Source: Myxococcus dinghuensis (lineage in GTDB: Bacteria; Myxococcota; Myxococcia; Myxococcales; Myxococcaceae). Taken from it: a stretch of DNA of 64,000 nt. Below are positions 1 through 64,000 of this stretch, piece by piece. Each line of letters opens with the position of its first letter. The stretch's first letter is position 1. The notes below the pieces were generated by a model, which worked only from the letters and a program-made list of their open reading frames with translations, did not search any database and was not told where the DNA came from. The DNA lies in assembly GCF_024198235.1 (NCBI RefSeq), contig NZ_JAKCFB010000022.1, positions 1 through 64,000 on the forward strand, in the 5' to 3' direction. The translations under genes were made by a program, and so were the position numbers.

Positions 1-176
1 TGGGTCTCGGACGACTGGTTCCGGACGCTCAACACCACCGCGCGCGACTCACCATCCAACTCCAACCGGACGGGATTCACCTCGAATGCCGCGGCATCCC
101 CACGACCAGGAATGACCCAAGCCATCAGCGCCAGGGCCAGCAGGCCACCCGTCCGACAAGAACGCCGCGTATCCAT
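1..176 (-). CDS. Csu-type fimbrial periplasmic chaperone, N-terminal part (cut by window edge)
   Basis: Only the first 58 residues are in the window. They are a basic/hydrophobic signal peptide followed by FEVNPVRLELD and VVLSVRNQS, the first two strands of a PapD-like chaperone (VxPVRLxL, then a VRN turn). In this family the protein folds and caps spore-coat-U/Csu pilin subunits in the periplasm and hands them to an outer-membrane usher. The ATG lies 11 bases after the stop of the upstream pilin gene, with GAGGTAGG as a ribosome-binding site that includes that stop, so the two are translationally linked. An usher gene is expected further left, outside the window. A decayed second copy lies at about 1060-1765. 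Confidence 0.82.
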   Translation of the reverse strand, partial: MDTRRSCRTGGLLALALMAWVIPGRGDAAAFEVNPVRLELDGESRAVVLSVRNQSSET

Positions 177-187
177 GGGGGCCTACC

Positions 188-715
188 TCAGAACGTCAGC
201 GTGGCGACGACCGTGTCGTTGTAGGTGCCAGAGGGGACGTTCTGGCCCTTCGGGACGGTGCCGTAGACCAGCACGGGGACCGGCAGACCGGTGCCCAGGT
301 ACGGCAGGCCGGAGCCGGCGGTGTTGCCCCACACCACCAGGCGCGTCACGTCCTGGTAGAGGTAGTAGTTGAGGAAGTTGTTGGAGGTGGTGTTCTTCAT
401 CCGGCGCAGCGGCACCGCGTCCGTCGAACCCGTCCCCGCGTTGGAGCCCTGGCCGAGCGTGATGACCGCGCTGCCCAGCAGGGTGCACTGCACGGTGAGC
501 GAGCCAGAGCCGAGCAGGTCCACGCCCAGGCTCGAGTTGACGATGATGGGGTCGTACGTCCCGAAGTTGAGGGTCCCGGAGCTGATGCTGCAGGCCGACC
601 CGACGGTGGCCGTCACGGTCAGGTTGGCGGTCGCGGTCGCCGCGTGCGCGGAAGAGGTCGCGAGGAGGGCGGCGGAAACGGTGGCGGCGGCGACTGCGGT
701 CTTCAATGCTTTCAT
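188..715 (-). CDS. spore coat U domain protein (Csu-type pilin subunit), copy 1
   Basis: A secreted 175-residue protein with signal peptide MKALKTAV...SSAHA (cleavage predicted near residue 25) and a single spore-coat-U domain. Two cysteines of the mature chain (in GSACSISSG and VQCTLLG) fit the family disulfide. The tail with LYQDVTRLVVWG and the closing YNDTVVATLTF strand are typical. Such proteins are exported, chaperone-bound and assembled into chaperone-usher filaments, or coat spores in Myxococcus. The ATG has GGAG 8 bases upstream. It is about 90% identical by hand alignment to the copy at 1777-2301, and directly precedes the chaperone gene at the left edge. Confidence 0.9.
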   Translation of the reverse strand: MKALKTAVAAATVSAALLATSSAHAATATANLTVTATVGSACSISSGTLNFGTYDPIIVNSSLGVDLLGSGSLTVQCTLLGSAVITLGQGSNAGTGSTDAVPLRRMKNTTSNNFLNYYLYQDVTRLVVWGNTAGSGLPYLGTGLPVPVLVYGTVPKGQNVPSGTYNDTVVATLTF

Positions 716-771
716 GAGTACTGCTCCAACAAGCGCTGGCTGATTCCAGCTGCCGCCGGGCATTGCAACCC
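716..771 (-). promoter_or_regulatory. 56-nt perfectly conserved 5' leader of spore-coat-U copy 1
   Basis: The 56 bases immediately before the start codon are identical to those before copy 2 (2302-2357), while sequence further upstream and the coding regions have diverged. The leader holds the ribosome-binding site and a small hairpin (GCTGG, 6-base loop, CCAGC; 735-750). Its identity suggests a constrained untranslated leader or recent gene conversion. I could not place a confident -35/-10 pair; a second conserved block, with TACGAAGTGGCGTGAA on the minus strand near 838-856, lies further upstream. Confidence 0.5.
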
Positions 772-1059
772 CGGAGCCGACGCTCCACGCACCGGGGTCC
801 CACACGCGCCGCGCGCACCACGCCGTGACGGGCCCGTATGATTCACGCCACTTCGTATGGGAATGCCGTCGCATGTCTGCGTTTGTCTTTGACCGCCCCT
901 CCCCCCGGGACCAGGACGATGCTCGCTGCGCGCCACCCACGCTGAGCCACCGCGAGCCCACGCCGCGAGCGCCACCGCTGCAGGCGGTGCGTCGCGCTTC
1001 CTCGATCGTGGAAGGACTCTTCCGTCGTAGGGAAAAGCTCGCCCATCCGACAGAAGAGT

Positions 1060-1765
1060 CAACGCGCGCCTCGCCTCGGCGTGCCGGATGCCTCGCGAGG
1101 GAGGGCTGGGTACACGCGCTCGCACGAGTCCATGCCAGGGCGCGCGCCCCGCCGAGCACAGCGCTTCGCGGGTCTGCGCGCCGCGGCCGCACCGACATGG
1201 ACGTGGAGTCGCTGGCGACGTGAGTGCGCGCCCCACCCAGCACCGAGGACGTCCTCGCGACTCGAAGGACCCTCGGGCAGGCGAGCCCCGCCACGGAGCG
1301 AGGGGAGCACGCGCGCATCGGGCGCATGGACTCCCCCGCGGTGCCACGTCCGCGCGCCGGCGCCGACCGCTGGCGCGGCCTGGAGCCTCACGCGGGTCGG
1401 CCTCCGACGATGTGCTGGAAGGAGCGCGCTGCTTCCCGTGGAGCCGAGGAGACTCCGCCCCGGTCGGGACGGGACTCCCCTGGCCCCAGCGTCACCATCG
1501 ACGGGACGGAGCACAGCTCCCGCGCGGGATGGAGCGCCGCGCGCCCCTCGTCGTCCTGGCTCCACGGATGCGCCGAGCCCTGGAACCGCTGGGTCTCGGA
1601 CGACGGCGCCGGACGCTCGACACCACCGCGCGCGACTCCCGCCCCACTCCTACCGGGCGGGACTCACCTCGAATGCCGCGACACCCTCACGGACCGGGGG
1701 GCCAACAAGGCCAGGTCGGCCAGGGCCAGCGGGCCACCCACCCAACGAGGACGTCGCGCATCCAC
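1060..1765 (-). pseudogene. decayed duplicate of the Csu-type periplasmic chaperone
   Basis: It sits downstream of spore-coat-U copy 2 exactly where the intact chaperone sits downstream of copy 1 (offset 1,589 bases). The start is now GTG; an opening VDARRP... aligns with MDTRRS..., then the frame ends at a TGA after 33 codons. Chaperone sequence continues in other frames: AAFEVSPAR then a stop, and later ETQRFQGSAHPWSQDDEG, PSMVTLGPGES and REAARSFQHIVGG, matching the conserved chaperone core, ending at a stop at 1388-1390. A weaker remnant (RLHVHVGA) follows. Frameshifts and stops rule out a functional product. The left boundary is approximate. Confidence 0.78.
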
Positions 1766-1776
1766 GGGCACTTGCC

Positions 1777-2301
1777 TCAGAACGTCAGCGTGGCGACGAC
1801 CGTGTCGTTGTAGGTGCCGGAGGGGACGTTCTGGCCCTTCGGGACGGTGCCGTAGACCAGCACGGGGACCGGCAGACCGGTGCCCAGGTACGGCAGGCCG
1901 GAGCCGGCGGTGTTGCCCCACACCACCAGGCGCGACACGTCCTGGTAGAGGAAGTAGCTGAGGTAGTCGTTGGAGGTGGTGTTCTTCATCCGGCGCAGCG
2001 GCACCGCGTCCGTCGAACCCGTCCCCGCGTTGGAGCCCTGGCCGAGCGTCACGACCGCGCTGCCCAGCAGGGTGCACGTCACGGTGAGCGAGCCGGAGCT
2101 GAGCAGATCCACGCCCATGGTCGAGTTGATGATGATGGGGTCGTACGTCCCGAAGTTCAGCGTCCCGGAGGTGATGCTGCAGGCCGACCCGACGGTGGCC
2201 GAAACGGTCAGGTTCGCGGTCGCGGTCGCCGCGTGCGCGGACGAGGTCGCGAGGGCGGCGGCAACGGTGGCGGCGGCGACTGCGGTCTTCAATGCTTTCA
2301 T
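1777..2301 (-). CDS. spore coat U domain protein (Csu-type pilin subunit), copy 2
   Basis: A 174-residue secreted protein with the same architecture as copy 1: signal peptide ending SSAHA, one spore-coat-U domain with two cysteines (GSACSITSG, VTCTLLG), and the same C-terminal block. Substitutions are mostly conservative (VN to IN, SSLG to STMG, NNFLNYY to NDYLSYF), so the protein is probably still functional. Start chosen by alignment with copy 1 and the same ribosome-binding site. The chaperone gene that followed it has decayed, so folding must rely on the intact chaperone at the left edge. It may be the minor or tip subunit; that is inference. Confidence 0.88.
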   Translation of the reverse strand: MKALKTAVAAATVAAALATSSAHAATATANLTVSATVGSACSITSGTLNFGTYDPIIINSTMGVDLLSSGSLTVTCTLLGSAVVTLGQGSNAGTGSTDAVPLRRMKNTTSNDYLSYFLYQDVSRLVVWGNTAGSGLPYLGTGLPVPVLVYGTVPKGQNVPSGTYNDTVVATLTF

Positions 2302-2773
2302 GAGTACTGCTCCAACAAGCGCTGGCTGATTCCAGCTGCCGCCGGGCATTGCAACCCGGGCGCCGACCTTTCGTGCCCCAAACCTCCAACCCTGACGCGC
2401 GAAACACCCCGCGCCAGCCCCGTGCGGTTCACGCCACTTCGTAGGGGGATTCCGTCGTGTGTCTGGGTTTGACTTCGTCCGTCCCTCCCCCCGGGACCAG
2501 GACGTTGCTCGTTGCGCGCCACCCACCGTGGGCCGGCCCGCGCCCACTCCTCCCGCGCCGTCGCGGTTGTTGGTGCGCGCCCTTCCCCGGCCACGGAAGC
2601 CCACCACCGTCCGAGGGAAAAGCGCGCCCACCGGCGGGAAGAATCGACGTGGCCCCCACCTGGGCGTGCCGGTGGACCCGCGCCGGGAGGCCGGGTCCCG
2701 TGGCCGCCGCGAGCCCCCGGTCGCTCCGCCCCTCCCCCACGCCGTGCCGTCCTGGCATGCTGCGGGCCGGCCC
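2302..2773. other. divergent intergenic region between pilin copy 2 and the ternary operon
   Basis: It holds the 56-nt conserved pilin leader (2302-2357) and a further block shared with the copy-1 upstream region (about 2430-2530). The remainder is GC-rich and must contain the promoter of the rightward operon. I saw no convincing -35/-10 pair for that operon and no open frame with coding character. Confidence 0.5.
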
Positions 2774-3382
2774 ATGTCCTCCGCGTCTCCCATGTCCGCC
2801 GTCGCCCCCGTCCTCCGGGTGGCCCAGCTCGTCCCCCGCACGGAGGCGGAGGGGCCGGGGCTCCGCTTCGCGGTGTGGGTCCAGGGCTGCCCCCTGCGCT
2901 GCCCGGGCTGCTGCAACCCGGAGATGTTCGCGGCCGAGCGCGGCACCGTCACGACGGCGGAGGCGCTGGCGGCGCAGGTGCTAGCCACGCCCGGCATCGA
3001 GGGCCTGTCCGTGCTCGGAGGAGAGCCCTTCGCGCAGACGGGCCCCGTCGCGGAGCTGTGCGAGCGCGTGCGCGCCGCAGGCCTGAGCGTCATGGTGTTC
3101 AGCGGCTACACGCTCGCGGAGCTGCGCGCACAGGGACGACCGGACGTCGAGCGACTGCTCGCCACGCTCGACCTGCTGGTGGATGGCCGCTACGAGAAGG
3201 ACCTGCCCGAGCAGCAGCGCCGGTGGATCGGCTCGAGCAACCAGGTCATGCACTTCCTCTCTCCCCGCTATGCCCCGGAGGACCCGACCTTCACCGCGCC
3301 CAACACGGCGGAGGTCCACCTGGTCGAGGGGCGGGTCATCATCAACGGCTGGCCCGCCCTGGCCAACCGGCTGCGGCCATGA
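2774..3382 (+). CDS. 4Fe-4S radical-SAM activase-like protein (NrdG/QueE-type single-domain)
   Basis: A 202-residue protein with a short radical-SAM core: WVQGCPLRCPGCCNPE carries the CxxxCxxC cluster ligands C39, C43 and C46, followed by LGGEPF (the SAM-contacting GGEP motif). Its length matches activating enzymes such as anaerobic ribonucleotide reductase activase. There is no ribonucleotide reductase or pyruvate formate-lyase nearby, so its partner is probably encoded in the same operon. The stop overlaps the next ATG (ATGA). Start: ATG 2774; a second in-frame ATG at 2792 is equally possible, and neither has a strong ribosome-binding site. The radical-SAM call is firm; the substrate is unknown. 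Confidence 0.85.
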   Translation: MSSASPMSAVAPVLRVAQLVPRTEAEGPGLRFAVWVQGCPLRCPGCCNPEMFAAERGTVTTAEALAAQVLATPGIEGLSVLGGEPFAQTGPVAELCERVRAAGLSVMVFSGYTLAELRAQGRPDVERLLATLDLLVDGRYEKDLPEQQRRWIGSSNQVMHFLSPRYAPEDPTFTAPNTAEVHLVEGRVIINGWPALANRLRP

Positions 3383-4467
3383 TTCGCGTCTCGCCCTCCG
3401 AATACGCGCTGCTCACGCTGGCCCGCGCCGTCATGGGTCCGGGCCACTACGCCCCCGTGGAGGACTTGTTGCGGGATCGTCACGCGCATCCCGCCCGGCT
3501 CAGCCCCGGCGCGGCGCGCGCGCTGCGCGACACGCTGTCCAAGGGGACCCTCCTCTCGCTGGCCCGGACCGGGGGCTGGCGGCGGCGCTTCCACCTGTCC
3601 ACGCCCGAGGGCAGGACGGGGCGGCTGTGGGAGCGGCACGCGCCGCCGCCGCTGCGCTTCTCCGCCCTCTGCTTCCACACGCTGCGCTGGCTGCTGGAGC
3701 AGCCGCTCGCCGTACACGGCCACCTGCCCCTGGACGTCGACGCGGAGCCCACGACCGCCGACGAGCTCTTCCTCTATCGCGTGTGCCGGCTCGTGATGGG
3801 CACCGCCTGCGCCCAGGGCGTGGGCGCGCAGCCCCAGTTCCAACGCTCCGCCCTGTGCCGGCTCGGCTTCCCCGACCTGTTCACCGAGGCCCCGGTGCGT
3901 CCCACTCCCGCGTCCTTCGCCCCGCTGCTGGCCCAGGGAGGCTGGCTCCTGGAGGCGCTCCAGGACGACCTGGCCCTGCGCTGGCGCGCCGTGGAGGAGG
4001 CCAAGCCCGCGGTGGGCGACCCCGAGAAGCTCGTGGCCCTGGGCCACGCGCAGGAGCACGTGCTCGGGGCCTTCCTCGGCGCGGCGGAGGCGGCCCGGCG
4101 CCGGGACCTCGCCGGGTTCCTGCTGGACGCGTTGCGCCCCCTGCTGGCGCGCCCCGCCTCGCGCTGGGTGGCCGGGTTGGCGCTCTCCCGGGCCTCGCTG
4201 TCCTCCCGGGCCGAGGCCAGCCGCGCCGCGGGAGCGGGCCTGCGTGCGCTCGGACGGCTGGCGGCCTGGGACGCCGAGCACCGCGCGGTGCGCTTCTTCG
4301 ACGACGACTACGACGTCGCGCAGCGGCTCCTGTCGGAATGGTCCTCCATGGGGGAGGCCGGCTTCCGCCTCGCGGCGGAGCGGGAGCGCGAGCTGGCCAC
4401 GTCCCTGTCTCCATCCGAGCCGATTCCGGATACCCTGCCCCCCCCTTCCTCCGAGAGCGCCCCATGA
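3379..4467 (+). CDS. hypothetical protein, FtsH/MoxR ternary-system component
   Basis: A 362-residue soluble, mostly helical protein with no signal peptide, membrane segment or recognised catalytic motif. It is Arg/Ala/Leu-rich, with an acidic FFDDDYDVAQRLL segment near the C-terminus and a Pro/Ser-rich tail. It overlaps both neighbours by 4 bases, so it is co-translated with the activase and with the coiled-coil protein at 4464. Its position suggests one of the variable X components of FtsH-type ternary systems, but I cannot name its domain. Confidence 0.7.
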   Translation: MIRVSPSEYALLTLARAVMGPGHYAPVEDLLRDRHAHPARLSPGAARALRDTLSKGTLLSLARTGGWRRRFHLSTPEGRTGRLWERHAPPPLRFSALCFHTLRWLLEQPLAVHGHLPLDVDAEPTTADELFLYRVCRLVMGTACAQGVGAQPQFQRSALCRLGFPDLFTEAPVRPTPASFAPLLAQGGWLLEALQDDLALRWRAVEEAKPAVGDPEKLVALGHAQEHVLGAFLGAAEAARRRDLAGFLLDALRPLLARPASRWVAGLALSRASLSSRAEASRAAGAGLRALGRLAAWDAEHRAVRFFDDDYDVAQRLLSEWSSMGEAGFRLAAERERELATSLSPSEPIPDTLPPPSSESAP

Positions 4468-5033
4468 GCCGCGCCTATCGCATCTCCGTCTCCGAGTCCC
4501 TCAACCGCGTGGTGCAGGCCGAGGACGGCGTCTGCTCCAAGCTGGAGCTGCTGCCGCTGCTCGGCCGCGAGGAGCTGGCCGGCCTGCTCTCCGCGGAGCT
4601 GGAGCGCCGGGGCTTCGCGCGCGAGGGCGACGTCGCCGTGCGCACGGAGGCCGACGGCGTCCGCGTCGCCGTGGACGTCACCACGGGTGACGTCAGCGTC
4701 ACGCTCTCGGGGGCGCAGGAGGTGTCGCTGACGGCCCACGTGGACGGCGCCTCGGAGACCCGGGCCGGCGGGACGACGGAGGAGCGGGAGAAGCTGCTCG
4801 AGCGGGCCCGCGAGCGGCTCGCCGACCAGGCCGAGGATGCCAAGGAGCGGCTGCGCGAGGACGTCACCCGCCAGCTCGAGGGACGCCTGCGCGACCTCAA
4901 GGGCGAGCTGGACGCGGTGTCCAACAAGGTGACCGCCGAGGCCCTCAAGGTCCGCGCCGCGCAGCTGGGCACGGTGGAGGAGGTCCACGAGGACGCGGCG
5001 ACAGGCTCGCTCACCATCAAGGTGCGCGTATGA
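4464..5033 (+). CDS. hypothetical coiled-coil protein, ternary-system component
   Basis: A 189-residue protein: an N-terminal alpha/beta part (about 1-95, RISVSESLNRVVQAEDGVCS) followed by a strongly charged coiled coil (about 100-165, rich in EERE, LLERARERL, KERLRED) and a short terminal strand (TGSLTIKVRV). No catalytic residues recognised. It starts inside the stop of the preceding gene (ATGA), and its own stop overlaps the start of the FtsH-like protease. It resembles the small companion proteins encoded just before the FtsH-like ATPase in ternary systems and could be an adaptor or substrate of that machine; the role is inferred from position only. Confidence 0.72.
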   Translation: MSRAYRISVSESLNRVVQAEDGVCSKLELLPLLGREELAGLLSAELERRGFAREGDVAVRTEADGVRVAVDVTTGDVSVTLSGAQEVSLTAHVDGASETRAGGTTEEREKLLERARERLADQAEDAKERLREDVTRQLEGRLRDLKGELDAVSNKVTAEALKVRAAQLGTVEEVHEDAATGSLTIKVRV

Positions 5034-7147
5034 GCGTTCGTGTCCCCGAGGAGGCGCTGCCCTCGGAGCTGACGCCCTTCGCCGCGGTGGAGGCCGCCTA
5101 TCCGGCGGAGCTGGGCCGCGTCTGCGAGGCGCTGCTGCGGGGCCTGCCCGTCATGGTGGAGGCGGACAAGGAGCTGACGCCGTACTTCTACAAGTGCCTG
5201 CGCGACCGGCTGAAGAAGGACGGGCGGCAGTTCCTCTATCTGGACGGGCGCGCCGCGGCGGAGCCTCCACCGGGCATGCCCGCGCCCAGCATGATGGCGG
5301 TGCTCATCGCCCAGCTTCGGGACGCGGTGCGCGGCGCGGTCCGCGAGCGCATCGTCGTGCTGCCGCACCTGGACCTGCTCACCACCACCAGCGGCGGCCT
5401 CACCTCCGAGGCGCGCGAGGTGATTCCGCTCCTCTACGAGAACCCGGAGATGCTCTGGGTGGGCTTCAAGGACCCGTCCTTCCCCCTGCCTCGCGTCATC
5501 GAGAACCTGTTCCCCCACAAGGAGAGCATCCTCGGGGTGAGTCGGGAGCGGCTGCGCTTCCTGGTCACCCAGCGCGAGTCCCGCAAGTTCGGCCGGGGCC
5601 TCCAGCCGTACTCCCTCTACAAGCACGTGTCCGGGGTGAACGCGGTGCGGCTGCGGCGCCTGCTGGGCGCCATCTCCGGCGAGGACTACCCGACGGACGC
5701 GCGGCCCGCCGCCGCGCAGTTGCGGTCGGCCACGCTGAGCGGCTCGCTCAACGTGCCGGAGCTGGACCTGCACGCGGACATCGGCGGCTACGCGAAGGTC
5801 AAGGAGCGCATCCAGCGGGAGATCCTCGACGTGCTCGCGCACAAGGAGGGGCTGAGCGACCCGGAGGCCATCAAGCGCGTGGAGGGCCTGCTGCCGCGCG
5901 GGATGATCTTCTGGGGCCCGCCCGGCACCGGCAAGACGCTCTTCGCCAAGGCCATGGCGTCCTCGCTCGGCGCGGCCGTCCAGGTGGTGAGCGGTCCGGA
6001 GCTCAAGAGCCGCTGGGTGGGCGAGAGCGAGGAGAACCTGCGGCAGATCTTCGTGAAGGCGCGGCAGGCGGCCCCCAGCATCATCATCTTCGACGAGCTG
6101 GACTCCTTCGCCGCCGCGCGCGGCACCTTCACCGGCTCCGGCGTGGAGCACTCCATGGTGAACCAGCTGCTCACGGAGATGGACGGCTTCCGCAAGGACG
6201 AGCTGGTCTTCGTGGTGGGCACCACCAACTTCGTGGAGTCGCTGGACCCCGCGCTGCTGCGTCCGGGCCGCTTCGAGTTCCAGTTGTGCATCCCCTACCC
6301 CAACAGCACGGACCGCCGGGCCATCCTCTCCATCTACGACCGGAAGCTGGGCCTGGAGATGACGGAGCGGGCGCTGGACTACGCGGTGAAGCGCACGGGG
6401 GATCGGGTGGAGGGCACGGGCTCGCGCTTCTCCGGTGACCACATCCAGGCGCTCTGCCGGGCCCTGGCGCGGCGCCGGCTGCGCGAGGGCATGCGGGGGC
6501 CCACGGAGGCGGTGGACGTGGAGCGCGCGCTCACGGACTTCCTGGACCGGCCGGAGCTCACGCCCGCCGAGGAGCGCGTCGTCGCCACGCACGAGGCCGG
6601 CCACGCCTTGTGCGCGCTGTTCTGCCCGAACGCGCCGCCCATCGACCGCATCAGCATCCGCGGAGACCTGGCCGGCTCGCTCGGCTTCGTGCAGTACGCG
6701 GACCCCGCGCACCGCTACGTCGTGACCCGCGGGCAGCTCCTGGACCGCATCTGCATGCTGTTCGGCGGGCGCGAGGCGGAGGCGCTGCTGCTCGACGACC
6801 TGTCGCTGGGGAGCGCGCACGACCTGGAGCGCGCCACGGACCTGGCCCGCGAGCTGGTGGAGGAGCTGGGGATGGGCGGCGACGGCGTCCCCGTGCGCCG
6901 CTTCGAGGCCCCGGGGCGCGACGGCGAGCGGCACGCGCTGTCGGACGCCACGCGCGCGACGTTGGAGGCGGCCGTCCAGGAGGTGCTCGCGGTGCAGCGG
7001 GCGCGGGCGCGGGACATCCTCGCGCGCGAGCAGGACCGGCTGGTCGCCCTGCGCGACCTGCTCATCGAACGCAAGGTGCTGGACCGCGAGGCCTTCGGGC
7101 ACCTCACCCCCTCGCCCCCGGCGAGGAAGGAGTCCCTCCATGGCTAG
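5030..7147 (+). CDS. soluble FtsH-like AAA+ ATPase with M41 metalloprotease domain
   Basis: 705 residues. An N-terminal 240-residue region resembles a degenerate AAA module (IVVLPHLDLL, WVGFKDPSFPLP) without a P-loop. An active AAA+ domain follows, with Walker A GPPGTGKT (about 296-303), Walker B IIIFDELDS (Asp 355), and arginine-finger context LLRPGRFE. The C-terminal peptidase M41 domain has HEAGH (521-525) and the third zinc ligand in AHDLERAT (Asp 598). There are no transmembrane helices, unlike housekeeping FtsH, so it should act in the cytosol. It shares overlapping starts and stops with both neighbours. Expected activity is ATP-driven unfolding and proteolysis; the targets are unknown. 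Confidence 0.93.
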   Translation: MSVRVPEEALPSELTPFAAVEAAYPAELGRVCEALLRGLPVMVEADKELTPYFYKCLRDRLKKDGRQFLYLDGRAAAEPPPGMPAPSMMAVLIAQLRDAVRGAVRERIVVLPHLDLLTTTSGGLTSEAREVIPLLYENPEMLWVGFKDPSFPLPRVIENLFPHKESILGVSRERLRFLVTQRESRKFGRGLQPYSLYKHVSGVNAVRLRRLLGAISGEDYPTDARPAAAQLRSATLSGSLNVPELDLHADIGGYAKVKERIQREILDVLAHKEGLSDPEAIKRVEGLLPRGMIFWGPPGTGKTLFAKAMASSLGAAVQVVSGPELKSRWVGESEENLRQIFVKARQAAPSIIIFDELDSFAAARGTFTGSGVEHSMVNQLLTEMDGFRKDELVFVVGTTNFVESLDPALLRPGRFEFQLCIPYPNSTDRRAILSIYDRKLGLEMTERALDYAVKRTGDRVEGTGSRFSGDHIQALCRALARRRLREGMRGPTEAVDVERALTDFLDRPELTPAEERVVATHEAGHALCALFCPNAPPIDRISIRGDLAGSLGFVQYADPAHRYVVTRGQLLDRICMLFGGREAEALLLDDLSLGSAHDLERATDLARELVEELGMGGDGVPVRRFEAPGRDGERHALSDATRATLEAAVQEVLAVQRARARDILAREQDRLVALRDLLIERKVLDREAFGHLTPSPPARKESLHG

Positions 7148-7406
7148 CCTCATCCTCCGACTCGTGGTGGACCCGGCGACGGGCCGCAAGGACGTCGTCA
7201 TCCAGTACGAGAGCGACTCGGACGCCCTGCCCATGGAGCACGAGGAGGAGCATCGCCGCCTCGTGGACCAGCTCATCGCGGGCGGCGCGCTCGAGGCCTC
7301 GGAGCTGGGCCGCGTCATCGTCCAGCGCGACACGCCGGCCGGACAGGCCGCGGAAGCCTCGGCCACGGCCGAGGAGGCCACCGGAAAGGTGGGCCAGAAG
7401 GCCTGA
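7140..7406 (+). CDS. small hypothetical protein, ternary-system component
   Basis: 88 residues: a short beta-alpha unit (LILRLVVDPATGRKDVVIQYES, EEEHRRLVDQLI) and a low-complexity Ala/Glu tail. It starts within the last codons of the FtsH-like gene (8-base overlap), and its stop shares one base with the next ATG. The fold hints at a ubiquitin-like or DUF2997-like mini-domain, but I cannot prove it. The strict overlaps on both sides argue that it is a real gene. Confidence 0.72.
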   Translation: MASLILRLVVDPATGRKDVVIQYESDSDALPMEHEEEHRRLVDQLIAGGALEASELGRVIVQRDTPAGQAAEASATAEEATGKVGQKA

Positions 7407-10400
7407 TGTCCACGCTCGTCTTCCCCAGCGAGGAAGCGCTCCAACTGGCGCTGACCTCCCGAATCGTCCCTCCGGAAGTCCAGGCCGCGCCCGCGCGCGT
7501 GCACCGCACCGACGCGGGCGAGCTGCACGTCGCCCCCGAGGTGGCCGTGGCGAAGGCCGTGCTCACGCGGCTCGGTGAGCTCGGCATCCGCCCCGCGCCC
7601 AAATCGTCCCGGGGAGGCACGGAGGTGAGCTGCTGGGCGGAGGTGCTCGCCACGCGCCCGGCTCCGCTCGATGGCGCGCTGGGCGGCGCGGTGCTGTTCC
7701 TCCCCTCGGAGCCAGAGGCGCTCCTGCCGCTCGCCGGCGAGCTGTTGCGCCTGGGCTGCGACCGGCAGGAGGCCTGCTTCGCCCGGAAGGGGGCTCGCCA
7801 GGGCGCGCTGCTGCGCGCGATGTCGCCGCCCTACTTCACCCTCACCCGCGCCATGGACCACGCGGGGGGCCTGCGCGCCTTCGTCCCGGCGGTGCCCGGG
7901 CGGACGTCCGTCTGGGTGGAGCTGGGCCATGTCCATCCCCTGGCGCGCACGCTCCAGCCCGCGGCGGGGACGCTGCTGCTCGTCCCGGCCCGGGGCCCCT
8001 GGCTCACGCTGCCGGATGGCCCCTGGACCGACCTCTATCAACTGACGGACCTGGTGCTGCCGGAGCCCGCGGAGGACTGGACGCCGCGCGCCGCGACGGC
8101 GCGACTGTCGGTGCCGCTGCGCCTGACGCGCGCGGCGCGGACGGAGGCCGCGAGCCTCTGGGTGCTGCGAGAGGAGGCCGTGGCCCAGGTGGAGTCGCTG
8201 GTGCACACGCTCCCGGAGGGGCTCCTGGCGCAGCTGCGCTTCGCGGTGGCCGGCACACCCGACGCGCCCGTCATCGTCCTGCGCGCCCGCGCGGGGGGCC
8301 GCGAGCGCCCGCCCGAGCTGGGCCTCTCCGGCATGGCCTACGCGCCCCTGCCGCAACTGGCCGACCTCTACCTGCCCTGTGACGGGCTCCTCGAGCCTCC
8401 CGTGCGGAGAGATCGGCTGCGCGCCCTGCTCACGCCCGAGGCCGACACCGTCACCTGGCTGCACCCCACGGGCAACGGCGGCTTCCGCGCCGAGCGACTG
8501 CCCGAGAAGGCCTTCCAGCCGCTCGACACCTGGGTGGATTACGTGGTGGAGGGAGGCGCGGCGGAGCTGACGGCCTGGATGAAGGGCGCGACGTTCGACT
8601 TCGAGGCCATCGAGGCGGCCAGCGGCGAGTGGCTCGTGGGCGGGGGCCTGCCCGCGCCAGCCGCGGGCAGGGACGAGGCCGAGCCCGACACGCGTCGCTC
8701 CCGCCGGGCCGCGCCCGCCCAGGCGACGCCCGTGCGCGCGGCGAAGGCGGCCACGCCCGCCCCCGACCCGGGGCCCACCCTGGCGACCCTCACTCCCGCG
8801 CAGCTCAGCGCGGCCGAGGAGGAGCTGACCCAGGTGGAGAAGACCTTCCTCTCCCTGGAGGAGCCACCGGACGCGCCCGAGCGACAGCGGCTCTGGGTGC
8901 GCATGGCCGAGCTGAACGGCCAGTTGGGCCGGGGACGCGACGCGGCCCTGTGCTGGACCCGCGTGCTCTGGGAGGCGACGGGCGAAGAGGCCGGCGCGCT
9001 CGCGACACGCTGGGCCCACGCCGAGCGCCGCGCCAGCGACACCCCCGAGGCGCTGCTGGGGCGCGACGCGCCCTCCGAGGACGAGGTGCGCGTCGTCGTC
9101 AGCCAGCTCGTCCGGGCCGTGAGGACCGACCCCGCCACGGCGCCGGGCAGCGTCCCCGCGCTCCAGCGCTGGCTGGACCACCACGACACGGCGCTCGACG
9201 TGCGCTCACTCTGGCTGTCGCGCACCGCGCTGGACGCGCTGGCCGGCGGCGACGCGCTGGGGCTGGCGCGGGCGGGAGATCGCCTGCTGGGGATGCTGCA
9301 ACGGGGCCTGTCGCCGTCTCGCGACGTCCCGCGCTTCCTGCGCGGCAGCGGGAACGCGGCGGACCTGCCCCGCCTCACCGCCCAGCTCGGCGCCCTGCGC
9401 GAGCGCTTCGAGCGCACGGCGCGGCGCCGCTCGTCCGTCGAGGCGCCGCAGGAGCTGACGCAGGCCTACGTGCGCTTCGTCTTCGCCTGCGGCATGGCGA
9501 GGCTCGGCCAGTCCGACGGCGCCCGCGCGCTCGCGGAGGCCGCGACCCGGGCGCTCGACGCGAAGGAGCCCATCCACGGCTTCTTCCTGCGGGCCTATGC
9601 CGCGCGCGTGGACCAGGCGCTCGAGGGGCAGCCGCTCGAGGCCCCGCTTCCGCCCGCCATCGCCGCGGAGCTCAACGCGCTGGCCTCGTTCCAGCGCTAC
9701 AAGGTGGACCGGCTGCGACAGGCCTCCGCGCTGCTGGAGCCCAGCGAGCGGCTGGACCCGGCGCGCGCGTTCGGCCGTGGCACGCGCGACCTGCGGGGCG
9801 AGGAGTTCGCCGCGCTGAGGGATCTCCAGGACGTCCGGGAGGTGACCGCCACGGTGCAGGCGCTCGTGAAGCGGGCGACCGCGCCTCGCCTGCAGGCCGC
9901 GGAGCAGCAGCGACTCATCGGCGGACTGCTGGAGACGCTGCCGCGCCTGGCCCCCGCCCGGGCGCTGCCGCTGATGGATCAGCTCGTCCACGCGGTCGAC
10001 GCGCTGCCCGGCGAGGTGCAGGCCCGGCTCCTGGGAGATGCCCTCTCGCTGACCGCCCTCTTCGGCCGCGCCGACCGCGCGACCTCGCTCGCCGCGCGGC
10101 TGCGCGAGGTCCTGGCGGGGCTCGCGCCGGAGTCTCCCGCGTGGGGACAGGGCATCCTCGAGGCGAGCCTCCGGGGGTTGCGCCGGGTGGGGCTCACGCG
10201 CCAGTCGGGACAGTTGGTGGACGCGTCGCGGCGGCTGCTGACACACGCCAAGGCCCCCCTGGCCGCGCGGCTCGGCGTGGCCTCCGGGCTCGCGACCCTC
10301 GGCCACGTGGAGGAGGCCCTGCCCGTCTTCCGTCAGGCCTTCGACGCGCTCGCCGCGGCCCAGGGCGCGCTGCCGGATCGGCTGGCGCTGACGCGCAGCC

Positions 10401-10660
10401 TCGCGGGCGCGCTGGCCCACACGCCCATGGAGGTGGCGCTGCCCGGACTCGCGCGGCTGTCCGAGGCGCTGCCCACCGTGACGGACAGCTTCAACACCAA
10501 TAGCCACTTCTGCCTCTCCGTCGTCGAGTTCGCGGACACCCTGGTGATGGGCCACGTCGAGCTGGCCCAGGGCGCGGGGGAGCGGGCGCGGAGCTGGCTG
10601 GACGAAGACGAGTTCCTGGTGCGCCGACGCGTCCACCGGGAGTTGGAGGAACGGACATGA
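7406..10660 (+). CDS. large hypothetical protein, ternary-system effector/scaffold candidate
   Basis: 1,084 residues without signal peptide or membrane helices. Three parts are visible: an N-terminal alpha/beta region (about 1-410), a Pro/Ala/Arg-rich linker (about 415-460), and a long alpha-helical repeat region (about 465-1080) of TPR/HEAT character with many Leu/Ala/Arg helices. No catalytic motif recognised. It is embedded between the protease module and the MoxR ATPase, with 1- and 4-base overlaps. In ternary systems this slot holds the large variable protein thought to receive the signal or act as effector; that assignment is inference. Confidence 0.78.
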   Translation: MSTLVFPSEEALQLALTSRIVPPEVQAAPARVHRTDAGELHVAPEVAVAKAVLTRLGELGIRPAPKSSRGGTEVSCWAEVLATRPAPLDGALGGAVLFLPSEPEALLPLAGELLRLGCDRQEACFARKGARQGALLRAMSPPYFTLTRAMDHAGGLRAFVPAVPGRTSVWVELGHVHPLARTLQPAAGTLLLVPARGPWLTLPDGPWTDLYQLTDLVLPEPAEDWTPRAATARLSVPLRLTRAARTEAASLWVLREEAVAQVESLVHTLPEGLLAQLRFAVAGTPDAPVIVLRARAGGRERPPELGLSGMAYAPLPQLADLYLPCDGLLEPPVRRDRLRALLTPEADTVTWLHPTGNGGFRAERLPEKAFQPLDTWVDYVVEGGAAELTAWMKGATFDFEAIEAASGEWLVGGGLPAPAAGRDEAEPDTRRSRRAAPAQATPVRAAKAATPAPDPGPTLATLTPAQLSAAEEELTQVEKTFLSLEEPPDAPERQRLWVRMAELNGQLGRGRDAALCWTRVLWEATGEEAGALATRWAHAERRASDTPEALLGRDAPSEDEVRVVVSQLVRAVRTDPATAPGSVPALQRWLDHHDTALDVRSLWLSRTALDALAGGDALGLARAGDRLLGMLQRGLSPSRDVPRFLRGSGNAADLPRLTAQLGALRERFERTARRRSSVEAPQELTQAYVRFVFACGMARLGQSDGARALAEAATRALDAKEPIHGFFLRAYAARVDQALEGQPLEAPLPPAIAAELNALASFQRYKVDRLRQASALLEPSERLDPARAFGRGTRDLRGEEFAALRDLQDVREVTATVQALVKRATAPRLQAAEQQRLIGGLLETLPRLAPARALPLMDQLVHAVDALPGEVQARLLGDALSLTALFGRADRATSLAARLREVLAGLAPESPAWGQGILEASLRGLRRVGLTRQSGQLVDASRRLLTHAKAPLAARLGVASGLATLGHVEEALPVFRQAFDALAAAQGALPDRLALTRSLAGALAHTPMEVALPGLARLSEALPTVTDSFNTNSHFCLSVVEFADTLVMGHVELAQGAGERARSWLDEDEFLVRRRVHRELEERT

Positions 10661-11703
10661 GCAGTCTTCCCCGGCGGGAGGAGCCTGCCGCCGACCCCAT
10701 CGCCGCCCTGGGCTTCGACGCCCTGGCGCGCGAGGCCCAGGGCTTGCGCGAGCGGCTCAACCGCTTCCGGCTGGCGCTGGGACGGCACTTCGTGGGCAAG
10801 CAGACGCTGGTGGACCTGATGACCGTGGCGGCGGTGGCGCAGGAGCCGCTGCTGCTGGTGGGGCCTCCGGGCACGGCGAAGTCGGACCTGGTGCTCAAGT
10901 TCCGCGAGGCGCTGGGGCTGTCGAACGAGGACTACTTCGAGTACCTGCTGACGCGCTTCACGGAGCCGTCGGAGGTGCTCGGCCCCATCGACATCAACCT
11001 GTTGCGACAGGGCCGCTACATCCGCCGCGAGGGCGGCAAGCTGCCCACCGCGCGGCTCGTCTTCCTGGACGAGGTCTTCAAGGCCAGCTCCGCCATCCTC
11101 AACGCGCTGCTCACGGTCATCAACGAGCGCAAGTTCTACCAGGACGGCGCGCCCCAGCCCGTGCGGCTCAAGGTGCTCTTCGCGGCCACCAACGAGCTGC
11201 CCGAGCACGCGGAGCTGGGCGCCCTGAAGGACCGCTTCTGCCTCAAGGCCGCGTGCCGGCCGGTGCAGGACCGCTACTTCCTGGAGCTGCTCGACTCCGG
11301 CCTGGAGTCGCAGACCCACCGCGAGCTGAACCAGAAGCCGTGGGCGGAGGGGCACGCCACGCTGGAGGACCTCCTCAAGGCCCACCGCTACCTGACGCTG
11401 ATGATGGGTCGCAAGGAGCCGGGGCCGGAGGGCCGCGAGCTGAGGGACCGCGACCTCTTCTTCCGGGACGAGCTGCTGCGCGAGTTCCGCCGCGTCGTCC
11501 AGACCCTCACGCGCGAGGACGGCGTGTTCATCAGCGACCGCAAGCTGGTGAAGCTCTACCGCCTGCTGCGCACGCGCGCGTGGATCTTCCACGGCGGCGC
11601 GGTGGAGCGGCAGGACCTCCAACTGCTGTCGTACCTCGGGGAGACGCGCGAGGAGATCGACCTGCTCGAGGAGAAGGTGCCCCGGCTGCTCGGCCTCACC
11701 TGA
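10657..11703 (+). CDS. MoxR/RavA-family AAA+ ATPase
   Basis: 348 residues. Walker A GPPGTAKS (69-76), Walker B LVFLDE (Asp 138), sensor-1 region FAATNELPE, and the MoxR-specific inserts LTRFTEPSEVLGP and SAILNALLTVINER. MoxR ATPases usually act as chaperones that load or activate a vWA-domain partner, here the protein encoded next. The ATG overlaps the preceding stop (ATGA). The paired FtsH-like and MoxR ATPases, with a vWA-like protein, define the ternary layout. Confidence 0.93.
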   Translation: MSSLPRREEPAADPIAALGFDALAREAQGLRERLNRFRLALGRHFVGKQTLVDLMTVAAVAQEPLLLVGPPGTAKSDLVLKFREALGLSNEDYFEYLLTRFTEPSEVLGPIDINLLRQGRYIRREGGKLPTARLVFLDEVFKASSAILNALLTVINERKFYQDGAPQPVRLKVLFAATNELPEHAELGALKDRFCLKAACRPVQDRYFLELLDSGLESQTHRELNQKPWAEGHATLEDLLKAHRYLTLMMGRKEPGPEGRELRDRDLFFRDELLREFRRVVQTLTREDGVFISDRKLVKLYRLLRTRAWIFHGGAVERQDLQLLSYLGETREEIDLLEEKVPRLLGLT

Positions 11704-11767
11704 GCCGGGCGCGTCACGAGGCGCTGGAGCCGCGCGCTCCAGGCCTCGCTCCCCTGGGAAGTGATAC

Positions 11768-13267
11768 ATGAGCGGCATGGCGGCACCGGAGTCGGGCGGC
11801 ACGCGGGACACGGAGCAGTGGTTGTGCGCGGGGTTGGGCCTGACGCGGCAGGAGGGGCTCGACGCGGAGGCGGTGGCGAAGGGCGTGCCCTGGCTGCTGG
11901 CCACGCTCGCCGAGTCGCCGTCGCTGCCGCCGCCCGCGCTGCTCTGGGACCTGGGACGGCTCGTCGCGGGGCAGCCCCTGGCACACGCCCTGCCCGTCCC
12001 CGACACGCTGCCCCGGCTGCGCGCCGCGGTGCGCGCCTACGACGACCACGTGCTCGCGAGGCTGGCGGCGGACCCACACCTCGAGGCGGTCTCCGCCGCC
12101 CTCGCCCGCCTGCCCGAGGAGCTCCGCCCCCGGGGCATGGCCTTCCTCGCCAACCGCATCCTCGCGCGCATCGGCTTCACCGAGGGCCGCTCGGTGAACA
12201 CCGGGCTCGCCCGGCGCACGCTGGAGCGGCCTCCCGCGGAGCTGTTGCAAGCCGGCTACGTCGCCTTGCGCGAACCCGGCCCCGGGCTGGAGCGCCTGGC
12301 GGAGGCCTACGAGGCGCTGGCGCGAGGCGCGCGTCGGGCCCACGCGCTGCTCGGGGACGCGGAGGCCTTCACGCTGGAGAACCTGGAGCACCTGCAGGGC
12401 AAGGCGCAACGGCTGGCGCTGGAGCAGGCGGTGGAGGCCGCCGAGGCGCTGTCGCGCGCCCTGCCACCCCGCATGCGCGCCCGCGCCGTGACGTCCGCCC
12501 CCACGCCCACCGCGCTCGAGGACGACGCCGCGTTCCCCCAGGGCGGCTTCTCGTCCGTCTCGAACGTCGGCAGCCTGGAGAACCTGGTCACCTCCGAGCT
12601 CGTCTACATGGAGGACGAGCCCACGCTGGACCTGTTCGACGTGCGCTACGTGGAGGGCGAGCTGCTCTACTACACGCGCGACGAGAGCGTGGCCGTCCGC
12701 CGCCGCCGGGTCGTGACCTTCGTGTTACCGGCGGGCTTCGCGGAGGCGCGGGTCAAGGACGCGGGGGTGAGGTGGCAGCGCGCGGTCGTGGCGCTCGGGC
12801 TGGTGCTGTGCCTGGTGCGCCGGCTGTCGGTGTGGCTGGGCGAGGAGGACCTGCGCTTCCAGGTCGTCTTCATCTGGGACCGGCCGGGCCCCGGGCCCCT
12901 CGACGCGGAGCGGGGCCTGTGCGAGCTGCTCCTGCGCGAGTGGCGCGCCCGGGGCATCGCGGAGGTCCTCACCCTGCCGGACCTGGGCACGGTGCTCGCC
13001 CAGGCCACGGAATCCTCTCGCCGCGCGAGAATCGACGTGGTGCGCATCGACGCCGCGCGGGAATCGCTCTCGCAGACGCCCGCGGTGGACCCGCGCGTGA
13101 GCCTGCGCAGCCTCGACCTGAGCGCCGCCTGCCCTCGCGTCGACGCGCCGCGCGAAGGTCCGGCGAGCCCCGAGGAATCCCGGGTCTCCGAGAGGTCCTC
13201 GGAGCCGGACGCACCTTGGGAGGCATGGACGGGCGTAACGCTTGAGCTTGCGCGAAGCCTTCTCTAG
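11768..13267 (+). CDS. vWA-like protein with degenerate metal site, MoxR partner
   Basis: 499 residues. The N-terminal half is helical. The second half begins with GGFSSVSNVGSLENL and LVYMEDEP, then FDVRYVEGELLYYTRDES and RRRRVVTFVLPA. This is the strand that carries DxSxS in vWA domains, but here the MIDAS residues are absent (VLPAGFAEAR). The helix/strand order afterwards (LGLVLCLVRRL, FQVVFIWDRP) still fits a vWA fold. The C-terminal ~70 residues are disordered, rich in Ser/Pro/Glu. It follows the MoxR gene by 64 bases, the expected position of its partner. The fold assignment is by pattern only. Confidence 0.72.
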   Translation: MSGMAAPESGGTRDTEQWLCAGLGLTRQEGLDAEAVAKGVPWLLATLAESPSLPPPALLWDLGRLVAGQPLAHALPVPDTLPRLRAAVRAYDDHVLARLAADPHLEAVSAALARLPEELRPRGMAFLANRILARIGFTEGRSVNTGLARRTLERPPAELLQAGYVALREPGPGLERLAEAYEALARGARRAHALLGDAEAFTLENLEHLQGKAQRLALEQAVEAAEALSRALPPRMRARAVTSAPTPTALEDDAAFPQGGFSSVSNVGSLENLVTSELVYMEDEPTLDLFDVRYVEGELLYYTRDESVAVRRRRVVTFVLPAGFAEARVKDAGVRWQRAVVALGLVLCLVRRLSVWLGEEDLRFQVVFIWDRPGPGPLDAERGLCELLLREWRARGIAEVLTLPDLGTVLAQATESSRRARIDVVRIDAARESLSQTPAVDPRVSLRSLDLSAACPRVDAPREGPASPEESRVSERSSEPDAPWEAWTGVTLELARSLL

Positions 13268-13270
13268 CGT
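13242..13270 (+). promoter_or_regulatory. sigma-70-like promoter for the STM4015/STM4014 pair
   Basis: TTGAGC (13242-13247), exactly 17 bases, then TAGCGT (13265-13270). The TAG of the -10 element is also the stop codon of the vWA-like gene. The predicted transcription start near 13277 leaves a short leader with AGGAGAGGAC before the ATG at 13313. It would uncouple the WGR/LRR and ATP-grasp genes from the ternary operon. Confidence 0.55.
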
Positions 13271-13312
13271 CCGGTCGGGACGCGCCACGCCTGGCGCAGG
13301 AGAGGACGGGCC

Positions 13313-14671
13313 ATGCCGCGGTACGAGTTCAAGGAAGGTAGCTCCAACAAGTTCTGGGAGATCACGCTCGAGGGCAACTCCTTCACCGCGAAGTGGGGCC
13401 GCATCGGCACCGACGGCCAGGAGAAGACCCAGGAGTTCGACTCCGAGGAGGCCGCCCAGAAGGAGTACGACAAGCTCGTCCGCGAGAAGGAGAAGAAGGG
13501 CTACGCGCTGGTCGAGGGTGACGGCGAGGACGACGACGAGGACGGCGGCAAGTCCGTGACGGGCGCGTCCAACCCGGAGCTCGAGGCCGCCATCCTGAAG
13601 GACCCGGACGACGCGGACGCGTACCTCGTCTATGGCGACTGGCTACAGGCCCAGGGCGACCCGCGCGGCGAGCTCATCGCGCTGCAGCACGCGCAGGGCA
13701 AGGCCACTGGCGCCGAGGCCAGCACCGCCAAGCGCCAGGTGAACGCGCACATCAAGAAGCACCAGGCGCTGCTCCTGGGCGGGCTCACCAAGGCCTGGTC
13801 GGACGAGGAGCTGTCGGTGGAGTGGCACCTGGGCTTCATCCGCGAGGCGCGCATCGCGAAGGGTGACTACGACTCCGAGCTGGACGTCCCCGAGACGCTG
13901 AAGAAGCTGCTGGCGCACCCGTCCGCGCGCTTCCTCCGCTCACTCACCGTCGGCATGGTGGACATGGATGGGGAGAACTCCTACGACGACGTGACGGAGG
14001 TCATCGCGAAGGGCGGCGCGCGCCCCACCCTCCAGTCCCTGTTCCTGGGTGACTTCGAGTACCCGGACGAGACGGAGATCTCCTGGTCGCACATCAACGA
14101 CGTCTCGGCGCTGTACGAGGTGCTGCCCAACCTGCGCTCGCTGCGCCTGCGCGGCGGCTCGACGGAGCTGGGGAAGGTCGACCTGCCGGAGCTGCGTGAG
14201 TTCATCGTGGAGTCCGGCGGCCTGCCCCTGTCCGCGGTGAAGTCCATCGCGAGCGCGAAGTGGCCGAAGCTGGAAAAGTTGGAGATCTGGTTCGGCTCCG
14301 ACAACTACGGCGCCGAGGGCGGCGTGGAGGACATCCAGCCCATCCTCGACGGCAAGGGCCTGCCGAGCCTGAAGAAGCTGGGCCTGTGCAACTCCGAGTT
14401 CACGGACGCGCTGGCCAACGCGCTGCCGAAGGCGAAGGTCCTCCCGCAGCTCGAGCAGTTGGACCTGTCCAAGGGCACGCTGTCGGACACGGGCGCGCAG
14501 GTGCTCGCGGACAACGCGGCGGCGTTCAAGCACCTCAAGCACATGGACTTCCGTGAGAACACGCTGACGGGAGCGGGCACCAAGCTGGTGTCGAAGCTGT
14601 GCCCGAGCGTGGCGGCGGGCAGCCAGCGCGAGTACGACGAGGAGTACCGCTACTCGGCGGTCGGCGAGTAG
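13313..14671 (+). CDS. STM4015-family protein: WGR domain plus leucine-rich repeats
   Basis: 452 residues in three parts: a WGR domain at 1-65 (YEFKEGSSNKFWEI, AKWGRIGTDG) of the kind found with PARP and helicase proteins; a repeat-companion segment of the TIGR02996 type at about 85-130 (DDADAYLVYGDWLQAQGDPRG); and irregular leucine-rich repeats from about 165 to 430 (LRSLRLRGGS, LKKLGLCNSEFTD, LEQLDLSKGTLSD). No signal peptide. It lies 6 bases upstream of an ATP-grasp protein of the STM4014 family, reproducing part of the conserved STM4011-4015 neighbourhood. It may be the protein substrate or scaffold of that set; this is inference. Confidence 0.88.
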   Translation: MPRYEFKEGSSNKFWEITLEGNSFTAKWGRIGTDGQEKTQEFDSEEAAQKEYDKLVREKEKKGYALVEGDGEDDDEDGGKSVTGASNPELEAAILKDPDDADAYLVYGDWLQAQGDPRGELIALQHAQGKATGAEASTAKRQVNAHIKKHQALLLGGLTKAWSDEELSVEWHLGFIREARIAKGDYDSELDVPETLKKLLAHPSARFLRSLTVGMVDMDGENSYDDVTEVIAKGGARPTLQSLFLGDFEYPDETEISWSHINDVSALYEVLPNLRSLRLRGGSTELGKVDLPELREFIVESGGLPLSAVKSIASAKWPKLEKLEIWFGSDNYGAEGGVEDIQPILDGKGLPSLKKLGLCNSEFTDALANALPKAKVLPQLEQLDLSKGTLSDTGAQVLADNAAAFKHLKHMDFRENTLTGAGTKLVSKLCPSVAAGSQREYDEEYRYSAVGE

Positions 14672-14677
14672 CCCCGG

Positions 14678-15826
14678 ATGTCCGCGGCGCCGCCCTTCAT
14701 CCTCATTGGCAACGCGGAGAACCGGCGCGTCACCCTGTTCCAGGACGCGCTGGCCCGACAGGGGCTGCCACCGGCGACGGTGGTGCCCTGGCGGGAGCTG
14801 CTGGAGGACCCGGCGCGCCTGACGCGGCTGCCGGCCCCCGAGGCCCTCGTCCGCATCGACGCGGCGGGCGAGAGCTGGGCGGTGGAGAAGGCCCTGCTGA
14901 AGCGGGGCTACGCGGGCGCGGTGGGGCTGGGATGCACCGTCCTCACGCCCGCGCAGGTGGACGCGCTGGAGGAGGACCACGGGAGGATCCTCTGCCCCCG
15001 GCAGGCCCACGTGGGCTTCCTGGACGTCCTGTCGGAGCTGGACGCGTGCTTCGCGGAGCGCCCGGGGTGGCGGGTGCTCCAGCAGCCCCGGAGCATCGCG
15101 GACCTGTTCGACAAGCGCGTCACGTCGCGGCGCTACGCGTCGCGAGGCATCCCCGTCCCGGAGCCGCTGGAGGGCGTGACGGACGTGGCGTCCCTGCGCG
15201 AGCGGATGGAGGAGGAGGACTGCCGCGAGGTGTTCGTGAAGGTGTCGTGTGGCTCGTCGGCCTCGTGCCTCGCCATCTTCCGGCGCCGGCGGGGGCGCGA
15301 ATCGTTGCTCACCTCCGTCGAGCAGGCCTCGGCGGGTTGGTACAACTCGCTCCAGGTGCGCCGCATCGTCGAGCCGGAGCGCGTGGAGGAGGTGCTCGGG
15401 TTCCTGCTGCGCGAGGGTTCGCAGGTGGAGCGCTCCATCCTCAAGGCCCGGCTGGGCGGGGACTTCTTCGACTGTCGCGTCCTGGTCGTCGCGGGTGAGC
15501 CCGCGTTCATCGTGGTGCGCCAGAGCCGGCTGCCGATCACCAACCTGCACCTGGGCGGGTGGCGCGGGGACCTGGAGCGGTTGCAGGCGGCGGTGCCCCG
15601 GAACGAATGGGAGGCGGCGCTGGAGAGCTGCCGTCAGGTGGCGCGGCTCCATGATTGCCTCCACGTGGGCATCGATCTGCTCTTCGAGGAGTACTTCCAG
15701 GGCCACCGCATCGTGGAGGCGAACGCCTTCGGGGACCTGCTGCCCAATCTCCACCGGGACGGGCTGAGCGTCTACGAGTGGGAGATTCGCGAGGCGCTGT
15801 CGCGCCACGGCGTCACATCCGCCTGA
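14678..15826 (+). CDS. STM4014-family ATP-grasp protein
   Basis: 382 residues. An N-terminal Rossmann-like part (PFILIGNAENRRVTLFQDAL), then an ATP-grasp core: DLFDKRVTSRRYASRGIPVPE, the nucleotide-binding lysine strand VFVKVSCGSSAS, and the metal-binding end IVEANAFGDLLPNL. ATP-grasp enzymes join a carboxylate, activated as acyl phosphate, to an amine, thiol or hydroxyl. It is probably co-transcribed with the WGR/LRR gene (6-base gap). The related STM4013, STM4012 and STM4011 genes are at 30.5-33.5 kb. The substrate is unknown; ligation on or to the neighbouring WGR protein is one possibility. Confidence 0.85.
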   Translation: MSAAPPFILIGNAENRRVTLFQDALARQGLPPATVVPWRELLEDPARLTRLPAPEALVRIDAAGESWAVEKALLKRGYAGAVGLGCTVLTPAQVDALEEDHGRILCPRQAHVGFLDVLSELDACFAERPGWRVLQQPRSIADLFDKRVTSRRYASRGIPVPEPLEGVTDVASLRERMEEEDCREVFVKVSCGSSASCLAIFRRRRGRESLLTSVEQASAGWYNSLQVRRIVEPERVEEVLGFLLREGSQVERSILKARLGGDFFDCRVLVVAGEPAFIVVRQSRLPITNLHLGGWRGDLERLQAAVPRNEWEAALESCRQVARLHDCLHVGIDLLFEEYFQGHRIVEANAFGDLLPNLHRDGLSVYEWEIREALSRHGVTSA

Positions 15827-15859
15827 CAGCGCCTCGCGACTCCGGCGCGCGACACGCGC

Positions 15860-16207
15860 TCAGCCGACCTGGGAGAGCTGGGCGACCTCCGGCGCGCGGG
15901 GGGCCTCGGCCAGCGAGTCGGCGGTCCGCCGGGTGTTGGTCTCGATGGCCACGTGGCACAGGGCCGTCTGGGCCTGGAGCTGGAGCGCGAACGCCCGGCC
16001 GCGCGCGAGGCTCACGCCGATGAACGCGCCGACGAGGCCGCCGATGCAGGCGAAGACCAGTCCCTGCTCGCCACGCCCCGCCGCGACACCTCCCACCACG
16101 CCCACGAAGAAGCCGGTGGCGCCGGAGCGGAAGACGATGCGGCTGGCCTGCGCGTAGAGCGCGGCGGCGTGAGACTGGATGATGCTCGGGTCATACTGGA
16201 TGGCCAT
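15860..16207 (-). CDS. small membrane protein with glycine-zipper helices
   Basis: 115 residues. Two close hydrophobic, glycine-rich helices (ATGFFVGVVGGVAAGRG and GLVFACIGGLVGAFIGVSLARG, roughly 31-70) with GxxxG spacing, then a soluble Ala/Glu tail. Convergent with the ATP-grasp gene (33-base gap). The ATG is preceded by AACGTC without a clear ribosome-binding site. I do not recognise the family; a small inner-membrane protein is the most that can be said. Confidence 0.65.
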   Translation of the reverse strand: MAIQYDPSIIQSHAAALYAQASRIVFRSGATGFFVGVVGGVAAGRGEQGLVFACIGGLVGAFIGVSLARGRAFALQLQAQTALCHVAIETNTRRTADSLAEAPRAPEVAQLSQVG

Positions 16208-16343
16208 GACGTTCCCCCACGGGTTGTGAGCCGCGCTCGCGGCCCGGCGTCACGCCTCTCGAAGTGAGGCGCGCGTGGGGTTCAGGCAACCACTCCCGGA
16301 CAGGGCGGGCCATACCACCCGGGAGGTATGCGGAAAGGGCGGC

Positions 16344-16916
16344 TCAGTTCAACGAGCCGCACTCGGCGATTCGCTGCACGCGCAGCGCGGCCAGCCGTTC
16401 CAGGGGCTCGGCGGTCTCCGGGCCCTCGAGCAGCGCGACGGCGCGCGCGATGGCGTCCAGGGTGGACATCCCCGCGGGGTGCGTGGGCTCGCGCAGCCGG
16501 AGCAGCCCGGGCGGCAGCGGCGGCAGCACCAGACGCGGCAGGGTCCTGAGAACAGGGAGCCGCTGGCTCATGCGTCGGGCCTGGGACCAGCTTCCATCGA
16601 GGACCACGAGCTGCCTGGGCGGCGGGGCATCCACGGGGGCAGTGGGGCCATCCGGGAAGAGCAGCCAGGTCCCGGGCTCGGAGAGCAGCGAGGCGTCCAG
16701 GGCATCGCTCGGCGAGCCATGGGTGAGCAACGCGGAGTTGGCGAGCGCCAGCGAAGCCACACGTCCCGTGTTGCTCTTCTTGCGGATCTCCAGCGCGTGC
16801 TGGACCAGGAGGAACCGCGTCCGCGTCTCCACCCGGGGAATCTCCGTGCACAGGCACAGATGGACCGGGAGGTTGCAGCGATCACAACGGGGACGAGGGC
16901 CAGCGCGCGGAGACAT
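16344..16916 (-). CDS. DTW-domain protein, tRNA-uridine aminocarboxypropyltransferase-like
   Basis: 190 residues. The N-terminal zinc motif CDRCNLPVHLCLC (C11, C14, C21, C23), the LVVLDGSWSQARRM signature (DxSW variant of DTW) and PGLLRLREPTHP are hallmarks of the DTW family, whose TapT/TDD members transfer the aminocarboxypropyl group of SAM to uridine 47 of tRNA. ATG 16916 has AGGATG 11 bases upstream; an in-frame ATG at 16961 would add 15 residues. Divergent from the ketosynthase operon. The Ser in DxSW is an allowed variant, so activity is likely. Confidence 0.88.
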   Translation of the reverse strand: MSPRAGPRPRCDRCNLPVHLCLCTEIPRVETRTRFLLVQHALEIRKKSNTGRVASLALANSALLTHGSPSDALDASLLSEPGTWLLFPDGPTAPVDAPPPRQLVVLDGSWSQARRMSQRLPVLRTLPRLVLPPLPPGLLRLREPTHPAGMSTLDAIARAVALLEGPETAEPLERLAALRVQRIAECGSLN

Positions 16917-17213
16917 CCGGCGGCATCCTGTGTCGGGGCCCTGCGGAAGAAAAGCGCTCATTCGCGCCTGCCTGGTCGGGCGCCTCCACAGGGCGACCGA
17001 GGTTGCGCCGTCCAGACACGGCGAACCTGGCGACGGCCCGAGGAGAACGACCCGGGGCACCCTGTCCCGGCATGGAGTTCGCCAACCCGCCGCGAGCCTC
17101 CACCACGCGCCCGGGCACGCACCCGTGGCGTTCTTGAGACATGAATCACCCTTCAACATCATGCCCACCACTTCAACGCGCGCCGGGACGACGGACGCGA
17201 CAGTGGAGGCGAC
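16917..17213. other. divergent intergenic region, no gene seen
   Basis: 297 bases between the DTW gene and the ketosynthase operon. It must hold two divergent promoters. The stretch 17130-17175 is locally AT-richer and contains two CTTCAAC copies 24 bases apart, but I cannot assign a -35/-10 pair. Small frames here lack the expected codon bias. Confidence 0.4.
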
Positions 17214-18413
17214 ATGCGGGAGACGCGGGCCTGGGTGCTTCATCGGGGAGAGCGACAGCGGGAGGGTCAGGCAGTCCCGGGAGCGTTGGTCGAGGAGCCC
17301 TTCTCCTTCCCGGAGCCGGGCCCCGAAGATGTCGTGGCGGAGCCCATCTACGGCTGCTGGGAGGGCAACATGGGGCACGCGCTCCAGCGTGTCCCCGTGG
17401 ACATCTGCCGCCTGCGCCGAGAGGACAAGGTGGTGCTCGGCAACGCGGGCGTCGTCCGGGTGCTGGAGACCGGGAGCGCCGTCACGCGCGTGCGTCCCGG
17501 AGACCACTGCCTCGTCTTCTGCAACGCCGAGCCCGACGAGCACGGCTATCCCGTCAAGGTGCTGGCCTATGACGCCACCCGCACCATGGGCCTGTTGGCT
17601 CGCCAGACGCGGCTCTCCCAACACGTCCTCATCCCCCTCCCCCGTCAGGGTCGCCACTCCCTGAAGCAGTGGGCGGCCTTCTCGCTCCGCTACATCACCG
17701 CGTGGTCCAACTGGCGGCTCGCCTGGGGCTGCTTCCGCCTCCAGGTCAGCGAATCCGACTGCCCCGTCCCCTTCGTCGTCGGCTGGGGTGGCGGCGTGGC
17801 GTACGCGCAACTGCGCCTCGCCCGCTTCGCCGGCTGCCGCGTGGCCATGGTCACCTCACAGGAGGAGCGGCTGCGGCACCTGGAGTCGGTGGGCATCATT
17901 CCCATCGACCGCAGGGAGTTCCCGGACCTGCACCTCGACGCGGCCCGCTTCACCGCGGACGCCGACTACCGCCAGCGCTACACCCACTCCGAAAAGCGCT
18001 TCCTCGCGTGCGTGAAGGAAGCGGGACGTGGCCAGGACGTCTCCATCTTCCTCGACCACATCGGCGGACCGCTCCTCCAAGCCAGCCTCAAGGCCCTGGG
18101 GCGCGAAGGCGTCATCACCTCCGCTGGATGGAAGCTCGGCGCGGACCTGATGGACCTCTCGCGCTCCACCGAGTGCACGAAGCGCCACCAGCACATCAAC
18201 ACCCACTACGCGCGCTACTCCGAGGCCGTGGCCGCGGTGGGCTTCGCCGAGGAGTCGGGCTGGCTCCCCCCCGTGGATGACGAGCGCGTCTACGCCTGGG
18301 ACGAGGTCCCCCGGCTCGCCCAGGACGTCGAGGAGGGACGCGTCGCCTCATACTTCCCCCTCTACCAGGTCAACCCCGAGCAGCGCGTCCACGACTCGCG
18401 GGAGGCCGCATGA
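17214..18413 (+). CDS. zinc-binding (MDR superfamily) dehydrogenase/reductase
   Basis: 399 residues. N-terminal GroES-like part (EPIYGCWEGNMGHAL, LGNAGVVRVLETG, VRPGDHCLVF), then a Rossmann domain with VVGWGGGVAYAQLRLARFAGCRVAM (GxGGxxxxxxxxA, nucleotide binding) and IFLDHIGGPLLQASLKALGREGVI. It looks like the crotonyl-CoA carboxylase/reductase or enoyl reductase branch. It opens a seven-gene operon with two ketosynthase III genes, a carrier protein and a ligase, where it would reduce an enoyl or keto intermediate. GTGGAGG precedes the ATG. The next gene overlaps by 4 bases. The exact substrate is unknown. Confidence 0.85.
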   Translation: MRETRAWVLHRGERQREGQAVPGALVEEPFSFPEPGPEDVVAEPIYGCWEGNMGHALQRVPVDICRLRREDKVVLGNAGVVRVLETGSAVTRVRPGDHCLVFCNAEPDEHGYPVKVLAYDATRTMGLLARQTRLSQHVLIPLPRQGRHSLKQWAAFSLRYITAWSNWRLAWGCFRLQVSESDCPVPFVVGWGGGVAYAQLRLARFAGCRVAMVTSQEERLRHLESVGIIPIDRREFPDLHLDAARFTADADYRQRYTHSEKRFLACVKEAGRGQDVSIFLDHIGGPLLQASLKALGREGVITSAGWKLGADLMDLSRSTECTKRHQHINTHYARYSEAVAAVGFAEESGWLPPVDDERVYAWDEVPRLAQDVEEGRVASYFPLYQVNPEQRVHDSREAA

Positions 18414-19186
18414 GCGAGCTCGCGGAGGACCCGCTCGTCACCGCCCGGCGGAAGTTCAAGCACCAGTCCCAGTCCTTCGGCTTCACGCGCGTGCTCCTGG
18501 TGGACCTCATCACCATGACGTTCTCGCTGACACCCGCGCTGGTGGCGTGGTGGACCTTCGCCCTCTTCCTCCGCTGGAGCTGGGAGCAGGCGCTGTTCCC
18601 GCTCTGGGCCCTGCTGGCCCCCGGCGTCCTCGCGACCTCGTTCCTGGTGACGTGCTGGCTGGTGCGCCTGGGCATCCCTCGCATGCGGCCCGGGACGTAC
18701 AAGATGGAGATGTCCCGGGACTACCTGGCCTGGTTCATGACGCTGTGCCTCGGCCACTCGGTGCGCATCGCGGGGCTCCAGCCGTTCTTCTTCTCCTTCT
18801 ACCTGACCAAGTACCTCTACTGGCGCGCGATGGGTGCACGCATCGCCTACGGCGTGAACTCCTCCATCTTCGCCGTGCTCGCGGACTACCCGCTCCTGAC
18901 GGTCGGCAAGGGCTGCACCGTGGGCGCCAACGTCCTCCTCATCGGACACCTGTTCCTGGGGGACAAGGTGATGCTGGGGAACGTCACGCTCGGGGAGAAC
19001 GTCTTCGTCGGCGCGGGCGCGATGGTGGGACCGCGGACGAGCATCGGCGCGCGGAGCTGGATCGGCATGCACAACAAGCTCCTGAAGGACACCCTCCCCG
19101 AGGACTCGCGGGTGGAGAACTTCGAGTGGGAGCACTTCAACCCCGCGAATCGCGCGCAGCCCTCCACCGGGGCACGGCCCTCATGA
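18410..19186 (+). CDS. membrane protein with left-handed beta-helix acyltransferase-like domain
   Basis: 258 residues. Two or three N-terminal hydrophobic helices (about 24-95: LLVDLITMTFSLTPALVAWW, LLAPGVLATSFLVTCWLV), then hexapeptide repeats (about 150-235: VGKGCTVGANVLL, LGNVTLGENVFVGAGAMV) ending in IGMHNKL. Similar anchored domains form the tail of some non-ribosomal peptide synthetase-like and O-acetyltransferase proteins. ATGA overlaps on both sides tie it to the dehydrogenase and the first ketosynthase. It could acylate, or present an acceptor for, the acyl product at the membrane; this is inferred. Confidence 0.8.
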   Translation: MSELAEDPLVTARRKFKHQSQSFGFTRVLLVDLITMTFSLTPALVAWWTFALFLRWSWEQALFPLWALLAPGVLATSFLVTCWLVRLGIPRMRPGTYKMEMSRDYLAWFMTLCLGHSVRIAGLQPFFFSFYLTKYLYWRAMGARIAYGVNSSIFAVLADYPLLTVGKGCTVGANVLLIGHLFLGDKVMLGNVTLGENVFVGAGAMVGPRTSIGARSWIGMHNKLLKDTLPEDSRVENFEWEHFNPANRAQPSTGARPS

Positions 19187-20223
19187 ACGTCCTCGAACCC
19201 CGCCTGGGCCTCCAGGTGCTCGGCCATGGTCGCGCGCTGCCGGCCGACGGACCGGTGACGAACGCGGCGCTGCTCGCCCTGGACCCGGACCAGCAAGGCC
19301 GCGCCCCCGAGACGTTGACCGCGCTGGGGCGCAAGGTGACGGCGCGCCTGGGCTTCAGCCAGCGCTATCTCTCCCGGCGCCCTGGTGCTGCGCCCCATGA
19401 CGGCGAGGAGACGAGCGAGTCACTGGCCCTCGCGGCGGCGAGGAGCGCGCTCGGCGCACACGCGGGCCTGGAGGTCCAGGCGTTCGTCCACGGGACGACG
19501 ACGACCAGCCGCTACACCGGCTCGCAGGCCGCGGCCATCCTCGGTCGACTCGGGAGCCACGCCTCCGCGTGGGAGGTGAAGGCCGGATGCTCCGCCTCGC
19601 TGGCGAGCCTGCACCTGGCCCTGGCCCTGCTGGGCAGCGGCCACGACAACGTGCTCGTGAGCTGCGCGGAGACGCTGTCCAAGGTGATGAACCCCGCGAT
19701 GAAGGAGACGTGGTTCATCCTCGCGGACGGGGGCGCGGCCCTGTGGCTGAAGCGCGCGCCCTCGGCTCCCGACTTCGAGGTGCGCAAGTGCCTCTACGCC
19801 ACCGACGGCGCCCTCGTGGACCTGTACACCACGCCGGGCAGGCTCCCTCCGGACCGGGCCACGCTCGAAGCCGGCGGTTACGCCATGGCGGGCGACGGGA
19901 CGCGCCTGCGGGAAGAGGCCCTGCGTCGCTACCTCGAGATGCTCGGCGCGATGTTCCCGGGCGGCCGGGGCCTGAAGGACATCCGCTGGGTGGTGGCCCA
20001 TCAGATCAACCGCAAGCTCATCGAGCAGGTGCTCGAGGTGGGAGGACTCGGCGCACGCCTCGTCTGGAGCGCCGACCGCGTGGGCAACGTGGGCGGGGCC
20101 TCCGTCCTCTTCTCCCTGTCCGAGGCGCTGGAGCAGGGCCTGTTCGAGCCCGGAGACGGCGTGCTGCTGATGAGCGTGGGCGGAGGCCTGTCCTTCGCGA
20201 TGCAGCACTGGGTGAAGCGCTGA
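19183..20223 (+). CDS. ketoacyl-ACP synthase III-like enzyme 1
   Basis: 346 residues of thiolase fold with an apparently intact Cys-His-Asn triad: C136 in VKAGCSAS, H273 in VAHQINRKL, N302 in VGNVGGASV. The HQINRKL and GNVGGAS blocks are typical of KAS III. KAS III enzymes condense an acyl-CoA with malonyl-ACP or, in CerJ-like members, transfer acyl groups. It differs clearly from the second copy in this operon (21224-22249), so the two are not recent duplicates and probably do different steps. It overlaps the preceding stop and is followed after 15 bases by the carrier protein. Confidence 0.9.
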   Translation: MNVLEPRLGLQVLGHGRALPADGPVTNAALLALDPDQQGRAPETLTALGRKVTARLGFSQRYLSRRPGAAPHDGEETSESLALAAARSALGAHAGLEVQAFVHGTTTTSRYTGSQAAAILGRLGSHASAWEVKAGCSASLASLHLALALLGSGHDNVLVSCAETLSKVMNPAMKETWFILADGGAALWLKRAPSAPDFEVRKCLYATDGALVDLYTTPGRLPPDRATLEAGGYAMAGDGTRLREEALRRYLEMLGAMFPGGRGLKDIRWVVAHQINRKLIEQVLEVGGLGARLVWSADRVGNVGGASVLFSLSEALEQGLFEPGDGVLLMSVGGGLSFAMQHWVKR

Positions 20224-20238
20224 ACGCGGGAGCACGCC

Positions 20239-20475
20239 ATGGAACTCGTCGAACGCATTGGCAGGGCGCTGAGGACCGCCGGGATGGAGGACGTCCCCAC
20301 GGACACGTCGGAGCCGCTCGCCTCGTATGGAATGGACAGCCTGCTGATGGTGCTGTCGGTGGCCGCCCTGGAGAAGGAGTTCGCCTTGCGCATCTCCGGG
20401 CATGACTTCTCCGAGTCCTGCTTCGACAGCCTCGACACGCTGGCCGCGTGGCTGCGTCGTTCGGGGGCGACATGA
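20239..20475 (+). CDS. acyl carrier protein
   Basis: 78 residues, the normal ACP length, with the phosphopantetheine attachment motif YGMDSLL (Ser 34) and the helix-2/3 pattern (LEKEFALRIS, CFDSLDTLAAWL). The Leu usual before the serine is kept as Met-Asp-Ser, a common variant. The GCGGGAGCACGCC leader gives a GGAG site. It should carry the intermediates of this operon: the AMP ligase at 22246 may load it, the ketosynthases extend it and the SDR reduces them. The stop overlaps the SDR start (ATGA). Confidence 0.9.
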   Translation: MELVERIGRALRTAGMEDVPTDTSEPLASYGMDSLLMVLSVAALEKEFALRISGHDFSESCFDSLDTLAAWLRRSGAT

Positions 20476-21227
20476 GGGTCCTCGTCACCGGTGGTGGCTC
20501 CGACATCGGCTTCGCCATCGCGAAGCGCCGACTGGCCCAGGGGGACGACGTCGTCATCACCGCGTCGACCCCGGAGTCTCTGGAGCGCGCCCTGTCCCGC
20601 TACCGCGTGGAGGGACTCGACGCGAAGGGGCTCGTGCTGGACCTCGCGGCGCCAGCGCAGGGAGACGCCGCGCTCGGGGAGGTATTGGAGTCCGGGCTCC
20701 AGGGGCTCGTCCTCAACGCGTGGACCCGGCGGCCTCCGCTCCACCGCTTCCACGAGCTGCCCCAGGAGGCGCTGGACGCGGACGTCGCCGCGAACCTGAT
20801 GGGGAACGTCTGGTTGATCCGCCGGGTACTGCCCGCGATGGTCTCCGCGCGCCAGGGCCGCATCGTCCTCGTCTCGAGCGTCTCCACCGTCAACGGCACG
20901 GGCCGCTATGGCGCCTACATCCTGTGCAAGTCCGCGCTGGAAGGGCTGATGCGCAACCTCGCGGTGGACTACGGCGAGTTCAACGTCCTGTCCAACACGG
21001 TGCGCCTGGGCATCTTCAAGACGGAGCGGACGAAGAAGTACTGGTCCCGGGCCCGCTACGTGGAGCGGATGGGCGGCGTCATCCCGCAGGGCACGCTGGG
21101 CGAGCCTGGCCATGTGGGGGAAGTGCTCGACCCGCTGCTGGCCTCCCACCAGTACATCAACGGCGCGGTCCTCGACGTCACCGGTGGGCTTCCGATGTTC
21201 CGCCTGGAAGGAGTGTTGCGACCATGA
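20472..21227 (+). CDS. short-chain dehydrogenase/reductase (ketoacyl reductase-like)
   Basis: 251 residues. Cofactor motif TGGGSDIG (6-13), conserved NAW in place of NNAG, catalytic Ser in VSSVSTVNG and YxxxK in GAYILCKSA. The C-terminal VLDVTGGLPMF is the usual FabG-like closing strand. It probably reduces a carrier-bound beta-keto group using NAD(P)H. Start chosen at the ATGA overlap with the carrier protein; the stop in turn overlaps the second ketosynthase start. Confidence 0.9.
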   Translation: MRVLVTGGGSDIGFAIAKRRLAQGDDVVITASTPESLERALSRYRVEGLDAKGLVLDLAAPAQGDAALGEVLESGLQGLVLNAWTRRPPLHRFHELPQEALDADVAANLMGNVWLIRRVLPAMVSARQGRIVLVSSVSTVNGTGRYGAYILCKSALEGLMRNLAVDYGEFNVLSNTVRLGIFKTERTKKYWSRARYVERMGGVIPQGTLGEPGHVGEVLDPLLASHQYINGAVLDVTGGLPMFRLEGVLRP

Positions 21228-22249
21228 GCTTCCTGAGACCCGTGGAGCCCGTGTACCTGGTGGGGCCTCGCTCCTGGCTGCCGGAGCGGGTGGTCACCAA
21301 CCAGGACGTCCTCGACTGGATGGGAACCCGTGCCCGGCCCAGTTGGATCACCCACAGGACCGGCGTGGAGCAGCGGCGCTGGGTGGAGGACGGCCAGTCG
21401 TGCAGCGACGCGGCCGTCGCCGCGGCCTCGCGCCTGTTCGAGGACGCGAAGGTCGACCGCGCGCGCCTCGTCCAGGTGCTGCTGGCCACCGTCTCCGGGG
21501 ATTTCCCCACGCCTCCAACCTCGCCCCTGATTCTTCCCCGACTCGGACTGGAGCGGGTCGGCGTCCTGGACCTGAGCGCCGCCTGCGCGGGCTTCACCAG
21601 CGCGGTGCACGTGGGTGCGGCGCTCGCGGCCGCCACGGGCGGAGACCAGCTGGTCATCGCGGCGGACATCCGCTCCAAGTTCCTCAACCGCGAGGACCTC
21701 GCGACCACGGCCCTGTTCGGAGATGGCAGCGCGGCCTGCGTCGTCACGCGACGAGCAGAGGGCGCGCACTTCCAGCTCATCGCCAGCGAGCTGGCGGCGG
21801 ACGCCTCCATGGCCGACATCATCGCCATCCGTGCGGGTGGCTCGCGCCTGCCCCATCACCGGAACGATGACCCTTCCAAGGTCTTCCTCAAGATGGAGCA
21901 CGGCGCCACGCTCTTCATGAAGGGCGTGGAGAACATGTCCGCGGGCGCGGACGCGCTGCTGCGGCGACTGGACCTGAAGGTGTCGGACGTGGACTGGGTG
22001 GTGCCGCATCAAGCCAACCTCCACCTGATGCGGGCGGTGACCGAGCGGCTCGGGGTGGACCCGGCGCGGGTGGTGGAGACCGTGCGGTTCACCGGCAACA
22101 CCTCGGGCGCCAGCGTGGGCATCGCGCTCGCCCATCTCGTGGAGCAGCTCCCCTTGAAGCCGGGGCAGCGGGTGCTGCTCGTGTCCGCGGGGGCCGGCGG
22201 GGCGTCGGCCTGCGCGTTGCTGCACAGCCTCCAGGAGACGCCCTCATGA
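21224..22249 (+). CDS. ketoacyl-ACP synthase III-like enzyme 2 (FabH-type)
   Basis: 341 residues. C121 in SAACAGF, H262 in VPHQANLHL and N292 in TGNTSGAS give the FabH triad, and the N-terminus (VVTNQDVLDWMGT, ITHRTGVEQRRW) is classic FabH. It is closer to housekeeping FabH than the first ketosynthase of this operon. It probably performs a decarboxylative condensation priming step on the 78-residue carrier protein. Overlaps on both sides (ATGA) place it firmly in the operon. Confidence 0.92.
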   Translation: MSFLRPVEPVYLVGPRSWLPERVVTNQDVLDWMGTRARPSWITHRTGVEQRRWVEDGQSCSDAAVAAASRLFEDAKVDRARLVQVLLATVSGDFPTPPTSPLILPRLGLERVGVLDLSAACAGFTSAVHVGAALAAATGGDQLVIAADIRSKFLNREDLATTALFGDGSAACVVTRRAEGAHFQLIASELAADASMADIIAIRAGGSRLPHHRNDDPSKVFLKMEHGATLFMKGVENMSAGADALLRRLDLKVSDVDWVVPHQANLHLMRAVTERLGVDPARVVETVRFTGNTSGASVGIALAHLVEQLPLKPGQRVLLVSAGAGGASACALLHSLQETPS

Positions 22250-23622
22250 GCGACGCGCTCGCCTTCACCCGAGCCGACGGGACGGTGGCCCTCACCCTCG
22301 GCGGTCGCCCCCTCTCCTTCGAGGCGCTCCGCGAGGCCGTCGAGGCACGAAAGCACCGCCTCGGCGTGCTGCCGCCCGGCCTCGCCCTCCTGCGCGCCCA
22401 CCGGAGCCGCGAGTTCATCGCCACCTTCCTCGCCTTGTACGAAGCGGGAATCCCCACGGCGGTGCTCGCCGACGACTGGACTCCCTCGGAGGTGGCGTCG
22501 CGACGTCGGGGCCTCGGCGGCTGCTTCGAACTCGACGAGACCTTCAAGGTGTCCTGGAGGAGCGAAGAGACCGCGACGCGACATCACCCGGACACGGCCG
22601 TGGTGCTGTTCACCTCCGGCAGCACCGGCGAGCCTCGCGCCGTCCAACTCTCCCGGCGGAACATCGAGGCGAACATCGCGGCGGTCCGACGCTCGCTCGA
22701 CTTCGACGCGGCCTCGGAGCAGACGCTGTTCCTCCCCCTCTCCTACTCCTTCGGACTGCTGGGGCAGTTGCTGCCGGCACTCGCGGCGGGAGTGCCCACC
22801 ACGCTGCTCGACCACCTGGTCGAGCTGAAGGCCCGGCTCGACGACGGCCTGCTGGCGGGCATGGTCAGCGGGGTCCCCTCCCATCACGAAGCGCTGCTGC
22901 GTTTGATGGGGGCTGGAGCCTCACGGACCGAGGCCATCACCCACGTCGTCTCCGCCGGCGCGGCCTTGTCCCCCGCCCTCCGCCAGAGACTGGTGGCGGC
23001 GTTCCCCCGCGCACGCGTCTACGCCAACTACGGACAGACGGAGCTGTCGCCCCGAGCGCTGTGCCTGCGCAGCGACCACCCCGCCTTCCTGGGCCCGGCG
23101 ACGGGCCATCCCGTGGGAGGCCTGGTCGTGAGGCTCGGTCCGGACGGAGAGCTGTGGGTGCGGGGTGAGCAGGTGATGCTCGGCTATCTCGGCGACGACG
23201 CGGCCACGCGGGCCAAGGTGGAGGACGGGTGGCTGCGCACCGGAGACCTCGCGCGCATCGACGCGGACGGGTTGGTGACCCTGCTGGGACGCAATGACGA
23301 CCTGCTCAAGGTCGGTGGCGAGCGCATGAGCCCGTTCGAGATCGAGTCCGCCCTGCGCGAACTCCCCCACGTCGAGGACGCCGCCGTCTTCGGACGGGAA
23401 GATCCGCTCTATGGCACCACCCTGACCGGGATCCTCCAACTCGCTCCGGGCGCGCCCTGCCCGCTCAAGCGGGAGCTCAAGCAGGCGCTACGCGGTCGCC
23501 TTTCCGCGCACAAGGTTCCCGTCGACTTCTATCGGGCGGACCAGCTTCCCCGCTCCCGGAACGGGAAGCTGCAACGCAACCGCCTGGGGGAGCTGCTGCG
23601 CCCGGAGCTGCGCCTCGGGTGA
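22246..23622 (+). CDS. AMP-dependent acyl/aryl synthetase (adenylating ligase)
   Basis: 458 residues of ANL superfamily: A3 LFTSGSTGEPR, A5 NYGQTE, A7 WLRTGDLA, A8 GRNDDLLKVGGERM and A10 lysine in LPRSRNGKLQRN. It is shorter than typical acyl-CoA ligases because the N-terminal subdomain is reduced. It would activate a carboxylic acid as acyl-AMP and load coenzyme A or the carrier protein of this operon. Last gene of the seven-gene unit; convergent with the next gene. Confidence 0.9.
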   Translation: MSDALAFTRADGTVALTLGGRPLSFEALREAVEARKHRLGVLPPGLALLRAHRSREFIATFLALYEAGIPTAVLADDWTPSEVASRRRGLGGCFELDETFKVSWRSEETATRHHPDTAVVLFTSGSTGEPRAVQLSRRNIEANIAAVRRSLDFDAASEQTLFLPLSYSFGLLGQLLPALAAGVPTTLLDHLVELKARLDDGLLAGMVSGVPSHHEALLRLMGAGASRTEAITHVVSAGAALSPALRQRLVAAFPRARVYANYGQTELSPRALCLRSDHPAFLGPATGHPVGGLVVRLGPDGELWVRGEQVMLGYLGDDAATRAKVEDGWLRTGDLARIDADGLVTLLGRNDDLLKVGGERMSPFEIESALRELPHVEDAAVFGREDPLYGTTLTGILQLAPGAPCPLKRELKQALRGRLSAHKVPVDFYRADQLPRSRNGKLQRNRLGELLRPELRLG

Positions 23623-23643
23623 AGCGGGCCCGGACCGGCCCCC

Positions 23644-24699
23644 TCACTCCTTCTGCACGTACAGCTCACCGTTCAGGCCGATGGCCCCCGGCTGGAGAGA
23701 CCAGCCCGTGTGCTCGGGCATGAGGTAGAGCGTGCGCTTGCCGTCCGGGGTGCGCGCCGCGCCGAGGAGGAGGAAGCGCCGCGTGCGCTTCGCGCCGGCG
23801 AGCGTCAACACGTCGTGCTTCACGCTCCACGTCCCCTCGTCCGATTCGGTGGCGAACGCCATCGCGCCCGCGGGACCCGAGCCCCCCACGAACTGGTGCT
23901 GGAACGAGTGGTCCGCCTTGAAGACGTAGTCCGAGCGAGAGGTCACCGCCCGCATCGTCGTGCTTCCGGTGAAGGTGTTGACCCATTGGCCCGCGGCGCC
24001 AGAGCCGTGGGAGAAGCTCCCCACCACCTCGGAGTCCGCCACCAGGGGCAGCCCCACGGGGCTGCCACGCACGCCCTTCAAGGCGTCCTCGACCCGAACG
24101 TGAGAGGTGCCCCAGGAGTTGTCCGCCATCATGCCCTGGGCAGCGGCGACGCCTCCCGGCGAGAAGTAGCTCTGGATGAAGGCCAGCGCCTCCAGTCGCT
24201 CCCCGGCCTCGACCAGGTAGAGGCTCAGGCGGAAGCGCCGGCCATTGCCCTTGTGCAGCACCGTGGCCGAGGTGAAGTACGCGCGCGCGCCGTTCGCCAC
24301 GAAGCGCCGCATCACCAGCGGGCTCGGCTTGACGTCGTTCCAATCCGCGCCGATGCGCTCGCTCCACATCCGCGACAACTTTCCCTCGGCGTCCTCGAGC
24401 CCGGGCACGCTGCCCAGCCGGAGCAACTCCACGCCCAGCGTGTCACCCCGGTCCACCCACTCGGTGATGAAGCCTCCACCCTCGCGCTGGGACCAGCCCT
24501 GCGGTGAATCGAGCGCGAAGCCGCCGGGCTCCCCCGGGGTCCCTCCGCGCGAGACACCCACGCCTCCGCCGGAGGCGCTCGAATCGGAGCCCGAGAAGGC
24601 GCCCAGGGCCATGAGCCCCAACGAGCCGGTGCAGCACAGCGCGAAGCCGCCACCGAGTGCGACGAGAATCCAGAGAAGAGGACGACGAGGACGAGACAT
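23644..24699 (-). CDS. hypothetical membrane-anchored protein
   Basis: 351 residues. The N-terminal basic RPRRP then a hydrophobic helix (about 8-34, LLWILVALGGGFALCCTGSL), a Ser/Gly-rich linker, and a globular extracytoplasmic domain with several WGT/WVNTFTG beta motifs and a FIQSYFSPGG segment. It ends with a small beta domain (YLMPEHTGWSL...). The cysteines in ALCCTG might allow lipidation but do not form a good lipobox. ATG 24699 chosen for the signal anchor. No family recognised; likely a periplasmic domain held at the inner membrane. Confidence 0.75.
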   Translation of the reverse strand: MSRPRRPLLWILVALGGGFALCCTGSLGLMALGAFSGSDSSASGGGVGVSRGGTPGEPGGFALDSPQGWSQREGGGFITEWVDRGDTLGVELLRLGSVPGLEDAEGKLSRMWSERIGADWNDVKPSPLVMRRFVANGARAYFTSATVLHKGNGRRFRLSLYLVEAGERLEALAFIQSYFSPGGVAAAQGMMADNSWGTSHVRVEDALKGVRGSPVGLPLVADSEVVGSFSHGSGAAGQWVNTFTGSTTMRAVTSRSDYVFKADHSFQHQFVGGSGPAGAMAFATESDEGTWSVKHDVLTLAGAKRTRRFLLLGAARTPDGKRTLYLMPEHTGWSLQPGAIGLNGELYVQKE

Positions 24700-24913
24700 G
24701 GAGGAACGCGCCAGGAGGAAGAAGGTCCAGCGCCCATCCTGACACACCCCACACACCGCTCCCATCCGTGGCGGCTCGAAGGACGGCTCGGGTATCCTCG
24801 CGCCGCCTCACCGACCCGCCCTCCCCATCGAATCCGCATCGACGACCCTCCTCCTCGGGCCGAGGGCTCCTGAAGCGCGGCACCTGTCCCGTCTGCTGAC
24901 CTGGAGCACTCCC

Positions 24914-25324
24914 ATGCAACGCCACTCCCCTGTCCTCGCCGTCCGTCTCGCGCGCTGGCTCACCCTGTCGGCGCTCGTCGTCCTGCCTCTCTCCGCCGTC
25001 GCCGAACCGGGGGGCACGAACACGTGCTTCGAGGAGGCGAGTCCGTCCGCTTCCGGCGACACGGGGGCGGTGTCCCTCGAAGCGGGCGGCTTCTGCTACG
25101 AGGCGGACTGCGTGGATGACAGCCACTGCTGGGCAGCCTGCCCCATCGCCCGGAGCGTCTCCTGCAACAGCAGCAATGTCTGCGATTACGACCTCGGCAG
25201 TGGCGGCGGTGGTGGAGGCGGCGGTGGCCCCGCCTGTCCGATGATGGATTGCAACGACAGCGGCCAGTGTTCCTGCAACGGCCGCCAGGGCACGTGTGGC
25301 CCTGACTTCATCTGCTACTTCTGA
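24914..25324 (+). CDS. secreted small cysteine-rich protein with poly-glycine linker
   Basis: 136 residues: a signal peptide (to about residue 30, VVLPLSAVA), a first cysteine cluster (C38 through CDYD, seven cysteines), a run of nine glycines, and a second cluster (CPMMDCNDSGQCSCNG...CGP) ending in FICYF. Disulfide-rich twin modules joined by a flexible linker suggest an extracellular structural or toxin/inhibitor-like protein. No family recognised. Its 3' end overlaps the convergent gene at 25308 by 17 bases. Confidence 0.75.
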   Translation: MQRHSPVLAVRLARWLTLSALVVLPLSAVAEPGGTNTCFEEASPSASGDTGAVSLEAGGFCYEADCVDDSHCWAACPIARSVSCNSSNVCDYDLGSGGGGGGGGGPACPMMDCNDSGQCSCNGRQGTCGPDFICYF

Positions 25325-26153
25325 TGCGAGGGTCCTGGGCGAAGCGCATCGCGGCTTCCTCGTCGTCGACCGCGAGGTTCTCGAATTCGTCCAGGGCCGC
25401 GTCGAACCCCGCGGGGAGCGTCGTCTCCTCGCGGGGCGGCAGCGGCGCCCACTTCTCCCCGAGGTCGATCTCATCCACCTCCAGCTCGCGCCCCCCTTGT
25501 CGGGTCCAATAGCGGACCAGGTAATACCGCGCGGAGAAGGTCCCCTTCGCGAAGCGGCGGGCCTTCGCGTCGACCGAGAGCACCGCGACGGCGGGCAGGC
25601 GCATGTCGGCGCGCCGGAGCGCGGGCCGGAGGAACTCCGCCTCCAACGCCCAGCGGACCTCGAGCAGCGCCGTGGACGTCGGACCGTGGCGCCGCCACGC
25701 CAGCACGCTCACCTCCGGGAGGCGCGGCCACTTCGGCCCGGACGCCTCGAGGGTGACGGGAATGGAGCACACCCCGGCGAGCACCGCCCGCACCACCCGG
25801 GTGCCCTTGGGAACCGCGCCCACCATGGCCATCCGGCGGACGGGCGGTGGGTTGGCCTTGTGCCAGAAGAAGTCGACGTAGCGGTTGCGTGGAGCACCCT
25901 TCGCATCGAGCTGGACCCAGTGGTAGTCCGTGCGGAACGCCGTGCCCTCCGCGTCCCCGATGAAGGGCTGGAGGTCGACGACGTCCCGCATGGTGAAGTC
26001 GATGGCCACCAGGTCGGCCCCGGCGGAGGGCTCCACGAACGTGCCTCCCTCGAGCTTCCAGCCGCGATGGACCTGGAAGCGCCCATTGCAAGGGTCGGTC
26101 TTGCCCGGGGGCGCGGCGAGGAGCACGGTGAGGACCGTGATGAGCGGGAGCAT
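25308..26153 (-). CDS. hypothetical secreted protein
   Basis: 281 residues with a short signal peptide (MLPLITVLTVLLAAPPG) and an otherwise hydrophilic chain: WVQLDAKGAPRNRYVDFFW, a beta-rich middle, and an acidic C-terminus. No repeats, catalytic signature or membrane helix seen. The ATG has GGGAG close upstream. It is read towards the cysteine-rich gene and overlaps its end. Function unknown. Confidence 0.72.
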   Translation of the reverse strand: MLPLITVLTVLLAAPPGKTDPCNGRFQVHRGWKLEGGTFVEPSAGADLVAIDFTMRDVVDLQPFIGDAEGTAFRTDYHWVQLDAKGAPRNRYVDFFWHKANPPPVRRMAMVGAVPKGTRVVRAVLAGVCSIPVTLEASGPKWPRLPEVSVLAWRRHGPTSTALLEVRWALEAEFLRPALRRADMRLPAVAVLSVDAKARRFAKGTFSARYYLVRYWTRQGGRELEVDEIDLGEKWAPLPPREETTLPAGFDAALDEFENLAVDDEEAAMRFAQDPRIRSSR

Positions 26154-26456
26154 GGGCGGGAATTGAGCACAGCCACCACGTCGGGCGTGGAAAGAATCGA
26201 CTCCGACCCGAAGGGGTGACCCGCTGCCCCAAGAGGTCCGCCCTCGCTCGCGCCACGCCGCCTCGCGGTCCCTGGATACCGCCCACCTCGCGAGTCACTC
26301 CCACCGCCACGCACCGCCCCACGCGCGCCGTCGCGGAGCGGCCGACGCGCTTTTCAGAAACTGGGCGACAAATGACACCCCATTGCGTTTGAGGAGAAAC
26401 GTCACGCGACGGGCTGTCGTCGCGGCGAGAACTTCACCTCACCACCCGAGGTCTCC
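26154..26456. other. divergent intergenic region, no gene seen
   Basis: 303 bases upstream of two divergent secreted-protein genes. A locally AT-rich stretch (about 26350-26400, with ACAAATGACACC and TTGCGTTTGAGG) is the likely promoter zone for the rightward gene, but no -35/-10 pair with good spacing is visible. No coding-biased frame. Confidence 0.4.
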
Positions 26457-29400
26457 GTGCATCATCGACATCTCCTCTCCTGTTTGCTCACGGGAGCCAT
26501 GCTCCTCATGGGCGCCTGTGATCCAGGAGGGGGCGACACGCTCCCTCCCGAGGACACTCCCGCCTCCGCCGTCGCGACCGCCGCGCTGGTGAACGGCACG
26601 CTGGTCAATGGCCAGCCCGTCTCCGGGCTCTCCGCGAGCACCGGCGCGGAGCTCGTCTACACGCTGTCCGTTCCGGAGAACCAGAACCTGGTGACGTTCA
26701 CCATGACCGGTTCGAACGGCAACGCGGACATGTACGTCTCCTTCGGCACCACACCCACGACCACGACGGCGCAGTGCAGTTCGACGGCCACGGGCAGCAA
26801 CGGGACCTGCACCGTCGCCGGCCGCTCCAGCACCGGGACCTGGTACGTCCTCATCAAGGCCACCAGCACGTTCTCCGGCCTGAGCCTGACGGGCAGCTAC
26901 ACCCCCAATGGCACGGGCAGCGGCACGACCAAGGTGCTCGCGGACAACCAGGCCACGAAGGTCTCCGGGGCCCTGGGCGAGTGGGTCCTCTACACGATGG
27001 AGGTCCCCTCGCTCCAATCCGCCCTGAACGTGACGACGAGCGGAGGCACGGGGGAAGTGGACCTCTACCTGCGCCAGGGGAGCGCGCCCACGCTGACGAC
27101 CTTCGACTGCCGGTCCCGCAACACCGGCACGACCGACGGTTGCTCGGTGTCGAGGCCCAAGGCGGGCACCTGGTACGTCATGCTGCGCGGCTACTCGGCC
27201 TTCTCCAACGTGAACCTGCTCGGCGCGGTCGTCGCGTTCCCCGAGACGCTCTCCATCGGCCAGCCGCTCACCAACGTCTCCGTCGCCAAGGGCGCCTCGC
27301 GCTACTTCACCGTCAATGTCCCGACGGGGCAGAGCCTCCTCAAGGTCACCCTCGCCGGGGGAACGGGTGACGCCGACCTCTACCTCCAACGGGTGAACGC
27401 GCCCACGACGGCCACGTACACCTGCGTCTCCCGGGCCGGAGGAAACACGGAGAGCTGCTCGGTGACGAACCCTCAGGCGGGCACCTGGCACATCGTCCTC
27501 TACGGCTACTCGGCCTCCGCGGGCGCGGCGCTGATGGTCACCACCACGGGGGGCGGCCCCATCGGACTGCCCCTCACCAACGGCCAACCCCTCATCATCG
27601 ACAGCACCGAAGGCGGGCCCTTCGTCTACCGGATCGACGTCCCCGCCGACACCGGCAACCTCACCATCGAGGTCTCCTTCCTCTTCTCCGGCGCCTACGA
27701 CCTGTTCGTCCGCTACGGGAGCGAGCCCACCACCGGCGTGTACGACTGCTCGCGGACGTACGCCACGTCCCGAGAGACGTGCAGCTTCGACAAGCCCCGG
27801 GCCGGCACGTGGTACGTCCACATCCTCCCGGGCTACCCCTACAACGCCTTCAGCTACCTGAACCTCGTGGGGACCTATGGAGGCCGGGTCGCGACGACGC
27901 CGCTCCAGAACGGCCAGGCGACGGCGCCCGTCACCGAGGACCCCCGTGACTTCGCCTATTACACGCTGGAGGTCCCCGCGGGGCAGAAGCGCCTGGCGTT
28001 CTGGATGACCGGCGGCACCGGCTATCCCTACGTCTACGCGAAGCTCGGGGGCATTCCGGTGGAGACCCAGCCGCGCTGCTCGCTCATCTCCAACGGCCCC
28101 TGCATCATCGAGAACCCCCAGCCTGGCACCTGGTACTTCTGGCCCACCGCCATGAACGGCTTCCAGAACGTGTCGCTCACGGCCGAGTACACGGCGGACA
28201 CGACCCAGACCCCCGAGCCGCTGCGCAAGGACGAGCCGCGCACGGGGCTCGCGGGCACCCCGCTGCGTCCCCGCCTGTTCGTGCTCGAGGTTCCCCCCAA
28301 CCAGCTCAACCTCCGGCTCCAGACGTCGGGTGGAACGGGCGTCGCCCGGCTGCGCGCGAAGCGCGGCGCCCTCCCCACCGCCAGCACCTACGACTGCGCC
28401 TACTCCTGCGACATCGAGCGCCCGGAGGGCGGAACCTGGTACGTGCAGTTGGAGGGGGAGTCGACCTACTCGGACGTCACCCTGAGCGCCACCTACGCCA
28501 CCCCGGTGACGGCGCCGGACATGGAGTACGCGCCGGAGATCACCAACTACCCGTCCCGGCGGTACTTCAAGATGGACGTCCCCCCGGCGAGCATCGCCCT
28601 CAAGGCGTACACGGGCGGCCGGGCCGAGACGAAGCTCTACGTGCGGCGGGGACGGCTGCCCTCCCCCACCGAGTACGACTGCGTCTCCATGGCGCCCGGC
28701 AAGGTCAAGCAGGAGTGCAACATCAACGCGCCCCAGGCCGGTGAGTGGTTCGCGCTGGTGGAGTTCGTCGTCACCTACCCCGAGGTTCCGGAGTCGTTCT
28801 TCTGGGAGCACCTCGAGACGGGCCCCATCTCGGACATCGAGGACGGCGTGCCCGCGCTCGTCTCCGGTCCCCCCAAGTCCTTCCGGACGCTGCGCTTCCA
28901 GGTGCCCGAGGGCGCGCCCTATCTCTTCGCGGAGCTGCTGGACGCGCGGCTGACCCCGAAGTCCGCCTATGCCTACCTCTACGTGCGCCACGAATCCGAC
29001 GCGGCCAACGGCTTCGCGGTGTGCAGGTCCACGGGCCTGTGTGACCTCCCCAATCCACGGCCCGGCACCTGGTACCTCACGGTGCAGGTGCCCACCTATG
29101 GGGGCCCCACAGCGGACTTCTCCGGCGCCGTCCGCGCCACGACGACGGGCCGCGCGCTGCGGCCCCTGGTCAACGCCATCGCCGAGTCCCTGCTCGACAG
29201 CGCGCAGAACGTGACGCACAACTGGCGGTTCGAGGTGCCCGTGGGCGCCACGGACGTGCTGTTCCAGCTCAACGGCACCGACGGCAACTCGGACCTGTAC
29301 GTGAAGCACGGCTCGCCGGCCTCCGCCTCGTCCTACGACTGCGCCTCCGCGAACACGCCGGGCAGCGAGGAGACGTGCGCCATCACCCAGCCGCAGCCGG

Positions 29401-30491
29401 GGACCTGGTACGTGACGGTGGTGGACCGCACGGGGCCGGTCGGCTGGCGCGGGCCGACCGTCCGCGCCACCTACGCGATGTCCCCGGGCGAGGGCATCCC
29501 CGAGCTGACGCCCTACGCCTCACGCGCCGGGCTGAGCGCGCCCAAGTACTCGCAGAAGATGTGGAAGCTGGAGGTGCCTCCGGGCCAGAGCACGCTCTGG
29601 TTCGCGACCGAGCACGGCAGCGGCACGGTCAACCTGAAGGTGAAGCGGGGTGGCCGCGCCGTCACCGGCCAGACGTTCGACTGCACCACCACCGGCACCG
29701 GCAACCTGAAGCAGTGCCTGCTCACCAACCCGCAGCCCGGGACGTGGTTCGTGACGCTGACCGGCGACGAGGCCTACGAGTTCGTCACCCTGACGGGTGG
29801 CTACTTCCAGGCGGACACGGTGACGTCGCTCACCAACGCCATCCCCGCCACCAACCTCCGCCTCGACGCCGGCAAGGCCCAGTACTTCCACCTGGACGTG
29901 CCCGCCAACGCGGCCATGTACTCGTTCGAGCTGCGCTTCGACACGACCGCCACCGCCGAGGAGATCGACGTCCGCATCCAGCAGGGCACCCTGCCCACCA
30001 CCACGAGCCAGCGCTGCGCGTACCTCGCCAAGGGCTCCGTGCGGTGCGCCGTCGCCAGTCCCGCCGCGGGCCCCTGGTATGCCCGCGTGCTGAGCGCCAG
30101 CAAGGCCTTCGACCACGTCCGCGTCGGGGCGTTCCACGGCCCACGGCTGGATGACGCCCCGCTGCTGCTCAACCAGGACTACTTCCTGGGCGTCAGCGGC
30201 TCCTCGGGCACCGTGCGCACATACAAGGTCATCGTGCCCGAGGGCACGGGAACCTTCACGGTGTCGACGGGCTACAACACCACGGGCGGCCAGGGCACCT
30301 ACTACGGGAACCTGAGCCTCGCGGTGCGCAAGGACGCCCCGCCGACGGCGACGGAGCGGGACTGCGCCTACCCCTTCCCCAGCCCCAGCTCCACCTGCAG
30401 CATCAACAACCCCGCCCCGGGGACGTACTTCGTCAGCCTCACGTTGACGGACAACAGCTACAACCTGTGGGTGCTGCCGAACGCCCGGTAG
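26457..30491 (+). CDS. lipoprotein built of twelve tandem PPC-type domains
   Basis: 1,344 residues. GTG start with GAGG 6-9 bases before; the signal peptide ends in the lipobox LMGAC (Cys at about 21). After a Pro/Thr-rich spacer the whole chain is twelve consecutive units of about 105 residues, each with the PPC/bacterial pre-peptidase pattern: F..(V)P....L, GGTGDADLYL or variant, YDC....ETC, NPQAGTWYV and a closing G.Y strand. The two cysteines of each unit probably form a disulfide. There is no catalytic domain, unlike most PPC proteins, where the domain trails a protease. A cell-surface adhesive or binding rod is the likeliest role. Confidence 0.88.
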   Translation: MHHRHLLSCLLTGAMLLMGACDPGGGDTLPPEDTPASAVATAALVNGTLVNGQPVSGLSASTGAELVYTLSVPENQNLVTFTMTGSNGNADMYVSFGTTPTTTTAQCSSTATGSNGTCTVAGRSSTGTWYVLIKATSTFSGLSLTGSYTPNGTGSGTTKVLADNQATKVSGALGEWVLYTMEVPSLQSALNVTTSGGTGEVDLYLRQGSAPTLTTFDCRSRNTGTTDGCSVSRPKAGTWYVMLRGYSAFSNVNLLGAVVAFPETLSIGQPLTNVSVAKGASRYFTVNVPTGQSLLKVTLAGGTGDADLYLQRVNAPTTATYTCVSRAGGNTESCSVTNPQAGTWHIVLYGYSASAGAALMVTTTGGGPIGLPLTNGQPLIIDSTEGGPFVYRIDVPADTGNLTIEVSFLFSGAYDLFVRYGSEPTTGVYDCSRTYATSRETCSFDKPRAGTWYVHILPGYPYNAFSYLNLVGTYGGRVATTPLQNGQATAPVTEDPRDFAYYTLEVPAGQKRLAFWMTGGTGYPYVYAKLGGIPVETQPRCSLISNGPCIIENPQPGTWYFWPTAMNGFQNVSLTAEYTADTTQTPEPLRKDEPRTGLAGTPLRPRLFVLEVPPNQLNLRLQTSGGTGVARLRAKRGALPTASTYDCAYSCDIERPEGGTWYVQLEGESTYSDVTLSATYATPVTAPDMEYAPEITNYPSRRYFKMDVPPASIALKAYTGGRAETKLYVRRGRLPSPTEYDCVSMAPGKVKQECNINAPQAGEWFALVEFVVTYPEVPESFFWEHLETGPISDIEDGVPALVSGPPKSFRTLRFQVPEGAPYLFAELLDARLTPKSAYAYLYVRHESDAANGFAVCRSTGLCDLPNPRPGTWYLTVQVPTYGGPTADFSGAVRATTTGRALRPLVNAIAESLLDSAQNVTHNWRFEVPVGATDVLFQLNGTDGNSDLYVKHGSPASASSYDCASANTPGSEETCAITQPQPGTWYVTVVDRTGPVGWRGPTVRATYAMSPGEGIPELTPYASRAGLSAPKYSQKMWKLEVPPGQSTLWFATEHGSGTVNLKVKRGGRAVTGQTFDCTTTGTGNLKQCLLTNPQPGTWFVTLTGDEAYEFVTLTGGYFQADTVTSLTNAIPATNLRLDAGKAQYFHLDVPANAAMYSFELRFDTTATAEEIDVRIQQGTLPTTTSQRCAYLAKGSVRCAVASPAAGPWYARVLSASKAFDHVRVGAFHGPRLDDAPLLLNQDYFLGVSGSSGTVRTYKVIVPEGTGTFTVSTGYNTTGGQGTYYGNLSLAVRKDAPPTATERDCAYPFPSPSSTCSINNPAPGTYFVSLTLTDNSYNLWVLPNAR

Positions 30492-30503
30492 CGCGCGGCT
30501 GAA

Positions 30504-30539
30504 CCGGGCTTCCGTGAGCGACGACTCACGGGAGCCCGG
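30504..30539. terminator. bidirectional hairpin between convergent genes
   Basis: A 15-base stem with one mismatch (CCGGGCTTCCGTGAG / CTCACGGGAGCCCGG) and a 6-base loop follows the PPC lipoprotein stop by 12 bases and overlaps the last codons of the leftward STM4011-like gene. No U-run, as is common in high-GC bacteria. It probably ends transcripts from both sides. Confidence 0.7.
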
Positions 30540-31419
30540 CCCGCTCCGGCGTCGCCCTCCGCCACAGCGGCGTCGCCGGCACCCGCTCCAGGATTCCCGA
30601 GCCGAACACGCGGTCCAGCTCCAGGTAGTCCATGTGCACGTAGCCGATGTGACAGCCGCACGTCGCCTTCGAGCAGGGCCTCGGCTTGAGCGCCTCGTCG
30701 AAGTCGGGCGCGTAGATGTTGCCGATGGGCTCGTCGATGAAGTGGCACCGGCGCGCGGTGCCCTCGCCGTCCACGGAGATGACGGACTCGCCGCCCCGGC
30801 ACGCGCGACCCAGGCTCGGGTGGCGCACGTTGTTCACCGGGAACAGCGGATCCACGGCGGTGAAGCGCGCCACGTCCTCCGGCGTATACGGCTCCTCCTG
30901 CCCGTCCTTCACCGCGTTGACCCAGAGGTACGTGTCCGCCGGCAGGTCGCGCCGCAGCGCCTCCGCCTCCTCGGCGAAGTGCTTGAACCCCACGACGCCC
31001 ACGCTGTGGCGGACCCCCAGCGACACCAGCGTCTCGCACTGGGCCAGGAAGCGGTGACGCTTCGTCCACTCCGGGTGGTACGTCGCCCAGATGCCCAGCT
31101 TCTCCACGCGGCAGTCCCGCACCCAGTCCAGCCGGCACGACAGGTTCGTCTGGATGGCGACGCGCTCCACGTGCGGCAGGTGCGTCAGTCGCGCCAGCGC
31201 CTGCTGGTACACGGGCCAGATGAGCGCCTCGCCCCAGGGCGTGAAGAACACGGACACGGTGTCCTCCGCGCGCGCCTCCACCCACGCGAGGAACCGCTCC
31301 AGGTCCGCGCGGTCCTTGGCCAGCTCCTCGTCGCTCTGCTTCCACTTCCCGAAGGGACAGTACTCGCAACCGTAGTTGCAGCTGGACAGCGGCCCCCGGT
31401 AGAGCACGGTGAGCTTCAT
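30526..31419 (-). CDS. STM4011-family radical SAM protein
   Basis: 297 residues. Radical-SAM motif CNYGCEYC (C14, C18, C21), a TPWGEALI element in the GGE position, and further cysteines at 207, 225, 249, 254 and 256 that look like a SPASM-type auxiliary cluster region, as in peptide-modifying radical SAM enzymes. The ATG overlaps the stop of the STM4012-like gene (ATGA). It is the last gene of the leftward operon, and its end lies inside the hairpin at 30504. It probably modifies a protein or peptide with its partners; the substrate is unknown. Confidence 0.88.
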   Translation of the reverse strand: MKLTVLYRGPLSSCNYGCEYCPFGKWKQSDEELAKDRADLERFLAWVEARAEDTVSVFFTPWGEALIWPVYQQALARLTHLPHVERVAIQTNLSCRLDWVRDCRVEKLGIWATYHPEWTKRHRFLAQCETLVSLGVRHSVGVVGFKHFAEEAEALRRDLPADTYLWVNAVKDGQEEPYTPEDVARFTAVDPLFPVNNVRHPSLGRACRGGESVISVDGEGTARRCHFIDEPIGNIYAPDFDEALKPRPCSKATCGCHIGYVHMDYLELDRVFGSGILERVPATPLWRRATPERAGLP

Positions 31420-32729
31420 CGCCAGGCGTACTCCTGGGAGAGCGCGTGCACCGGCTCCGAGTGCAGCCACGGACCGATGAGGTCCGAGCGCTCCACCCCC
31501 GCGTCGGTGAGGCGCAGCACCTCCCCCTCGCGCCGGGCCAGCCCTCGCGACTCCAGCTCCGACAACTGCGGGAAGTCCTCCAGCACCTCGGTGCAGAAGC
31601 GCTCGCGGTACGCGGCCTGGTCCACCCCTTCCGCGAGGAGCGACAGCAGCATGTACCGCCGCCGCTGCTCGTCCCCGTCCAGGCGGAAGCCGTAGCCCAC
31701 CTCGCCGAAGGACTCCGTCGTCCGCGCGCTGTAGGCGCCGATGATGGAGCGCACCTCGCGCGAGCCCACCGCGTACTCCGACGAGTAGTGCACCCGCCCC
31801 GTGTACGAGCGCGCGCCGCAGCCCAGCCCCACCATGCCGTCCTCCTGGCACCGGTAGATCGGCCCCCCCGCGTCCGGCGCGTGGCTCGCGCGGAACATGC
31901 GCATGGACACCTGCGTGTAGCCCTCTGCGCGCAGGAAGTCGCGACCCGCGCGGTACAGCGACAGGCGCAGGTCGTCCCACGCGCGCGCCTTCTTTCCCAG
32001 GAAGGTCAGCGGCCGGACGTAGAGCGGGTAGAGGTAGAGCTCCTCCGGACGGAAGCGCAGCGCCTCGCGGATGGAGAACAGGAAGCTGTCCACCGTCTGC
32101 CCCTCCATCCCGTAGATGAGGTCCAGGTTCAGCGTGGGGAAGTCCACGGAGCGGATGAGGTCCAGCGCCGCCAGCACCTGCGCCGTCTGCTGGGGCCGCT
32201 TCACCGCGGCCACCTCCGCCTCGATGAAGCTCTGGATGCCCATGCTCACGCGGTCCGTGCCGCGCGCGCGCAGCGTCCGCAGCTTCTGCGCGTCCACCGT
32301 CTCCGGCGACACCTCCACGGAGACGGGAACCTCATGCGGGGTCGCCCCGAGCAGCTCCGCCAGGTCGAACACCTTCTCCAGCCCGGCCACGTCGAGCAGC
32401 GTGGGTGTCCCGCCCCCCACCGCCAGCCGCGCGAAGCGCGCCGGCCCCAGCGCGTCCTTCACCCGCCGCGCCTCGCGCTCCAACGCCCCCAGGTACCCGT
32501 CCACCACGTCCTGCTTCGGCCCGGCCGCGGTGAACAGGTTGCAGAAGCCGCAGCGCATCTCGCAGAACGGCACGTGGAAGTAGAGGAACAGCGCGTCACG
32601 CCGCTCCTCGGCCCACACCGACTCCAGCGACAGCGCCGGCGTGAAGGGCCGGTAGGCCGTCTTGTGTGGGTAGCCATAGAGGTACGCCACGTAGGGCGAC
32701 TCTCCGAGCATCTGCTCCAGGCGCGTCAT
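31416..32729 (-). CDS. STM4012-family radical SAM protein (HemN-like)
   Basis: 437 residues. CEMRCGFC (C56, C60, C63) with LYFHVPF before it and VGGGTPTLLD after it are the HemN/HemW-type radical SAM core; a HemN-like C-terminal region ends in LESRGLARREGEVLRLT. HemN's fourth cysteine (CxC) is missing, as in HemW-like and other non-oxidase members, so a coproporphyrinogen role is unlikely. Start at ATG 32729; a GTG at 32744 overlapping the upstream stop would add 5 residues. Overlaps the STM4011-like gene by 4 bases. Confidence 0.88.
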   Translation of the reverse strand: MTRLEQMLGESPYVAYLYGYPHKTAYRPFTPALSLESVWAEERRDALFLYFHVPFCEMRCGFCNLFTAAGPKQDVVDGYLGALEREARRVKDALGPARFARLAVGGGTPTLLDVAGLEKVFDLAELLGATPHEVPVSVEVSPETVDAQKLRTLRARGTDRVSMGIQSFIEAEVAAVKRPQQTAQVLAALDLIRSVDFPTLNLDLIYGMEGQTVDSFLFSIREALRFRPEELYLYPLYVRPLTFLGKKARAWDDLRLSLYRAGRDFLRAEGYTQVSMRMFRASHAPDAGGPIYRCQEDGMVGLGCGARSYTGRVHYSSEYAVGSREVRSIIGAYSARTTESFGEVGYGFRLDGDEQRRRYMLLSLLAEGVDQAAYRERFCTEVLEDFPQLSELESRGLARREGEVLRLTDAGVERSDLIGPWLHSEPVHALSQEYAWR

Positions 32730-32740
32730 GGTGCGGACTC

Positions 32741-33529
32741 TCACGGCAGGAGGAACTCGGCGTAGGGCACCGTATAGACCACCGGGTGCCCCAGCCGGTG
32801 ACCGTTATAGCCGTCCTCGCCGTACGCCGTGCCATGGTCCGAGCAGAGGATGCAGAAGGCCGGCCCCCGTCGCCGCAAGGCCTCGAAGAGCGGTGGAAGC
32901 TGGCTGTCCACGTATTCCAGGGCCGCGGCGTGGGAGGCGCGCGAGTCCTCCTGTGCGCCGGGCAGGTAGTGGCGGTTGGGCTGGTGCAGGGCGGAGACGT
33001 TGATGAACAGGAACACCCGCTGTTCGCGCGGCAGGGCGTCCAGCCGGGCGACCGCCAGGGAGACCTGGTGCTGGGTGGAGCGCGGGTCGCGCACCCCCAG
33101 CTCGGGGGACCAGTGGCTCTCCGCGAAGAGGCCGGGCAGCACCCGGCCCAGGGGGTTGAGCCGGTTGAAGAAGCCCACCCCGCCGACGCACACGGTGTGG
33201 TAGCCGCGCCCCGCCAGCCCCGTGACGAGGTCCGGCGCGTCGAACACGCACGTGTCGGAGGCCGTCGTCTCGCTGCCCTCGAACCGCATGGCGAACGGCC
33301 GGGGGTGTCGTCCGGGCCGGGCCGGCGTGGGGAGGAACCCCGCGAAGAACGCATGATGCGCCGCGTACGTGAAGCTCCCGGGCGAGTGCCGCTCCTCCCA
33401 CTGGCCGCCGGGCAGGAGCGCCGCCAGGTTCGGCGTCCGCCCCTGGGCGGCCAGCTCCACCGCCACGTCGTGGCGGAGCGTGTCCAGGGTGATGAAGAGC
33501 AGGTCGTGCGTGCCGACCACGGCATTCAT
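32741..33529 (-). CDS. STM4013-family sulfatase/alkaline-phosphatase-superfamily protein
   Basis: 262 residues. LLFITLDTLRHDVA begins the metal site of the alkaline phosphatase superfamily (Asp 16). CSDHGTAYGEDGYNGHRLGHP supplies the second metal cluster. The nucleophile region SPGSFTYAAHHAFFAGFLP has Ser/Thr rather than the Cys/Ser of a formylglycine-dependent sulfatase motif, so phosphatase or phosphotransferase chemistry is more likely. The ATG overlaps the HAD stop (ATGA); an ATG two codons upstream (33535) is possible. It is the third member of the split STM4011-4015 set. Confidence 0.85.
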   Translation of the reverse strand: MNAVVGTHDLLFITLDTLRHDVAVELAAQGRTPNLAALLPGGQWEERHSPGSFTYAAHHAFFAGFLPTPARPGRHPRPFAMRFEGSETTASDTCVFDAPDLVTGLAGRGYHTVCVGGVGFFNRLNPLGRVLPGLFAESHWSPELGVRDPRSTQHQVSLAVARLDALPREQRVFLFINVSALHQPNRHYLPGAQEDSRASHAAALEYVDSQLPPLFEALRRRGPAFCILCSDHGTAYGEDGYNGHRLGHPVVYTVPYAEFLLP

Positions 33530-34287
33530 GTCCATTGCGCGAGCACCGCGGCGAGGTCCCGGACGCGCGAGGTGATGCGCTCCAGGGTGAAGGTGGGAGG
33601 AGGGAGGGACTCTGGCCAGGTCCGGCCGTGGGAGACCCAGCAGGTGGCGAAGCCCATGTTCGCGGCGCCGACGATGTCCCGCTCGGGGTCGTCGCCGATG
33701 TGCAGCACCTCGGAGGGGTCGCGCTGCACGACGTCCAGCGCGGCGCGGAAGATGCGTGCGTCCGGCTTCTCCGCACCCACGTCTCCCGAATAGGTGCCGT
33801 CCGGCAGCCAATGGTAGAGGCCCGCGTGCAGCAGCTTCTTGCGCTGCATCGCGCCGGAGCCATTCGACACGAGTTGGACGGGCTGCCGCTTCGCCACCTC
33901 GCCCAGGAGCGTCACCAGCTCGGGGTCCCCCCGCACGAACGTCGGCAGCCCCTGGTAGATGTCCCACCACAGCTCCTTGGGGGGCAGGCCCAGGCCCGGG
34001 AACGCGGCCACCACGTCCTCGCAGAAGACCTGGCGGTCGCGGTGTCCCCGCCCGTCCAGGGCATGGATCCTGGCGAGGTCCTCCGTCCGCCGCTCGACGG
34101 GGAACACCTGGGGATACCGGGCCATCAGCGCCTCGAGGTACCGGTGGAACGCCCCGGCCCGGTCCACCAGCGTGTCGTCGATGTCGAAGAACAGGGCCCT
34201 GGGACGCGCCGGCCCGTACAGCCCGAACGCGCGCGGCGTGTTCATCCAGCGCTTGTCCTCGTAGTGCCTGCTGCGCTTGCGTCCCAT
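33526..34287 (-). CDS. HAD-superfamily hydrolase
   Basis: 253 residues. Motif I FFDIDDTLVD (nucleophile Asp 35, Asp 37), motif II LVSNGSG, motif III/IV GAEKPDARIF and HIGDDPERDIVGA. It has the helical cap typical of YjjG/pyrimidine 5'-nucleotidase-like members. ATG 34287 has GGGAG 4 bases upstream; GTG 34317 overlaps the LOG stop (GTGA) and ATG 34245 is also possible. Operon member between the LOG and STM4013-like genes. Probably a small phospho-metabolite phosphatase. Confidence 0.87.
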   Translation of the reverse strand: MGRKRSRHYEDKRWMNTPRAFGLYGPARPRALFFDIDDTLVDRAGAFHRYLEALMARYPQVFPVERRTEDLARIHALDGRGHRDRQVFCEDVVAAFPGLGLPPKELWWDIYQGLPTFVRGDPELVTLLGEVAKRQPVQLVSNGSGAMQRKKLLHAGLYHWLPDGTYSGDVGAEKPDARIFRAALDVVQRDPSEVLHIGDDPERDIVGAANMGFATCWVSHGRTWPESLPPPTFTLERITSRVRDLAAVLAQWT

Positions 34288-34313
34288 CCCGCTCCCGTCC
34301 TCGACGTCGCGAC

Positions 34314-35456
34314 TCACCCCGCGAGCTGCGCGCGGTCGTACTCCACCAGGGCCCGCATGACGTCCTCCCGGGAGTCCGTCAGCAGCAGGTAGCGCGCGTA
34401 GTCCTGCCCCTGGGCAAGCTGCGCCAGGAGCGGGTACACCGGACGCGTCTGGGTCCAGAACTCACGTCCCAGGAAGATCATCGGGCTGATGACGCCCACG
34501 CTGTTGTAGTGGTTCTGACACGCGTCCTGGAAGATCTCCTGGATGGTCCCGGCGCTGCCGGGCGCGTAGACGATGCCGCCCCGCGCGATGGTCAACAGGC
34601 CGTCCTCGCGCACGCTGTTGGCGAAGTACTTGGCGATGTGCGTGGCGAACGGGTTGGGCGGCTCGTGGCCGTAGTGCCACGTGGGGATGCCCAGGCTCGC
34701 GCAGGCCGGCAGGTCGCCAGGCCCCAGCGGGAAGGCGGCGCGCACGTCGAAGGCCCGGGCCAGCCACTCGCGGTCCGTGTAGCTGGGGGCCCGCGCGAGC
34801 ATGCCGAGCGCCGCGTCGAGCTCCGCCTCCGAGCGGCGAGCGAACCACGCGCCGACGTGGGTGGCCTCCATCGCGCCGGGCCCGCCCCCGCTCACGAGGA
34901 AGAAGCCCGCATGGGTCAGCTCCCGCGACAGCAGCGCCACCTCCCGGTAGTCCGACGCGCCCCGCTTCATCGAGTGGCCGCCCATGATGGCCACCACCTT
35001 GCGTAGAGGGCCGGACGCGGCGAGCAGGTCGTCCACCGCGTCGGTGATGGCGTGGTCGTGAAGGCGCTGCGCGAGCGCCTCCAACAGGGTCGGCGGCGTG
35101 CCCCGTCCGTGGGCGGCCCAGTGCTGGTACACGCGCGCGTCGGGCGTGTCCGCGTAGGACTCCGGCCGCGCCGGGTCGAAGCCCGCGTAGAGCTCCTCGG
35201 GGGTGTAGAGCGCGCCGCGGTACGGGTGATACGGCAGACCGGAGATGGGTGGGAAGACGAGCGCCCCGTGAGCGAGCGCGGCCTGGAGCGCCTCCTGCTC
35301 CAGCTCACAGCCGAGGAACACCGTCCCCGCCAGCGCGACGGCGCTCAGCTCCCGGGTGTACCTGCGCAGGTCCAACCCCTGGATGACGACGTTGGACAGA
35401 CTCGCCCCCTCGCGCAGGTGGCGTTCGAAGGCGTCGATGGATTCGAGCTCGAGCAC
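34314..35456 (-). CDS. LOG-family (lysine-decarboxylase-fold) nucleotide-binding protein
   Basis: 380 residues. Rossmann-like LOG signatures: GGHSMKRG, LVSGGGPGAMEATHVG and YAPGSAGTIQEIF (the PGGxGTxxE loop with Ser for Gly). The chain is much longer than plant-type LOG (about 200 residues), with an N-terminal extension VLELESIDAFERHL...; related long forms hydrolyse nucleoside monophosphates. Start: GTG 35456, the only plausible one after the L,D-transpeptidase stop, since the ATG at 35473-35471 is in another frame. It overlaps the HAD gene. Confidence 0.82.
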   Translation of the reverse strand: MLELESIDAFERHLREGASLSNVVIQGLDLRRYTRELSAVALAGTVFLGCELEQEALQAALAHGALVFPPISGLPYHPYRGALYTPEELYAGFDPARPESYADTPDARVYQHWAAHGRGTPPTLLEALAQRLHDHAITDAVDDLLAASGPLRKVVAIMGGHSMKRGASDYREVALLSRELTHAGFFLVSGGGPGAMEATHVGAWFARRSEAELDAALGMLARAPSYTDREWLARAFDVRAAFPLGPGDLPACASLGIPTWHYGHEPPNPFATHIAKYFANSVREDGLLTIARGGIVYAPGSAGTIQEIFQDACQNHYNSVGVISPMIFLGREFWTQTRPVYPLLAQLAQGQDYARYLLLTDSREDVMRALVEYDRAQLAG

Positions 35457-35485
35457 GCCCGGAGGATTCCATGCCTCGGGCTCCG

Positions 35486-36445
35486 CTAGAAGAGGACAAC
35501 CATGGCGCCGGGCGACAACCGCGCGTAGAAGGCCGTCAGGTCCCGCAGGTGCAGCACGATGCAGCCCCAGGACATCCGCCCGGCCGTCTCGGCCAGCTCC
35601 CACTCGTGGGCCCAACCGTGGAAGCCGATCCCGCTGCCCAGGCGGGTGGACGCATCCGTGTCCTTCCGCGCCGTCCACGCCGTGGTGATGCGCGCCCGCG
35701 CCCGCTCGTCGAGCCAGCCCCGGGCCACGCCCCTCCGGGCGTCCCAGGCGTTCGGGTAGTTCAGTCGCATCCAGTGGCCGCCGTAGTAGGCGCCGTAGGG
35801 GCCCGGCATCTCCCCGCGCGCCTTCTGCGTCACGAAGTACATGCCCACGGGCGTGCGGTTGTCCCCCCGCTCGACCTTCGCGCCGGGCGCCTGACCGAAG
35901 CCCACCTCGAGCCGGAGCCGCTCGCGCCCCCGCTCATAGAGACGGAGCTGGTGGTGCGCGTGGGAGACGAGGACGAGCGTGGCTTCCTCGGCGGGCAGCA
36001 GCAGCTTCGCGCGCTCGGACGCGAACCGGACGGCCTCCGCCTGCGAGAGGTCGCGGTCCGCGCGCAGCACGAGCGAGGACTTCCCCGTGCGCCCCACCCT
36101 GCCGAGCACCTGCCCCCGCTCCACACGCGCCCCCGCGCGGACCTCCACCGCCTCGAGGCCCGCGTAGGCAGTGCGTGCGCGCAGCAGCGCGTGGTTCTCG
36201 TAATACAGGTGCTCCACCACGACGCGTCCCGCCTCCGCCTCGACGACCCGGCCCCGGGCGAGCGCGGACACGGGCGTGCCGCCGCGAGCACGAGACAGGT
36301 CGGGAGGCACCGCGAACCCCTCCGCGGGAGGATGGGGAGGGCGCAGGTAGGCCTCGAAGGCGTCAGGCCCGGTGGACGTCGCGAGGGACGTGGAGCCGCT
36401 CAGCAGGAGGAACAGCAGCGCGAGTCGGGGCGAGGAGGCGAGCAC
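35486..36445 (-). CDS. secreted L,D-transpeptidase (YkuD) with N-terminal M23-like domain
   Basis: 319 residues. Signal peptide to about residue 22 (LALLFLLLSGSTSLA). A lysostaphin-like beta domain at about 55-125 (ARGRVVEAEAGRVVVEH, VRAGARVERGQVLGRVG) lacks the zinc histidines. A YkuD domain at about 160-319 follows, with LRLYERGRERLRLEVGFG, NRTPVGMYFV, IGFHGW and the catalytic Cys 295 in SWGCIVLH. Tryptophan replaces the usual His of S/T-HGC. Expected role: peptidoglycan cross-linking or attachment in the periplasm. GTG start. First gene of the leftward operon. Confidence 0.88.
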   Translation of the reverse strand: MLASSPRLALLFLLLSGSTSLATSTGPDAFEAYLRPPHPPAEGFAVPPDLSRARGGTPVSALARGRVVEAEAGRVVVEHLYYENHALLRARTAYAGLEAVEVRAGARVERGQVLGRVGRTGKSSLVLRADRDLSQAEAVRFASERAKLLLPAEEATLVLVSHAHHQLRLYERGRERLRLEVGFGQAPGAKVERGDNRTPVGMYFVTQKARGEMPGPYGAYYGGHWMRLNYPNAWDARRGVARGWLDERARARITTAWTARKDTDASTRLGSGIGFHGWAHEWELAETAGRMSWGCIVLHLRDLTAFYARLSPGAMVVLF

Positions 36446-36493
36446 GCAGCGGTGGACACTCCTCCTCCGAGGACGGTTCCGTCAACGACGTCC

Positions 36494-36649
36494 GAGCTGG
36501 CTCGCCGAGGCGAGGCACTGGAGCACCTCCAGCGAACGAAACGGGGTGGGCATGCCCCGCCACTTGCCATCAAGCTGGCTCGCTGAGGAGAGGCCCAGGA
36601 GCACCTCCAGCGAACGAAACGGGTGGGGATGCCCGCCCTTGCCGTCAAC
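36494..36649. repeat. two tandem 78-base repeats
   Basis: Two copies, 36494-36571 and 36572-36649, with the identical core GAGCACCTCCAGCGAACGAAAC and a conserved GGCTCGC-GAGG start. They fill the gap between the L,D-transpeptidase gene and the end of the ATPase/TPR gene, and the second copy runs over that gene's stop codon at 36645. No gene is called here; read on the minus strand, one frame gives a repeated PFRSLEVL-SASQL peptide. Confidence 0.75.
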
Positions 36650-38903
36650 GGCGCGCATCGAGGGCGCGTAGCGCGGCCTGCGCCTGGAGCAACTCCGGTC
36701 GGGCCCCGGCCGCGGCGGCGTCCTGCGCCGCCAGTTGGAGCTGACGCGCCGCCTCCTCACGCTCCCCCAGCCTCAGGTGCGCGCGGCCCAACGCACAGCG
36801 CAGGAGTGACTTGAGCTTCCGGTCCCCCAGCATGCTGGCGAGCTGGAGCCCCCGTACCGCGTCTTCCTTCGCCAGCTCTGGCGCGTCCGCCTGGCTGTGG
36901 AGGAGCGCCAACCCGTGGTGGGTGTAGGCCATGCCCCCGCGATCTCCCGTCCGCGCCTTCAAATCCAACGCGAGCTGGAAGAAGTGGACGGCCCGTTCAC
37001 GGTCCCCCGCGCGGGCGTACGCATCCCCCAGGTTGAACAGCGCGGCGGAGTGCTCCCACGTGTCCCCCGCGCGCTCGGTCCAGCGGAGCATCGCCGCGTA
37101 TTCGGTGGTGGCCTGCTCCGGTCGCCCCTGCCCCATCAGCGCCGTCCCCCGGGCCCGGTGGATGGCCGCCTCCACGCTCGCCCTCGCCGGCCCCTCCTGG
37201 AGCGGCACCGCGGTCAACCCCGCGCTCGCGGCCGTCAGCCGGGACTCCGCCTCGTCGTACCGCCCCAGCATGCACAGCGACAACGCCCCGAGCGCGTGCA
37301 GCGCCGCCGCGGGGAGCCGGGCCTCCACGGCCACCTCGACCGGGACCGAGGCCACCAGCGCCACCACCTCCTCGGGACGCCCCAGCGACAGCACCACCGA
37401 GGCCAGCTTCTGCAACCGCCGCAGCCGCTCCGCCAGCGCCGCCGCGTCGTCCGACACATCCCCGAGAAGGAGCGCCTGCCGCCAGGCGGCCTCCGCCTCC
37501 ACCCGCGCCCCCGCCAGCCGATGCGCGTCCCCCAGCGATTCCCAGAGCGCACGACACCAGCGGCCCGAGGGCTCCGGCTCCAGCGTCGCGGCGACCTCCA
37601 GCGCGAAGCGGTACACGCCGATCGCCGCCGTCGACTCCAGGGCCGCGAGATACCAGCGGGCGACCTCCGCCAGGTGCGGCAGCGCGCGCTCCGGCGTCTT
37701 CGCGTCGAGCCAGTGGCTCACCACCACCGCGCAGGCCCGCCGTCGCGCGGGCTCGGGCAGCGCCTCGTACGCCTCCGCCGCCTGTCGATGCAGCGCGAGC
37801 CGCGCCTCCTCGCCCCACACCTCGTCCAGCCCCGGCCCCCGGGCGCCCCACACGTAGCGGCCCCCCGTCACCGGCCTCAGCCACCCGCCCACCTCCAGCG
37901 AGGCCACCGGCGCGAAGCCACCCGCCAGCGCCCCCAGCACGGCCCGGGGGAAGCACGGCCCCAACACCGAGGCCCGCTGGAGCACCTCGCGCCGCGTCGC
38001 CGGAAGCGCCGCCAGCCGCGCGGCCGCCACCGCCGCGGGCGAAGCAGGCAACGGCACGCTCGGGTGCTCCTCCAGGAAGGCCAGCGCCTGGAGCAGCCAG
38101 AGCGGATGCCCCGCCCCCACCTGCAGCAGGGCGTCCCGCGCCGCGCCCACGTGCAGGCGTGTCCCCACGAGCGCGAGCGACTCGTCGAGCGTGAGCGGCG
38201 CCAACTCCAGGACCTCCGCGGGAGCCGGCACCGGCGCCGCGCCCGTGGAGCGCTCCAGCACCAGGACGAGCATGGAGGCGTGCGCCAGCCGCGTCACCAG
38301 CACCTCGACGATGGCGCGGCTGAGCGAATCCGCGTGCTGCCAGTCCTCCAGCACGAGCAGCCGAGGCAGGTTCCGGGGCAGCAGCGCGTGACAGAGGGCG
38401 TCCATCAACGCGGTGCTCTCCGCCGACACACTCGCCGGGATGCCAGGCCACTCCCGCCCCTCCACGAAGGCCGCGACGCGCTCCACCTCCGCGCTGGACA
38501 TGCGGCTGACCCCGTCCACGGGGCGCAGCGCCCGGGTCGCCTCGAGCAGGTCCAGGAAGGGCCCGGCCGGAGTCCCCGGGAACGCCAGCGCGCTCCCCTC
38601 CCACAGCTCGAAGCGCCCCTCGCCACACGCCTCCACCAGCGCGTCCTTGAGCCGCGACTTGCCCATGCCCTCCACGCCCGTCAGCCACACGGCGCGCCCC
38701 AGCCCGCGGCGCGCCTCGTCCGCGCACCACTTCAGCCGCTCCAGCGGGGCCACCCGGCCCGCGAGCGGCGGCTGACAGGCGGGCCCCCCCCACCGCCGCG
38801 CATGCGTCCCCGAGCGCGCCGCGAGCGCCGCGCGCGGGCACGTCGACGAGCCTGGGGGAAGGCGTGTCCCGCAGGCGAGGCACACGCCCGAGGAAGGCGT
38901 CAT
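36645..38903 (-). CDS. zinc-ribbon / P-loop ATPase / TPR regulatory protein
   Basis: 752 residues. An N-terminal zinc-ribbon-like CLACG...SSTCP, then an AAA_16/STAND-type ATPase (Walker A GVEGMGKSRL; Walker B LLVLEDWQHAD) at about 60-300, a winged-helix-like middle, and many TPR units to the end (ALFNLGDAYARAGDRERAVHFFQLAL, LRCALGRAHLRLGEREEAARQ). GGAGG lies 6 bases before the ATG. The architecture matches the C-terminal half of myxobacterial Ser/Thr-kinase and LuxR/AfsR-type regulators, but no kinase or DNA-binding domain is present. Probably a signal-sensing scaffold. Confidence 0.88.
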   Translation of the reverse strand: MTPSSGVCLACGTRLPPGSSTCPRAALAARSGTHARRWGGPACQPPLAGRVAPLERLKWCADEARRGLGRAVWLTGVEGMGKSRLKDALVEACGEGRFELWEGSALAFPGTPAGPFLDLLEATRALRPVDGVSRMSSAEVERVAAFVEGREWPGIPASVSAESTALMDALCHALLPRNLPRLLVLEDWQHADSLSRAIVEVLVTRLAHASMLVLVLERSTGAAPVPAPAEVLELAPLTLDESLALVGTRLHVGAARDALLQVGAGHPLWLLQALAFLEEHPSVPLPASPAAVAAARLAALPATRREVLQRASVLGPCFPRAVLGALAGGFAPVASLEVGGWLRPVTGGRYVWGARGPGLDEVWGEEARLALHRQAAEAYEALPEPARRRACAVVVSHWLDAKTPERALPHLAEVARWYLAALESTAAIGVYRFALEVAATLEPEPSGRWCRALWESLGDAHRLAGARVEAEAAWRQALLLGDVSDDAAALAERLRRLQKLASVVLSLGRPEEVVALVASVPVEVAVEARLPAAALHALGALSLCMLGRYDEAESRLTAASAGLTAVPLQEGPARASVEAAIHRARGTALMGQGRPEQATTEYAAMLRWTERAGDTWEHSAALFNLGDAYARAGDRERAVHFFQLALDLKARTGDRGGMAYTHHGLALLHSQADAPELAKEDAVRGLQLASMLGDRKLKSLLRCALGRAHLRLGEREEAARQLQLAAQDAAAAGARPELLQAQAALRALDARR

Positions 38904-39336
38904 GGGCACCTCCGCAAGAAGCTCGTCTAACGCTCCACGCTTGCTCGGCACCTCGCGCCACGGGGTGGTGGGAGTGTGCGGTATCCATCTGCACGCTCGC
39001 TCCCCGGACATCCGTGGAAGCACCGGCCACGCGCCGCGTGACGCCAAACCCTCACACTCCGCGCCGCCCCGGCACCAATGGCAGACATTTCCGCCGACAC
39101 AGGCTCCGACACGACTGCCAGTGAATGAGTCGCCGCTTCCTGCTGAGCAAGCAGGCACGAAGTGATGTGTTGAATACGAAATAAAAGTCGGGGATGCTTG
39201 TCCTCGTCGCAACGCGGCAACTCCCTCGCCGCGACCTTGGAGAAGACCCCGCAAAACCCAAACAACGGCCCGTCGCGTGAGCGACCGGACCTCACTCCCC
39301 GTCTGTCTGTTTTTCAAATCCCCCAGAGGTTCCCAC
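38904..39336. other. divergent intergenic region with an AT-rich island
   Basis: 433 bases between divergent genes. 39120-39200 is unusually AT-rich for this genome (GAATACGAAATAAAAG) and includes a small hairpin CCTGCT/AGCAGG at about 39139-39155. It is likely the promoter region of the lyase lipoprotein and of the ATPase/TPR gene. I could not place a -35/-10 pair with confidence. No coding frame. Confidence 0.5.
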
Positions 39337-40599
39337 ATGAAGAAGTCTCTTCTGCTGGCCAGCGCACTGCTCGGCCTGGGTAGCGTCGCTTGCGGCGCGC
39401 AGGACGTCGCAGAGCTCGGCGAGGCCCCCGCGGGCATGGAGGGCGACATGGAGGCGATGGACGTCTCCGCCACGGCGCTCGCCGCGACGAGCTGCTCGCA
39501 GCTCACGGCCGCCTCCGTCATCGCCAAGGGCAACGACGGCAACCTGCCGGCGAACACGATGGACGACCGGCTCGACACGCGCTGGAGCATGCTCGGCAAG
39601 GGCGCGTGGATCGACTACGACCTGGGCGCGGTGAAGTCGCTGTCGGGCATCGCCATCGCCTGGCACGAAGGCAACACGCGCACCAACACGTTCAACGTGT
39701 CCGTGTCGCCGGATGGCTATACGTACACGCAGGTGTACAACGGCAAGAGCAGCGGCAAGTCGTCGTCCGCGGAGACGTACACCTTCCCCAGTGGAACCAG
39801 CGGCCGGCGCATCCGCATCACCGTCATGGGCAACACGCTGAACGAGTGGGCCAGCATCTCCGAGGCGCGCGCCTGCGGCACCACCGTGACGACCCCGACC
39901 CCGACGCCGCCCAGCGGCGCCAGCGTGGTGTGGGTGGGCGACTTCGAGACGGGCGACCGCAGCCAGTGGACGCGCGCGCAGATGGTGAGCTCGGACCGGC
40001 TGGCGCTGGTGGCCTCGCCGCGTCGCCAGGGCACCTACGCGCTCAAGGCGACGGTGAAGAAGGGGGACGACCCCATCAACTCCAGCGGCAACCGCAACGA
40101 GCTGGTGCGCATGACGCGCGAGGCGGTGGGCTCCGAGTACTACTACCGCTGGAGCACGATGTTCGACAGCACGTTCCCCAGCGCGAAGACCTGGCAGTTG
40201 TTCACCCAGTGGCACCAGGAGAGCGACACCGTGGGCGGCTCGCCGCCGGTGGAGTTCTACGTCAACGGCGAGGAGATCCGCCTCAACATCGGCGGCAACC
40301 CCGGCACCATCGTCTGGACCACCCCGCTGGTGCGCGGCAAGTGGCTCGACTTCATCTTCCACGTCCGCTGGTCGTCGGACTCGCGCGTGGGCTTCGTCGA
40401 GCTGTACTACAACGGCAAGCTCGTGTTGCCGAAGCGTTACATCGCCACCCAGTACTCGGGTCAGCTCAACTACCTGAAGGTCGGCCTGTACCGCAGCGAC
40501 ACGGTCACCCAGACCGGCATCGTGTATCACGACGGCTGGGTCATGGCCCGGAAGCTCGAGGACGTGCTCGACCCGACGGCCGTGCTCAAGGCCCCCTGA
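39337..40599 (+). CDS. lipoprotein with F5/8 type C domain and polysaccharide lyase domain
   Basis: 420 residues. Lipobox SVACG (Cys about 19). A discoidin/F5-8 type C carbohydrate-binding domain spans about 45-180 (ASVIAKGNDGNLPANTMDD, WIDYDLGAVKSLSGIAIAW), then a TPTPTPP linker. The C-terminal jelly roll (about 190-420) is of the heparin-lyase-like/PL family: FETGDRSQW, RNELVRM, FTQWHQE, FYVNGEEIRLNIGG, WLDFIFHVRWS. It would degrade an acidic polysaccharide at the cell surface or in vesicles. AGAGG precedes ATG 39337. Confidence 0.88.
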   Translation: MKKSLLLASALLGLGSVACGAQDVAELGEAPAGMEGDMEAMDVSATALAATSCSQLTAASVIAKGNDGNLPANTMDDRLDTRWSMLGKGAWIDYDLGAVKSLSGIAIAWHEGNTRTNTFNVSVSPDGYTYTQVYNGKSSGKSSSAETYTFPSGTSGRRIRITVMGNTLNEWASISEARACGTTVTTPTPTPPSGASVVWVGDFETGDRSQWTRAQMVSSDRLALVASPRRQGTYALKATVKKGDDPINSSGNRNELVRMTREAVGSEYYYRWSTMFDSTFPSAKTWQLFTQWHQESDTVGGSPPVEFYVNGEEIRLNIGGNPGTIVWTTPLVRGKWLDFIFHVRWSSDSRVGFVELYYNGKLVLPKRYIATQYSGQLNYLKVGLYRSDTVTQTGIVYHDGWVMARKLEDVLDPTAVLKAP

Positions 40600-40636
40600 G
40601 CCGTCAGGCGCTGTAAGGCACCCCACACGTGCCCTC

Positions 40637-40684
40637 CTCCGGGCCGGCGTCGCGTCCCCACGCGGCCCCGGCCCGGAGTAGTTT
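40637..40684 (+). promoter_or_regulatory. long hairpin abutting a TAGTTT element before a monooxygenase-like gene
   Basis: A perfect 11-base stem CTCCGGGCCGG/CCGGCCCGGAG (40637-40647 / 40668-40678) encloses a second stem CGCGT/ACGCG. TAGTTT follows (40679-40684), then 6 bases, then the ATG at 40691. It can be read as the terminator of the lyase gene or as a -10 element of a leaderless transcript, with no -35 seen. The nearest GGAG is inside the stem. Confidence 0.5.
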
Positions 40685-40690
40685 CCGGGC

Positions 40691-41008
40691 ATGTCCAACA
40701 GCCTGCGGGTCGTCCATGTCCAGGTCCACGTGAAGCCCGAGCACGTGGACGCCTTCCTCGAAGCCACGCTCACCAACGCGCGCAACAGCGTGAAGGAGCC
40801 GGGCATCGCCCGCTTCGACGTCATCCAGGACACGGAGGACCCGACCCGCTTCGTCCTCGTCGAGGTCTACCGCACGGCGGAGGCCCCGGCGGCGCACAAG
40901 GAGACGGCGCACTACCTCGCCTGGCGTGACGCGGTGACGCCGATGATGGCCGAGCCCCGCACCAGCCGGAAGTACGTCAACCGCTTCCCCGACGACGCGG
41001 GGTGGTGA
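40691..41008 (+). CDS. antibiotic-biosynthesis-monooxygenase-fold protein (YgiN/LsrG-like)
   Basis: 105 residues of ferredoxin-like ABM fold: [45 protein letters not shown] and [12 protein letters not shown] are the standard blocks. Such proteins oxidise quinols or isomerise small metabolites (LsrG on phospho-AI-2). It is one base upstream of a Fe-ADH family gene and part of a three-gene unit with a dienelactone hydrolase-like enzyme. No ribosome-binding site is visible before the ATG, so translation may be leaderless. Confidence 0.85.
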
Positions 41009-41009
41009 C

Positions 41010-42176
41010 GTGGGGACGACCTCCTTCGAGTTCGCCACCGCCACGCGCATCGTCTTCGGCCCCGGGCGGCTGGCCGAGGCGCCCGACGTGGTGCGCGGGC
41101 TCGGGGGCCGCCGCGTGCTGCTCGTCACCGGCAAGGACCCCACGCGCGCCCACGGCCTCGCGGACGGCCTGCGGGCCCGGGGGCTCGACGTGTCGTTCTT
41201 CCCCGTCGAGGGTGAGCCCACCGTGGAGGTGGCCCGCGAGGGCATGGCCGCGGTGGAGGGGCATGACGTCGTCGTCGCCTTCGGTGGCGGCAGCGCGCTC
41301 GACGCGGGCAAGGCCATCGCCGCGCTCGCCACCAACGGGGGCGACCCGCTCGACTACCTGGAGGTCATCGGCGCGGGCCGGGCCCTCACACGGGAGCCCC
41401 TGCCCTTCGTCGCCATCCCCACCACCGCGGGCACCGGCTCCGAGGTGACCCGCAACGCGGTGCTGGGCTCGCGTCAGGCGCGGGCGAAGGCCAGCCTGCG
41501 CAGCCCGAGCATGCTGCCGCGCGTGGCCCTGGTCGACCCGGACCTGCTCGTGGGGGTGCCCCGCGCGGTGCTCGTCCACAGCGGCATGGACGCGCTCTCC
41601 CAGCTCATCGAGCCGTTCCTCTCCGCCCGGGCCACGCCGCTCACGGACGCGCTGGCGCGCACGGGGATGTTCCACTCCGCCCGGGCCTGGCGGCTGCTGT
41701 CGCGTGGCGACGAGGCGCCGGATGCCCGGACCCGCGAGGACCTCGCGCTGGCCAGCCTCCTGGGCGGACTGTGCCTGGCAAACGCGGGCCTGGGCGCGGT
41801 CCACGGCTTCGCGGCGCCCATGGGCGGCATGTTCGACGCGCCCCACGGCGCCGTCTGCGCCGCCCTGCTCCCCGCCGTGCTGGAGGTGAACCACCGCGCG
41901 CTGACCGAGCGCGTCCCGGACCACCCCGCCCTGCCCCGCTTCCGCGAGGTGGCCGCGGTGCTCGCCCAGGACGACGCCGTCACGGGCGAGGACGCCGCGC
42001 GAATCACCCGGCGCCTGTGCGCGACGCTGCGGATCCCAGGCCTGGGCCACCACGGCCTGACGCGTGAACAGCTCCCGACGCTAGTGGAGAAGGCCCGGTC
42101 CGCCAGCAGCATGAAGGCCAACCCCCTGACGCTCACCGACGCGGAGCTGACGGAGATCGCCACCCTGGCCCTGTGA
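41010..42176 (+). CDS. iron-type alcohol dehydrogenase / maleylacetate reductase-like enzyme
   Basis: 388 residues of group III dehydrogenase fold: [18 protein letters not shown] (nucleotide), [39 protein letters not shown] and [11 protein letters not shown]. The metal-ligand helix reads [12 protein letters not shown], with Gln where most members have His, so the metal site is altered. Together with the adjacent dienelactone hydrolase, a maleylacetate reductase-type role is attractive (dienelactone to maleylacetate to 3-oxoadipate). GTG start one base after the previous stop. Confidence 0.88.
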
Positions 42177-42215
42177 CGTCAGGGCCAGCCCCTCGAACGA
42201 AGCAAGAGGACCCCC

Positions 42216-42953
42216 ATGGAAGACATCGACCTGCCGACCCCTGATGGCGCGATGGACGCGAAGCTGTTCCAACCCGACGGGCGCGGCCCCTGGCCCGCGG
42301 TCATCATGATGCCGGACGCGGGCGGCATGCGGCCCGCCTTCGAGCACATGGCGCGGAGGCTCGCAAACGAGGGCTACGTCGTGCTCGTCCCCAACGTGTT
42401 CTACCGCGAGGGCCACACGGCCAAGCTCCAGTTGGTGGGCTCGTTCTCCGACGAGGCCTATCGCCGGCGCATCTTCGCGCTCATCGGCACGTTGACGCCC
42501 GAGCGCCTGCGCGTCGACAGCACCGCGGAGCTCGACTTCCTCGCGAACGACCCCCGCGTCAAGGGCCCGAAGGTGGGCGTCGTGGGCTACTGCATGAGCG
42601 GTTCGATCGCCCTGCGCATGGCGGCGGACCATCCGGCCGTCATCGCGGCGGCGGCCTCCAACCACGGCGGGCGGCTCGCCACGGACGCCCCCGACAGTCC
42701 GCACCGGCGCGTGGGCGACGTCCGGGGGGAGCTGTACTTCGGTCACGCGGACCAGGACGGCTCCATGCCGGCGGAGGCCATCCAGCAACTGGAGGCGGCG
42801 CTGAAGCAGGCCGGCGTCCGCGCCCGCTCGGAGCTGTACCCCGGCGCGAAGCACGGCTACGCGGTGGAGGACTCCGCCGCCTACGACAAGCAGACGGCGG
42901 AGCTGCATTGGCAGCGGCTCTTCGACCTGTTCGGCCGGACGCTGAAGGCCTGA
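42216..42953 (+). CDS. dienelactone hydrolase family protein
   Basis: 245 residues of alpha/beta hydrolase fold. PAVIMMPDAGGMRP opens the core; the nucleophile is Cys 126 in VGYCMSGS, with His 213 in GAKHGYAV and an acid in GHADQDG. Cys in place of Ser is the diagnostic feature of dienelactone hydrolase. Ribosome-binding site AGAGGA before the ATG, 39 bases after the dehydrogenase stop. It probably hydrolyses an enol-lactone in an aromatic or related catabolic route. Confidence 0.88.
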   Translation: MEDIDLPTPDGAMDAKLFQPDGRGPWPAVIMMPDAGGMRPAFEHMARRLANEGYVVLVPNVFYREGHTAKLQLVGSFSDEAYRRRIFALIGTLTPERLRVDSTAELDFLANDPRVKGPKVGVVGYCMSGSIALRMAADHPAVIAAAASNHGGRLATDAPDSPHRRVGDVRGELYFGHADQDGSMPAEAIQQLEAALKQAGVRARSELYPGAKHGYAVEDSAAYDKQTAELHWQRLFDLFGRTLKA

Positions 42954-42955
42954 GG

Positions 42956-42991
42956 CGCCGCCGCCCCCTTGCATCGCGAGGGGAGGCGGCG
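42956..42991 (+). terminator. GC-rich hairpin after the dienelactone hydrolase gene
   Basis: CGCCGCCGCCCC (42956-42967) pairs with GGGGAGGCGGCG (42980-42991), one mismatch, across a 12-base loop, followed by TTATCT. It starts 3 bases after the hydrolase stop. It overlaps the -35 and spacer of the next promoter. Confidence 0.6.
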
Positions 42992-42997
42992 TTATCT
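42969..42997 (+). promoter_or_regulatory. sigma-70-like promoter for the PheRS-like gene
   Basis: TTGCAT (42969-42974), a 17-base spacer, TTATCT (42992-42997). The expected start of transcription is at about 43004-43005, which coincides with an ATG, and gives a 5' leader of about 229 bases before the PheRS-like start. This is the best-formed promoter in the window. Confidence 0.62.
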
Positions 42998-43004
42998 CTG
43001 CACC

Positions 43005-43082
43005 ATGCTTCGCGTCGTGGGTGCTCATCGATTTAGCCGCCCCCCGGCTCCCTTCGGGTGTCGGGAGGCCGTGCTGCACTGA
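43005..43082 (+). CDS. possible 25-codon leaderless leader peptide
   Basis: The ATG falls at the predicted transcription start (7 bases after the -10), so the peptide MLRVVGAHRFSRPPAPFGCR... would be read from a leaderless mRNA. It has two Phe codons (10 and 17) and overlaps the hairpin CGGCTCCC/GGGAGGCCG at about 43046-43072. Leader peptides of this kind control some aminoacyl-tRNA synthetase genes by attenuation; two Phe in 25 codons is weak support. It may be only part of an untranslated leader. Confidence 0.25.
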   Translation: MLRVVGAHRFSRPPAPFGCREAVLH

Positions 43083-43233
43083 GCGCGCACGAACCTCTCA
43101 CTGGCGAACCGCCGTCCGGCGCGACGCCCACCCGCAAGCCGCCGGGGGGGCATCCGAGGCCGGCGGCGCAGGGCGGCCCTCCCGCCCCGCGTCCCGGAAA
43201 CCCTCCGTTTCCACCGCTTCCGAGAGGTTCTCC

Positions 43234-44370
43234 ATGTCGTCCCCTTCGCCTTCCATCCTCAGCGCCGAGGAGCTTCGGCGCGCCCTGTCCGTTCGTGATT
43301 TGACCGACCCCGCCCTGGGCGAGCACGCGATGCAGCGACTCGTCGAGTCGACCCTGGAGGCCCTGCGCGCCGCGTGGGGCTGTGAGGTCCGGCTGCATCG
43401 CCAGAGTCCCGTCGTCTCCATCTCCGACAACTACGACCGGCTGCACTACCCGCCCGGGGGCGCCGCCCGGGACGCCCGCTACACGCGCTACGTCTGCGAC
43501 ACGGCGCTGCTGCGCACCCAGACGTCGGCGATGATTCCCGGGCTGCTCCGGCGACTGGCCACCGAGCCCCCGGCGGACGTGCTGCTGGCGTGTCCGGGGC
43601 TCGTCTACCGGCGGGACTGCATCGACCGGCTGCACACCGGCGAGCCCCACCAGATGGACCTGTGGCGCCTGCGTCGGGGCCCCCCCCTGACGACGCGGGA
43701 CCTGCGGGACATGATCTCCACCGTGGTGGAGGCGGTGCTCCCAGGCCGGGAGGCACGGCTGACCGACGCGACCCACCCCTACACCACCCACGGACTCCAG
43801 GTGGACGTGCGCGACGGTGACGGGTGGGTGGAGATCGGCGAGTGCGGGCTCGCGCTCCCCGCCCTCATCGAAGAGGGTGGCCTCGACGGAAGCGGCGTCA
43901 CGGGCCTGGCCATGGGCCTGGGGCTGGACCGCATCCTGATGCTCCGCAAGGGACTGGACGACATCCGCCTCCTGCGCTCGCGCGAGCCGCGCATCCTCGC
44001 GCAGCTCCAGGACCTGGGCCCCTACCGGCCGGTGTCCGCCATGCCGGCGGTGCGCCGGGACATGTCGCTCGCCGTGGACGCGCAGCAGACACCCGAGGAG
44101 CTGGGGGACACGGTGCGCTCCGCGCTCGGCGCGAGGGCGGAGCTGGTGGAGAGCGTGGAGGTCCTCTCCGAAACGCCCTACGCCGAGCTCCCCGCTGGCG
44201 CGGTGAAGCGCATGGGCGTGTCGCCGGAGCAGAAGAACGTGCTACTGCGGGTGGTGCTGCGCGCGCTGGAGCGCACGCTCACCCACGAGGAGTGCAACAC
44301 GCTGCGGGACGACATCTACGCGGCGCTGCACCGGGGCCGCGTGTCGGAGTGGGCCGCCCGGCCGCGATGA
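43234..44370 (+). CDS. free-standing PheRS-like protein (catalytic core plus FDX-ACB domain)
   Basis: 378 residues. Class II core of the PheRS alpha type: LLRTQTSAMIPGLLRRL, motif 2 PGLVYRRDCIDRLH and PHQMDLWR, motif 3 GLAMGLGLDRILMLRKG and DIRLLRS. The C-terminal ~90 residues (SAMPAVRRDMSLAVD to TLRDDIYAALHRG) are an FDX-ACB anticodon-binding domain, normally at the end of the beta chain. This monomeric layout is that of mitochondrial PheRS, unlike the bacterial alpha2beta2 enzyme. GAGAGG precedes ATG 43234. It may charge tRNA or a non-tRNA acceptor, or act as a paralogue with a separate role. Confidence 0.88.
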   Translation: MSSPSPSILSAEELRRALSVRDLTDPALGEHAMQRLVESTLEALRAAWGCEVRLHRQSPVVSISDNYDRLHYPPGGAARDARYTRYVCDTALLRTQTSAMIPGLLRRLATEPPADVLLACPGLVYRRDCIDRLHTGEPHQMDLWRLRRGPPLTTRDLRDMISTVVEAVLPGREARLTDATHPYTTHGLQVDVRDGDGWVEIGECGLALPALIEEGGLDGSGVTGLAMGLGLDRILMLRKGLDDIRLLRSREPRILAQLQDLGPYRPVSAMPAVRRDMSLAVDAQQTPEELGDTVRSALGARAELVESVEVLSETPYAELPAGAVKRMGVSPEQKNVLLRVVLRALERTLTHEECNTLRDDIYAALHRGRVSEWAARPR

Positions 44371-44391
44371 GCCCGGGGCGGCCCCGGAGGC

Positions 44392-45921
44392 TCACACCTT
44401 GTAGAGCAGGTCCATGTACTTCTTGAGCAGGTCGCTCACGAGGCCACGGAAGGGGACGGCGGCGGCCATGCCGTAGACGGGCGCCATCGTCCCCTGCTCG
44501 CCGGGGTTCGCCTTCACGTACTCCACCGCCGCGCGCAGGTCCTGGAGGAACCGCTGCGCCACGCCCGGCTGCGCGTGGCGCAGCGTCACGCACAGGTGGA
44601 CGGCGGCGGGCTTGTGCAGGCCGTTGAGGCTCCAGCCCCGCTCGCCCATCCGCTCCATCACCTTGAAGATGTCCAGCGATGGCGAGCCGAACGCGATGAC
44701 GAACAGCGGGTCCCCCAGCACGTGCAGCTCCGGAATCGCGCGGATGCCCTGCTTGAGCGTGTCCGCCGTCTCCAGGATGCGGCGGGTGGCCTCCAGGTAG
44801 CCCTGCTCGCCCATGCTCACCAGCGACGCCCAGGCCACGGCGATGAGCGCGCCGGGCCGGCTGCCGGAGAAGGTGGGCGAGAAGTAGATGCCGCCGGGCC
44901 ACTCGGTGGCGGTGAAGTACTGGTGCGAGCGCAGCTCCGTCCCCCGGTACAGCACGACCGACGAGCCCTTGGCCGCGTAGCCGAACTTGTGTGTGTCCGC
45001 GGACATGGACGTCACGCCCGGCAGCCGGAAGTCGAAGGGCGGCACCTCGTACCCCAGCTTGCGCGCGAACGGCAGCACGAAGCCGCCCAGGCACGCGTCG
45101 GTGTGGAAGCCCAGGCCCTTCTTGCGCGCCAGCTCGGACAGCTCCGCGATGGGGTCGATGACGCCGTGGGGGAAGCCGGGCGCCGAGCCGACGAGGAGGA
45201 TGGTGTTGCGGTTGAGGGCCTTCTTCGTGGCGGCCACGTCCGCGCGGTAGTCCGGCCCCACGGGCACGCGCACCATCTTCACCCCGAAGTAGTGCGCGGC
45301 CTTGTCGAACGCGGGATGCGCGCTGGACGGCGCCACCATCTCCGGGCGGGTGATGCCCCGCTCGTCGCGGGCGTAATCGCGGTACGTCTTCACCGCGAGC
45401 ATGATGCTCTCCGTGCCGCCGGAGGACATGGCGCCGCAGATGTGCTCGGCCTGGGGGCGGCCCGCGTTGGCGGCGTCGGCGCCCAGCATGTTCGCCGTCA
45501 TCGCCACGACCTCCGCCTCGAACTTGGTGGCGCTGGGCCACAGGTCGGCGTGCAGGGGGTTGCTCTGTGAATGCAGCCCGTAGACGCGGTTGAGGAAGTC
45601 GATGTGCTCCGAGTCGCCGTTGTACACGGCGCCGGACACCTTGCCGTCGCGCCAGCGCAGCTCCTCCTGGGACTCCAGCGCCTGCATCTCGCGCAGCACC
45701 TCCTCCCGCGAGCGCCCCGTCACCGGCAGCCGGTCGAACGTCGACATCTTCCCCCGGTAGGGCTTGAGGCTGCCCTCCAGCTCTCCCATCAGGGTGTCCG
45801 TCTCCTTCGACAGGAGGTCGCGCACCACCGGCACGGCCTTGAGGTAGCGCTCCGCCACGGACAACAGGCGCGGTGGGACGTGGTTCAACAGGCGCATCGA
45901 CTTCGGGTCGGGCAGTGCCAT
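44392..45921 (-). CDS. PLP-dependent lyase of the sphingosine-1-phosphate lyase/group II decarboxylase type
   Basis: 509 residues. Fold-type I PLP features: [34 protein letters not shown], and the Schiff-base lysine in [15 protein letters not shown], the exact SPL-like block. The opening [22 protein letters not shown] and [11 protein letters not shown] also match SPL (Dpl1) rather than glutamate decarboxylase. SPL cleaves long-chain base phosphates to an aldehyde and phosphoethanolamine. Myxobacteria contain sphingolipids, so degradation or remodelling of these is plausible. It has no membrane anchor. GGAG precedes the ATG. It follows the FGGY kinase by 16 bases in one operon. Confidence 0.9.
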
Positions 45922-45937
45922 GTGGGGCTCCTCGACG

Positions 45938-47548
45938 TCAGGCGCTCCGCGCGCCGTTGAGGCGCGCGAAGATGGCCTTGTTGCTCTTGTAGAGATTGAC
46001 GAACTCCCGGAACAGCGTGTCGTACATCGCGCGGTTCCTGGGGTCCGGCTCATAGGTCCGGGCGATGGGGACGAGCGACGGAATCTCCTCCACGGACAGC
46101 TCACCGAGCGCCACCGCCGCCTGGAACGCGGCGCCCCGCGCGTTGGCCAGCACCGGCTCGTCCACCTGGTGGATGGCCCGCCCCAGCACGTCCGCGTGGA
46201 TCTGACACCACAGGGGCGAGCGCGCGCCGCCGCCGATGATGCGCATCGAGTCCAGCCTGCGCCCCACGAACTGCTCCACGTACGTGAAGAGCCAGCGCGA
46301 GTTGTAGGCCACGCCCTCCATCACCGCGCGCACCAGGTGGGCCCGGGTCGTCTTCAGCGACTGGTTGAAGAAGCCCCCGCGCAGCGTCTTGTCGTCCACC
46401 GGGCTGCGCTCGCCGTTGAGCCAGGGCATGAAGATGAGCCGGTCGCTGCCCGCGGGCACCTTGCCCGCCTCGCGCTCCATGCGCTGGTAGATCTCCGCCG
46501 AGTCGTCCTCCACGCCATGGGCGCTCGCGCCGTCGCCATAGAGGATGTTGTCCTTGAGGAAGCTCAGGCAGATGCCGGCGGACTCCTGCTCGTTGGCCAG
46601 GAGGTAGCGCCCCGGCAGCGCGGAGGGCACCGAGGCCATCTGGTGGAACAGGTCCGTCTTCTTGTACGGGACGTGGCAACTAAGCCACGAGGACGTGCCC
46701 ACGCACAGGTGCGCCTCGAGGTCCCGCACCGCGCCGGAGCCCACCGCCGCGGCGAGGATGTCCGGCGCCCCCGTCACCACGCGCACGTCCTCGCCCAGCC
46801 CCAGCGCGCGCGCCGCCTCCGCATGGAGCGGCCCCAGCACCGTGGCCGCCGGCACCAGCTCCGGCAGCTTCTCCCGGTGCACGCCGGACAACCGGACGAG
46901 CCGCGCGTCATAGCCGATGCGGCTCAGCTCGCGGTTGTCCGTCACCCAGTGCAGGGTGATGGAGTCGTGCGAGGCCGCGAAGCGACCGGACAGCCGCAGG
47001 TTGAGCCAATCCTTGGGCTCCAGGAACTTGTAGGTCGCCCGGTACACGTCGGGCCGCTCCGCCTGGAGGAAGAGGATGTGGCCCATCGGGTCCTTGCCGG
47101 ACAGGCTCGGCGCGCCGCCGGTGAGGCGGATCCACGTCAGCAACTGGCGGAGGCCATAGCCCTCCACCGGGATGAGCCCGTCCGCCACGCGCTGGACGTG
47201 CTTCGCGCCGCGCGAGTCCATCCAGATGAGCGCGGGACACAGGGGCCGGCCCCGCTCGTCCACCGCCACGGTGCCGGACCACTGGGCGCTGCAGTTGACG
47301 CTGACGATGTCCCGCGCGGACACCTTCCCGGAGCCGAGGAGCCGGCGCGTCCCGCGGACGATGGCCGCCCACCACGCCTCCGGGTCCTGCTCCGCGCCCC
47401 CGTCCGGCATCAGGTCCAGGGGCAGCGGCTCCACCTCGCCTCCGAGGATGCGTCCTCGCAGCGTGACGGCGGCCAGCTTCACCGCCGAGGTGCCGAGGTC
47501 GATGGCCAGGATGGACTTCTCGCCTGCGTGGGACACACGGCCCTCCAT
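45938..47548 (-). CDS. FGGY-family carbohydrate kinase
   Basis: 536 residues. [13 protein letters not shown] (phosphate 1), [41 protein letters not shown] and [15 protein letters not shown] (adenosine). The length and PWLNGERSP context resemble xylulose kinase and related members. It would phosphorylate a sugar or polyol. It is the first gene of a two-gene operon with the sphingosine-phosphate-lyase-like enzyme. No FGGY long-chain-base kinase is known, so the substrates may be linked through a polar headgroup. The ATG lacks a strong ribosome-binding site. Confidence 0.9.
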
Positions 47549-47740
47549 GCCAGGGTGACGGGAAACCGCCGACAGCGCGCCCGGACTCTAGGAAGCGCGC
47601 GCGGGCCCCTGCCATGAACAAGTCGGGGCAAGGGCGCTTTTCTGAACGCCTCGCCGCCTTCCTCCCACACCGCGCCCGCGCCACGCGTGGGGTGAATCGC
47701 GCCGCCGCGGTGCTAGCGTGCGGCCCTTCCCGGGGGTGGC

Positions 47741-49237
47741 ATGCGGCGATTCCTCGTCGGTGCGCGAGCGCTGTGGTCCCGACATCCAGTCGCGCTGGGT
47801 GTCGCGGTGACGTTCGTCTCGAGCCTGCTGCTGCGCTGGCTCTACCTCCAGGCCGCGCCGGACCGGGCCTGGCCCTTCTCCATCTTCTTCTACGGCGACT
47901 CGCGCTTCTTCCACGCCTACGCCCTGGACCAGGCGCGAGGCATCGAGAAGGCCGGCACCCTGCCCTACCACCCGCCCCTGTTCCCCTGGCTGTTGGGGGG
48001 GCTGTACCGCGTCCTCGGCGAGCCGAAGGGCGACGCGTATCCCTACAAGCTGTGTCTGGCCACCCTGAGCGCGGCGACGGTGGCGCTCAGTTGGGCCTGG
48101 TGGCGGCGGCTGTTGGGCACGGCGTGGAGCTTCCTCGCGGCGGCCCTCTTCGCGGCCAGCTTCGGCTGGCTGGTGCTCGCCACCACGTACAGCAACGAGG
48201 TGCTCTACGCGCTGTTCCTCACCGCGACCCTCGCCTGCGTCCTCCACGCGCGGGCCCGGCCCTCCTGGGGGCTCGCCGTGCTCCTGGGAGGACTCATGGG
48301 CCTGGGCTCGCTCACCCGCGCCGAACACCTCTATCTCTGGCCCTTCCTGATGGCCTGGGTCGTCCTCCAGCGGGGCGACACCCCCTGGGCCACGCTCGCC
48401 ACACGCTGGGGGGCCGCGGCGCTCGTCTGTGCCCTGGTGCTCGCCCCCTGGGCCACGCACAACGCGCGGGTGCTGCGCGACATCAACGCCCGCACGCCCA
48501 CGCTGGAGCCCCTGCCGGAGCTGGCCCCCGTCACCGTCTATGGCCCCATCAACTTCGCCATGGCCAACCACGCCGGCGCCACGGGCGGCTTCACCCCGGA
48601 CTCCGTCAACCAGCTCGGCCAGGACGGCTTCCTGGACGTGGCCAATCCCTCGCAGCGCCACCTGCTGCTGCACGGCTACGCGGTGGGCCTCGCCTGGATG
48701 CGCGAACACCCGGCCGACGCCACGCGGCTGTGGCTCTCCAAGCTCGAGCGCTGGGTGGATGGACTCAACCTGGGCCTGGGCGCCTCCAACCTCCCGACCG
48801 GCCTGAGCGGGACGCGCGCGCCGGTGGACCTCTTCGTCCCGGAGGGCGCCTGGCTCAAGTGGCCGCTGCTCGCGCTCCTGGTCGCGGGCGCCGCGCTCTC
48901 CGTCCTGCGCCCGTGGAGGGACTTCAGCCTCCTGACGCTGGTGGTGGTCCACCGCGCCCTCATCACCCTCGCCTTCTTCGGCTACACGCGGGGCCTGCTC
49001 ACCATCTTCCCCGCCCTGCTGCCGCTGCTGCTCCTGCCGCTCGTGGCCCTGACTCGCTCGCGGCCCGCGCTCGCCGTCCGCGTCCCCGCGCTCGCCACGG
49101 CGCTCGTGCTGCTCGTCTGGGTGGAGGCGGGCGCGCTCGCGCTCGGCGCGCCCCGGGGCTTCATGGCCAGCGGCAGCACCGACCGCACCAGCGGCAAGCT
49201 CATCCAGGATGACTGGGTGCGCATCTGGCCGCGCTGA
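47741..49237 (+). CDS. membrane glycosyltransferase, GT39/ArnT-like
   Basis: 498 residues with about ten hydrophobic helices. The first periplasmic loop carries FYGDSRFFHAYALDQARG and PYHPPLFPWLLGGLYR, the Asp-containing active-site region of polyprenyl-phosphate-sugar-dependent transferases, and LTRAEHLYLWPFL fits the later conserved arginine. It should transfer a sugar from a lipid carrier to a cell-envelope acceptor. Divergent from the FGGY kinase (192-base gap). The ATG has GGGGGTGG upstream. Confidence 0.85.
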   Translation: MRRFLVGARALWSRHPVALGVAVTFVSSLLLRWLYLQAAPDRAWPFSIFFYGDSRFFHAYALDQARGIEKAGTLPYHPPLFPWLLGGLYRVLGEPKGDAYPYKLCLATLSAATVALSWAWWRRLLGTAWSFLAAALFAASFGWLVLATTYSNEVLYALFLTATLACVLHARARPSWGLAVLLGGLMGLGSLTRAEHLYLWPFLMAWVVLQRGDTPWATLATRWGAAALVCALVLAPWATHNARVLRDINARTPTLEPLPELAPVTVYGPINFAMANHAGATGGFTPDSVNQLGQDGFLDVANPSQRHLLLHGYAVGLAWMREHPADATRLWLSKLERWVDGLNLGLGASNLPTGLSGTRAPVDLFVPEGAWLKWPLLALLVAGAALSVLRPWRDFSLLTLVVVHRALITLAFFGYTRGLLTIFPALLPLLLLPLVALTRSRPALAVRVPALATALVLLVWVEAGALALGAPRGFMASGSTDRTSGKLIQDDWVRIWPR

Positions 49238-49499
49238 ATCCGGACGCCCCTGTCAATAAATTTCGATGAGCATGGCACACTTCCGCTCTGTGCGCCATTG
49301 TTCAATTCACATGGAGTATGCCCCAGTGTTCGCCAGTCAACACTCCTGGACCTCGTTTTTCCTGGGGATCTGATTTGAAGTGAATGGCTGGGAATAAGGC
49401 ATATTCATTTCTCCGAACGGTCTCAGTAAGGCGTGTGCGGGCTCCGTCCGGAGCCACCTCGGGTTCGTCCCCCTCGGGGTCCCCTTAGAGGAGAACCGC
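49238..49499. other. AT-rich upstream region of the secreted metalloprotease gene
   Basis: 262 bases, clearly AT-richer than the surroundings (AATAAATTTCG, AATAAGGCATATTCATTTC). It contains a perfect inverted repeat AGTGTT-N8-AACACT (49327-49346), operator-like, and GGCTCCGTCCGGAGCC (49439-49454). TTGAAG (49375-49380) might be a -35 but no -10 sits at 16-18 bases. AGAGGAGAA gives a good ribosome-binding site. Composition and palindrome suggest regulated expression. Confidence 0.5.
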
Positions 49500-52400
49500 A
49501 TGCGCCACACCAAGGTGTCAGCAGCATGTCTTGCCCTGCTCGTATCGGCGACGGCGTGGGCCCTGCAGCCGCCAGCCGCGGGCCAGAGCGCCATCGCCAG
49601 CAAGGCCTTCTTCAAGCCGGAGCTGTACCTCCCCATCCAGAACACCCCGTTGGCGACGGCGACTCGGAACATGAGCGCCGTGAGTGCCAACCGTTGGGAT
49701 GACTTCTTCGCTCGCAACGGCAAGGATTTCCGCGTCTACATCGACCCCCGCACGGGCACGCCGTCGTCCGTCGAGGGCTCCATCCCGCTCATCCCGGGCA
49801 ATGGCTTCCGCAACAACGTGTCGCTCGACGGGGTGCGCGAGGCCATTGGCCGCTCCGTGGCGGACGTGGACGCCACCGTCGTGGGCGACCTGGTGCTCAA
49901 GTTCATCGCGGACAACCAGGCCGCGTTCAACGTCGACCTGATGCAGCTGGGCGAGCCCCGCGTCACGCGCATCAACGAGAACCTGTGGCAGTTCCACGTG
50001 GGCCAGGTGGTCAACGGCGTGCCGGTGAGACACGCGCGCATCGCGGCCACCATCAGCCACGGCAACCTCATCCTCATCGGCACCGAGTCCTGGGCCAACG
50101 TCGACGTCAGCACCCGCCCGGGCTTGACCCCGGACGAGGCGCTGATGGTCGGCAACGGCTTCGTCGGGCTGCTCACCAGCCCCCAGGGCCTGTGGCAGCA
50201 GCCGACGCTGCGCATCGCCCCCATCGCGCCCCAGGGTGAGTCCTTCGCCGGCGCCATCGGCACCGGCTACGCGCACCACCTCGTCTACGAGTACGGCTTC
50301 CAGGATCCGGACGGCCAGCAGCGCTGGAAGGTGACGGTGGAGGCGCAGACGGGCGAGGTGCTCGCCATCGAGGACGACAACCACTACTTCGAGGCGCAGA
50401 TCACCGGCGGCATCTACCCCAGCACCAACATCGACGCGTGCGCGGCCAACACCACGTGCGGCACCATCCAGCCCAACTCGCCCATGCCCTGGGCCAACAC
50501 CGCCCAGGCCTCGCCCGACAACTTCACGGACGGCGCGGGCGTCTTCAACTACAGCACCGGCGCCACCACCACCACGCTGGCCGGCAAGTACGTCCGCATC
50601 GCCGACAGCTGCGGCACCGTCAACGTCTCCAACCCCCTGGGCGGCAGCCTGGACATGGGCAGCGGCGCGCTCCACGACTGCAACGTCCCGGCCTCCACGA
50701 GCACCCGGACCACCTCCGCCGGCAACACGTCCGCGTCGCGCTCCAGCTTCTACGAGCTGAACAAGCTGGCCGAGCAGGCCCGCGGCTACCTGCCGTCCAA
50801 CACCTGGCTGACGCAGCAGCTGCCGGCGAACGTCAACATCGGCAGCACCTGCAACGCCTTCTGGAACGGCTCCTCCGTCAACTTCTACCGCAGCGGCGGC
50901 GGCTGCCGGAACACGGGTGAGATCGGCGCCGTGTTCGACCACGAGTGGGGCCACGGCCTCGACAACTTCGACGCCAACGGCGTGCTCTCCAACTCCAGCG
51001 AGGGCTACGCGGACATCGCGGCCATCTACCGCCTGCAGACCTCCTGCGTGGGGTACGGCTTCTTCCACACCCTCGACAACGGCTGCGGCCCGACGCCGGA
51101 CGGCCTGAGCATGAACCAGAACGAGACGCAGACGGGCAGCCCCAAGTGGTGCAACCTGCGCTGCTCCGGCGTGCGCGACGCGGACTGGGCGGCCAGCGAC
51201 GACGGCGCGGGCAACATCAACCCGCCCGCCACGCCGCAGAACTTCGTGTGCGGCCGCTGCAGCAGCGGCTCCGGCCCGTGCAGCCGCCAGGTGCACTGCG
51301 CCGCGTCCCCCGCGCGTCAGGCCGCCTGGGACCTGGTCAAGCGCGACCTGCCCACCCGCCACGGCTACGACGACAACACCTCCTTCATCGTCGGCAACAA
51401 GCTGTTCTACCAGGGCAGCGGCAACGTCGGCGCCTGGCACGCCTGCAACTGCACCGGCGGCACGTCCGACGGCTGCGGCACCACCAACGGCTACATGCAG
51501 TGGCTGGCGGCGGACGACGACAACGGCAACCTCGCGGACGGCACGCCGCACATGCAGGCCATCTTCGACGCGTTCAACCGCCACAACATCGCCTGTTCCA
51601 CCCCGGCGCCGACGACCGCGGGCTGTGCCGCCGGTCCGAATACCGCCCCCACCCACACCGCCACCCCGGGCGACAGCCAGGTCACCCTGAACTGGTCCAC
51701 CGTCACTGGCGCCAGCCAGTACTGGGTGATGCGCACGGAGGGCTTCGCCGGCTGCGACTTCGGCAAGGCGAAGATCGCCACCGTCACGGGCACGACCTAC
51801 ACGGACCAGGAGGTCGCCAACGGCCGTGGGTACTGCTACTCCATCGTCGCGGCGTCCTCGAACGCCTGCTACAGCCCGGCGAGCACCTGCTCGTGCGCCA
51901 CGCCCGCGTGCTCACCGCCCGGCAGCACCACGCTGACCACGCCGGCCAACGGCGCCACGGGCGCGGAGCTGGCCACGGTGCTCGACTGGGGTGACGTGTC
52001 CGGCGCCTCCACGTACGAGGTGCAGGTCGCCACCAGCTCCACCTTCGGCACGGGCACCATCGTCGCCTCGGCCACGTCCCTGGTGGGCAGCACCTGGACG
52101 GTGTCGCCGTCGCTGAACGTGAACACCACCTACTTCTGGCGCGCCCGCGCGAACAACTCGTGCGGCGGCGTGGGAGCCTGGTCCTCGACCTTCTCCTTCA
52201 CCACGCGCGGCTGCACGACGCTGGCGGCGCCCACGCTGTCGATTCCGGCGGACGGCGCCACGGGCGTGGGCCTCAACGCCTCGCTCGACTGGTCCGACGT
52301 CGCCAGCGCGTCGACCTACCAGGTCGACGTGGCCACGGACGCGGCGTTCACCAACATCGTCCGCACCGCCACCGGGCTGACGGCCAGCAACTGGACGGTG

Positions 52401-53102
52401 ACGCCCGCCCTGGGCAACACCACCACGTACTTCTGGCGCGCCCGGGCCGCGGACGTGTGCGGCGTCAGCGCCAACAGCGCCGCGCGCAGCTTCACCACCA
52501 CCAACATCTGCACGCCGACGCTGGCCACGTTCGACACCGTGCGCAAGGTGCCCACGTGCGGCAACGTCTGCGGCTGCGACACCGGCACCACGCTGGTCAA
52601 CGGCCGCGGCACGATGACCGGTGGCGTGGAGCAGAACCAGCCCAACACCATCAACTCGTCGTGCGCGGACGGCACCACCGGCACGTTCCACTCCGACGAG
52701 AGCATCGACCGGGTGGTCATCAAGACGGTGGACAACGGCCCGTTCGCGGTGGGCAAGCAGGTCACGGTCGAGGTCACGGTCTGGTGCTGGGGCACGACCG
52801 ACAACTTCGACCTCTACTACACGACCAACGCCTCCACCCCGTCGTGGACGGCGCTGACCACCAACAACACGTGCACGGGCGGTGGCGCGGCGCGGACGTT
52901 CACGCACACGTTCACGCTGGGCGCCACGGCCGGCGCGCACGCCATCCGTCCGCAGTTCCGCTACGGCGGCACGGCCAGCTCCTGCACGTCCGGCAGCTAC
53001 AACGACCGCGACGACATGGTCTTCACGGTCGGCGCCTCCGTGGCCGCCGTGGAGTCCAAGGCGGCCACCTCGCAGGGTCGCTCGGCGCCCGCCGGGCGCT
53101 AG
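49500..53102 (+). CDS. large secreted M36/fungalysin-like metalloprotease with Fn3-like repeats
   Basis: 1,200 residues. Signal peptide to about 21 (LALLVSATAWA). A propeptide of the FTP type at about 60-300 (VTRINENLWQFHVGQVVNGVPVR, EVLAIEDDN). The catalytic zinc site is HEWGH (481-485) with the third ligand Glu 501 in SSEGYADIAAIY. Many cysteines in 540-690. C-terminal beta-sandwich repeats follow (from about 715: PGDSQVTLNWSTVTGASQY; TYEVQVATSS and WRARA blocks, repeated twice) and a final ~190-residue beta domain. An extracellular predation/nutrition protease is likely. AGAGGAGAA before the ATG. Confidence 0.92.
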   Translation: MRHTKVSAACLALLVSATAWALQPPAAGQSAIASKAFFKPELYLPIQNTPLATATRNMSAVSANRWDDFFARNGKDFRVYIDPRTGTPSSVEGSIPLIPGNGFRNNVSLDGVREAIGRSVADVDATVVGDLVLKFIADNQAAFNVDLMQLGEPRVTRINENLWQFHVGQVVNGVPVRHARIAATISHGNLILIGTESWANVDVSTRPGLTPDEALMVGNGFVGLLTSPQGLWQQPTLRIAPIAPQGESFAGAIGTGYAHHLVYEYGFQDPDGQQRWKVTVEAQTGEVLAIEDDNHYFEAQITGGIYPSTNIDACAANTTCGTIQPNSPMPWANTAQASPDNFTDGAGVFNYSTGATTTTLAGKYVRIADSCGTVNVSNPLGGSLDMGSGALHDCNVPASTSTRTTSAGNTSASRSSFYELNKLAEQARGYLPSNTWLTQQLPANVNIGSTCNAFWNGSSVNFYRSGGGCRNTGEIGAVFDHEWGHGLDNFDANGVLSNSSEGYADIAAIYRLQTSCVGYGFFHTLDNGCGPTPDGLSMNQNETQTGSPKWCNLRCSGVRDADWAASDDGAGNINPPATPQNFVCGRCSSGSGPCSRQVHCAASPARQAAWDLVKRDLPTRHGYDDNTSFIVGNKLFYQGSGNVGAWHACNCTGGTSDGCGTTNGYMQWLAADDDNGNLADGTPHMQAIFDAFNRHNIACSTPAPTTAGCAAGPNTAPTHTATPGDSQVTLNWSTVTGASQYWVMRTEGFAGCDFGKAKIATVTGTTYTDQEVANGRGYCYSIVAASSNACYSPASTCSCATPACSPPGSTTLTTPANGATGAELATVLDWGDVSGASTYEVQVATSSTFGTGTIVASATSLVGSTWTVSPSLNVNTTYFWRARANNSCGGVGAWSSTFSFTTRGCTTLAAPTLSIPADGATGVGLNASLDWSDVASASTYQVDVATDAAFTNIVRTATGLTASNWTVTPALGNTTTYFWRARAADVCGVSANSAARSFTTTNICTPTLATFDTVRKVPTCGNVCGCDTGTTLVNGRGTMTGGVEQNQPNTINSSCADGTTGTFHSDESIDRVVIKTVDNGPFAVGKQVTVEVTVWCWGTTDNFDLYYTTNASTPSWTALTTNNTCTGGGAARTFTHTFTLGATAGAHAIRPQFRYGGTASSCTSGSYNDRDDMVFTVGASVAAVESKAATSQGRSAPAGR

Positions 53103-53160
53103 GTGACACCCGGCGTCCCCTCGGCCTCGCCACGGGGCCGGGGGGCCCACGCCGTCTCAC

Positions 53161-53224
53161 CTCACGCCTGACGTGAGCTCCAAGGGCTCCCGGTCGACGA
53201 GACCGGGGGCCCTTCTGGTTTTCA
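53161..53224 (+). terminator. double hairpin terminator after the metalloprotease gene
   Basis: A small hairpin CTCACG/CGTGAG (53161-53177) is followed by a strong one: AAGGGCTCCCGGTC (53182-53195), 5-base loop, GACCGGGGGCCCTT (53201-53214), then CTGGTTTT. This is an intrinsic terminator in the rightward direction. It also lies just past the end of the leftward permease gene (stop at 53222-53224). Confidence 0.85.
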
Positions 53225-54430
53225 ATGGGTCCGGGGGGCGGGCGGCTCCTCGCCGTGCGCGTCCTCGTCGTGCCTGGGCGGTCCGGCCTCCTGCGTGGGC
53301 GCCCCGAGCGGCCCGGCGAACAGCAGGCCCTCCTCCACCGCGCCCCGCCCCACCTTGTGCCCGGCGTGCTCCCGCTGGTGGGCCTTGTGCCAGCGCGCCT
53401 TGCGCTCGCGCAGCACCTCCTGGATGAGCACCTGCGCGGCGGCGGCCAGGGGCACGGCGATGACCGCGCCCAGGAGCCCCGCCAGCGCTCCGCCGGACAG
53501 CACCACGATGGAGATGAGCAGCGGGTTCATCTTGATGGCCCGCCGCTGCACCATGGGGCCGAGCACGTTCGACTCCAGTTGCTGGTAGCCCATGAAGATG
53601 AAGAGTGCGACCAGCGCCGAGCGCAGCCCCACGGTCGCCAGCGTGGTGAAGCTCACCAGCAGCGCGCTCACCACGCTGCCGATGTACGGGATGACCCCGA
53701 GCATCATCACCGCCAGCCCGAGCGCGAGGAAGAACGGGACGCCCTGGATGAGCGCGACGGTGGCGGCCACCGTCCCTCCCATGGTCATCAACAGCAGCGT
53801 GCCCGCGAGGTAGTTGCCCACGGCCTCGCGCATGCGCGCCACCAGGTGGCGCACCCGGTGCTGTCGGCGCGGGGGGACCCACTGGAGGATGCTCTCGTAG
53901 AGGTCCCTTCCGAACAGGAGGCTGAACACGGTGAGCGCCACCACGGTGACGCCCGCGGCGATCAACGCCAGGGTGGAGGACAAGACGTCGATGGCGCGCC
54001 CCGCCAGGTCCGTGGGCTCGAAGCGCAGCAGGTCCTCGGCGTGCAACGAGACGCCATAGCGCGCGCCCAGCTCCTGGAACCAGCGAGACTGGGAGAGCCG
54101 GTCGATGAGCCCGGGCATCGCCTGCACCAGCGCCTCCAACTGCTTGACGAGCATGGGCACCAGCGTGCCCACCAACAACGCCATCAGTCCGAGCAGCATC
54201 AGCGCGACCATCGCCACGGCCAGTCCGCGCCGGAGCCCCCAGCGGACCAGGCGACGGACCAGCAGGTCCAACGCGAGCGACAGCAGCAGCACGACGGCGA
54301 GCAACGTCAGGATGGGGAAGAGCTGCCGGACCACCAGCCACACGACGGCCAGCAGCAGCACCTGCAGCCCCACCGCCCAGACCGTGCGCGCGGGCACGTA
54401 GACCGGGAACTGCCGACGGGTATCCTTCAT
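53222..54430 (-). CDS. AI-2E (PerM/TqsA)-family membrane transporter
   Basis: 402 residues with seven or eight hydrophobic helices. The first helix pair (VWAVGLQVLLLAVVWLVV, LLAVVLLLSLALDLLV) and the conserved core LGLAVMMLGVIPYIGSV and GYQQLESNVLGPMVQRRAIKMNPLL are diagnostic of the AI-2E exporter family. The C-terminal 60 residues are a cytosolic His/Arg-rich tail. The physiological substrate of this family is often ion or small molecule, not AI-2. ATG 54430 chosen; a TTG at 54439 is in frame. Confidence 0.92.
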   Translation of the reverse strand: MKDTRRQFPVYVPARTVWAVGLQVLLLAVVWLVVRQLFPILTLLAVVLLLSLALDLLVRRLVRWGLRRGLAVAMVALMLLGLMALLVGTLVPMLVKQLEALVQAMPGLIDRLSQSRWFQELGARYGVSLHAEDLLRFEPTDLAGRAIDVLSSTLALIAAGVTVVALTVFSLLFGRDLYESILQWVPPRRQHRVRHLVARMREAVGNYLAGTLLLMTMGGTVAATVALIQGVPFFLALGLAVMMLGVIPYIGSVVSALLVSFTTLATVGLRSALVALFIFMGYQQLESNVLGPMVQRRAIKMNPLLISIVVLSGGALAGLLGAVIAVPLAAAAQVLIQEVLRERKARWHKAHQREHAGHKVGRGAVEEGLLFAGPLGAPTQEAGPPRHDEDAHGEEPPAPRTH

Positions 54431-54734
54431 CTCCGCCAAGGTAGGAATGAGCGCACGAAGGGGCAGGCGTCCCAGGGCGCGTGGGTGTCATCCACGAGCG
54501 AAAAGTCCGCCATCCACCAGTCGCCCGGACGCTCCGCCGAGGAGCACCCGACGGGGCAGGCTCCCGAGCGACGGGCCTCACTCCGGGGTAGGTACCGCGC
54601 TCCGAAAAGGGACCCGTGCGATTGGGGTGCCGTGGCCCCACCCTTCCGTACGACGGGCGGGAAGCGCAACACCGGCGCTCCTTGTCCGATAATCTTCAAG
54701 TTGGACTGGACGCGTTTCGCAGGAGGGCGCCGGG
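54431..54734. other. divergent intergenic region, no gene seen
   Basis: 304 bases. The last part (54680-54715, TAATCTTCAAGTTGGACTG) is AT-richer and may carry the promoter of the small gene at 54735, with TAATCT as a possible -10 but no matching -35. Nothing else identifiable. Confidence 0.4.
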
Positions 54735-55055
54735 ATGTGGATCGAAGCCATCGTCATGCCCCGGGAGCAACCTCGTCCCCCCGCGCGCCGGGGAGGCAGG
54801 CGTTCGCTCGAATCCTCGGTCGTCCTGGACCGGCGGGTGGCCCATGCCCGCGCCAGCGAGGAGAGCCGCCTGTTCCGAGAGCAGGTGCTCGAGTTCCTGC
54901 GCGAGCACCAACTGATGACCGGCGTGCGTTGGATCAGCGAGCCCGGTCAGTTCCCCCTCGTGACGCTGCACTGCACCCGCGCGGTGCTGGAGCAGTTGCG
55001 TCACGAGCCCGCGTTCGACGCGGGCCTGTCCATGCCCCTGGAGCTGCTGGGCTGA
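54735..55055 (+). CDS. small hypothetical protein
   Basis: 106 residues. Basic, probably disordered start (MPREQPRPPARRGGRRS), then a helical segment (DRRVAHARASEESRLFREQVLEFL) and a beta-rich end (GQFPLVTLHCTRAVLEQL). AGGAGG 8 bases before the ATG supports it. No family recognised. It ends in a 55-base convergent overlap with the gene at 55001. Confidence 0.65.
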   Translation: MWIEAIVMPREQPRPPARRGGRRSLESSVVLDRRVAHARASEESRLFREQVLEFLREHQLMTGVRWISEPGQFPLVTLHCTRAVLEQLRHEPAFDAGLSMPLELLG

Positions 55056-57670
55056 GGCTCGCGCCCGCCCAGGTCCCACGCCCCGTCATGCCAGAACGAC
55101 TGGGCCCACAGCGACTCGACGTCGGGGAACTCCGGGCCGTCTGACAGCGGCAACCCGAGCGCGTCGGCGAAGGCGAGGTCGTAGTCGAGGAAGCAGTCTC
55201 GCAGCCCTGCCTCGACGCGCTCCGGGTACACCGCGAACGGCACGAGCGTCTCGTCGCGGGAGATGGCGAGCAGTTGCCGGGCCACCACCCTCCCACGGGA
55301 ATCGCGCGCATAGAGGACACGCTTGTTGGCGTCCAGCACCGCGCTCACCGCGGAATAGTCGCAGAGCCCGTTGAGGGCCAGGCAGGAGCCGACGTGGGTC
55401 CCCAGCCGCAAGGCCTCCAGCGGCTCCTGTTCGAGCGCGAGCGTCACCGCCCCCATCCCAGGCACCTCCCTACGCACCGTCAATCCACGCAGCCACAGCG
55501 CCTCGTCGACGCGGGGGTGTCGCAGGAACCAGTCTCGCGACAGGGGATGGTGGCGGACCGGGTCGCTGGTGCCGGCGAAGTAGCGCGCGAGGAACCGACG
55601 GAAGGGCCGGCGGTTGTCCTGGAGGAGCGCCGCCATCCGGAGCGCGTGCTGGACCACCGGCTCCCGAGTATCCGCGGTCAGCGTCCCACGCAGCCATCGC
55701 CAGCATGCGCGCACGAGGAGCTGGAGACGCAAGCGAGGCAGCTCCGACGCCGCGACCTGGAGTGCCCGCGCCTGCTGCCCCGGCGACAGCACACGCGCCT
55801 GCGTCCACGCGAGTCGGGCCTTCCTCGGGAAGGGGTTCTCCAATCCCTCGGAGGAGAAGGCCCGCGCGAGGGTGGCCCCATCGACCTCCGGCGCGGTGAA
55901 TGGATTCTCGCGGACCCAGGGATGCTGGGCGAACTCCACGAGGAGCGCCCGGGCGTCCGCGGCTCGCAGCGTCCCCACGAGGGCGGCGCTCCGGGCCAAC
56001 AGCTCCGGGTTGGACCCCCAGGCGTCGAGGACCAGGTCGCTGGCGTGCTCCATCATGACGGAGATCCCCTGCCAGACGAGGGCCCCCTGGTTCTCGTCGA
56101 CGCAGCAGCGCTCGAACCGACGGAGCACCCGCTCCGGTAGCGCCAGGAGGCGCTCGCGGACCCTGGCCTCGGGATGGTGGAGCAGCGGCTCCACGGCCTG
56201 GGGGAGCTGACTCCGCGGGAGGAAGGGAGGACGGCGACACCGCTCGGCGAGCACCAGGACCGCGCTCACGCACTCCTCCGACGCCGACCAGGGTTCGGCC
56301 TTGTTCGGGGACGCGACGAGCCAGTGGACCCATTCGATGCAACGGGCCTGGTGCTCGGGAGGGACTCGCTCCAGCAGACCGAGCAGGCGCGGCAGCATGG
56401 TCCGCGCGCGCCGCCACCGTCGTCGCCCGACGTCGACCGGGACCGAGTCACTCCAGAGCGTGGTCAGCAGTTCGGAGAACCGCCCTGCGGCCTCCACCGT
56501 CAACGAGCGCCAGGGGATCGACTCGAGGCTCGCTCCGAATCCCGGCAGCGCTCCGCACAGCCGCCAGAGGATTCCGAGGTACGTGCCCAGGCACAGGCCG
56601 GGAGCCAACCGTGCCGCGAAGACATCGAGGCTCGCCTCTGGAACGAAGCCGCTCGCATCCGGCAGCAGGGGCGCGGCCCTTGTTTCCCAGGACTCCCAGC
56701 GGTTCAACAGGCGGAAGCCCGTGAGCAGGTAGTCCGCATCCAGCCCCATGGCGAGCCCCTCGAGGTAGCGCACGCGCCACCCGGGCCTCGACGCGACCTG
56801 CGGCTCGATGGCCAGGTCATAGGCTCGCGCCTCCAGCCCCGGAACCCTGGCGGTCCGCAGCGCCGACAGGAAGGAGACCTGATCCCCGGGAGGCAGCGCC
56901 GCGGCGACCTCCAGCCACGCCAGCCCCGCATCGGCTCCGCGCGCACGCAGCGCTTCGGCGACCTCCGCGAGGAGGTCCGGCTGAGACTCGAAACCGAGGC
57001 GCCCCCGCAGCGCCAGCAACCGTCCGAGACTTCCGGGCCGGCCGTCCACGAGAAGGGCCCCCAGCCAGAGGTAGCATGGCGGGGGTTCGTTCCCTCGCGG
57101 GTCGGGGGCCTCATGATGATAGGCCCACCAGACATTCACACGCGATGACTTCCCGAGTGCATCGATGACTCGATTCGCGCCCCCTCGCGAGAAGCCCTGC
57201 GCCACGAGGCGAGTCAGGGCCTCGTCGAGGTGGTCGCGGAGCGACTCCAACAACTGGGGGAGCGACTCCCGTCGCAGCAGATATGGCTGGAGGTTCAGCG
57301 ACGGGGGCGTCGGCTGCTTCGGCGGTTGATGAATGGTGCCCCGGTAACCACGTGGGTGGGCCGCGGTCCTGCGAGGCCGCTGGGGAGGTGGGAGGAGCCA
57401 CGGGTGCGGCAGCGCGCGCCCTCGTGCCGGGGGCTCGCCGGGGAGTGTCCCCAGCATGACACGCAGGACATGGACCAACGTCTCGACCGAGGCCCCCCGC
57501 GCGGTCGACAACGCGCGCCACGCGGACAACGTCTCCGTGAGCCCTGGAGCGGCCGTCCCGCCCACGGCATCGAGCAAAACCCGCTTCAAGACGGGACGCT
57601 CTTCCTCTTCTTCGAGCAGGAGCGCGGTCAGGCCATCCGGGCAACGGAGGAGGCAAACGAGGTGTCCCAT
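55001..57670 (-). CDS. large hypothetical protein with helical repeats and a conserved C-terminal domain
   Basis: 889 residues, no signal peptide or membrane helix. A long helical HEAT/TPR-like region (about 150-640), then a more conserved-looking C-terminal domain with LGTHVGSCLALNGLCDY, SAVLDANKRVLYARDSRGRVVARQLLAIS and FLDYDLAFADALGLPL; the C in VGSC and the D/R pattern suggest an enzymatic or ligand site. I do not recognise the family. It overlaps the end of the small gene at 57628 by 43 bases and is probably translated with it. Confidence 0.78.
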   Translation of the reverse strand: MGHLVCLLRCPDGLTALLLEEEEERPVLKRVLLDAVGGTAAPGLTETLSAWRALSTARGASVETLVHVLRVMLGTLPGEPPARGRALPHPWLLPPPQRPRRTAAHPRGYRGTIHQPPKQPTPPSLNLQPYLLRRESLPQLLESLRDHLDEALTRLVAQGFSRGGANRVIDALGKSSRVNVWWAYHHEAPDPRGNEPPPCYLWLGALLVDGRPGSLGRLLALRGRLGFESQPDLLAEVAEALRARGADAGLAWLEVAAALPPGDQVSFLSALRTARVPGLEARAYDLAIEPQVASRPGWRVRYLEGLAMGLDADYLLTGFRLLNRWESWETRAAPLLPDASGFVPEASLDVFAARLAPGLCLGTYLGILWRLCGALPGFGASLESIPWRSLTVEAAGRFSELLTTLWSDSVPVDVGRRRWRRARTMLPRLLGLLERVPPEHQARCIEWVHWLVASPNKAEPWSASEECVSAVLVLAERCRRPPFLPRSQLPQAVEPLLHHPEARVRERLLALPERVLRRFERCCVDENQGALVWQGISVMMEHASDLVLDAWGSNPELLARSAALVGTLRAADARALLVEFAQHPWVRENPFTAPEVDGATLARAFSSEGLENPFPRKARLAWTQARVLSPGQQARALQVAASELPRLRLQLLVRACWRWLRGTLTADTREPVVQHALRMAALLQDNRRPFRRFLARYFAGTSDPVRHHPLSRDWFLRHPRVDEALWLRGLTVRREVPGMGAVTLALEQEPLEALRLGTHVGSCLALNGLCDYSAVSAVLDANKRVLYARDSRGRVVARQLLAISRDETLVPFAVYPERVEAGLRDCFLDYDLAFADALGLPLSDGPEFPDVESLWAQSFWHDGAWDLGGREPQPSSSRGMDRPASNAGS

Positions 57671-57936
57671 GACGTCCCTCCGACCATCGAAGTCCAGCGA
57701 TGCGACGCCTCGAACATCGAGCCCCGGTCAGCGCCACGCGCTGGCGGATGCGACGAGGGTGTCGAGGTGAATGCGGGAGCCGGCTGTGTCGGCGCATCCC
57801 GAGGCCCGTCCAGCGCCAGCAGCCACAAGTCCAGGTCGGGACCCACGCCTTGTAACATCAGTTCCCGGCCAGCCAGTGCCTCCGCGTAGTCAACGAAGCA
57901 GGGCACGCCGATGTGGGTCGTCTCGCGGTCCGCCAT
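57628..57936 (-). CDS. small hypothetical protein upstream of the 889-residue gene
   Basis: 102 residues, starting MADRETTHIGVPCFVDYAEAL with a plausible alpha/beta segment (LDLWLLALDGP) and a Ser/Pro-rich tail. It overlaps the start of the 889-residue gene by 43 bases, in another frame. Its first half has good codon bias; the tail is weaker, so the real stop or a frameshift near the overlap should be kept in mind. No family recognised. Confidence 0.5.
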   Translation of the reverse strand: MADRETTHIGVPCFVDYAEALAGRELMLQGVGPDLDLWLLALDGPRDAPTQPAPAFTSTPSSHPPARGADRGSMFEASHRWTSMVGGTSWDTSFASSVARMA

Positions 57937-58127
57937 GGCTCACCTAAGAAGGGGGCGACGAGGAACCCGTCCCGGAACCGGACGCTCCGGCACGACTCGA
58001 GGCCGCTGACGCCATGCCCGGCGGTGCCCTGACGCCCCCACCAGCAACATGACCGGGTTCGATGACACCCTCCTGCGGTAGTCTGGCGCTCCCCCCGCGC
58101 GCTCCGTTCCCCGACCGGAGTGTCTTC

Positions 58128-60851
58128 ATGATGTCGTCGTCCCGCGCTCTCGCGCCGCTGCTCGTCTTTCTTCTCCTGACCGCCTGCTCGTCCGACCCCG
58201 ACCCTGTTGCTCCCGACAGTGGCACGCAGGCCGATGCGGGCCGGGACGCAGGAGGAGACTCAGGCTCCGACTCCGGCACCAACCCCGAGCCGGACTCCGG
58301 CACGCCGGTCGACGACGCGGGGACGGGCCCTGACGGCGGACAAGAGTCCGACGGGGGCATCACCACCGACTCGGGGACCGAGACCGACGCGGGCGCCGAG
58401 ACCGACGCCGGATCCGAGACGGATGCCGGTCCGGGGATGCTCCTCGGCATCACCACGCGCACGCTGGAGGACGCCTACGCCGGCCAGACCTACTCCGTCA
58501 CCCTGGGCGCCACCGGCGGCGTCGCCCCCTTCACCTGGACGGTGACCACCGGGACGCTGCCGGCGGGCCTCGTCCTCGGCGCCGACGGTGTCCTGTCCGG
58601 CACGCCCACCACGGCGGGCACGTCGACGTTCACCGTCCGCGCCCAGGACGCCGCCAGCAGCACCGCGACGGCCGAGCTGACCCTCGCCGCCTTCACGATG
58701 CCGGCTGTTTCGGAGCTCGCGTTCCCCACGAGGGAAGTCGGCTCGTCGGTCTCGGTCACGGTCGAGGCCACGGGCGGCAAGGCCCCCCTCGCCTTCTCGT
58801 CATCGGGGACGCTGCCGTCCGGCGTGACGCTGTCCCCGCAGGGCCTCCTCTCGGGCACGTTGACCCACGCGGGCCGCTTCGACTTCACGGTCACCGCCAC
58901 GGATGCGCACGGCAAGACGGGCTCGCGCGCCATCACGGCCACCGTCCTCGCCACGTTCTCCATCACCACCACCTCCCTGCCGAGCGGGACGCAGGGCCAG
59001 GCGTACCAGGCCACGCTCACGGCCACCGGAGGCACCGCGCCGCTGAGCTGGAGCATCAGCTCGGGCACGCTTCCCGACGGCCTCTCGCTGTCCTCGTCGG
59101 AGGGTGTCCTCTCCGGCACACCCTCCGGCCAGGGTCCCTTCCAGTTCATCGTCACCGCGAGGGACGCGGACGGCCGCACGGCGTCGCGCGAGCTGTCCCT
59201 GTCGCTGATCGGCGCGCCCAACTCGAACTCGCCGCTCCTGAAGGTGGGCCAGTGGAACCTCACCTACTTCGGCGACGACACTCGCGAGCCCACCTCGGAT
59301 GCCCTCCAGGTGTCCAACGCGCTCGACGTCATGCTCGCCGAGCGCGCCAACCTGTGGGCCATGGTGGAGATGGTGGACGTCACCGACTTCAACGCCCTCA
59401 AGGCCCAGCTGCCGGGCTTCAGCGGCTTCCTCGCCAACGACTCCACCTACGTGACCGGCAGCACCTCGCCCTATGGCGCCACCACGCAGAAGGTCGGCGT
59501 GCTCTACGACAGCTCCCTCACCTTCCAGAGCGCGGAGCTGCTGCGCATCGGCGACCTGAGCGACTTCAGCAACCGCCCGCCCCTGCGCGTCGACTTCACC
59601 ACCGAGGTCCAGGGTGTCGAGACGCCGCTCATCGTCATCGTGGTCCACATGCGCGCGGAGAGCGCGGACCCCACCGGTCCCCGCCTCGCCCGTGAGCGCG
59701 CGAGCGCCGCCCTCGAGACGTACCTGACCGACAACCTGCCGACCCAGCACGTCATCATCCTGGGCGACTGGAACGACGACGTCGACGAGTCCATCACCCT
59801 CGACCCGACCTCCGGTGCGCCGCTGCCCTCGCCGTACCAGAACTTCGTCTCCGACCCGGACCACTACACCTTCATCACCCGGGAGCTGTCGCTGGCCGGC
59901 GAGGACACCTCCATCGGCTTCGAGAACGTGGTCGACCACACCCTCGTCACCAACGAGGTCGCGGCGCGCTATGTCCCCGACTCCGCCAAGGTCATCCACG
60001 CGGATGACTGGGTGCCTGACTTCCTGAACACCACGAGCGACCACCGCCCCGTCGTCAGCACCTACGCGCTCTCCTCCGCGACGAGCCCCTTCGTACGCCT
60101 CAAGTCCCCCAACGCAGGCACCTACACCGCGGGCAGCGTGCTCCCCATCCAGTGGTACGCCTGGGGCGTCATCAACGTGCGCGTCGAGGCCTCCACCAAC
60201 GGCGGCACGAGCTGGGAGGTGCTCGCCGCCTCGGTGCCCGCGGTCCAGGGCCGCCATGCGTGGACCCTGCCCGACGTCCAGTCCTCCGCCGTGCGCGTGC
60301 GCGTCATCGACGTGGACAATCCCTCCCGCCTGGACGAGAGCGACACCGCCATCACCATCACCCAGGCCGTGGGCCGCGTGTTCATCAACGAGGTGCTCGC
60401 CAACGAGCCCGCCGTCAACGGCACGAACAACGTCGCCTACGAGTTCGTGGAGCTCGTCAACACCGGTCCCACCGTCGTGGACATGTCCGGCTGGACGCTG
60501 TGGGACGCGACGACGGGCGGCCCCCGCCATGTCTTCCCCTCGAACTTCAAGCTCGCCGCGGGCAAGGCCTTCGTCATCTTCGGAGGCGCCGCCGGCATCC
60601 CCGCCGGCCTCACCAACGCGGTCGCCGCCTCCAGCGGGCAGCTCGGCCTCAACAACAGCAACGACTCCGTCCGCCTGCGCAAGGCCGACGGCACGCTCGT
60701 GGACGAGTACAACTACACCACCACCGTGGATGACGTGTCCTACAACCGCTCTCCAGATGGGGACCCCACTGGGAGCTGGGAGCTGCACACGACCTTCCCC
60801 TGGCAGTCCAACAAGTCTCCTGGGAAGCGCGTGAACAGCACCGACTTCTGA
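58128..60851 (+). CDS. lipoprotein with Ig-like repeats, endonuclease/exonuclease/phosphatase and lamin-tail domains
   Basis: 907 residues. Lipobox LLTACSS, then a long Asp/Ser/Thr/Gly-rich spacer (DSGTETDAG repeats). Three He_PIG-like Ig repeats at about 100-360 share the GTLPAGL/GVLSGTPT pattern. The catalytic part spans about 370-640, with VGQWNLTYFGDD, MVEMVD, ILGDWNDD and TSDHRPVV matching the EEP nuclease/phosphatase fold (QWN, GDWND, SDH). A Ser/Thr-rich beta domain and a terminal lamin-tail domain (VFINEVLANE, YEFVELVNTG, GWTLWDA) follow. Likely a surface-attached DNase or lipid phosphatase. Start ATG 58128, GGAG upstream. Confidence 0.88.
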   Translation: MMSSSRALAPLLVFLLLTACSSDPDPVAPDSGTQADAGRDAGGDSGSDSGTNPEPDSGTPVDDAGTGPDGGQESDGGITTDSGTETDAGAETDAGSETDAGPGMLLGITTRTLEDAYAGQTYSVTLGATGGVAPFTWTVTTGTLPAGLVLGADGVLSGTPTTAGTSTFTVRAQDAASSTATAELTLAAFTMPAVSELAFPTREVGSSVSVTVEATGGKAPLAFSSSGTLPSGVTLSPQGLLSGTLTHAGRFDFTVTATDAHGKTGSRAITATVLATFSITTTSLPSGTQGQAYQATLTATGGTAPLSWSISSGTLPDGLSLSSSEGVLSGTPSGQGPFQFIVTARDADGRTASRELSLSLIGAPNSNSPLLKVGQWNLTYFGDDTREPTSDALQVSNALDVMLAERANLWAMVEMVDVTDFNALKAQLPGFSGFLANDSTYVTGSTSPYGATTQKVGVLYDSSLTFQSAELLRIGDLSDFSNRPPLRVDFTTEVQGVETPLIVIVVHMRAESADPTGPRLARERASAALETYLTDNLPTQHVIILGDWNDDVDESITLDPTSGAPLPSPYQNFVSDPDHYTFITRELSLAGEDTSIGFENVVDHTLVTNEVAARYVPDSAKVIHADDWVPDFLNTTSDHRPVVSTYALSSATSPFVRLKSPNAGTYTAGSVLPIQWYAWGVINVRVEASTNGGTSWEVLAASVPAVQGRHAWTLPDVQSSAVRVRVIDVDNPSRLDESDTAITITQAVGRVFINEVLANEPAVNGTNNVAYEFVELVNTGPTVVDMSGWTLWDATTGGPRHVFPSNFKLAAGKAFVIFGGAAGIPAGLTNAVAASSGQLGLNNSNDSVRLRKADGTLVDEYNYTTTVDDVSYNRSPDGDPTGSWELHTTFPWQSNKSPGKRVNSTDF

Positions 60852-60941
60852 CGCCTCGGACCGTGCGCCCCGGGCGGATGCCCCCGGGTGCGCACGGCCG
60901 CGCGCCACACGGGTGACGCGAGGCGGAGTAGGAAGCCAGGG

Positions 60942-62210
60942 ATGCGCTCCCATTCCTGGCGTCCCCGTGCGGCGGTGGTGATGTGTCTGTGGGTCCTCCC
61001 CGTGGCCTCCCTGGCCCAGACGGCACCCACGAGGCCCCGCTCGAGGGACCTCGGTATCACCTTCGGCGGACAGGCCGGCCCGCTCGACGCCATCACCGAC
61101 GTGCCCGGCGTGGAGGTGGGCCACACGACGCTCATCTCCGGCGAGGGGCGGCTCGAGACAGGAAAGGGGCCGGTGCGCACCGGCGTCACCGCCGTGCTCC
61201 CACGCGGCAAGGCCGCGGTGGCCGAGCCCGTGTTCGCGGCCACCTTCGCGCTCAACGGCAACGGGGAGATGACCGGTACACATTGGCTGGCCGAGTCCGG
61301 CGAGCTCAACGGCCCGGTGATGCTCACCAACACCAATGACATCAGCGCCGTCCGCGAGGCCGTCATCCGCTGGGCCATGCCCCGAGGGCTCGCGTGGGAC
61401 CTGGGCCTGCCCGTGGTCGCGGAGACCTGGGACGGCATGCTGAACGACATCTACGGCTTCCACGTCCAGCCCGGACACGCGCTCCAGGCGCTGGACGGGG
61501 CACGCGGCGGCGCGGTGGTCGAGGGCTCCGTGGGCGGAGGCACGGGCATGGTGTGCCACGGCTTCAAGGGCGGCATCGGCACCGCGTCGCGAAGGCTGCC
61601 CGCGGCGGCTGGTGGCTACACGCTCGGCGTGCTGGTCCAGTGCAACTACGGCGCTCGTCGCCTCTTCACCGTCGAGGGCGTGCCGGTGGGCGAGCAGCTC
61701 GCGGACCAGAAGCCGTGCTACGCCGGTCCCCACAAGCCCTCCAATCCCATGCTGAAGGACCTGCCGGCCTGCGGCGCGACCGGGGCGCGTGACCGACCGA
61801 ACCCGTTCGAGGGCGCGGGCTCCATCATCGTCATCGTCGCGACCGACGCGCCCCTGCTGCCTCACCAGTTGGGGCGCATCGCGCGGCGCGTCCCGCTGGG
61901 CATCTCGAAGATGGGCGGGCTGGGCGAGAACTTCTCGGGCGACATCTTCCTCGCCTTCTCCACCCAGCACGTGAGTCCTCCCGAGGGCGCTCCGGTCGCG
62001 AACGTGACCGTGCTCTCCAATGACAGACTCAATCCCTTGTTCGAGGCCACCGTGCAGGCCACCCAGGAGGCCATCCTCAACGCCATGCTCGCGTCGGACA
62101 CCATGACCGGCGCCGACGGGACACGCGTGTATGGCTTGCCCAGGGAGCGCCTCCTGAGGGCGATGCAGCGACAGGGCCGCGCGCGAAGCGCGTCACCCGC
62201 GAGCCCCTGA
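60942..62210 (+). CDS. secreted P1-family peptidase (DmpA/BapA-like)
   Basis: 422 residues. Signal peptide to about residue 28 (AAVVMCLWVLPVASLA). GITFGGQAGPLDAITDVPGVEVGHTTL is the N-terminal family hallmark. The Ntn-type autocleavage site is GAGSIIVIVATDAPL, with Ser as the new N-terminal nucleophile, and GFKGGIGTASR is also conserved. Such enzymes are aminopeptidases acting on D- or beta-amino-acid peptides. AGGA before ATG 60942. It may process peptides released by the extracellular protease at 49500. Confidence 0.9.
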   Translation: MRSHSWRPRAAVVMCLWVLPVASLAQTAPTRPRSRDLGITFGGQAGPLDAITDVPGVEVGHTTLISGEGRLETGKGPVRTGVTAVLPRGKAAVAEPVFAATFALNGNGEMTGTHWLAESGELNGPVMLTNTNDISAVREAVIRWAMPRGLAWDLGLPVVAETWDGMLNDIYGFHVQPGHALQALDGARGGAVVEGSVGGGTGMVCHGFKGGIGTASRRLPAAAGGYTLGVLVQCNYGARRLFTVEGVPVGEQLADQKPCYAGPHKPSNPMLKDLPACGATGARDRPNPFEGAGSIIVIVATDAPLLPHQLGRIARRVPLGISKMGGLGENFSGDIFLAFSTQHVSPPEGAPVANVTVLSNDRLNPLFEATVQATQEAILNAMLASDTMTGADGTRVYGLPRERLLRAMQRQGRARSASPASP

Positions 62211-62372
62211 AACATTTCGACGAGCAGGCCCGAGGGTGTGCCGGAAGGTGCGAGCACGCCCTCCTCCTCGGCACTCCAGGAGACATGCGTCCGAGCGGCT
62301 CTGGTGCATACGCAACCCTGCATGGCGCGTTGTGGATGACGCCCCCGCGCGAATCGTGATTAAGGAAATGGG

Positions 62373-64000
62373 ATGCGCTTCTCCTTCTTCGCGACGCCAT
62401 CGACCCTGAAGAAGCTCTACAGCCCCGACTCGACGAAGGTCCTCCTCGCTGGAGGATTCAACGGATACTGGAACTTCGGGGACATGTTGATGCTCCAGGG
62501 CGTGGTGCGGTGGCACCAGGCGCGTCCGGAGAATGAAGTCGTCGCGCCCCTGCACGAGCTGGGCAGGGTGGCCGACACGCAGTACCTCGAGCAGCTCCGG
62601 CGGGTGATGGGCGCGGAGGACTTCGTCGTCTACACGGCCGAGTCGGGCCCGGAGGCCGTGCGCAAGGCGGTGGAGCTGGGGTTGGAGCCGGTGGTGCCCC
62701 AGCACCTGCGCGGCGCCTCGCGGATGCATGTCTATGGCGGGGGCTACTTCAACCGCTTCTGGGGCGAGAACATGCTCGCGCTCCTCGAGGCGACGCTGCG
62801 CGCCTGGCTGCCGGGCCACTACGTCCTGTCCGGGCTCCAGGTCGGCCCGGAGTTCGCCAGCCACTTCGCGGCGCACGCCCAGCAGTGGCAGCCGGCGCTC
62901 GTCGGCTGTCGGGACACCGAATCGGTCGCGGCGTTGACCACGTGCGGCCTGGAGGCCCACCTCTCCGGAGACGACGCGCTGGAGGAGCTGACTCGGGCCG
63001 CGGAGGAGGACACGCGCAAGGGGCCGCGCGCCGCCCACCCGGGGCGCTTCGCGCTGCACATGAACCTCTCCGGCTACGTCTACGCGCAAGGGGGCGAGGA
63101 CGGCGAGGCGGAGGCCCCGCCCGCGGTCCAGATGAACGAGCAGCTCCAGACGCTGCGGGCCCACATGGGTGACAGCGCCGTCCCCGTCGTCCTCAACGCC
63201 TACATCGACGAGCGCCCCAGCGTGGAGGACAGCGTCGCCACGATGCGCCGGACGTCCTTCCCGGAGCTGTTTCCCCGCGCGGGTGTCATCGACGTGGTGG
63301 GACTGCTCCTCCAGGGGCGACTGCCCGAGGCCATCGAGCAGATCCGCCAGTGCGAGCTGCTCGTCGCCTCGTCGTACCATGTCACGCTGCTGGGCAAGGT
63401 CGCGGGCGTGCCCACGCACCTGTTCGCCTTCAACGCGTACTACCGACAGAAGAAGGCGGGCCTGGAGGAGCCGGAGCTCTCCCTCCCGTCGTTCCTCACG
63501 GAGGACCGGGAGCGCGTCCGGGCGCGCAGCCAGGACTACGTGACGCACCAACTGGCCCTGCGCCACGCGTGGCTGGAGCGGATGGAGGCCTGCCTGCGCC
63601 AGCCCGTCCCGGCCGTCAGTTGGGTGACCCGCGCCACGCGGTGGCTCGAGGACACGCGAGGCGAGCTGCGGGAGGTGCAGCGGCTGCGCGGCGAGGAGGC
63701 CCGCGCGACCGAGCAGGTGCGCGAGCAGCATCGGACGCTCGCGTCCCGCTACGACCTCCAGGAGACGCGCCTGCGCGAGCTGGAAGCGCAGCGGGACGCG
63801 TGGAGGGCGGACCGCGCGGAGCTGGAGGCGCGGCGCGACGAGTGGGAGACGGGCCGCGCGGAGCTCGCGGCGCTGCGCGAACAGCGCGACGTCCTCACGG
63901 CCCGGGTCCAGCAATACGAGGCGCTCGAAGAGCAGCTTCGCTCCACGCAGGCGGCGCTGCTCGCCCATCAGGACTCGGAGCGCCCGTTGCGACACCAGTT
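62373..64000 (+). CDS. polysaccharide pyruvyl transferase-like protein with coiled-coil tail (cut by window edge)
   Basis: An open frame of at least 542 residues with no stop inside the window. LLAGGFNGYWNFGDMLMLQG is the CsaB/pyruvyl-transferase-type N-terminus, with MHVYGGGYFNRFWGEN, CELLVASSYHVTLLGKVAGVPTH and FAFNAYY following the family order. After about residue 430 comes a long heptad coiled coil (REVQRLRGEEARATEQ, AQRDAWRADRAELEARRDEW). AAGGA lies 6-10 bases before the ATG. It may modify an exopolysaccharide, with the coil linking it to another domain or a complex. Confidence 0.85.
   Translation, partial: MRFSFFATPSTLKKLYSPDSTKVLLAGGFNGYWNFGDMLMLQGVVRWHQARPENEVVAPLHELGRVADTQYLEQLRRVMGAEDFVVYTAESGPEAVRKAVELGLEPVVPQHLRGASRMHVYGGGYFNRFWGENMLALLEATLRAWLPGHYVLSGLQVGPEFASHFAAHAQQWQPALVGCRDTESVAALTTCGLEAHLSGDDALEELTRAAEEDTRKGPRAAHPGRFALHMNLSGYVYAQGGEDGEAEAPPAVQMNEQLQTLRAHMGDSAVPVVLNAYIDERPSVEDSVATMRRTSFPELFPRAGVIDVVGLLLQGRLPEAIEQIRQCELLVASSYHVTLLGKVAGVPTHLFAFNAYYRQKKAGLEEPELSLPSFLTEDRERVRARSQDYVTHQLALRHAWLERMEACLRQPVPAVSWVTRATRWLEDTRGELREVQRLRGEEARATEQVREQHRTLASRYDLQETRLRELEAQRDAWRADRAELEARRDEWETGRAELAALREQRDVLTARVQQYEALEEQLRSTQAALLAHQDSERPLRHQ

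Follow-up and report, generated by a model that had tools for sequence, protein, structure and literature searches.

Seven open reading frames, all with high GC3, follow one another on the forward strand between positions 17214 and 23622 of the window, the 64,000-nucleotide stretch of Myxococcus dinghuensis DNA that was analysed. They encode, in order, an NAD(P)-dependent reductase of the MDR family, distantly related to crotonyl-CoA reductases and probably trans-acting (17214..18413; matches to PF00107 and TIGR01751), a putatively membrane-anchored left-handed beta-helix protein of hexapeptide acyltransferase type (18410..19186; PF00132 and a weak match to TIGR02353), a divergent KAS III enzyme, here called KS1 (19183..20223), an acyl carrier protein (ACP) with a DSL motif (20239..20475; PF00550, 34.8 bits), a FabG-like SDR ketoreductase recognized by its profile matches (20472..21227), a second, FabH/BioZ-like KAS III enzyme, KS2 (21224..22249), and an AMP-forming acyl/aryl-acid ligase of 458 residues with a short N-terminal part (22246..23622; PF00501 and PF13193). 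Pfam and NCBIfam profile matches back the class of each of the seven genes and, together with the reading frames, they agree with the compact pathway and the gene order described in an earlier note made from the letters alone; modular PKS and NRPS genes are absent from the unit, as that note had stated. Its statement that all genes overlap start to stop is accurate at five of the six junctions, where 4-base ATGA overlaps occur, and has to be amended for KS1 and the ACP gene, which lie 15 bases apart. Purifying selection acts on all seven genes (dN/dS of 0.08-0.25 per gene, measured against the orthologs of locus L043). The gene set, its order and both catalytic triads are genuine and not a product of chance, since the whole set is kept in ten other Myxococcaceae loci and shows these dN/dS values against L043.

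The genes are preceded by a conserved leader (17109..17213, forward strand) with a sigma-70-like promoter element and an overlapping inverted repeat. Across 11 orthologous leaders the ∼100 bases upstream of the MDR gene are conserved, while the DNA farther upstream is unrelated. The near-invariant block within them, CATTCTTGAGACCTGAATCACC-N-TTCAACATCAT, contains TTGAGA (at 17134), a 17-base spacer and CATCAT (ending at 17162), the −10 element reading TATGAT in locus L040. This is the sole promoter-like match in the region, where 0.2 would be expected, and a TGAA-N6-TTCA inverted repeat, spotted by eye, overlaps it. The leader, as a sequence match and not a mapped start, fits a single operon transcript.

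Within the genus, 10 of 27 genomes have a KS1 ortholog, as does a single genome from a sister genus, and the same genomes carry orthologs of the MDR protein (at least 81% identity) and of the hexapeptide protein (at least 74%). A search for the same gene order elsewhere, which had been proposed as a check, finds it in ten further Myxococcaceae loci: the seven genes are collinear in all ten relatives read, with the inverted ligase gene of L040 as the sole exception. DNA similarity begins at 17.05-17.2 kb and ends at ∼23.6 kb in each relative compared, with sharp boundaries. Across the 11 Myxococcaceae genomes some eight unrelated chromosomal contexts surround the unit; flanking genes, inspected over ∼5 kb per side, are common to the window and L043 only, and within the group L011-L013, and differ in all other loci. 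As judged by these sequence comparisons, the seven genes and their leader are one coherent, relocating unit with its own promoter-like element. A plasmid collection searched with KS1 and the hexapeptide protein gave no match.

The site occupied in M. dinghuensis is itself a variable region, as shown by the length of the interval between window positions 15826 and 30716. In a genome that lacks the unit (G112), the matches to window positions 14678-15826 and 30716-31057 are 1.5 kb apart, versus 14.9 kb here, and across other genomes the same interval spans 3.7-10 kb. Bounded by two conserved genes, it holds in the window the operon together with other genes. At 26457-30491 of the window lies the gene of a 1344-residue protein whose start resembles a lipoprotein signal and which contains eight stretches of PPC domain, and upstream of the operon (7406-13267) FtsH-type ternary-system genes (fvmX7, bpMoxR ATPase, ivWA domain) stand in a row and resemble a conflict system.

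The MDR protein scores 31.3 bits with PF00107, just below the cut-off; with crotonyl-CoA carboxylase/reductase it shares the MDR fold and a partial match along the chain, and at 57 bits against a TIGR01751 cut-off of 378 it was not assigned that identity. Most of its paralogs, which are 45-54% identical, lie within or next to modular PKS/NRPS operons in other myxobacteria, which suggests that it is a trans-acting reductase. This paralog family (loci L102-L107) is apparently unnamed; members L102, L106 and L107 adjoin or lie between modular PKS genes, while L103 and L104 have acyl-CoA dehydrogenase (ACAD), ligase and carrier genes close by, L104 being beside an NRPS. The hexapeptide protein, of 258 residues, resembles the Pls/PosA NRPS terminal domain in having a hydrophobic N-terminal part followed by hexapeptide repeats (model positions 5-202 of TIGR02353), and differs from it in being free-standing and without an NRPS; its partial match of 49 bits, against a cut-off of 423, does not make it a member of that family. 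Hydrophobic segments lie at about residues 27-54 and 61-90, and His180, a candidate catalytic base, is retained in six orthologs and four remote relatives. Because of these two segments and of a histidine in the repeat domain that is kept in remote relatives, the protein is suggested to act in acyl transfer at the membrane, in line with the membrane step that the earlier note had envisaged. An AlphaFold2 model of this protein (pLDDT 45), like that of KS1 (pLDDT 53), came from a shallow alignment and is too poor to use.

Both KAS III enzymes have complete catalytic triads. C136/H273/N302 of KS1 is invariant in an alignment of 16 sequences, C121/H262/N292 of KS2 in one of 8, and both align on C112/H244/N274 of E. 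coli FabH. KS1 and KS2 are ∼28-30% identical over their aligned parts and form two separate KAS III clades, both apart from FabH, in a quick tree with some long branches outside these clades. The claim of two strongly different KAS III enzymes with C-H-N triads is therefore upheld by phylogeny and alignment alike, and the loss of triad residues named as grounds for rejecting it did not appear. A remote KS1 relative, L039 of genome G091, keeps the C-H-N residues and is accompanied by a ligase but not by the operon, while weak KS1 matches in G016, G031 and G035 sit in the tree among FabH-like enzymes, outside the KS1 clade. No characterised member of the KS1 clade was found. With FabH the two enzymes share the fold family and the triad; they differ in clade and in scores below the curated cut-offs (92 bits for KS1 and 237 for KS2 against 292 for the fabH model), so that neither was identified as FabH. 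They also differ at the ACP-docking Arg249 of FabH, replaced by Lys in KS1 and His in KS2. Trp32 and Arg36 are CoA-site residues of FabH. KS1 has Lys in place of the CoA-stacking Trp32, and its ACP-side residues are altered too; the KS2 of myxobacteria retains the Trp and the Arg, both of which the KS2 of Legionella has lost.

It is in Legionella that the closest counterpart of the operon is found. A genome scan with KS2 returned five myxobacterial and three Legionella loci. The Legionella order KS1-FAAL-AMP-ACP-SDR-KS2 is fixed in 15 further genomes read as well as in L014, L016 and L108, with genes for a carboxyltransferase (CT), an ACAD and a GH3-domain protein running divergently upstream; L187 gave no GH3 match within the examined stretch and is otherwise arranged as the others. 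Among 143 genomes of Legionella's order, 30 have KS1, each with the FAAL gene adjoining, and a KS1 search of 369 gammaproteobacterial and 398 pseudomonadotal genomes gave, outside Legionella, only matches at the level of FabH (at most 153 bits versus 641). The Legionella orthologs are 39-44% identical to the operon protein for KS1, 46-47% for KS2 and 32-33% for the ACP, which occupies the same place before the SDR gene. When the whole genome of the window is searched with the SDR and the ligase of Legionella, the operon proteins are the best matches by wide margins (248 bits, the next match scoring 70, and 317 bits, the next scoring 98). Myxococcaceae and Legionella sequences form joint clades for KS1 and KS2 (99% and 100% SH-aLRT), and therefore both KAS III enzymes were already distinct before these lineages separated or exchanged genes. 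By these similarities a five-gene core (KS1, AMP ligase, ACP, SDR and KS2) has its orthologs in the Legionella operon. Neither the MDR gene nor the hexapeptide gene matched the Legionella loci, and both were therefore rejected as parts of this core. Conversely, neither the FAAL gene nor the divergent CT-ACAD-GH3 genes occur in the unit or on either side of it in the relatives that were read. FAAL-like genes of the window's genome lie in a 2784-residue frame and beside an apparent type III PKS; the latter (contig 13 of G000, L184 5752-9431) is chalcone-synthase-like, its family being read from sequence, and may belong to an alkylpyrone/alkylresorcinol locus. L108, from a Legionella genome with a FAAL that matches the L. 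pneumophila enzyme, has a second ACP-like gene (14408-14635), placed between KS2 and an MFS transporter gene and on the other strand.

The Legionella operon appears to be the legionellol locus. According to a genome survey (PMC5126622, citing Johnston et al. 2016), the unusual polyketide legionellol has been assigned to lpg2223-41, which consists of small discrete genes, and has a role in sliding motility, perhaps as a surfactant. The operon is mapped to this locus because lpg2228 is a KAS III (PMC4273665), lpg2233 is an ACP (PMC13200437) and the FAAL of L108 matches LpFAAL (3KXW) over 581 residues with 1295 bits; the mapping, a strong inference, thus uses gene classes and the identity of LpFAAL instead of locus tags. 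LpFAAL has been crystallised with lauroyl-adenylate (PMC11837247). The potential markers of the mature infectious form given in PMC4273665 include lpg2228, which also figures in a table of the LetS regulon for bacteria in water (PMC5928044); for lpg2228-2233 only expression and annotation mentions were found in the literature. Common to both loci are the five core orthologs, with ACP, SDR and KS2 contiguous and KS1 upstream, and the lack of a modular PKS. The Legionella locus has in addition the FAAL gene between KS1 and the ligase, the divergent CT-ACAD-GH3 genes and, close by, genes for an MFS protein and a fatty-acid hydroxylase; particular to the myxobacterial unit are the MDR and membrane hexapeptide genes, the ligase in last position and the CoA-site Trp/Arg kept in KS2. 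The earlier note had named clear orthology between the whole set and a characterised pathway as evidence against its proposal, and such orthology is half present: five of the seven genes are orthologous to the apparent legionellol operon, while the MDR and hexapeptide genes are without counterpart there. The myxobacterial operon probably makes a lipid related to legionellol, although its starter and product may differ much from those of Legionella since FAAL and CT/ACAD/GH3 are missing. The earlier note had left open a lipid or a signalling molecule, attached at the membrane; the reported links of the Legionella product to sliding motility and surfactant activity point more to a released surface-active lipid than to a signal.

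Several other roles can be envisaged for the two KAS III enzymes. They might form a heterodimer for one special condensation or cyclisation, as in PqsBC, and their strict co-occurrence in both lineages, like the presence of PqsC among the weak PDB matches of KS1, would suit such a pair. In PqsBC-type pairs some catalytic residues are missing from one partner. The triads of KS1 and KS2 are both complete, which sets them outside this group and makes the heterodimer an improbable solution. KS2 has also been considered in a dicarboxylate-primed, BioZ-like pathway to a biotin precursor or similar compound, BioZ being its closest solved relative (its top PDB matches are 3-oxopimeloyl-ACP synthases, 166 bits). 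However, of the carboxylate-binding set S84, R147 and S287 of BioZ (PMC8024396), only the last is kept, as S294, the others being V90 and F153 (Ile and Phe in Legionella); the starter of KS2 is thus probably not a dicarboxylate, and KS2 was not classed as a BioZ. Its score of 242 with PRK05963, a KAS III equivalog model beside fabH in its match list, is far from the cut-off of 437, and most genomes of the genus lack the operon, which would not be expected of a biotin gene. A role of this kind is very hard to sustain.

A somewhat stronger contender, still unlikely, is that KS2 performs the only condensation and that KS1 is an acyl transferase of KAS III fold, moving the chain from the ACP to an alcohol, an amine or a second carrier as CerJ and ChlB3 do. 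The distance of KS1 from FabH (114 bits, the cut-off being 249), its Lys in place of Trp32 and its changed ACP-side residues would be compatible with this, and CerJ and ChlB3 are likewise discrete KAS III enzymes that work with a discrete ACP. Yet these acyl transferases have a Cys-His-Asp triad (PMC9573744), while C-H-N is found in every KS1 ortholog as well as in the remote relative L039, and CerJ is not named among the PDB matches of KS1. Asn is invariant in KS1 and KS2, and neither was placed with CerJ/ChlB3. Two condensing enzymes are favoured over a CerJ-type acyl transferase, because both keep Asn whereas CerJ and ChlB3 have Asp; of the two options in the earlier note, that of sequential condensations is the better fit, ahead of a single condensation combined with an acyl transfer.

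The reading preferred here, with slightly more confidence than doubt, is that the operon relocates and encodes a stand-alone type II polyketide/fatty-acid pathway based on KAS III enzymes, with a core homologous to the apparent legionellol operon. The AMP ligase would activate a carboxylic acid and load it onto the ACP; alternatively, KS2 could take an acyl-CoA starter, since the CoA-site Trp and Arg of FabH are retained. As these residues are kept in myxobacteria and lost in Legionella, the pattern fits a CoA-bound starter in the former versus an ACP-bound, FAAL-supplied starter in the latter. KS2 and KS1 would then catalyse at least two decarboxylative condensations with malonyl-ACP, and the SDR would reduce the beta-ketones to hydroxyls. 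With a ketoreductase present and a dehydratase absent from the operon, the chain would be expected to stay hydroxylated, as a beta-hydroxyacyl or short 1,3-polyol chain, to which the MDR protein may add one reduction in trans. Finally, the membrane-bound hexapeptide enzyme would move the finished acyl chain from the ACP to an acceptor at the inner membrane, giving an amphiphilic product. A more far-reaching proposal, put forward tentatively, is that two KAS III enzymes, without KAS I/II or a chain-length factor, do all the iterative chain building in a movable seven-gene unit of predatory myxobacteria, shared by descent or transfer with amoeba-dwelling Legionella, and that the product is a new class of membrane-assembled hydroxylated lipid.

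On the basis of gene homology, the operon is not an orphan and represents a variant of a known, poorly studied pathway. What is new is the link with Legionella, the definition of a core of five genes and the recognition of a movable unit of seven that carries a promoter-like leader of its own. An unannotated myxobacterial operon is thereby tied to a Legionella natural-product locus that, unlike most, has a reported product; five conserved core enzymes are defined, and the MDR and membrane hexapeptide transferase proteins mark the myxobacterial version. The function of KS1 becomes directly testable in a harmless bacterium that is easily grown and, if both KAS III enzymes elongate, this would be a polyketide system built solely on enzymes of a class that normally serves the first step only.

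What the first reader, a model, noticed from the sequence alone, without database searches (positions are those of the whole stretch)
43234..44370. Monomeric, mitochondrial-style PheRS-like protein in a bacterium
It fuses the alpha-type catalytic core (motifs 2 and 3 visible) with the beta-type FDX-ACB domain in 378 residues, lacking all other beta-chain parts. Bacteria normally rely on alpha2beta2 PheRS. It could be a resistance paralogue, a repurposed amino-acid activator, or a stress-specific synthetase.
Basis: partly seen in the sequence, partly recalled or inferred. Interest (0 to 1): 0.6.

Follow-up and report, generated by a model that had tools for sequence, protein, structure and literature searches.

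The report
Single-chain phenylalanyl-tRNA synthetase relative (SrmL)
A bacterium that already has the normal enzyme for loading phenylalanine onto its transfer RNA carries a second, much smaller single-chain relative, which giant phages keep among their own tRNA genes and some pseudomonads keep beside a peptide-product cassette, so it is probably a spare loading enzyme used when the normal one is blocked.

Summary
Window 43234-44370 (+) encodes 378 aa: a PheRS-alpha-type core plus a C-terminal FDX-ACB domain. The genome also has normal pheS-pheT, so this is not the housekeeping enzyme. NCBIfam already holds it as NF051887, "PheS-related mystery ligase SrmL", without a function. Its AlphaFold model matches human mitochondrial PheRS full-length (Z 33.8, 340 residues). 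Catalytic arginines are invariant in 21 of 21 sequences; the amino-acid pocket and the G34-reading site are remodelled.

Two new contexts point to function. (1) Six huge-phage records encode SrmL and no PheS; three have it inside tRNA arrays (once between two tRNA-Phe genes, once in a cluster with six other synthetase genes). (2) In a Pseudomonas genus sample, 12 of 249 genomes encode a conserved 33-aa peptide, in 11 followed by a full-length CgnB/CgnE-type (crocagin RiPP) protein; all 12 carry srmL divergently next door, while 11 more genomes keep srmL alone.

Best reading: an active stand-alone tRNA-Phe-directed synthetase used as a bypass, self-resistance for the peptide cassette and orphan resistance in myxobacteria. 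Its amino acid, its tRNA and the inhibitor are inferred, not shown.

The parts
43234..44370 (+). srmL coding sequence, 378 aa, stop codon included
   Evidence: NF051887 525 bits, cut-off 300
43402..44004 (+). PheRS-alpha-type class II catalytic core (residues 57-257)
   Evidence: PF01409 1.9e-31
43597..43671 (+). motif 2 region, residues 122-146 (GLVYRRDCIDRLHTGEPHQMDLWRL): R126, R127, D128, E137, P138, H139, Q140, D142, W144 are 21 of 21
   Evidence: motif naming from general knowledge
43774..43782 (+). H181-P182-Y183, at the place of the bacterial FPF loop of the phenylalanine pocket; H181 and Y183 are 21 of 21
   Evidence: FPF loop role from PMC12447630 and PMC3275996
43840..43842 (+). E203, 21 of 21, where bacterial PheS has Gly in L-G-(C/S/A)-G
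43903..43950 (+). motif 3 region, residues 224-239 (GLAMGLGLDRILMLRK); R233 is 21 of 21
44035..44331 (+). FDX-ACB anticodon-binding-type domain (residues 268-366), without the Asp-x-aromatic G34 contact of PheT B8 and mitochondrial PheRS
   Evidence: PF03147 3.5e-9; alignment; G34 contacts from PMC7540514

Best explanation
SrmL is an active, single-chain, PheRS-derived aminoacyl-tRNA synthetase that acts on tRNA-Phe and works as a bypass for the cell's alpha2-beta2 PheRS. Its remodelled pocket and anticodon site let it keep Phe-tRNA coming when the normal enzyme is blocked. In pseudomonads it is the self-resistance gene of a small RiPP-like cassette (33-aa precursor plus CgnB/CgnE-type peptide-binding protein) whose product is inferred to hit PheRS. 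In myxobacteria (this window), actinobacteria and on plasmids it is an orphan resistance copy. In huge phages it serves as the phage's own compact PheRS for phage tRNA-Phe. Shown: architecture, coexistence with pheST, purifying selection, invariant catalytic residues, phage tRNA/synthetase context, cassette linkage. Inferred: aminoacylation, Phe as substrate, tRNA-Phe as acceptor, the inhibitor and its target.
For: Fold: AF2 model (pLDDT 88.6) aligns to human mitochondrial PheRS over 340 residues, Z 33.8, rmsd 2.5; a phage member gives Z 35.1 over 343 residues, rmsd 3.1. Best PDB profile hit is the same enzyme, 1e-34. Catalytic R126 and R233 are 21 of 21; dN/dS 0.19-0.28. Phages: 6 of 6 phage records with SrmL have no full PheS by PF01409 (completeness of five unknown). 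In 3 of 6, srmL lies in a tRNA array; in L134 its two nearest tRNA genes are both tRNA-Phe(GAA). In L133 it sits among LysRS-type, Trp/Tyr-type, SerRS, HisRS-type, PF00587-type and AlaRS-type genes and 23 tRNAs. Two tRNA-Phe genes were seen in each of 5 of 6. Cassette: peptide in 12 of 249 Pseudomonas genomes, all 12 srmL-positive (23 of 249 in all; Fisher 1.5e-14, uncorrected for relatedness). Cassette state changes 8 times on the SrmL tree, 5 forced by well-supported branches. Bacterial srmL is patchy and plasmid-borne, with no partner common to all groups.
Against: The three marks of PheRS specificity are altered in all members checked: FPF loop to H-x-Y, Gly to Glu in the pocket, and (recalled role) the adenine-stacking Phe of motif 2 to Pro. 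The Asp whose loss abolishes hmtPheRS activity (D364, PMC7540514) has no clear counterpart. So the amino acid or the tRNA could differ. In 2 of 6 phage records the tRNA arrays lie away from srmL, and in 1 of 6 no tRNA was found. No PheRS-targeting RiPP was found in print. Bacterial srmL loci have no tRNA-Phe nearby (18 loci scanned). No CgnE-like match was found in the window's phylum sample (0 of 195), so resistance there is by analogy.
Confidence: 0.45

Rival explanations
1. SrmL is a synthetase re-specified for another amino acid (canonical, oxidised or non-proteinogenic), still charging a tRNA. The HxY/Glu pocket and the new anticodon domain read a different pair.
For: H181, Y183, E203, D142, P138, W144 are 21 of 21 and differ from PheS; the G34-reading Asp-x-aromatic is not kept.
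Against: Phage copies lie next to ordinary tRNA-Phe(GAA), and no PheS is present in those records. The pocket alanine (A226, E. coli A294) and the conserved Q of motif 2 (Q140) are kept in 21 of 21. Cytosolic PheRS also lacks FPF (Asn410/Tyr412) and still takes Phe (PMC12447630, PMC3275996).
Confidence: 0.25
2. SrmL is a biosynthetic ligase: it activates an amino acid (with or without tRNA) and joins it to a peptide or metabolite, for instance the product of the Pseudomonas cassette.
For: Constant linkage of the 33-aa peptide and the CgnB/CgnE-type protein to srmL in 12 of 12 genomes; srmL is a solo gene elsewhere, so tRNA charging for translation is not the only option.
Against: 11 of 23 srmL-positive Pseudomonas genomes lack the peptide, the 195-genome phylum sample has no CgnE-like match, and no peptide motif was found in the other loci read, phage loci included, beyond one chance match in L057. 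srmL outlives the cassette repeatedly. The FDX-ACB domain is kept.
Confidence: 0.15
3. SrmL is an ordinary spare PheRS with no special resistance role, spread by phages and kept for dosage or Tyr-mischarging tolerance.
For: Full PheRS-like fold and phage context.
Against: Invariant departures from PheRS in the pocket; strict pairing of the peptide cassette with srmL; patchy, plasmid-borne distribution.
Confidence: 0.1
4. SrmL is a degenerate or inactive paralogue.
For: Loss of several PheRS signature residues.
Against: Catalytic arginines 21 of 21, dN/dS 0.19-0.28, high-confidence fold.
Confidence: 0.05

Closest known systems
NCBIfam NF051887 'PheS-related mystery ligase SrmL'
   Same: Full-length match, 525 bits against a cut-off of 300: it is a member.
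   Different: The model gives a name and no function; phage tRNA-array members and the Pseudomonas peptide cassette are added here.
Human mitochondrial PheRS (FARS2; PDB 3CMQ, 5MGU, 8P8X)
   Same: Single chain, alpha-type core plus FDX-ACB, same order; best profile and structure match.
   Different: FPF loop is H-x-Y, motif 2 FHQ is PHQ, pocket Gly is Glu, the G34 contacts Asp364 and Phe366 are not kept; bacterial and phage, beside a complete pheST in bacteria.
Bacterial PheRS alpha2-beta2 (PheS/PheT)
   Same: Homologous core and C-terminal B8/FDX-ACB domain.
   Different: No coiled coil, no B1-B7, no editing domain; SrmL is a distinct clade, 100/100.
CgnB/CgnE family of crocagin biosynthesis (PDB 6ZSU, 6ZSV)
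   Same: The Pseudomonas neighbour of srmL is a homologue (1.9e-19 to 6ZSV); its peptide has a basic N-terminal half, as the paper reports for the CgnA leader.
   Different: Only one copy; no CgnC-like gene in the three-gene unit; the main text does not mention a synthetase (one 'tRNA' hit, in the reference list). Its Supplementary Data, which list mined precursors, were not readable here.
Self-resistance aaRS copies in antibiotic producers (mupirocin MupM, obafluorin ObaO; recalled)
   Same: Second, divergent synthetase beside a product cassette, with a normal copy elsewhere.
   Different: Here PheRS type, single chain, and the product is not known.

Membership tests
NCBIfam NF051887 (SrmL) | score over the curated cut-off of 300 bits, full length | tested here: met
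   525 bits, model positions 1-349 of 349
Monomeric mitochondrial-type PheRS | one chain with alpha-type catalytic core followed by FDX-ACB, no other beta domains | tested here: met
   (340 residues aligned, Z 33.8)
Monomeric mitochondrial-type PheRS | score over the TIGR00469 pheS_mito cut-off | tested here: not met
   109 bits against 258
Monomeric mitochondrial-type PheRS | shared ancestry with mitochondrial PheRS to the exclusion of bacterial PheS | tested here: inconclusive
   tree: mt row (a fragment) is a long branch, support 88/72
Monomeric mitochondrial-type PheRS | G34 recognition by Asp364 and Phe366 | tested here: not met
   no aligned Asp-x-aromatic in SrmL (contacts from PMC7540514)
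Monomeric mitochondrial-type PheRS | monomer in solution, charges tRNA-Phe with Phe | not testable with these tools
   needs protein
Bacterial PheRS alpha subunit (PheS) | TIGR00468 cut-off and FPF loop | tested here: not met
   106 bits against 237; FPF replaced by H-x-Y in 21 of 21
Self-resistance aminoacyl-tRNA synthetase | second copy besides the housekeeping enzyme | tested here: met
   pheS and pheT on C81; all 43 SrmL genomes of the phylum sample have at least two matches
Self-resistance aminoacyl-tRNA synthetase | lies in a product cassette | tested here: inconclusive
   met in 12 of 24 Pseudomonas loci counting one with a truncated CgnE-like gene; no peptide motif in this window and no CgnE-like match in 195 genomes of its phylum
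Self-resistance aminoacyl-tRNA synthetase | insensitive to an inhibitor of the housekeeping enzyme | not testable with these tools
   inhibitor unknown

The most novel reading that the evidence does not exclude
SrmL is the immunity enzyme of an unrecognised class of RiPP antibiotics (33-aa precursor with the NFGWAPLxWA core, matured by a single CgnB-type metalloprotein) that poison phenylalanyl-tRNA synthetase. The same single-chain PheRS was taken up by giant phages, which build their own Phe-charging from it, and by myxobacteria, actinobacteria and resistance plasmids as orphan protection. That would make it a fourth form of PheRS.
Probability: 0.25. Interest if true: 0.85.

Novelty: new variant of a known kind. 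Interest (0 to 1): 0.62.

Why it matters
A 2010 review lists three forms of PheRS and calls the mitochondrial one the only known monomeric class II enzyme (PMC3275996, passages). A single-chain PheRS-type enzyme in bacteria and phages, coexisting with pheST, would be a fourth. It gives a named 'mystery ligase' a testable function, supplies a very compact synthetase, and points to a peptide cassette whose product may target PheRS, a drug target for which the searches made here found no natural resistance enzyme.

Tried and rejected
Conserved partner gene in the window's own lineage: rejected. Neighbours vary between lineages; the best-shared clusters (15 of 50 loci) track one myxobacterial group only. 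A dedicated tRNA beside bacterial srmL: 18 loci scanned (one of them, L059, a phage), one tRNA-Gly found. A defence-system member: no PADLOC match for P0001, a phage SrmL or two CgnE-like proteins. Known phage family: only phrog_19793, unknown function, plus weak matches to phrog_21682 and phrog_9208. Literature on SrmL: 27 papers hold the word, the 15 listed are all about other things. A second search for a bacterial monomeric PheRS gave no such report among 13 listed; searches gave no report of a single-chain phage PheRS or a PheRS self-resistance gene in their listings. These cover open-licence PMC only.

The CgnE-like search in Myxococcota was negative (0 of 195), but no positive control genome was in that search, so it is weak. 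Eight Pseudomonas genomes have distant CgnE-like genes and match neither the peptide nor SrmL. The claim that CgnE-like genes come with srmL therefore holds only for the close type (11 of 11, plus one fragment).

A chloramphenicol or tetracycline link (Glutamicibacter and C. diphtheriae plasmids) was considered and dropped: other carriers do not share it.

Full report
What is there. The frame 43234-44370 (+) encodes 378 aa with a PheRS-alpha-type core at residues 57-257 and an FDX-ACB domain at 268-366. NCBIfam names it NF051887, 'PheS-related mystery ligase SrmL', 525 bits against a cut-off of 300; it fails the cut-offs of bacterial PheS (106 against 237) and mitochondrial PheRS (109 against 258). 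The genome holds a normal pheS (345 bits, C81:214603-215373) next to pheT (828 bits). A tRNA-Phe-like probe found one tRNA-Phe gene. So the enzyme is a second, single-chain PheRS-type protein.

Which organism. The window is therefore inferred to come from the genus Myxococcus. In that genus 18 of 27 genomes are over the cut-off, and 43 of 195 in the phylum. All 43 have at least two matches to the model; I take the second to be PheS or PheT.

Is it a working gene? NG86 dN/dS between the window copy and six relatives is 0.19-0.28, with most differences at third positions. In 21 aligned members, R126 (motif 2) and R233 (motif 3) are invariant. The AlphaFold2 model has mean pLDDT 88.6 and pTM 0.82. 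Its best structural matches are human mitochondrial PheRS over the whole chain (8P8X Z 33.8, rmsd 2.5, 340 residues; the next five entries lie within 0.2 Z, with 2.6-3.4 A over 341-345 residues), ahead of bacterial PheS (Z about 25, core only; Foldseek agrees). A sequence profile also puts the mitochondrial enzyme first in the PDB (1e-34). A phage member gives Z 35.1 over 343 residues, rmsd 3.1, although Pfam sees no FDX-ACB in it.

What is changed. Bacterial PheRS recognises Phe with an FPF loop (PMC12447630, passages; PMC3275996, section 3). SrmL has H181-x-Y183 there, 21 of 21. Human cytosolic PheRS has Asn410/Tyr412 at these places and adds Phe438 (same papers); SrmL has A, V or I at the Phe438 place by my alignment. 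The pocket Gly before C-G is Glu203 (21 of 21), FHQ-E of motif 2 is PHQ-D (21 of 21), and the pocket Ala (E. coli A294) is kept as A226 (21 of 21). In the FDX-ACB domain, the Asp-x-aromatic that holds G34 (D364, F366 in the mitochondrial enzyme; D364G is inactive, PMC7540514, passages) is replaced, while R326, N335, N355 and G368 are invariant and H366 is 20 of 21. These are coherent, conserved departures, so the enzyme is not decaying but re-tuned. Whether it still takes Phe cannot be told from sequence.

Huge phages. A scan of viral contigs with the family alignment gave five huge-phage loci (repeated scans with phage queries gave only contigs of the same five) and the INPHARED phages gave one more (LR745206, 634,780 bases). 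None of the six records has another full PheS by PF01409; two weak class II matches remain, one being the LysRS-type gene. In L133 (507,910-base contig) srmL follows a HisRS-type mini gene, in a 17-kb stretch with LysRS-type, Trp/Tyr-type, SerRS, PF00587-type and AlaRS-type genes and 23 tRNAs. In L134 (415,409) it lies between two tRNA-Phe(GAA) genes; in L137 (578,292) it closes a tRNA array, tRNA-Val then tRNA-Phe upstream. In L135 (516,805) it starts directly after a polynucleotide-kinase/phosphatase ORF of tRNA-repair type, and the phage has 59 tRNA matches elsewhere; LR745206 has 61; L136 (180,807) has none. Two tRNA-Phe genes were seen in each of the five tRNA-rich records. Huge phages are known to carry tRNAs and up to 15 synthetases (PMC7162821, passages; 'phenylalan' does not occur in its main text).

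Family tree. SrmL is one clade (100/100). The seven Pseudomonas copies in the tree nest within the phage copies (98/94 and 100/97), and phages plus Pseudomonas form a clade (100/99); the myxobacterial copies lie apart. The mitochondrial row is a long branch and its place is unsure. So Pseudomonas most simply got srmL from a phage-like source.

The Pseudomonas cassette. In the genus of Pseudomonas faucium, 23 of 249 genomes have srmL, one twice. 24 loci were read. In 11 the divergent neighbour is an intact ~320-aa protein, in one a truncated one (L117), in 12 none. The protein has no Pfam match above a cut-off and no NCBIfam match, but its profile finds the CgnB/CgnE structures of crocagin biosynthesis (6ZSV 1.9e-19; 6ZSU, CgnE, 4.7e-10). 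Between it and srmL, on its strand, lies a 31-33-aa ORF with NFGWAPL[AV]WA in 12 of 12, for example MKKKKIIKEKLNRITSGPDNFGWAPLAWAHTGE; the basic N-terminal half resembles what the crocagin paper says of CgnA leaders (PMC10070186, section 9). The peptide is in 12 of 249 genomes, all srmL-positive (Fisher 1.5e-14 without correction for relatedness). CgnE-like genes occur in 20 of 249; the 11 close ones and a fragment sit by srmL, eight distant ones do not. On the SrmL tree the cassette state changes 8 times, at least 5 by well-supported branches, and it is present in lineages near the base. Peptide never without srmL, srmL often without peptide: that is the pattern of a product with its self-resistance gene.

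Other carriers. Plasmids of Azotobacter chroococcum (55.7%) and Glutamicibacter nicotianae (49.7%) hold full copies, a C. diphtheriae plasmid a truncated one. Two of 396 Actinomycetota genomes are over the cut-off, a third matches in part. No partner was common to all groups.

Conclusion and limits. I commit to a tRNA-Phe-directed, stand-alone synthetase used as a bypass of PheRS, most likely resistance in cellular carriers (confidence 0.45 for the whole chain). The fold, the coexistence with pheST and the two genomic contexts are shown; the reaction, the substrate and the inhibitor are inferred. The strongest counter-evidence is the remodelled pocket and anticodon site.

Noticed in passing
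L113:10544-11626 and 11 further Pseudomonas loci (L054, L117-L120, L122-L124, L127, L128, L130): A RiPP-like unit: 31-33-aa peptide with NFGWAPL[AV]WA followed by a CgnB/CgnE-type protein (truncated in L117), divergent from srmL.
   Followed up: partly
L201-L206: Six Pseudomonas genomes carry a more distant CgnE-like gene beside a proline-iminopeptidase-like gene, without srmL; L119 and L131, which carry srmL, have the same peptidase gene nearby.
   Followed up: no
L133:1-17071: Huge-phage cluster of very small synthetases (HisRS-type 211 aa, AlaRS-type 240 aa, Trp/Tyr-type 240 aa) with 23 tRNAs.
   Followed up: partly
L184:5353-6189: LR745206 phage encodes a Thg1-type tRNA-His guanylyltransferase in a stretch with class I (I/L/M/V-type), D/K/N-type and AlaRS-type synthetase genes and 32 tRNAs.
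   Followed up: no
L135:6898-9146: srmL starts directly after an ORF with polynucleotide phosphatase and kinase domains of tRNA-repair type.
   Followed up: no
L058:8176-12041: Truncated srmL between erm(X) and a tetracycline efflux gene on a C. diphtheriae plasmid; the Glutamicibacter plasmid (L057) has an intact copy in a region with a tetracycline efflux gene.
   Followed up: no
window 44392-45936 (-): A convergent pyridoxal-dependent decarboxylase-type gene ends 21 bases downstream of srmL; conserved next to srmL only in part of the myxobacterial loci.
   Followed up: no
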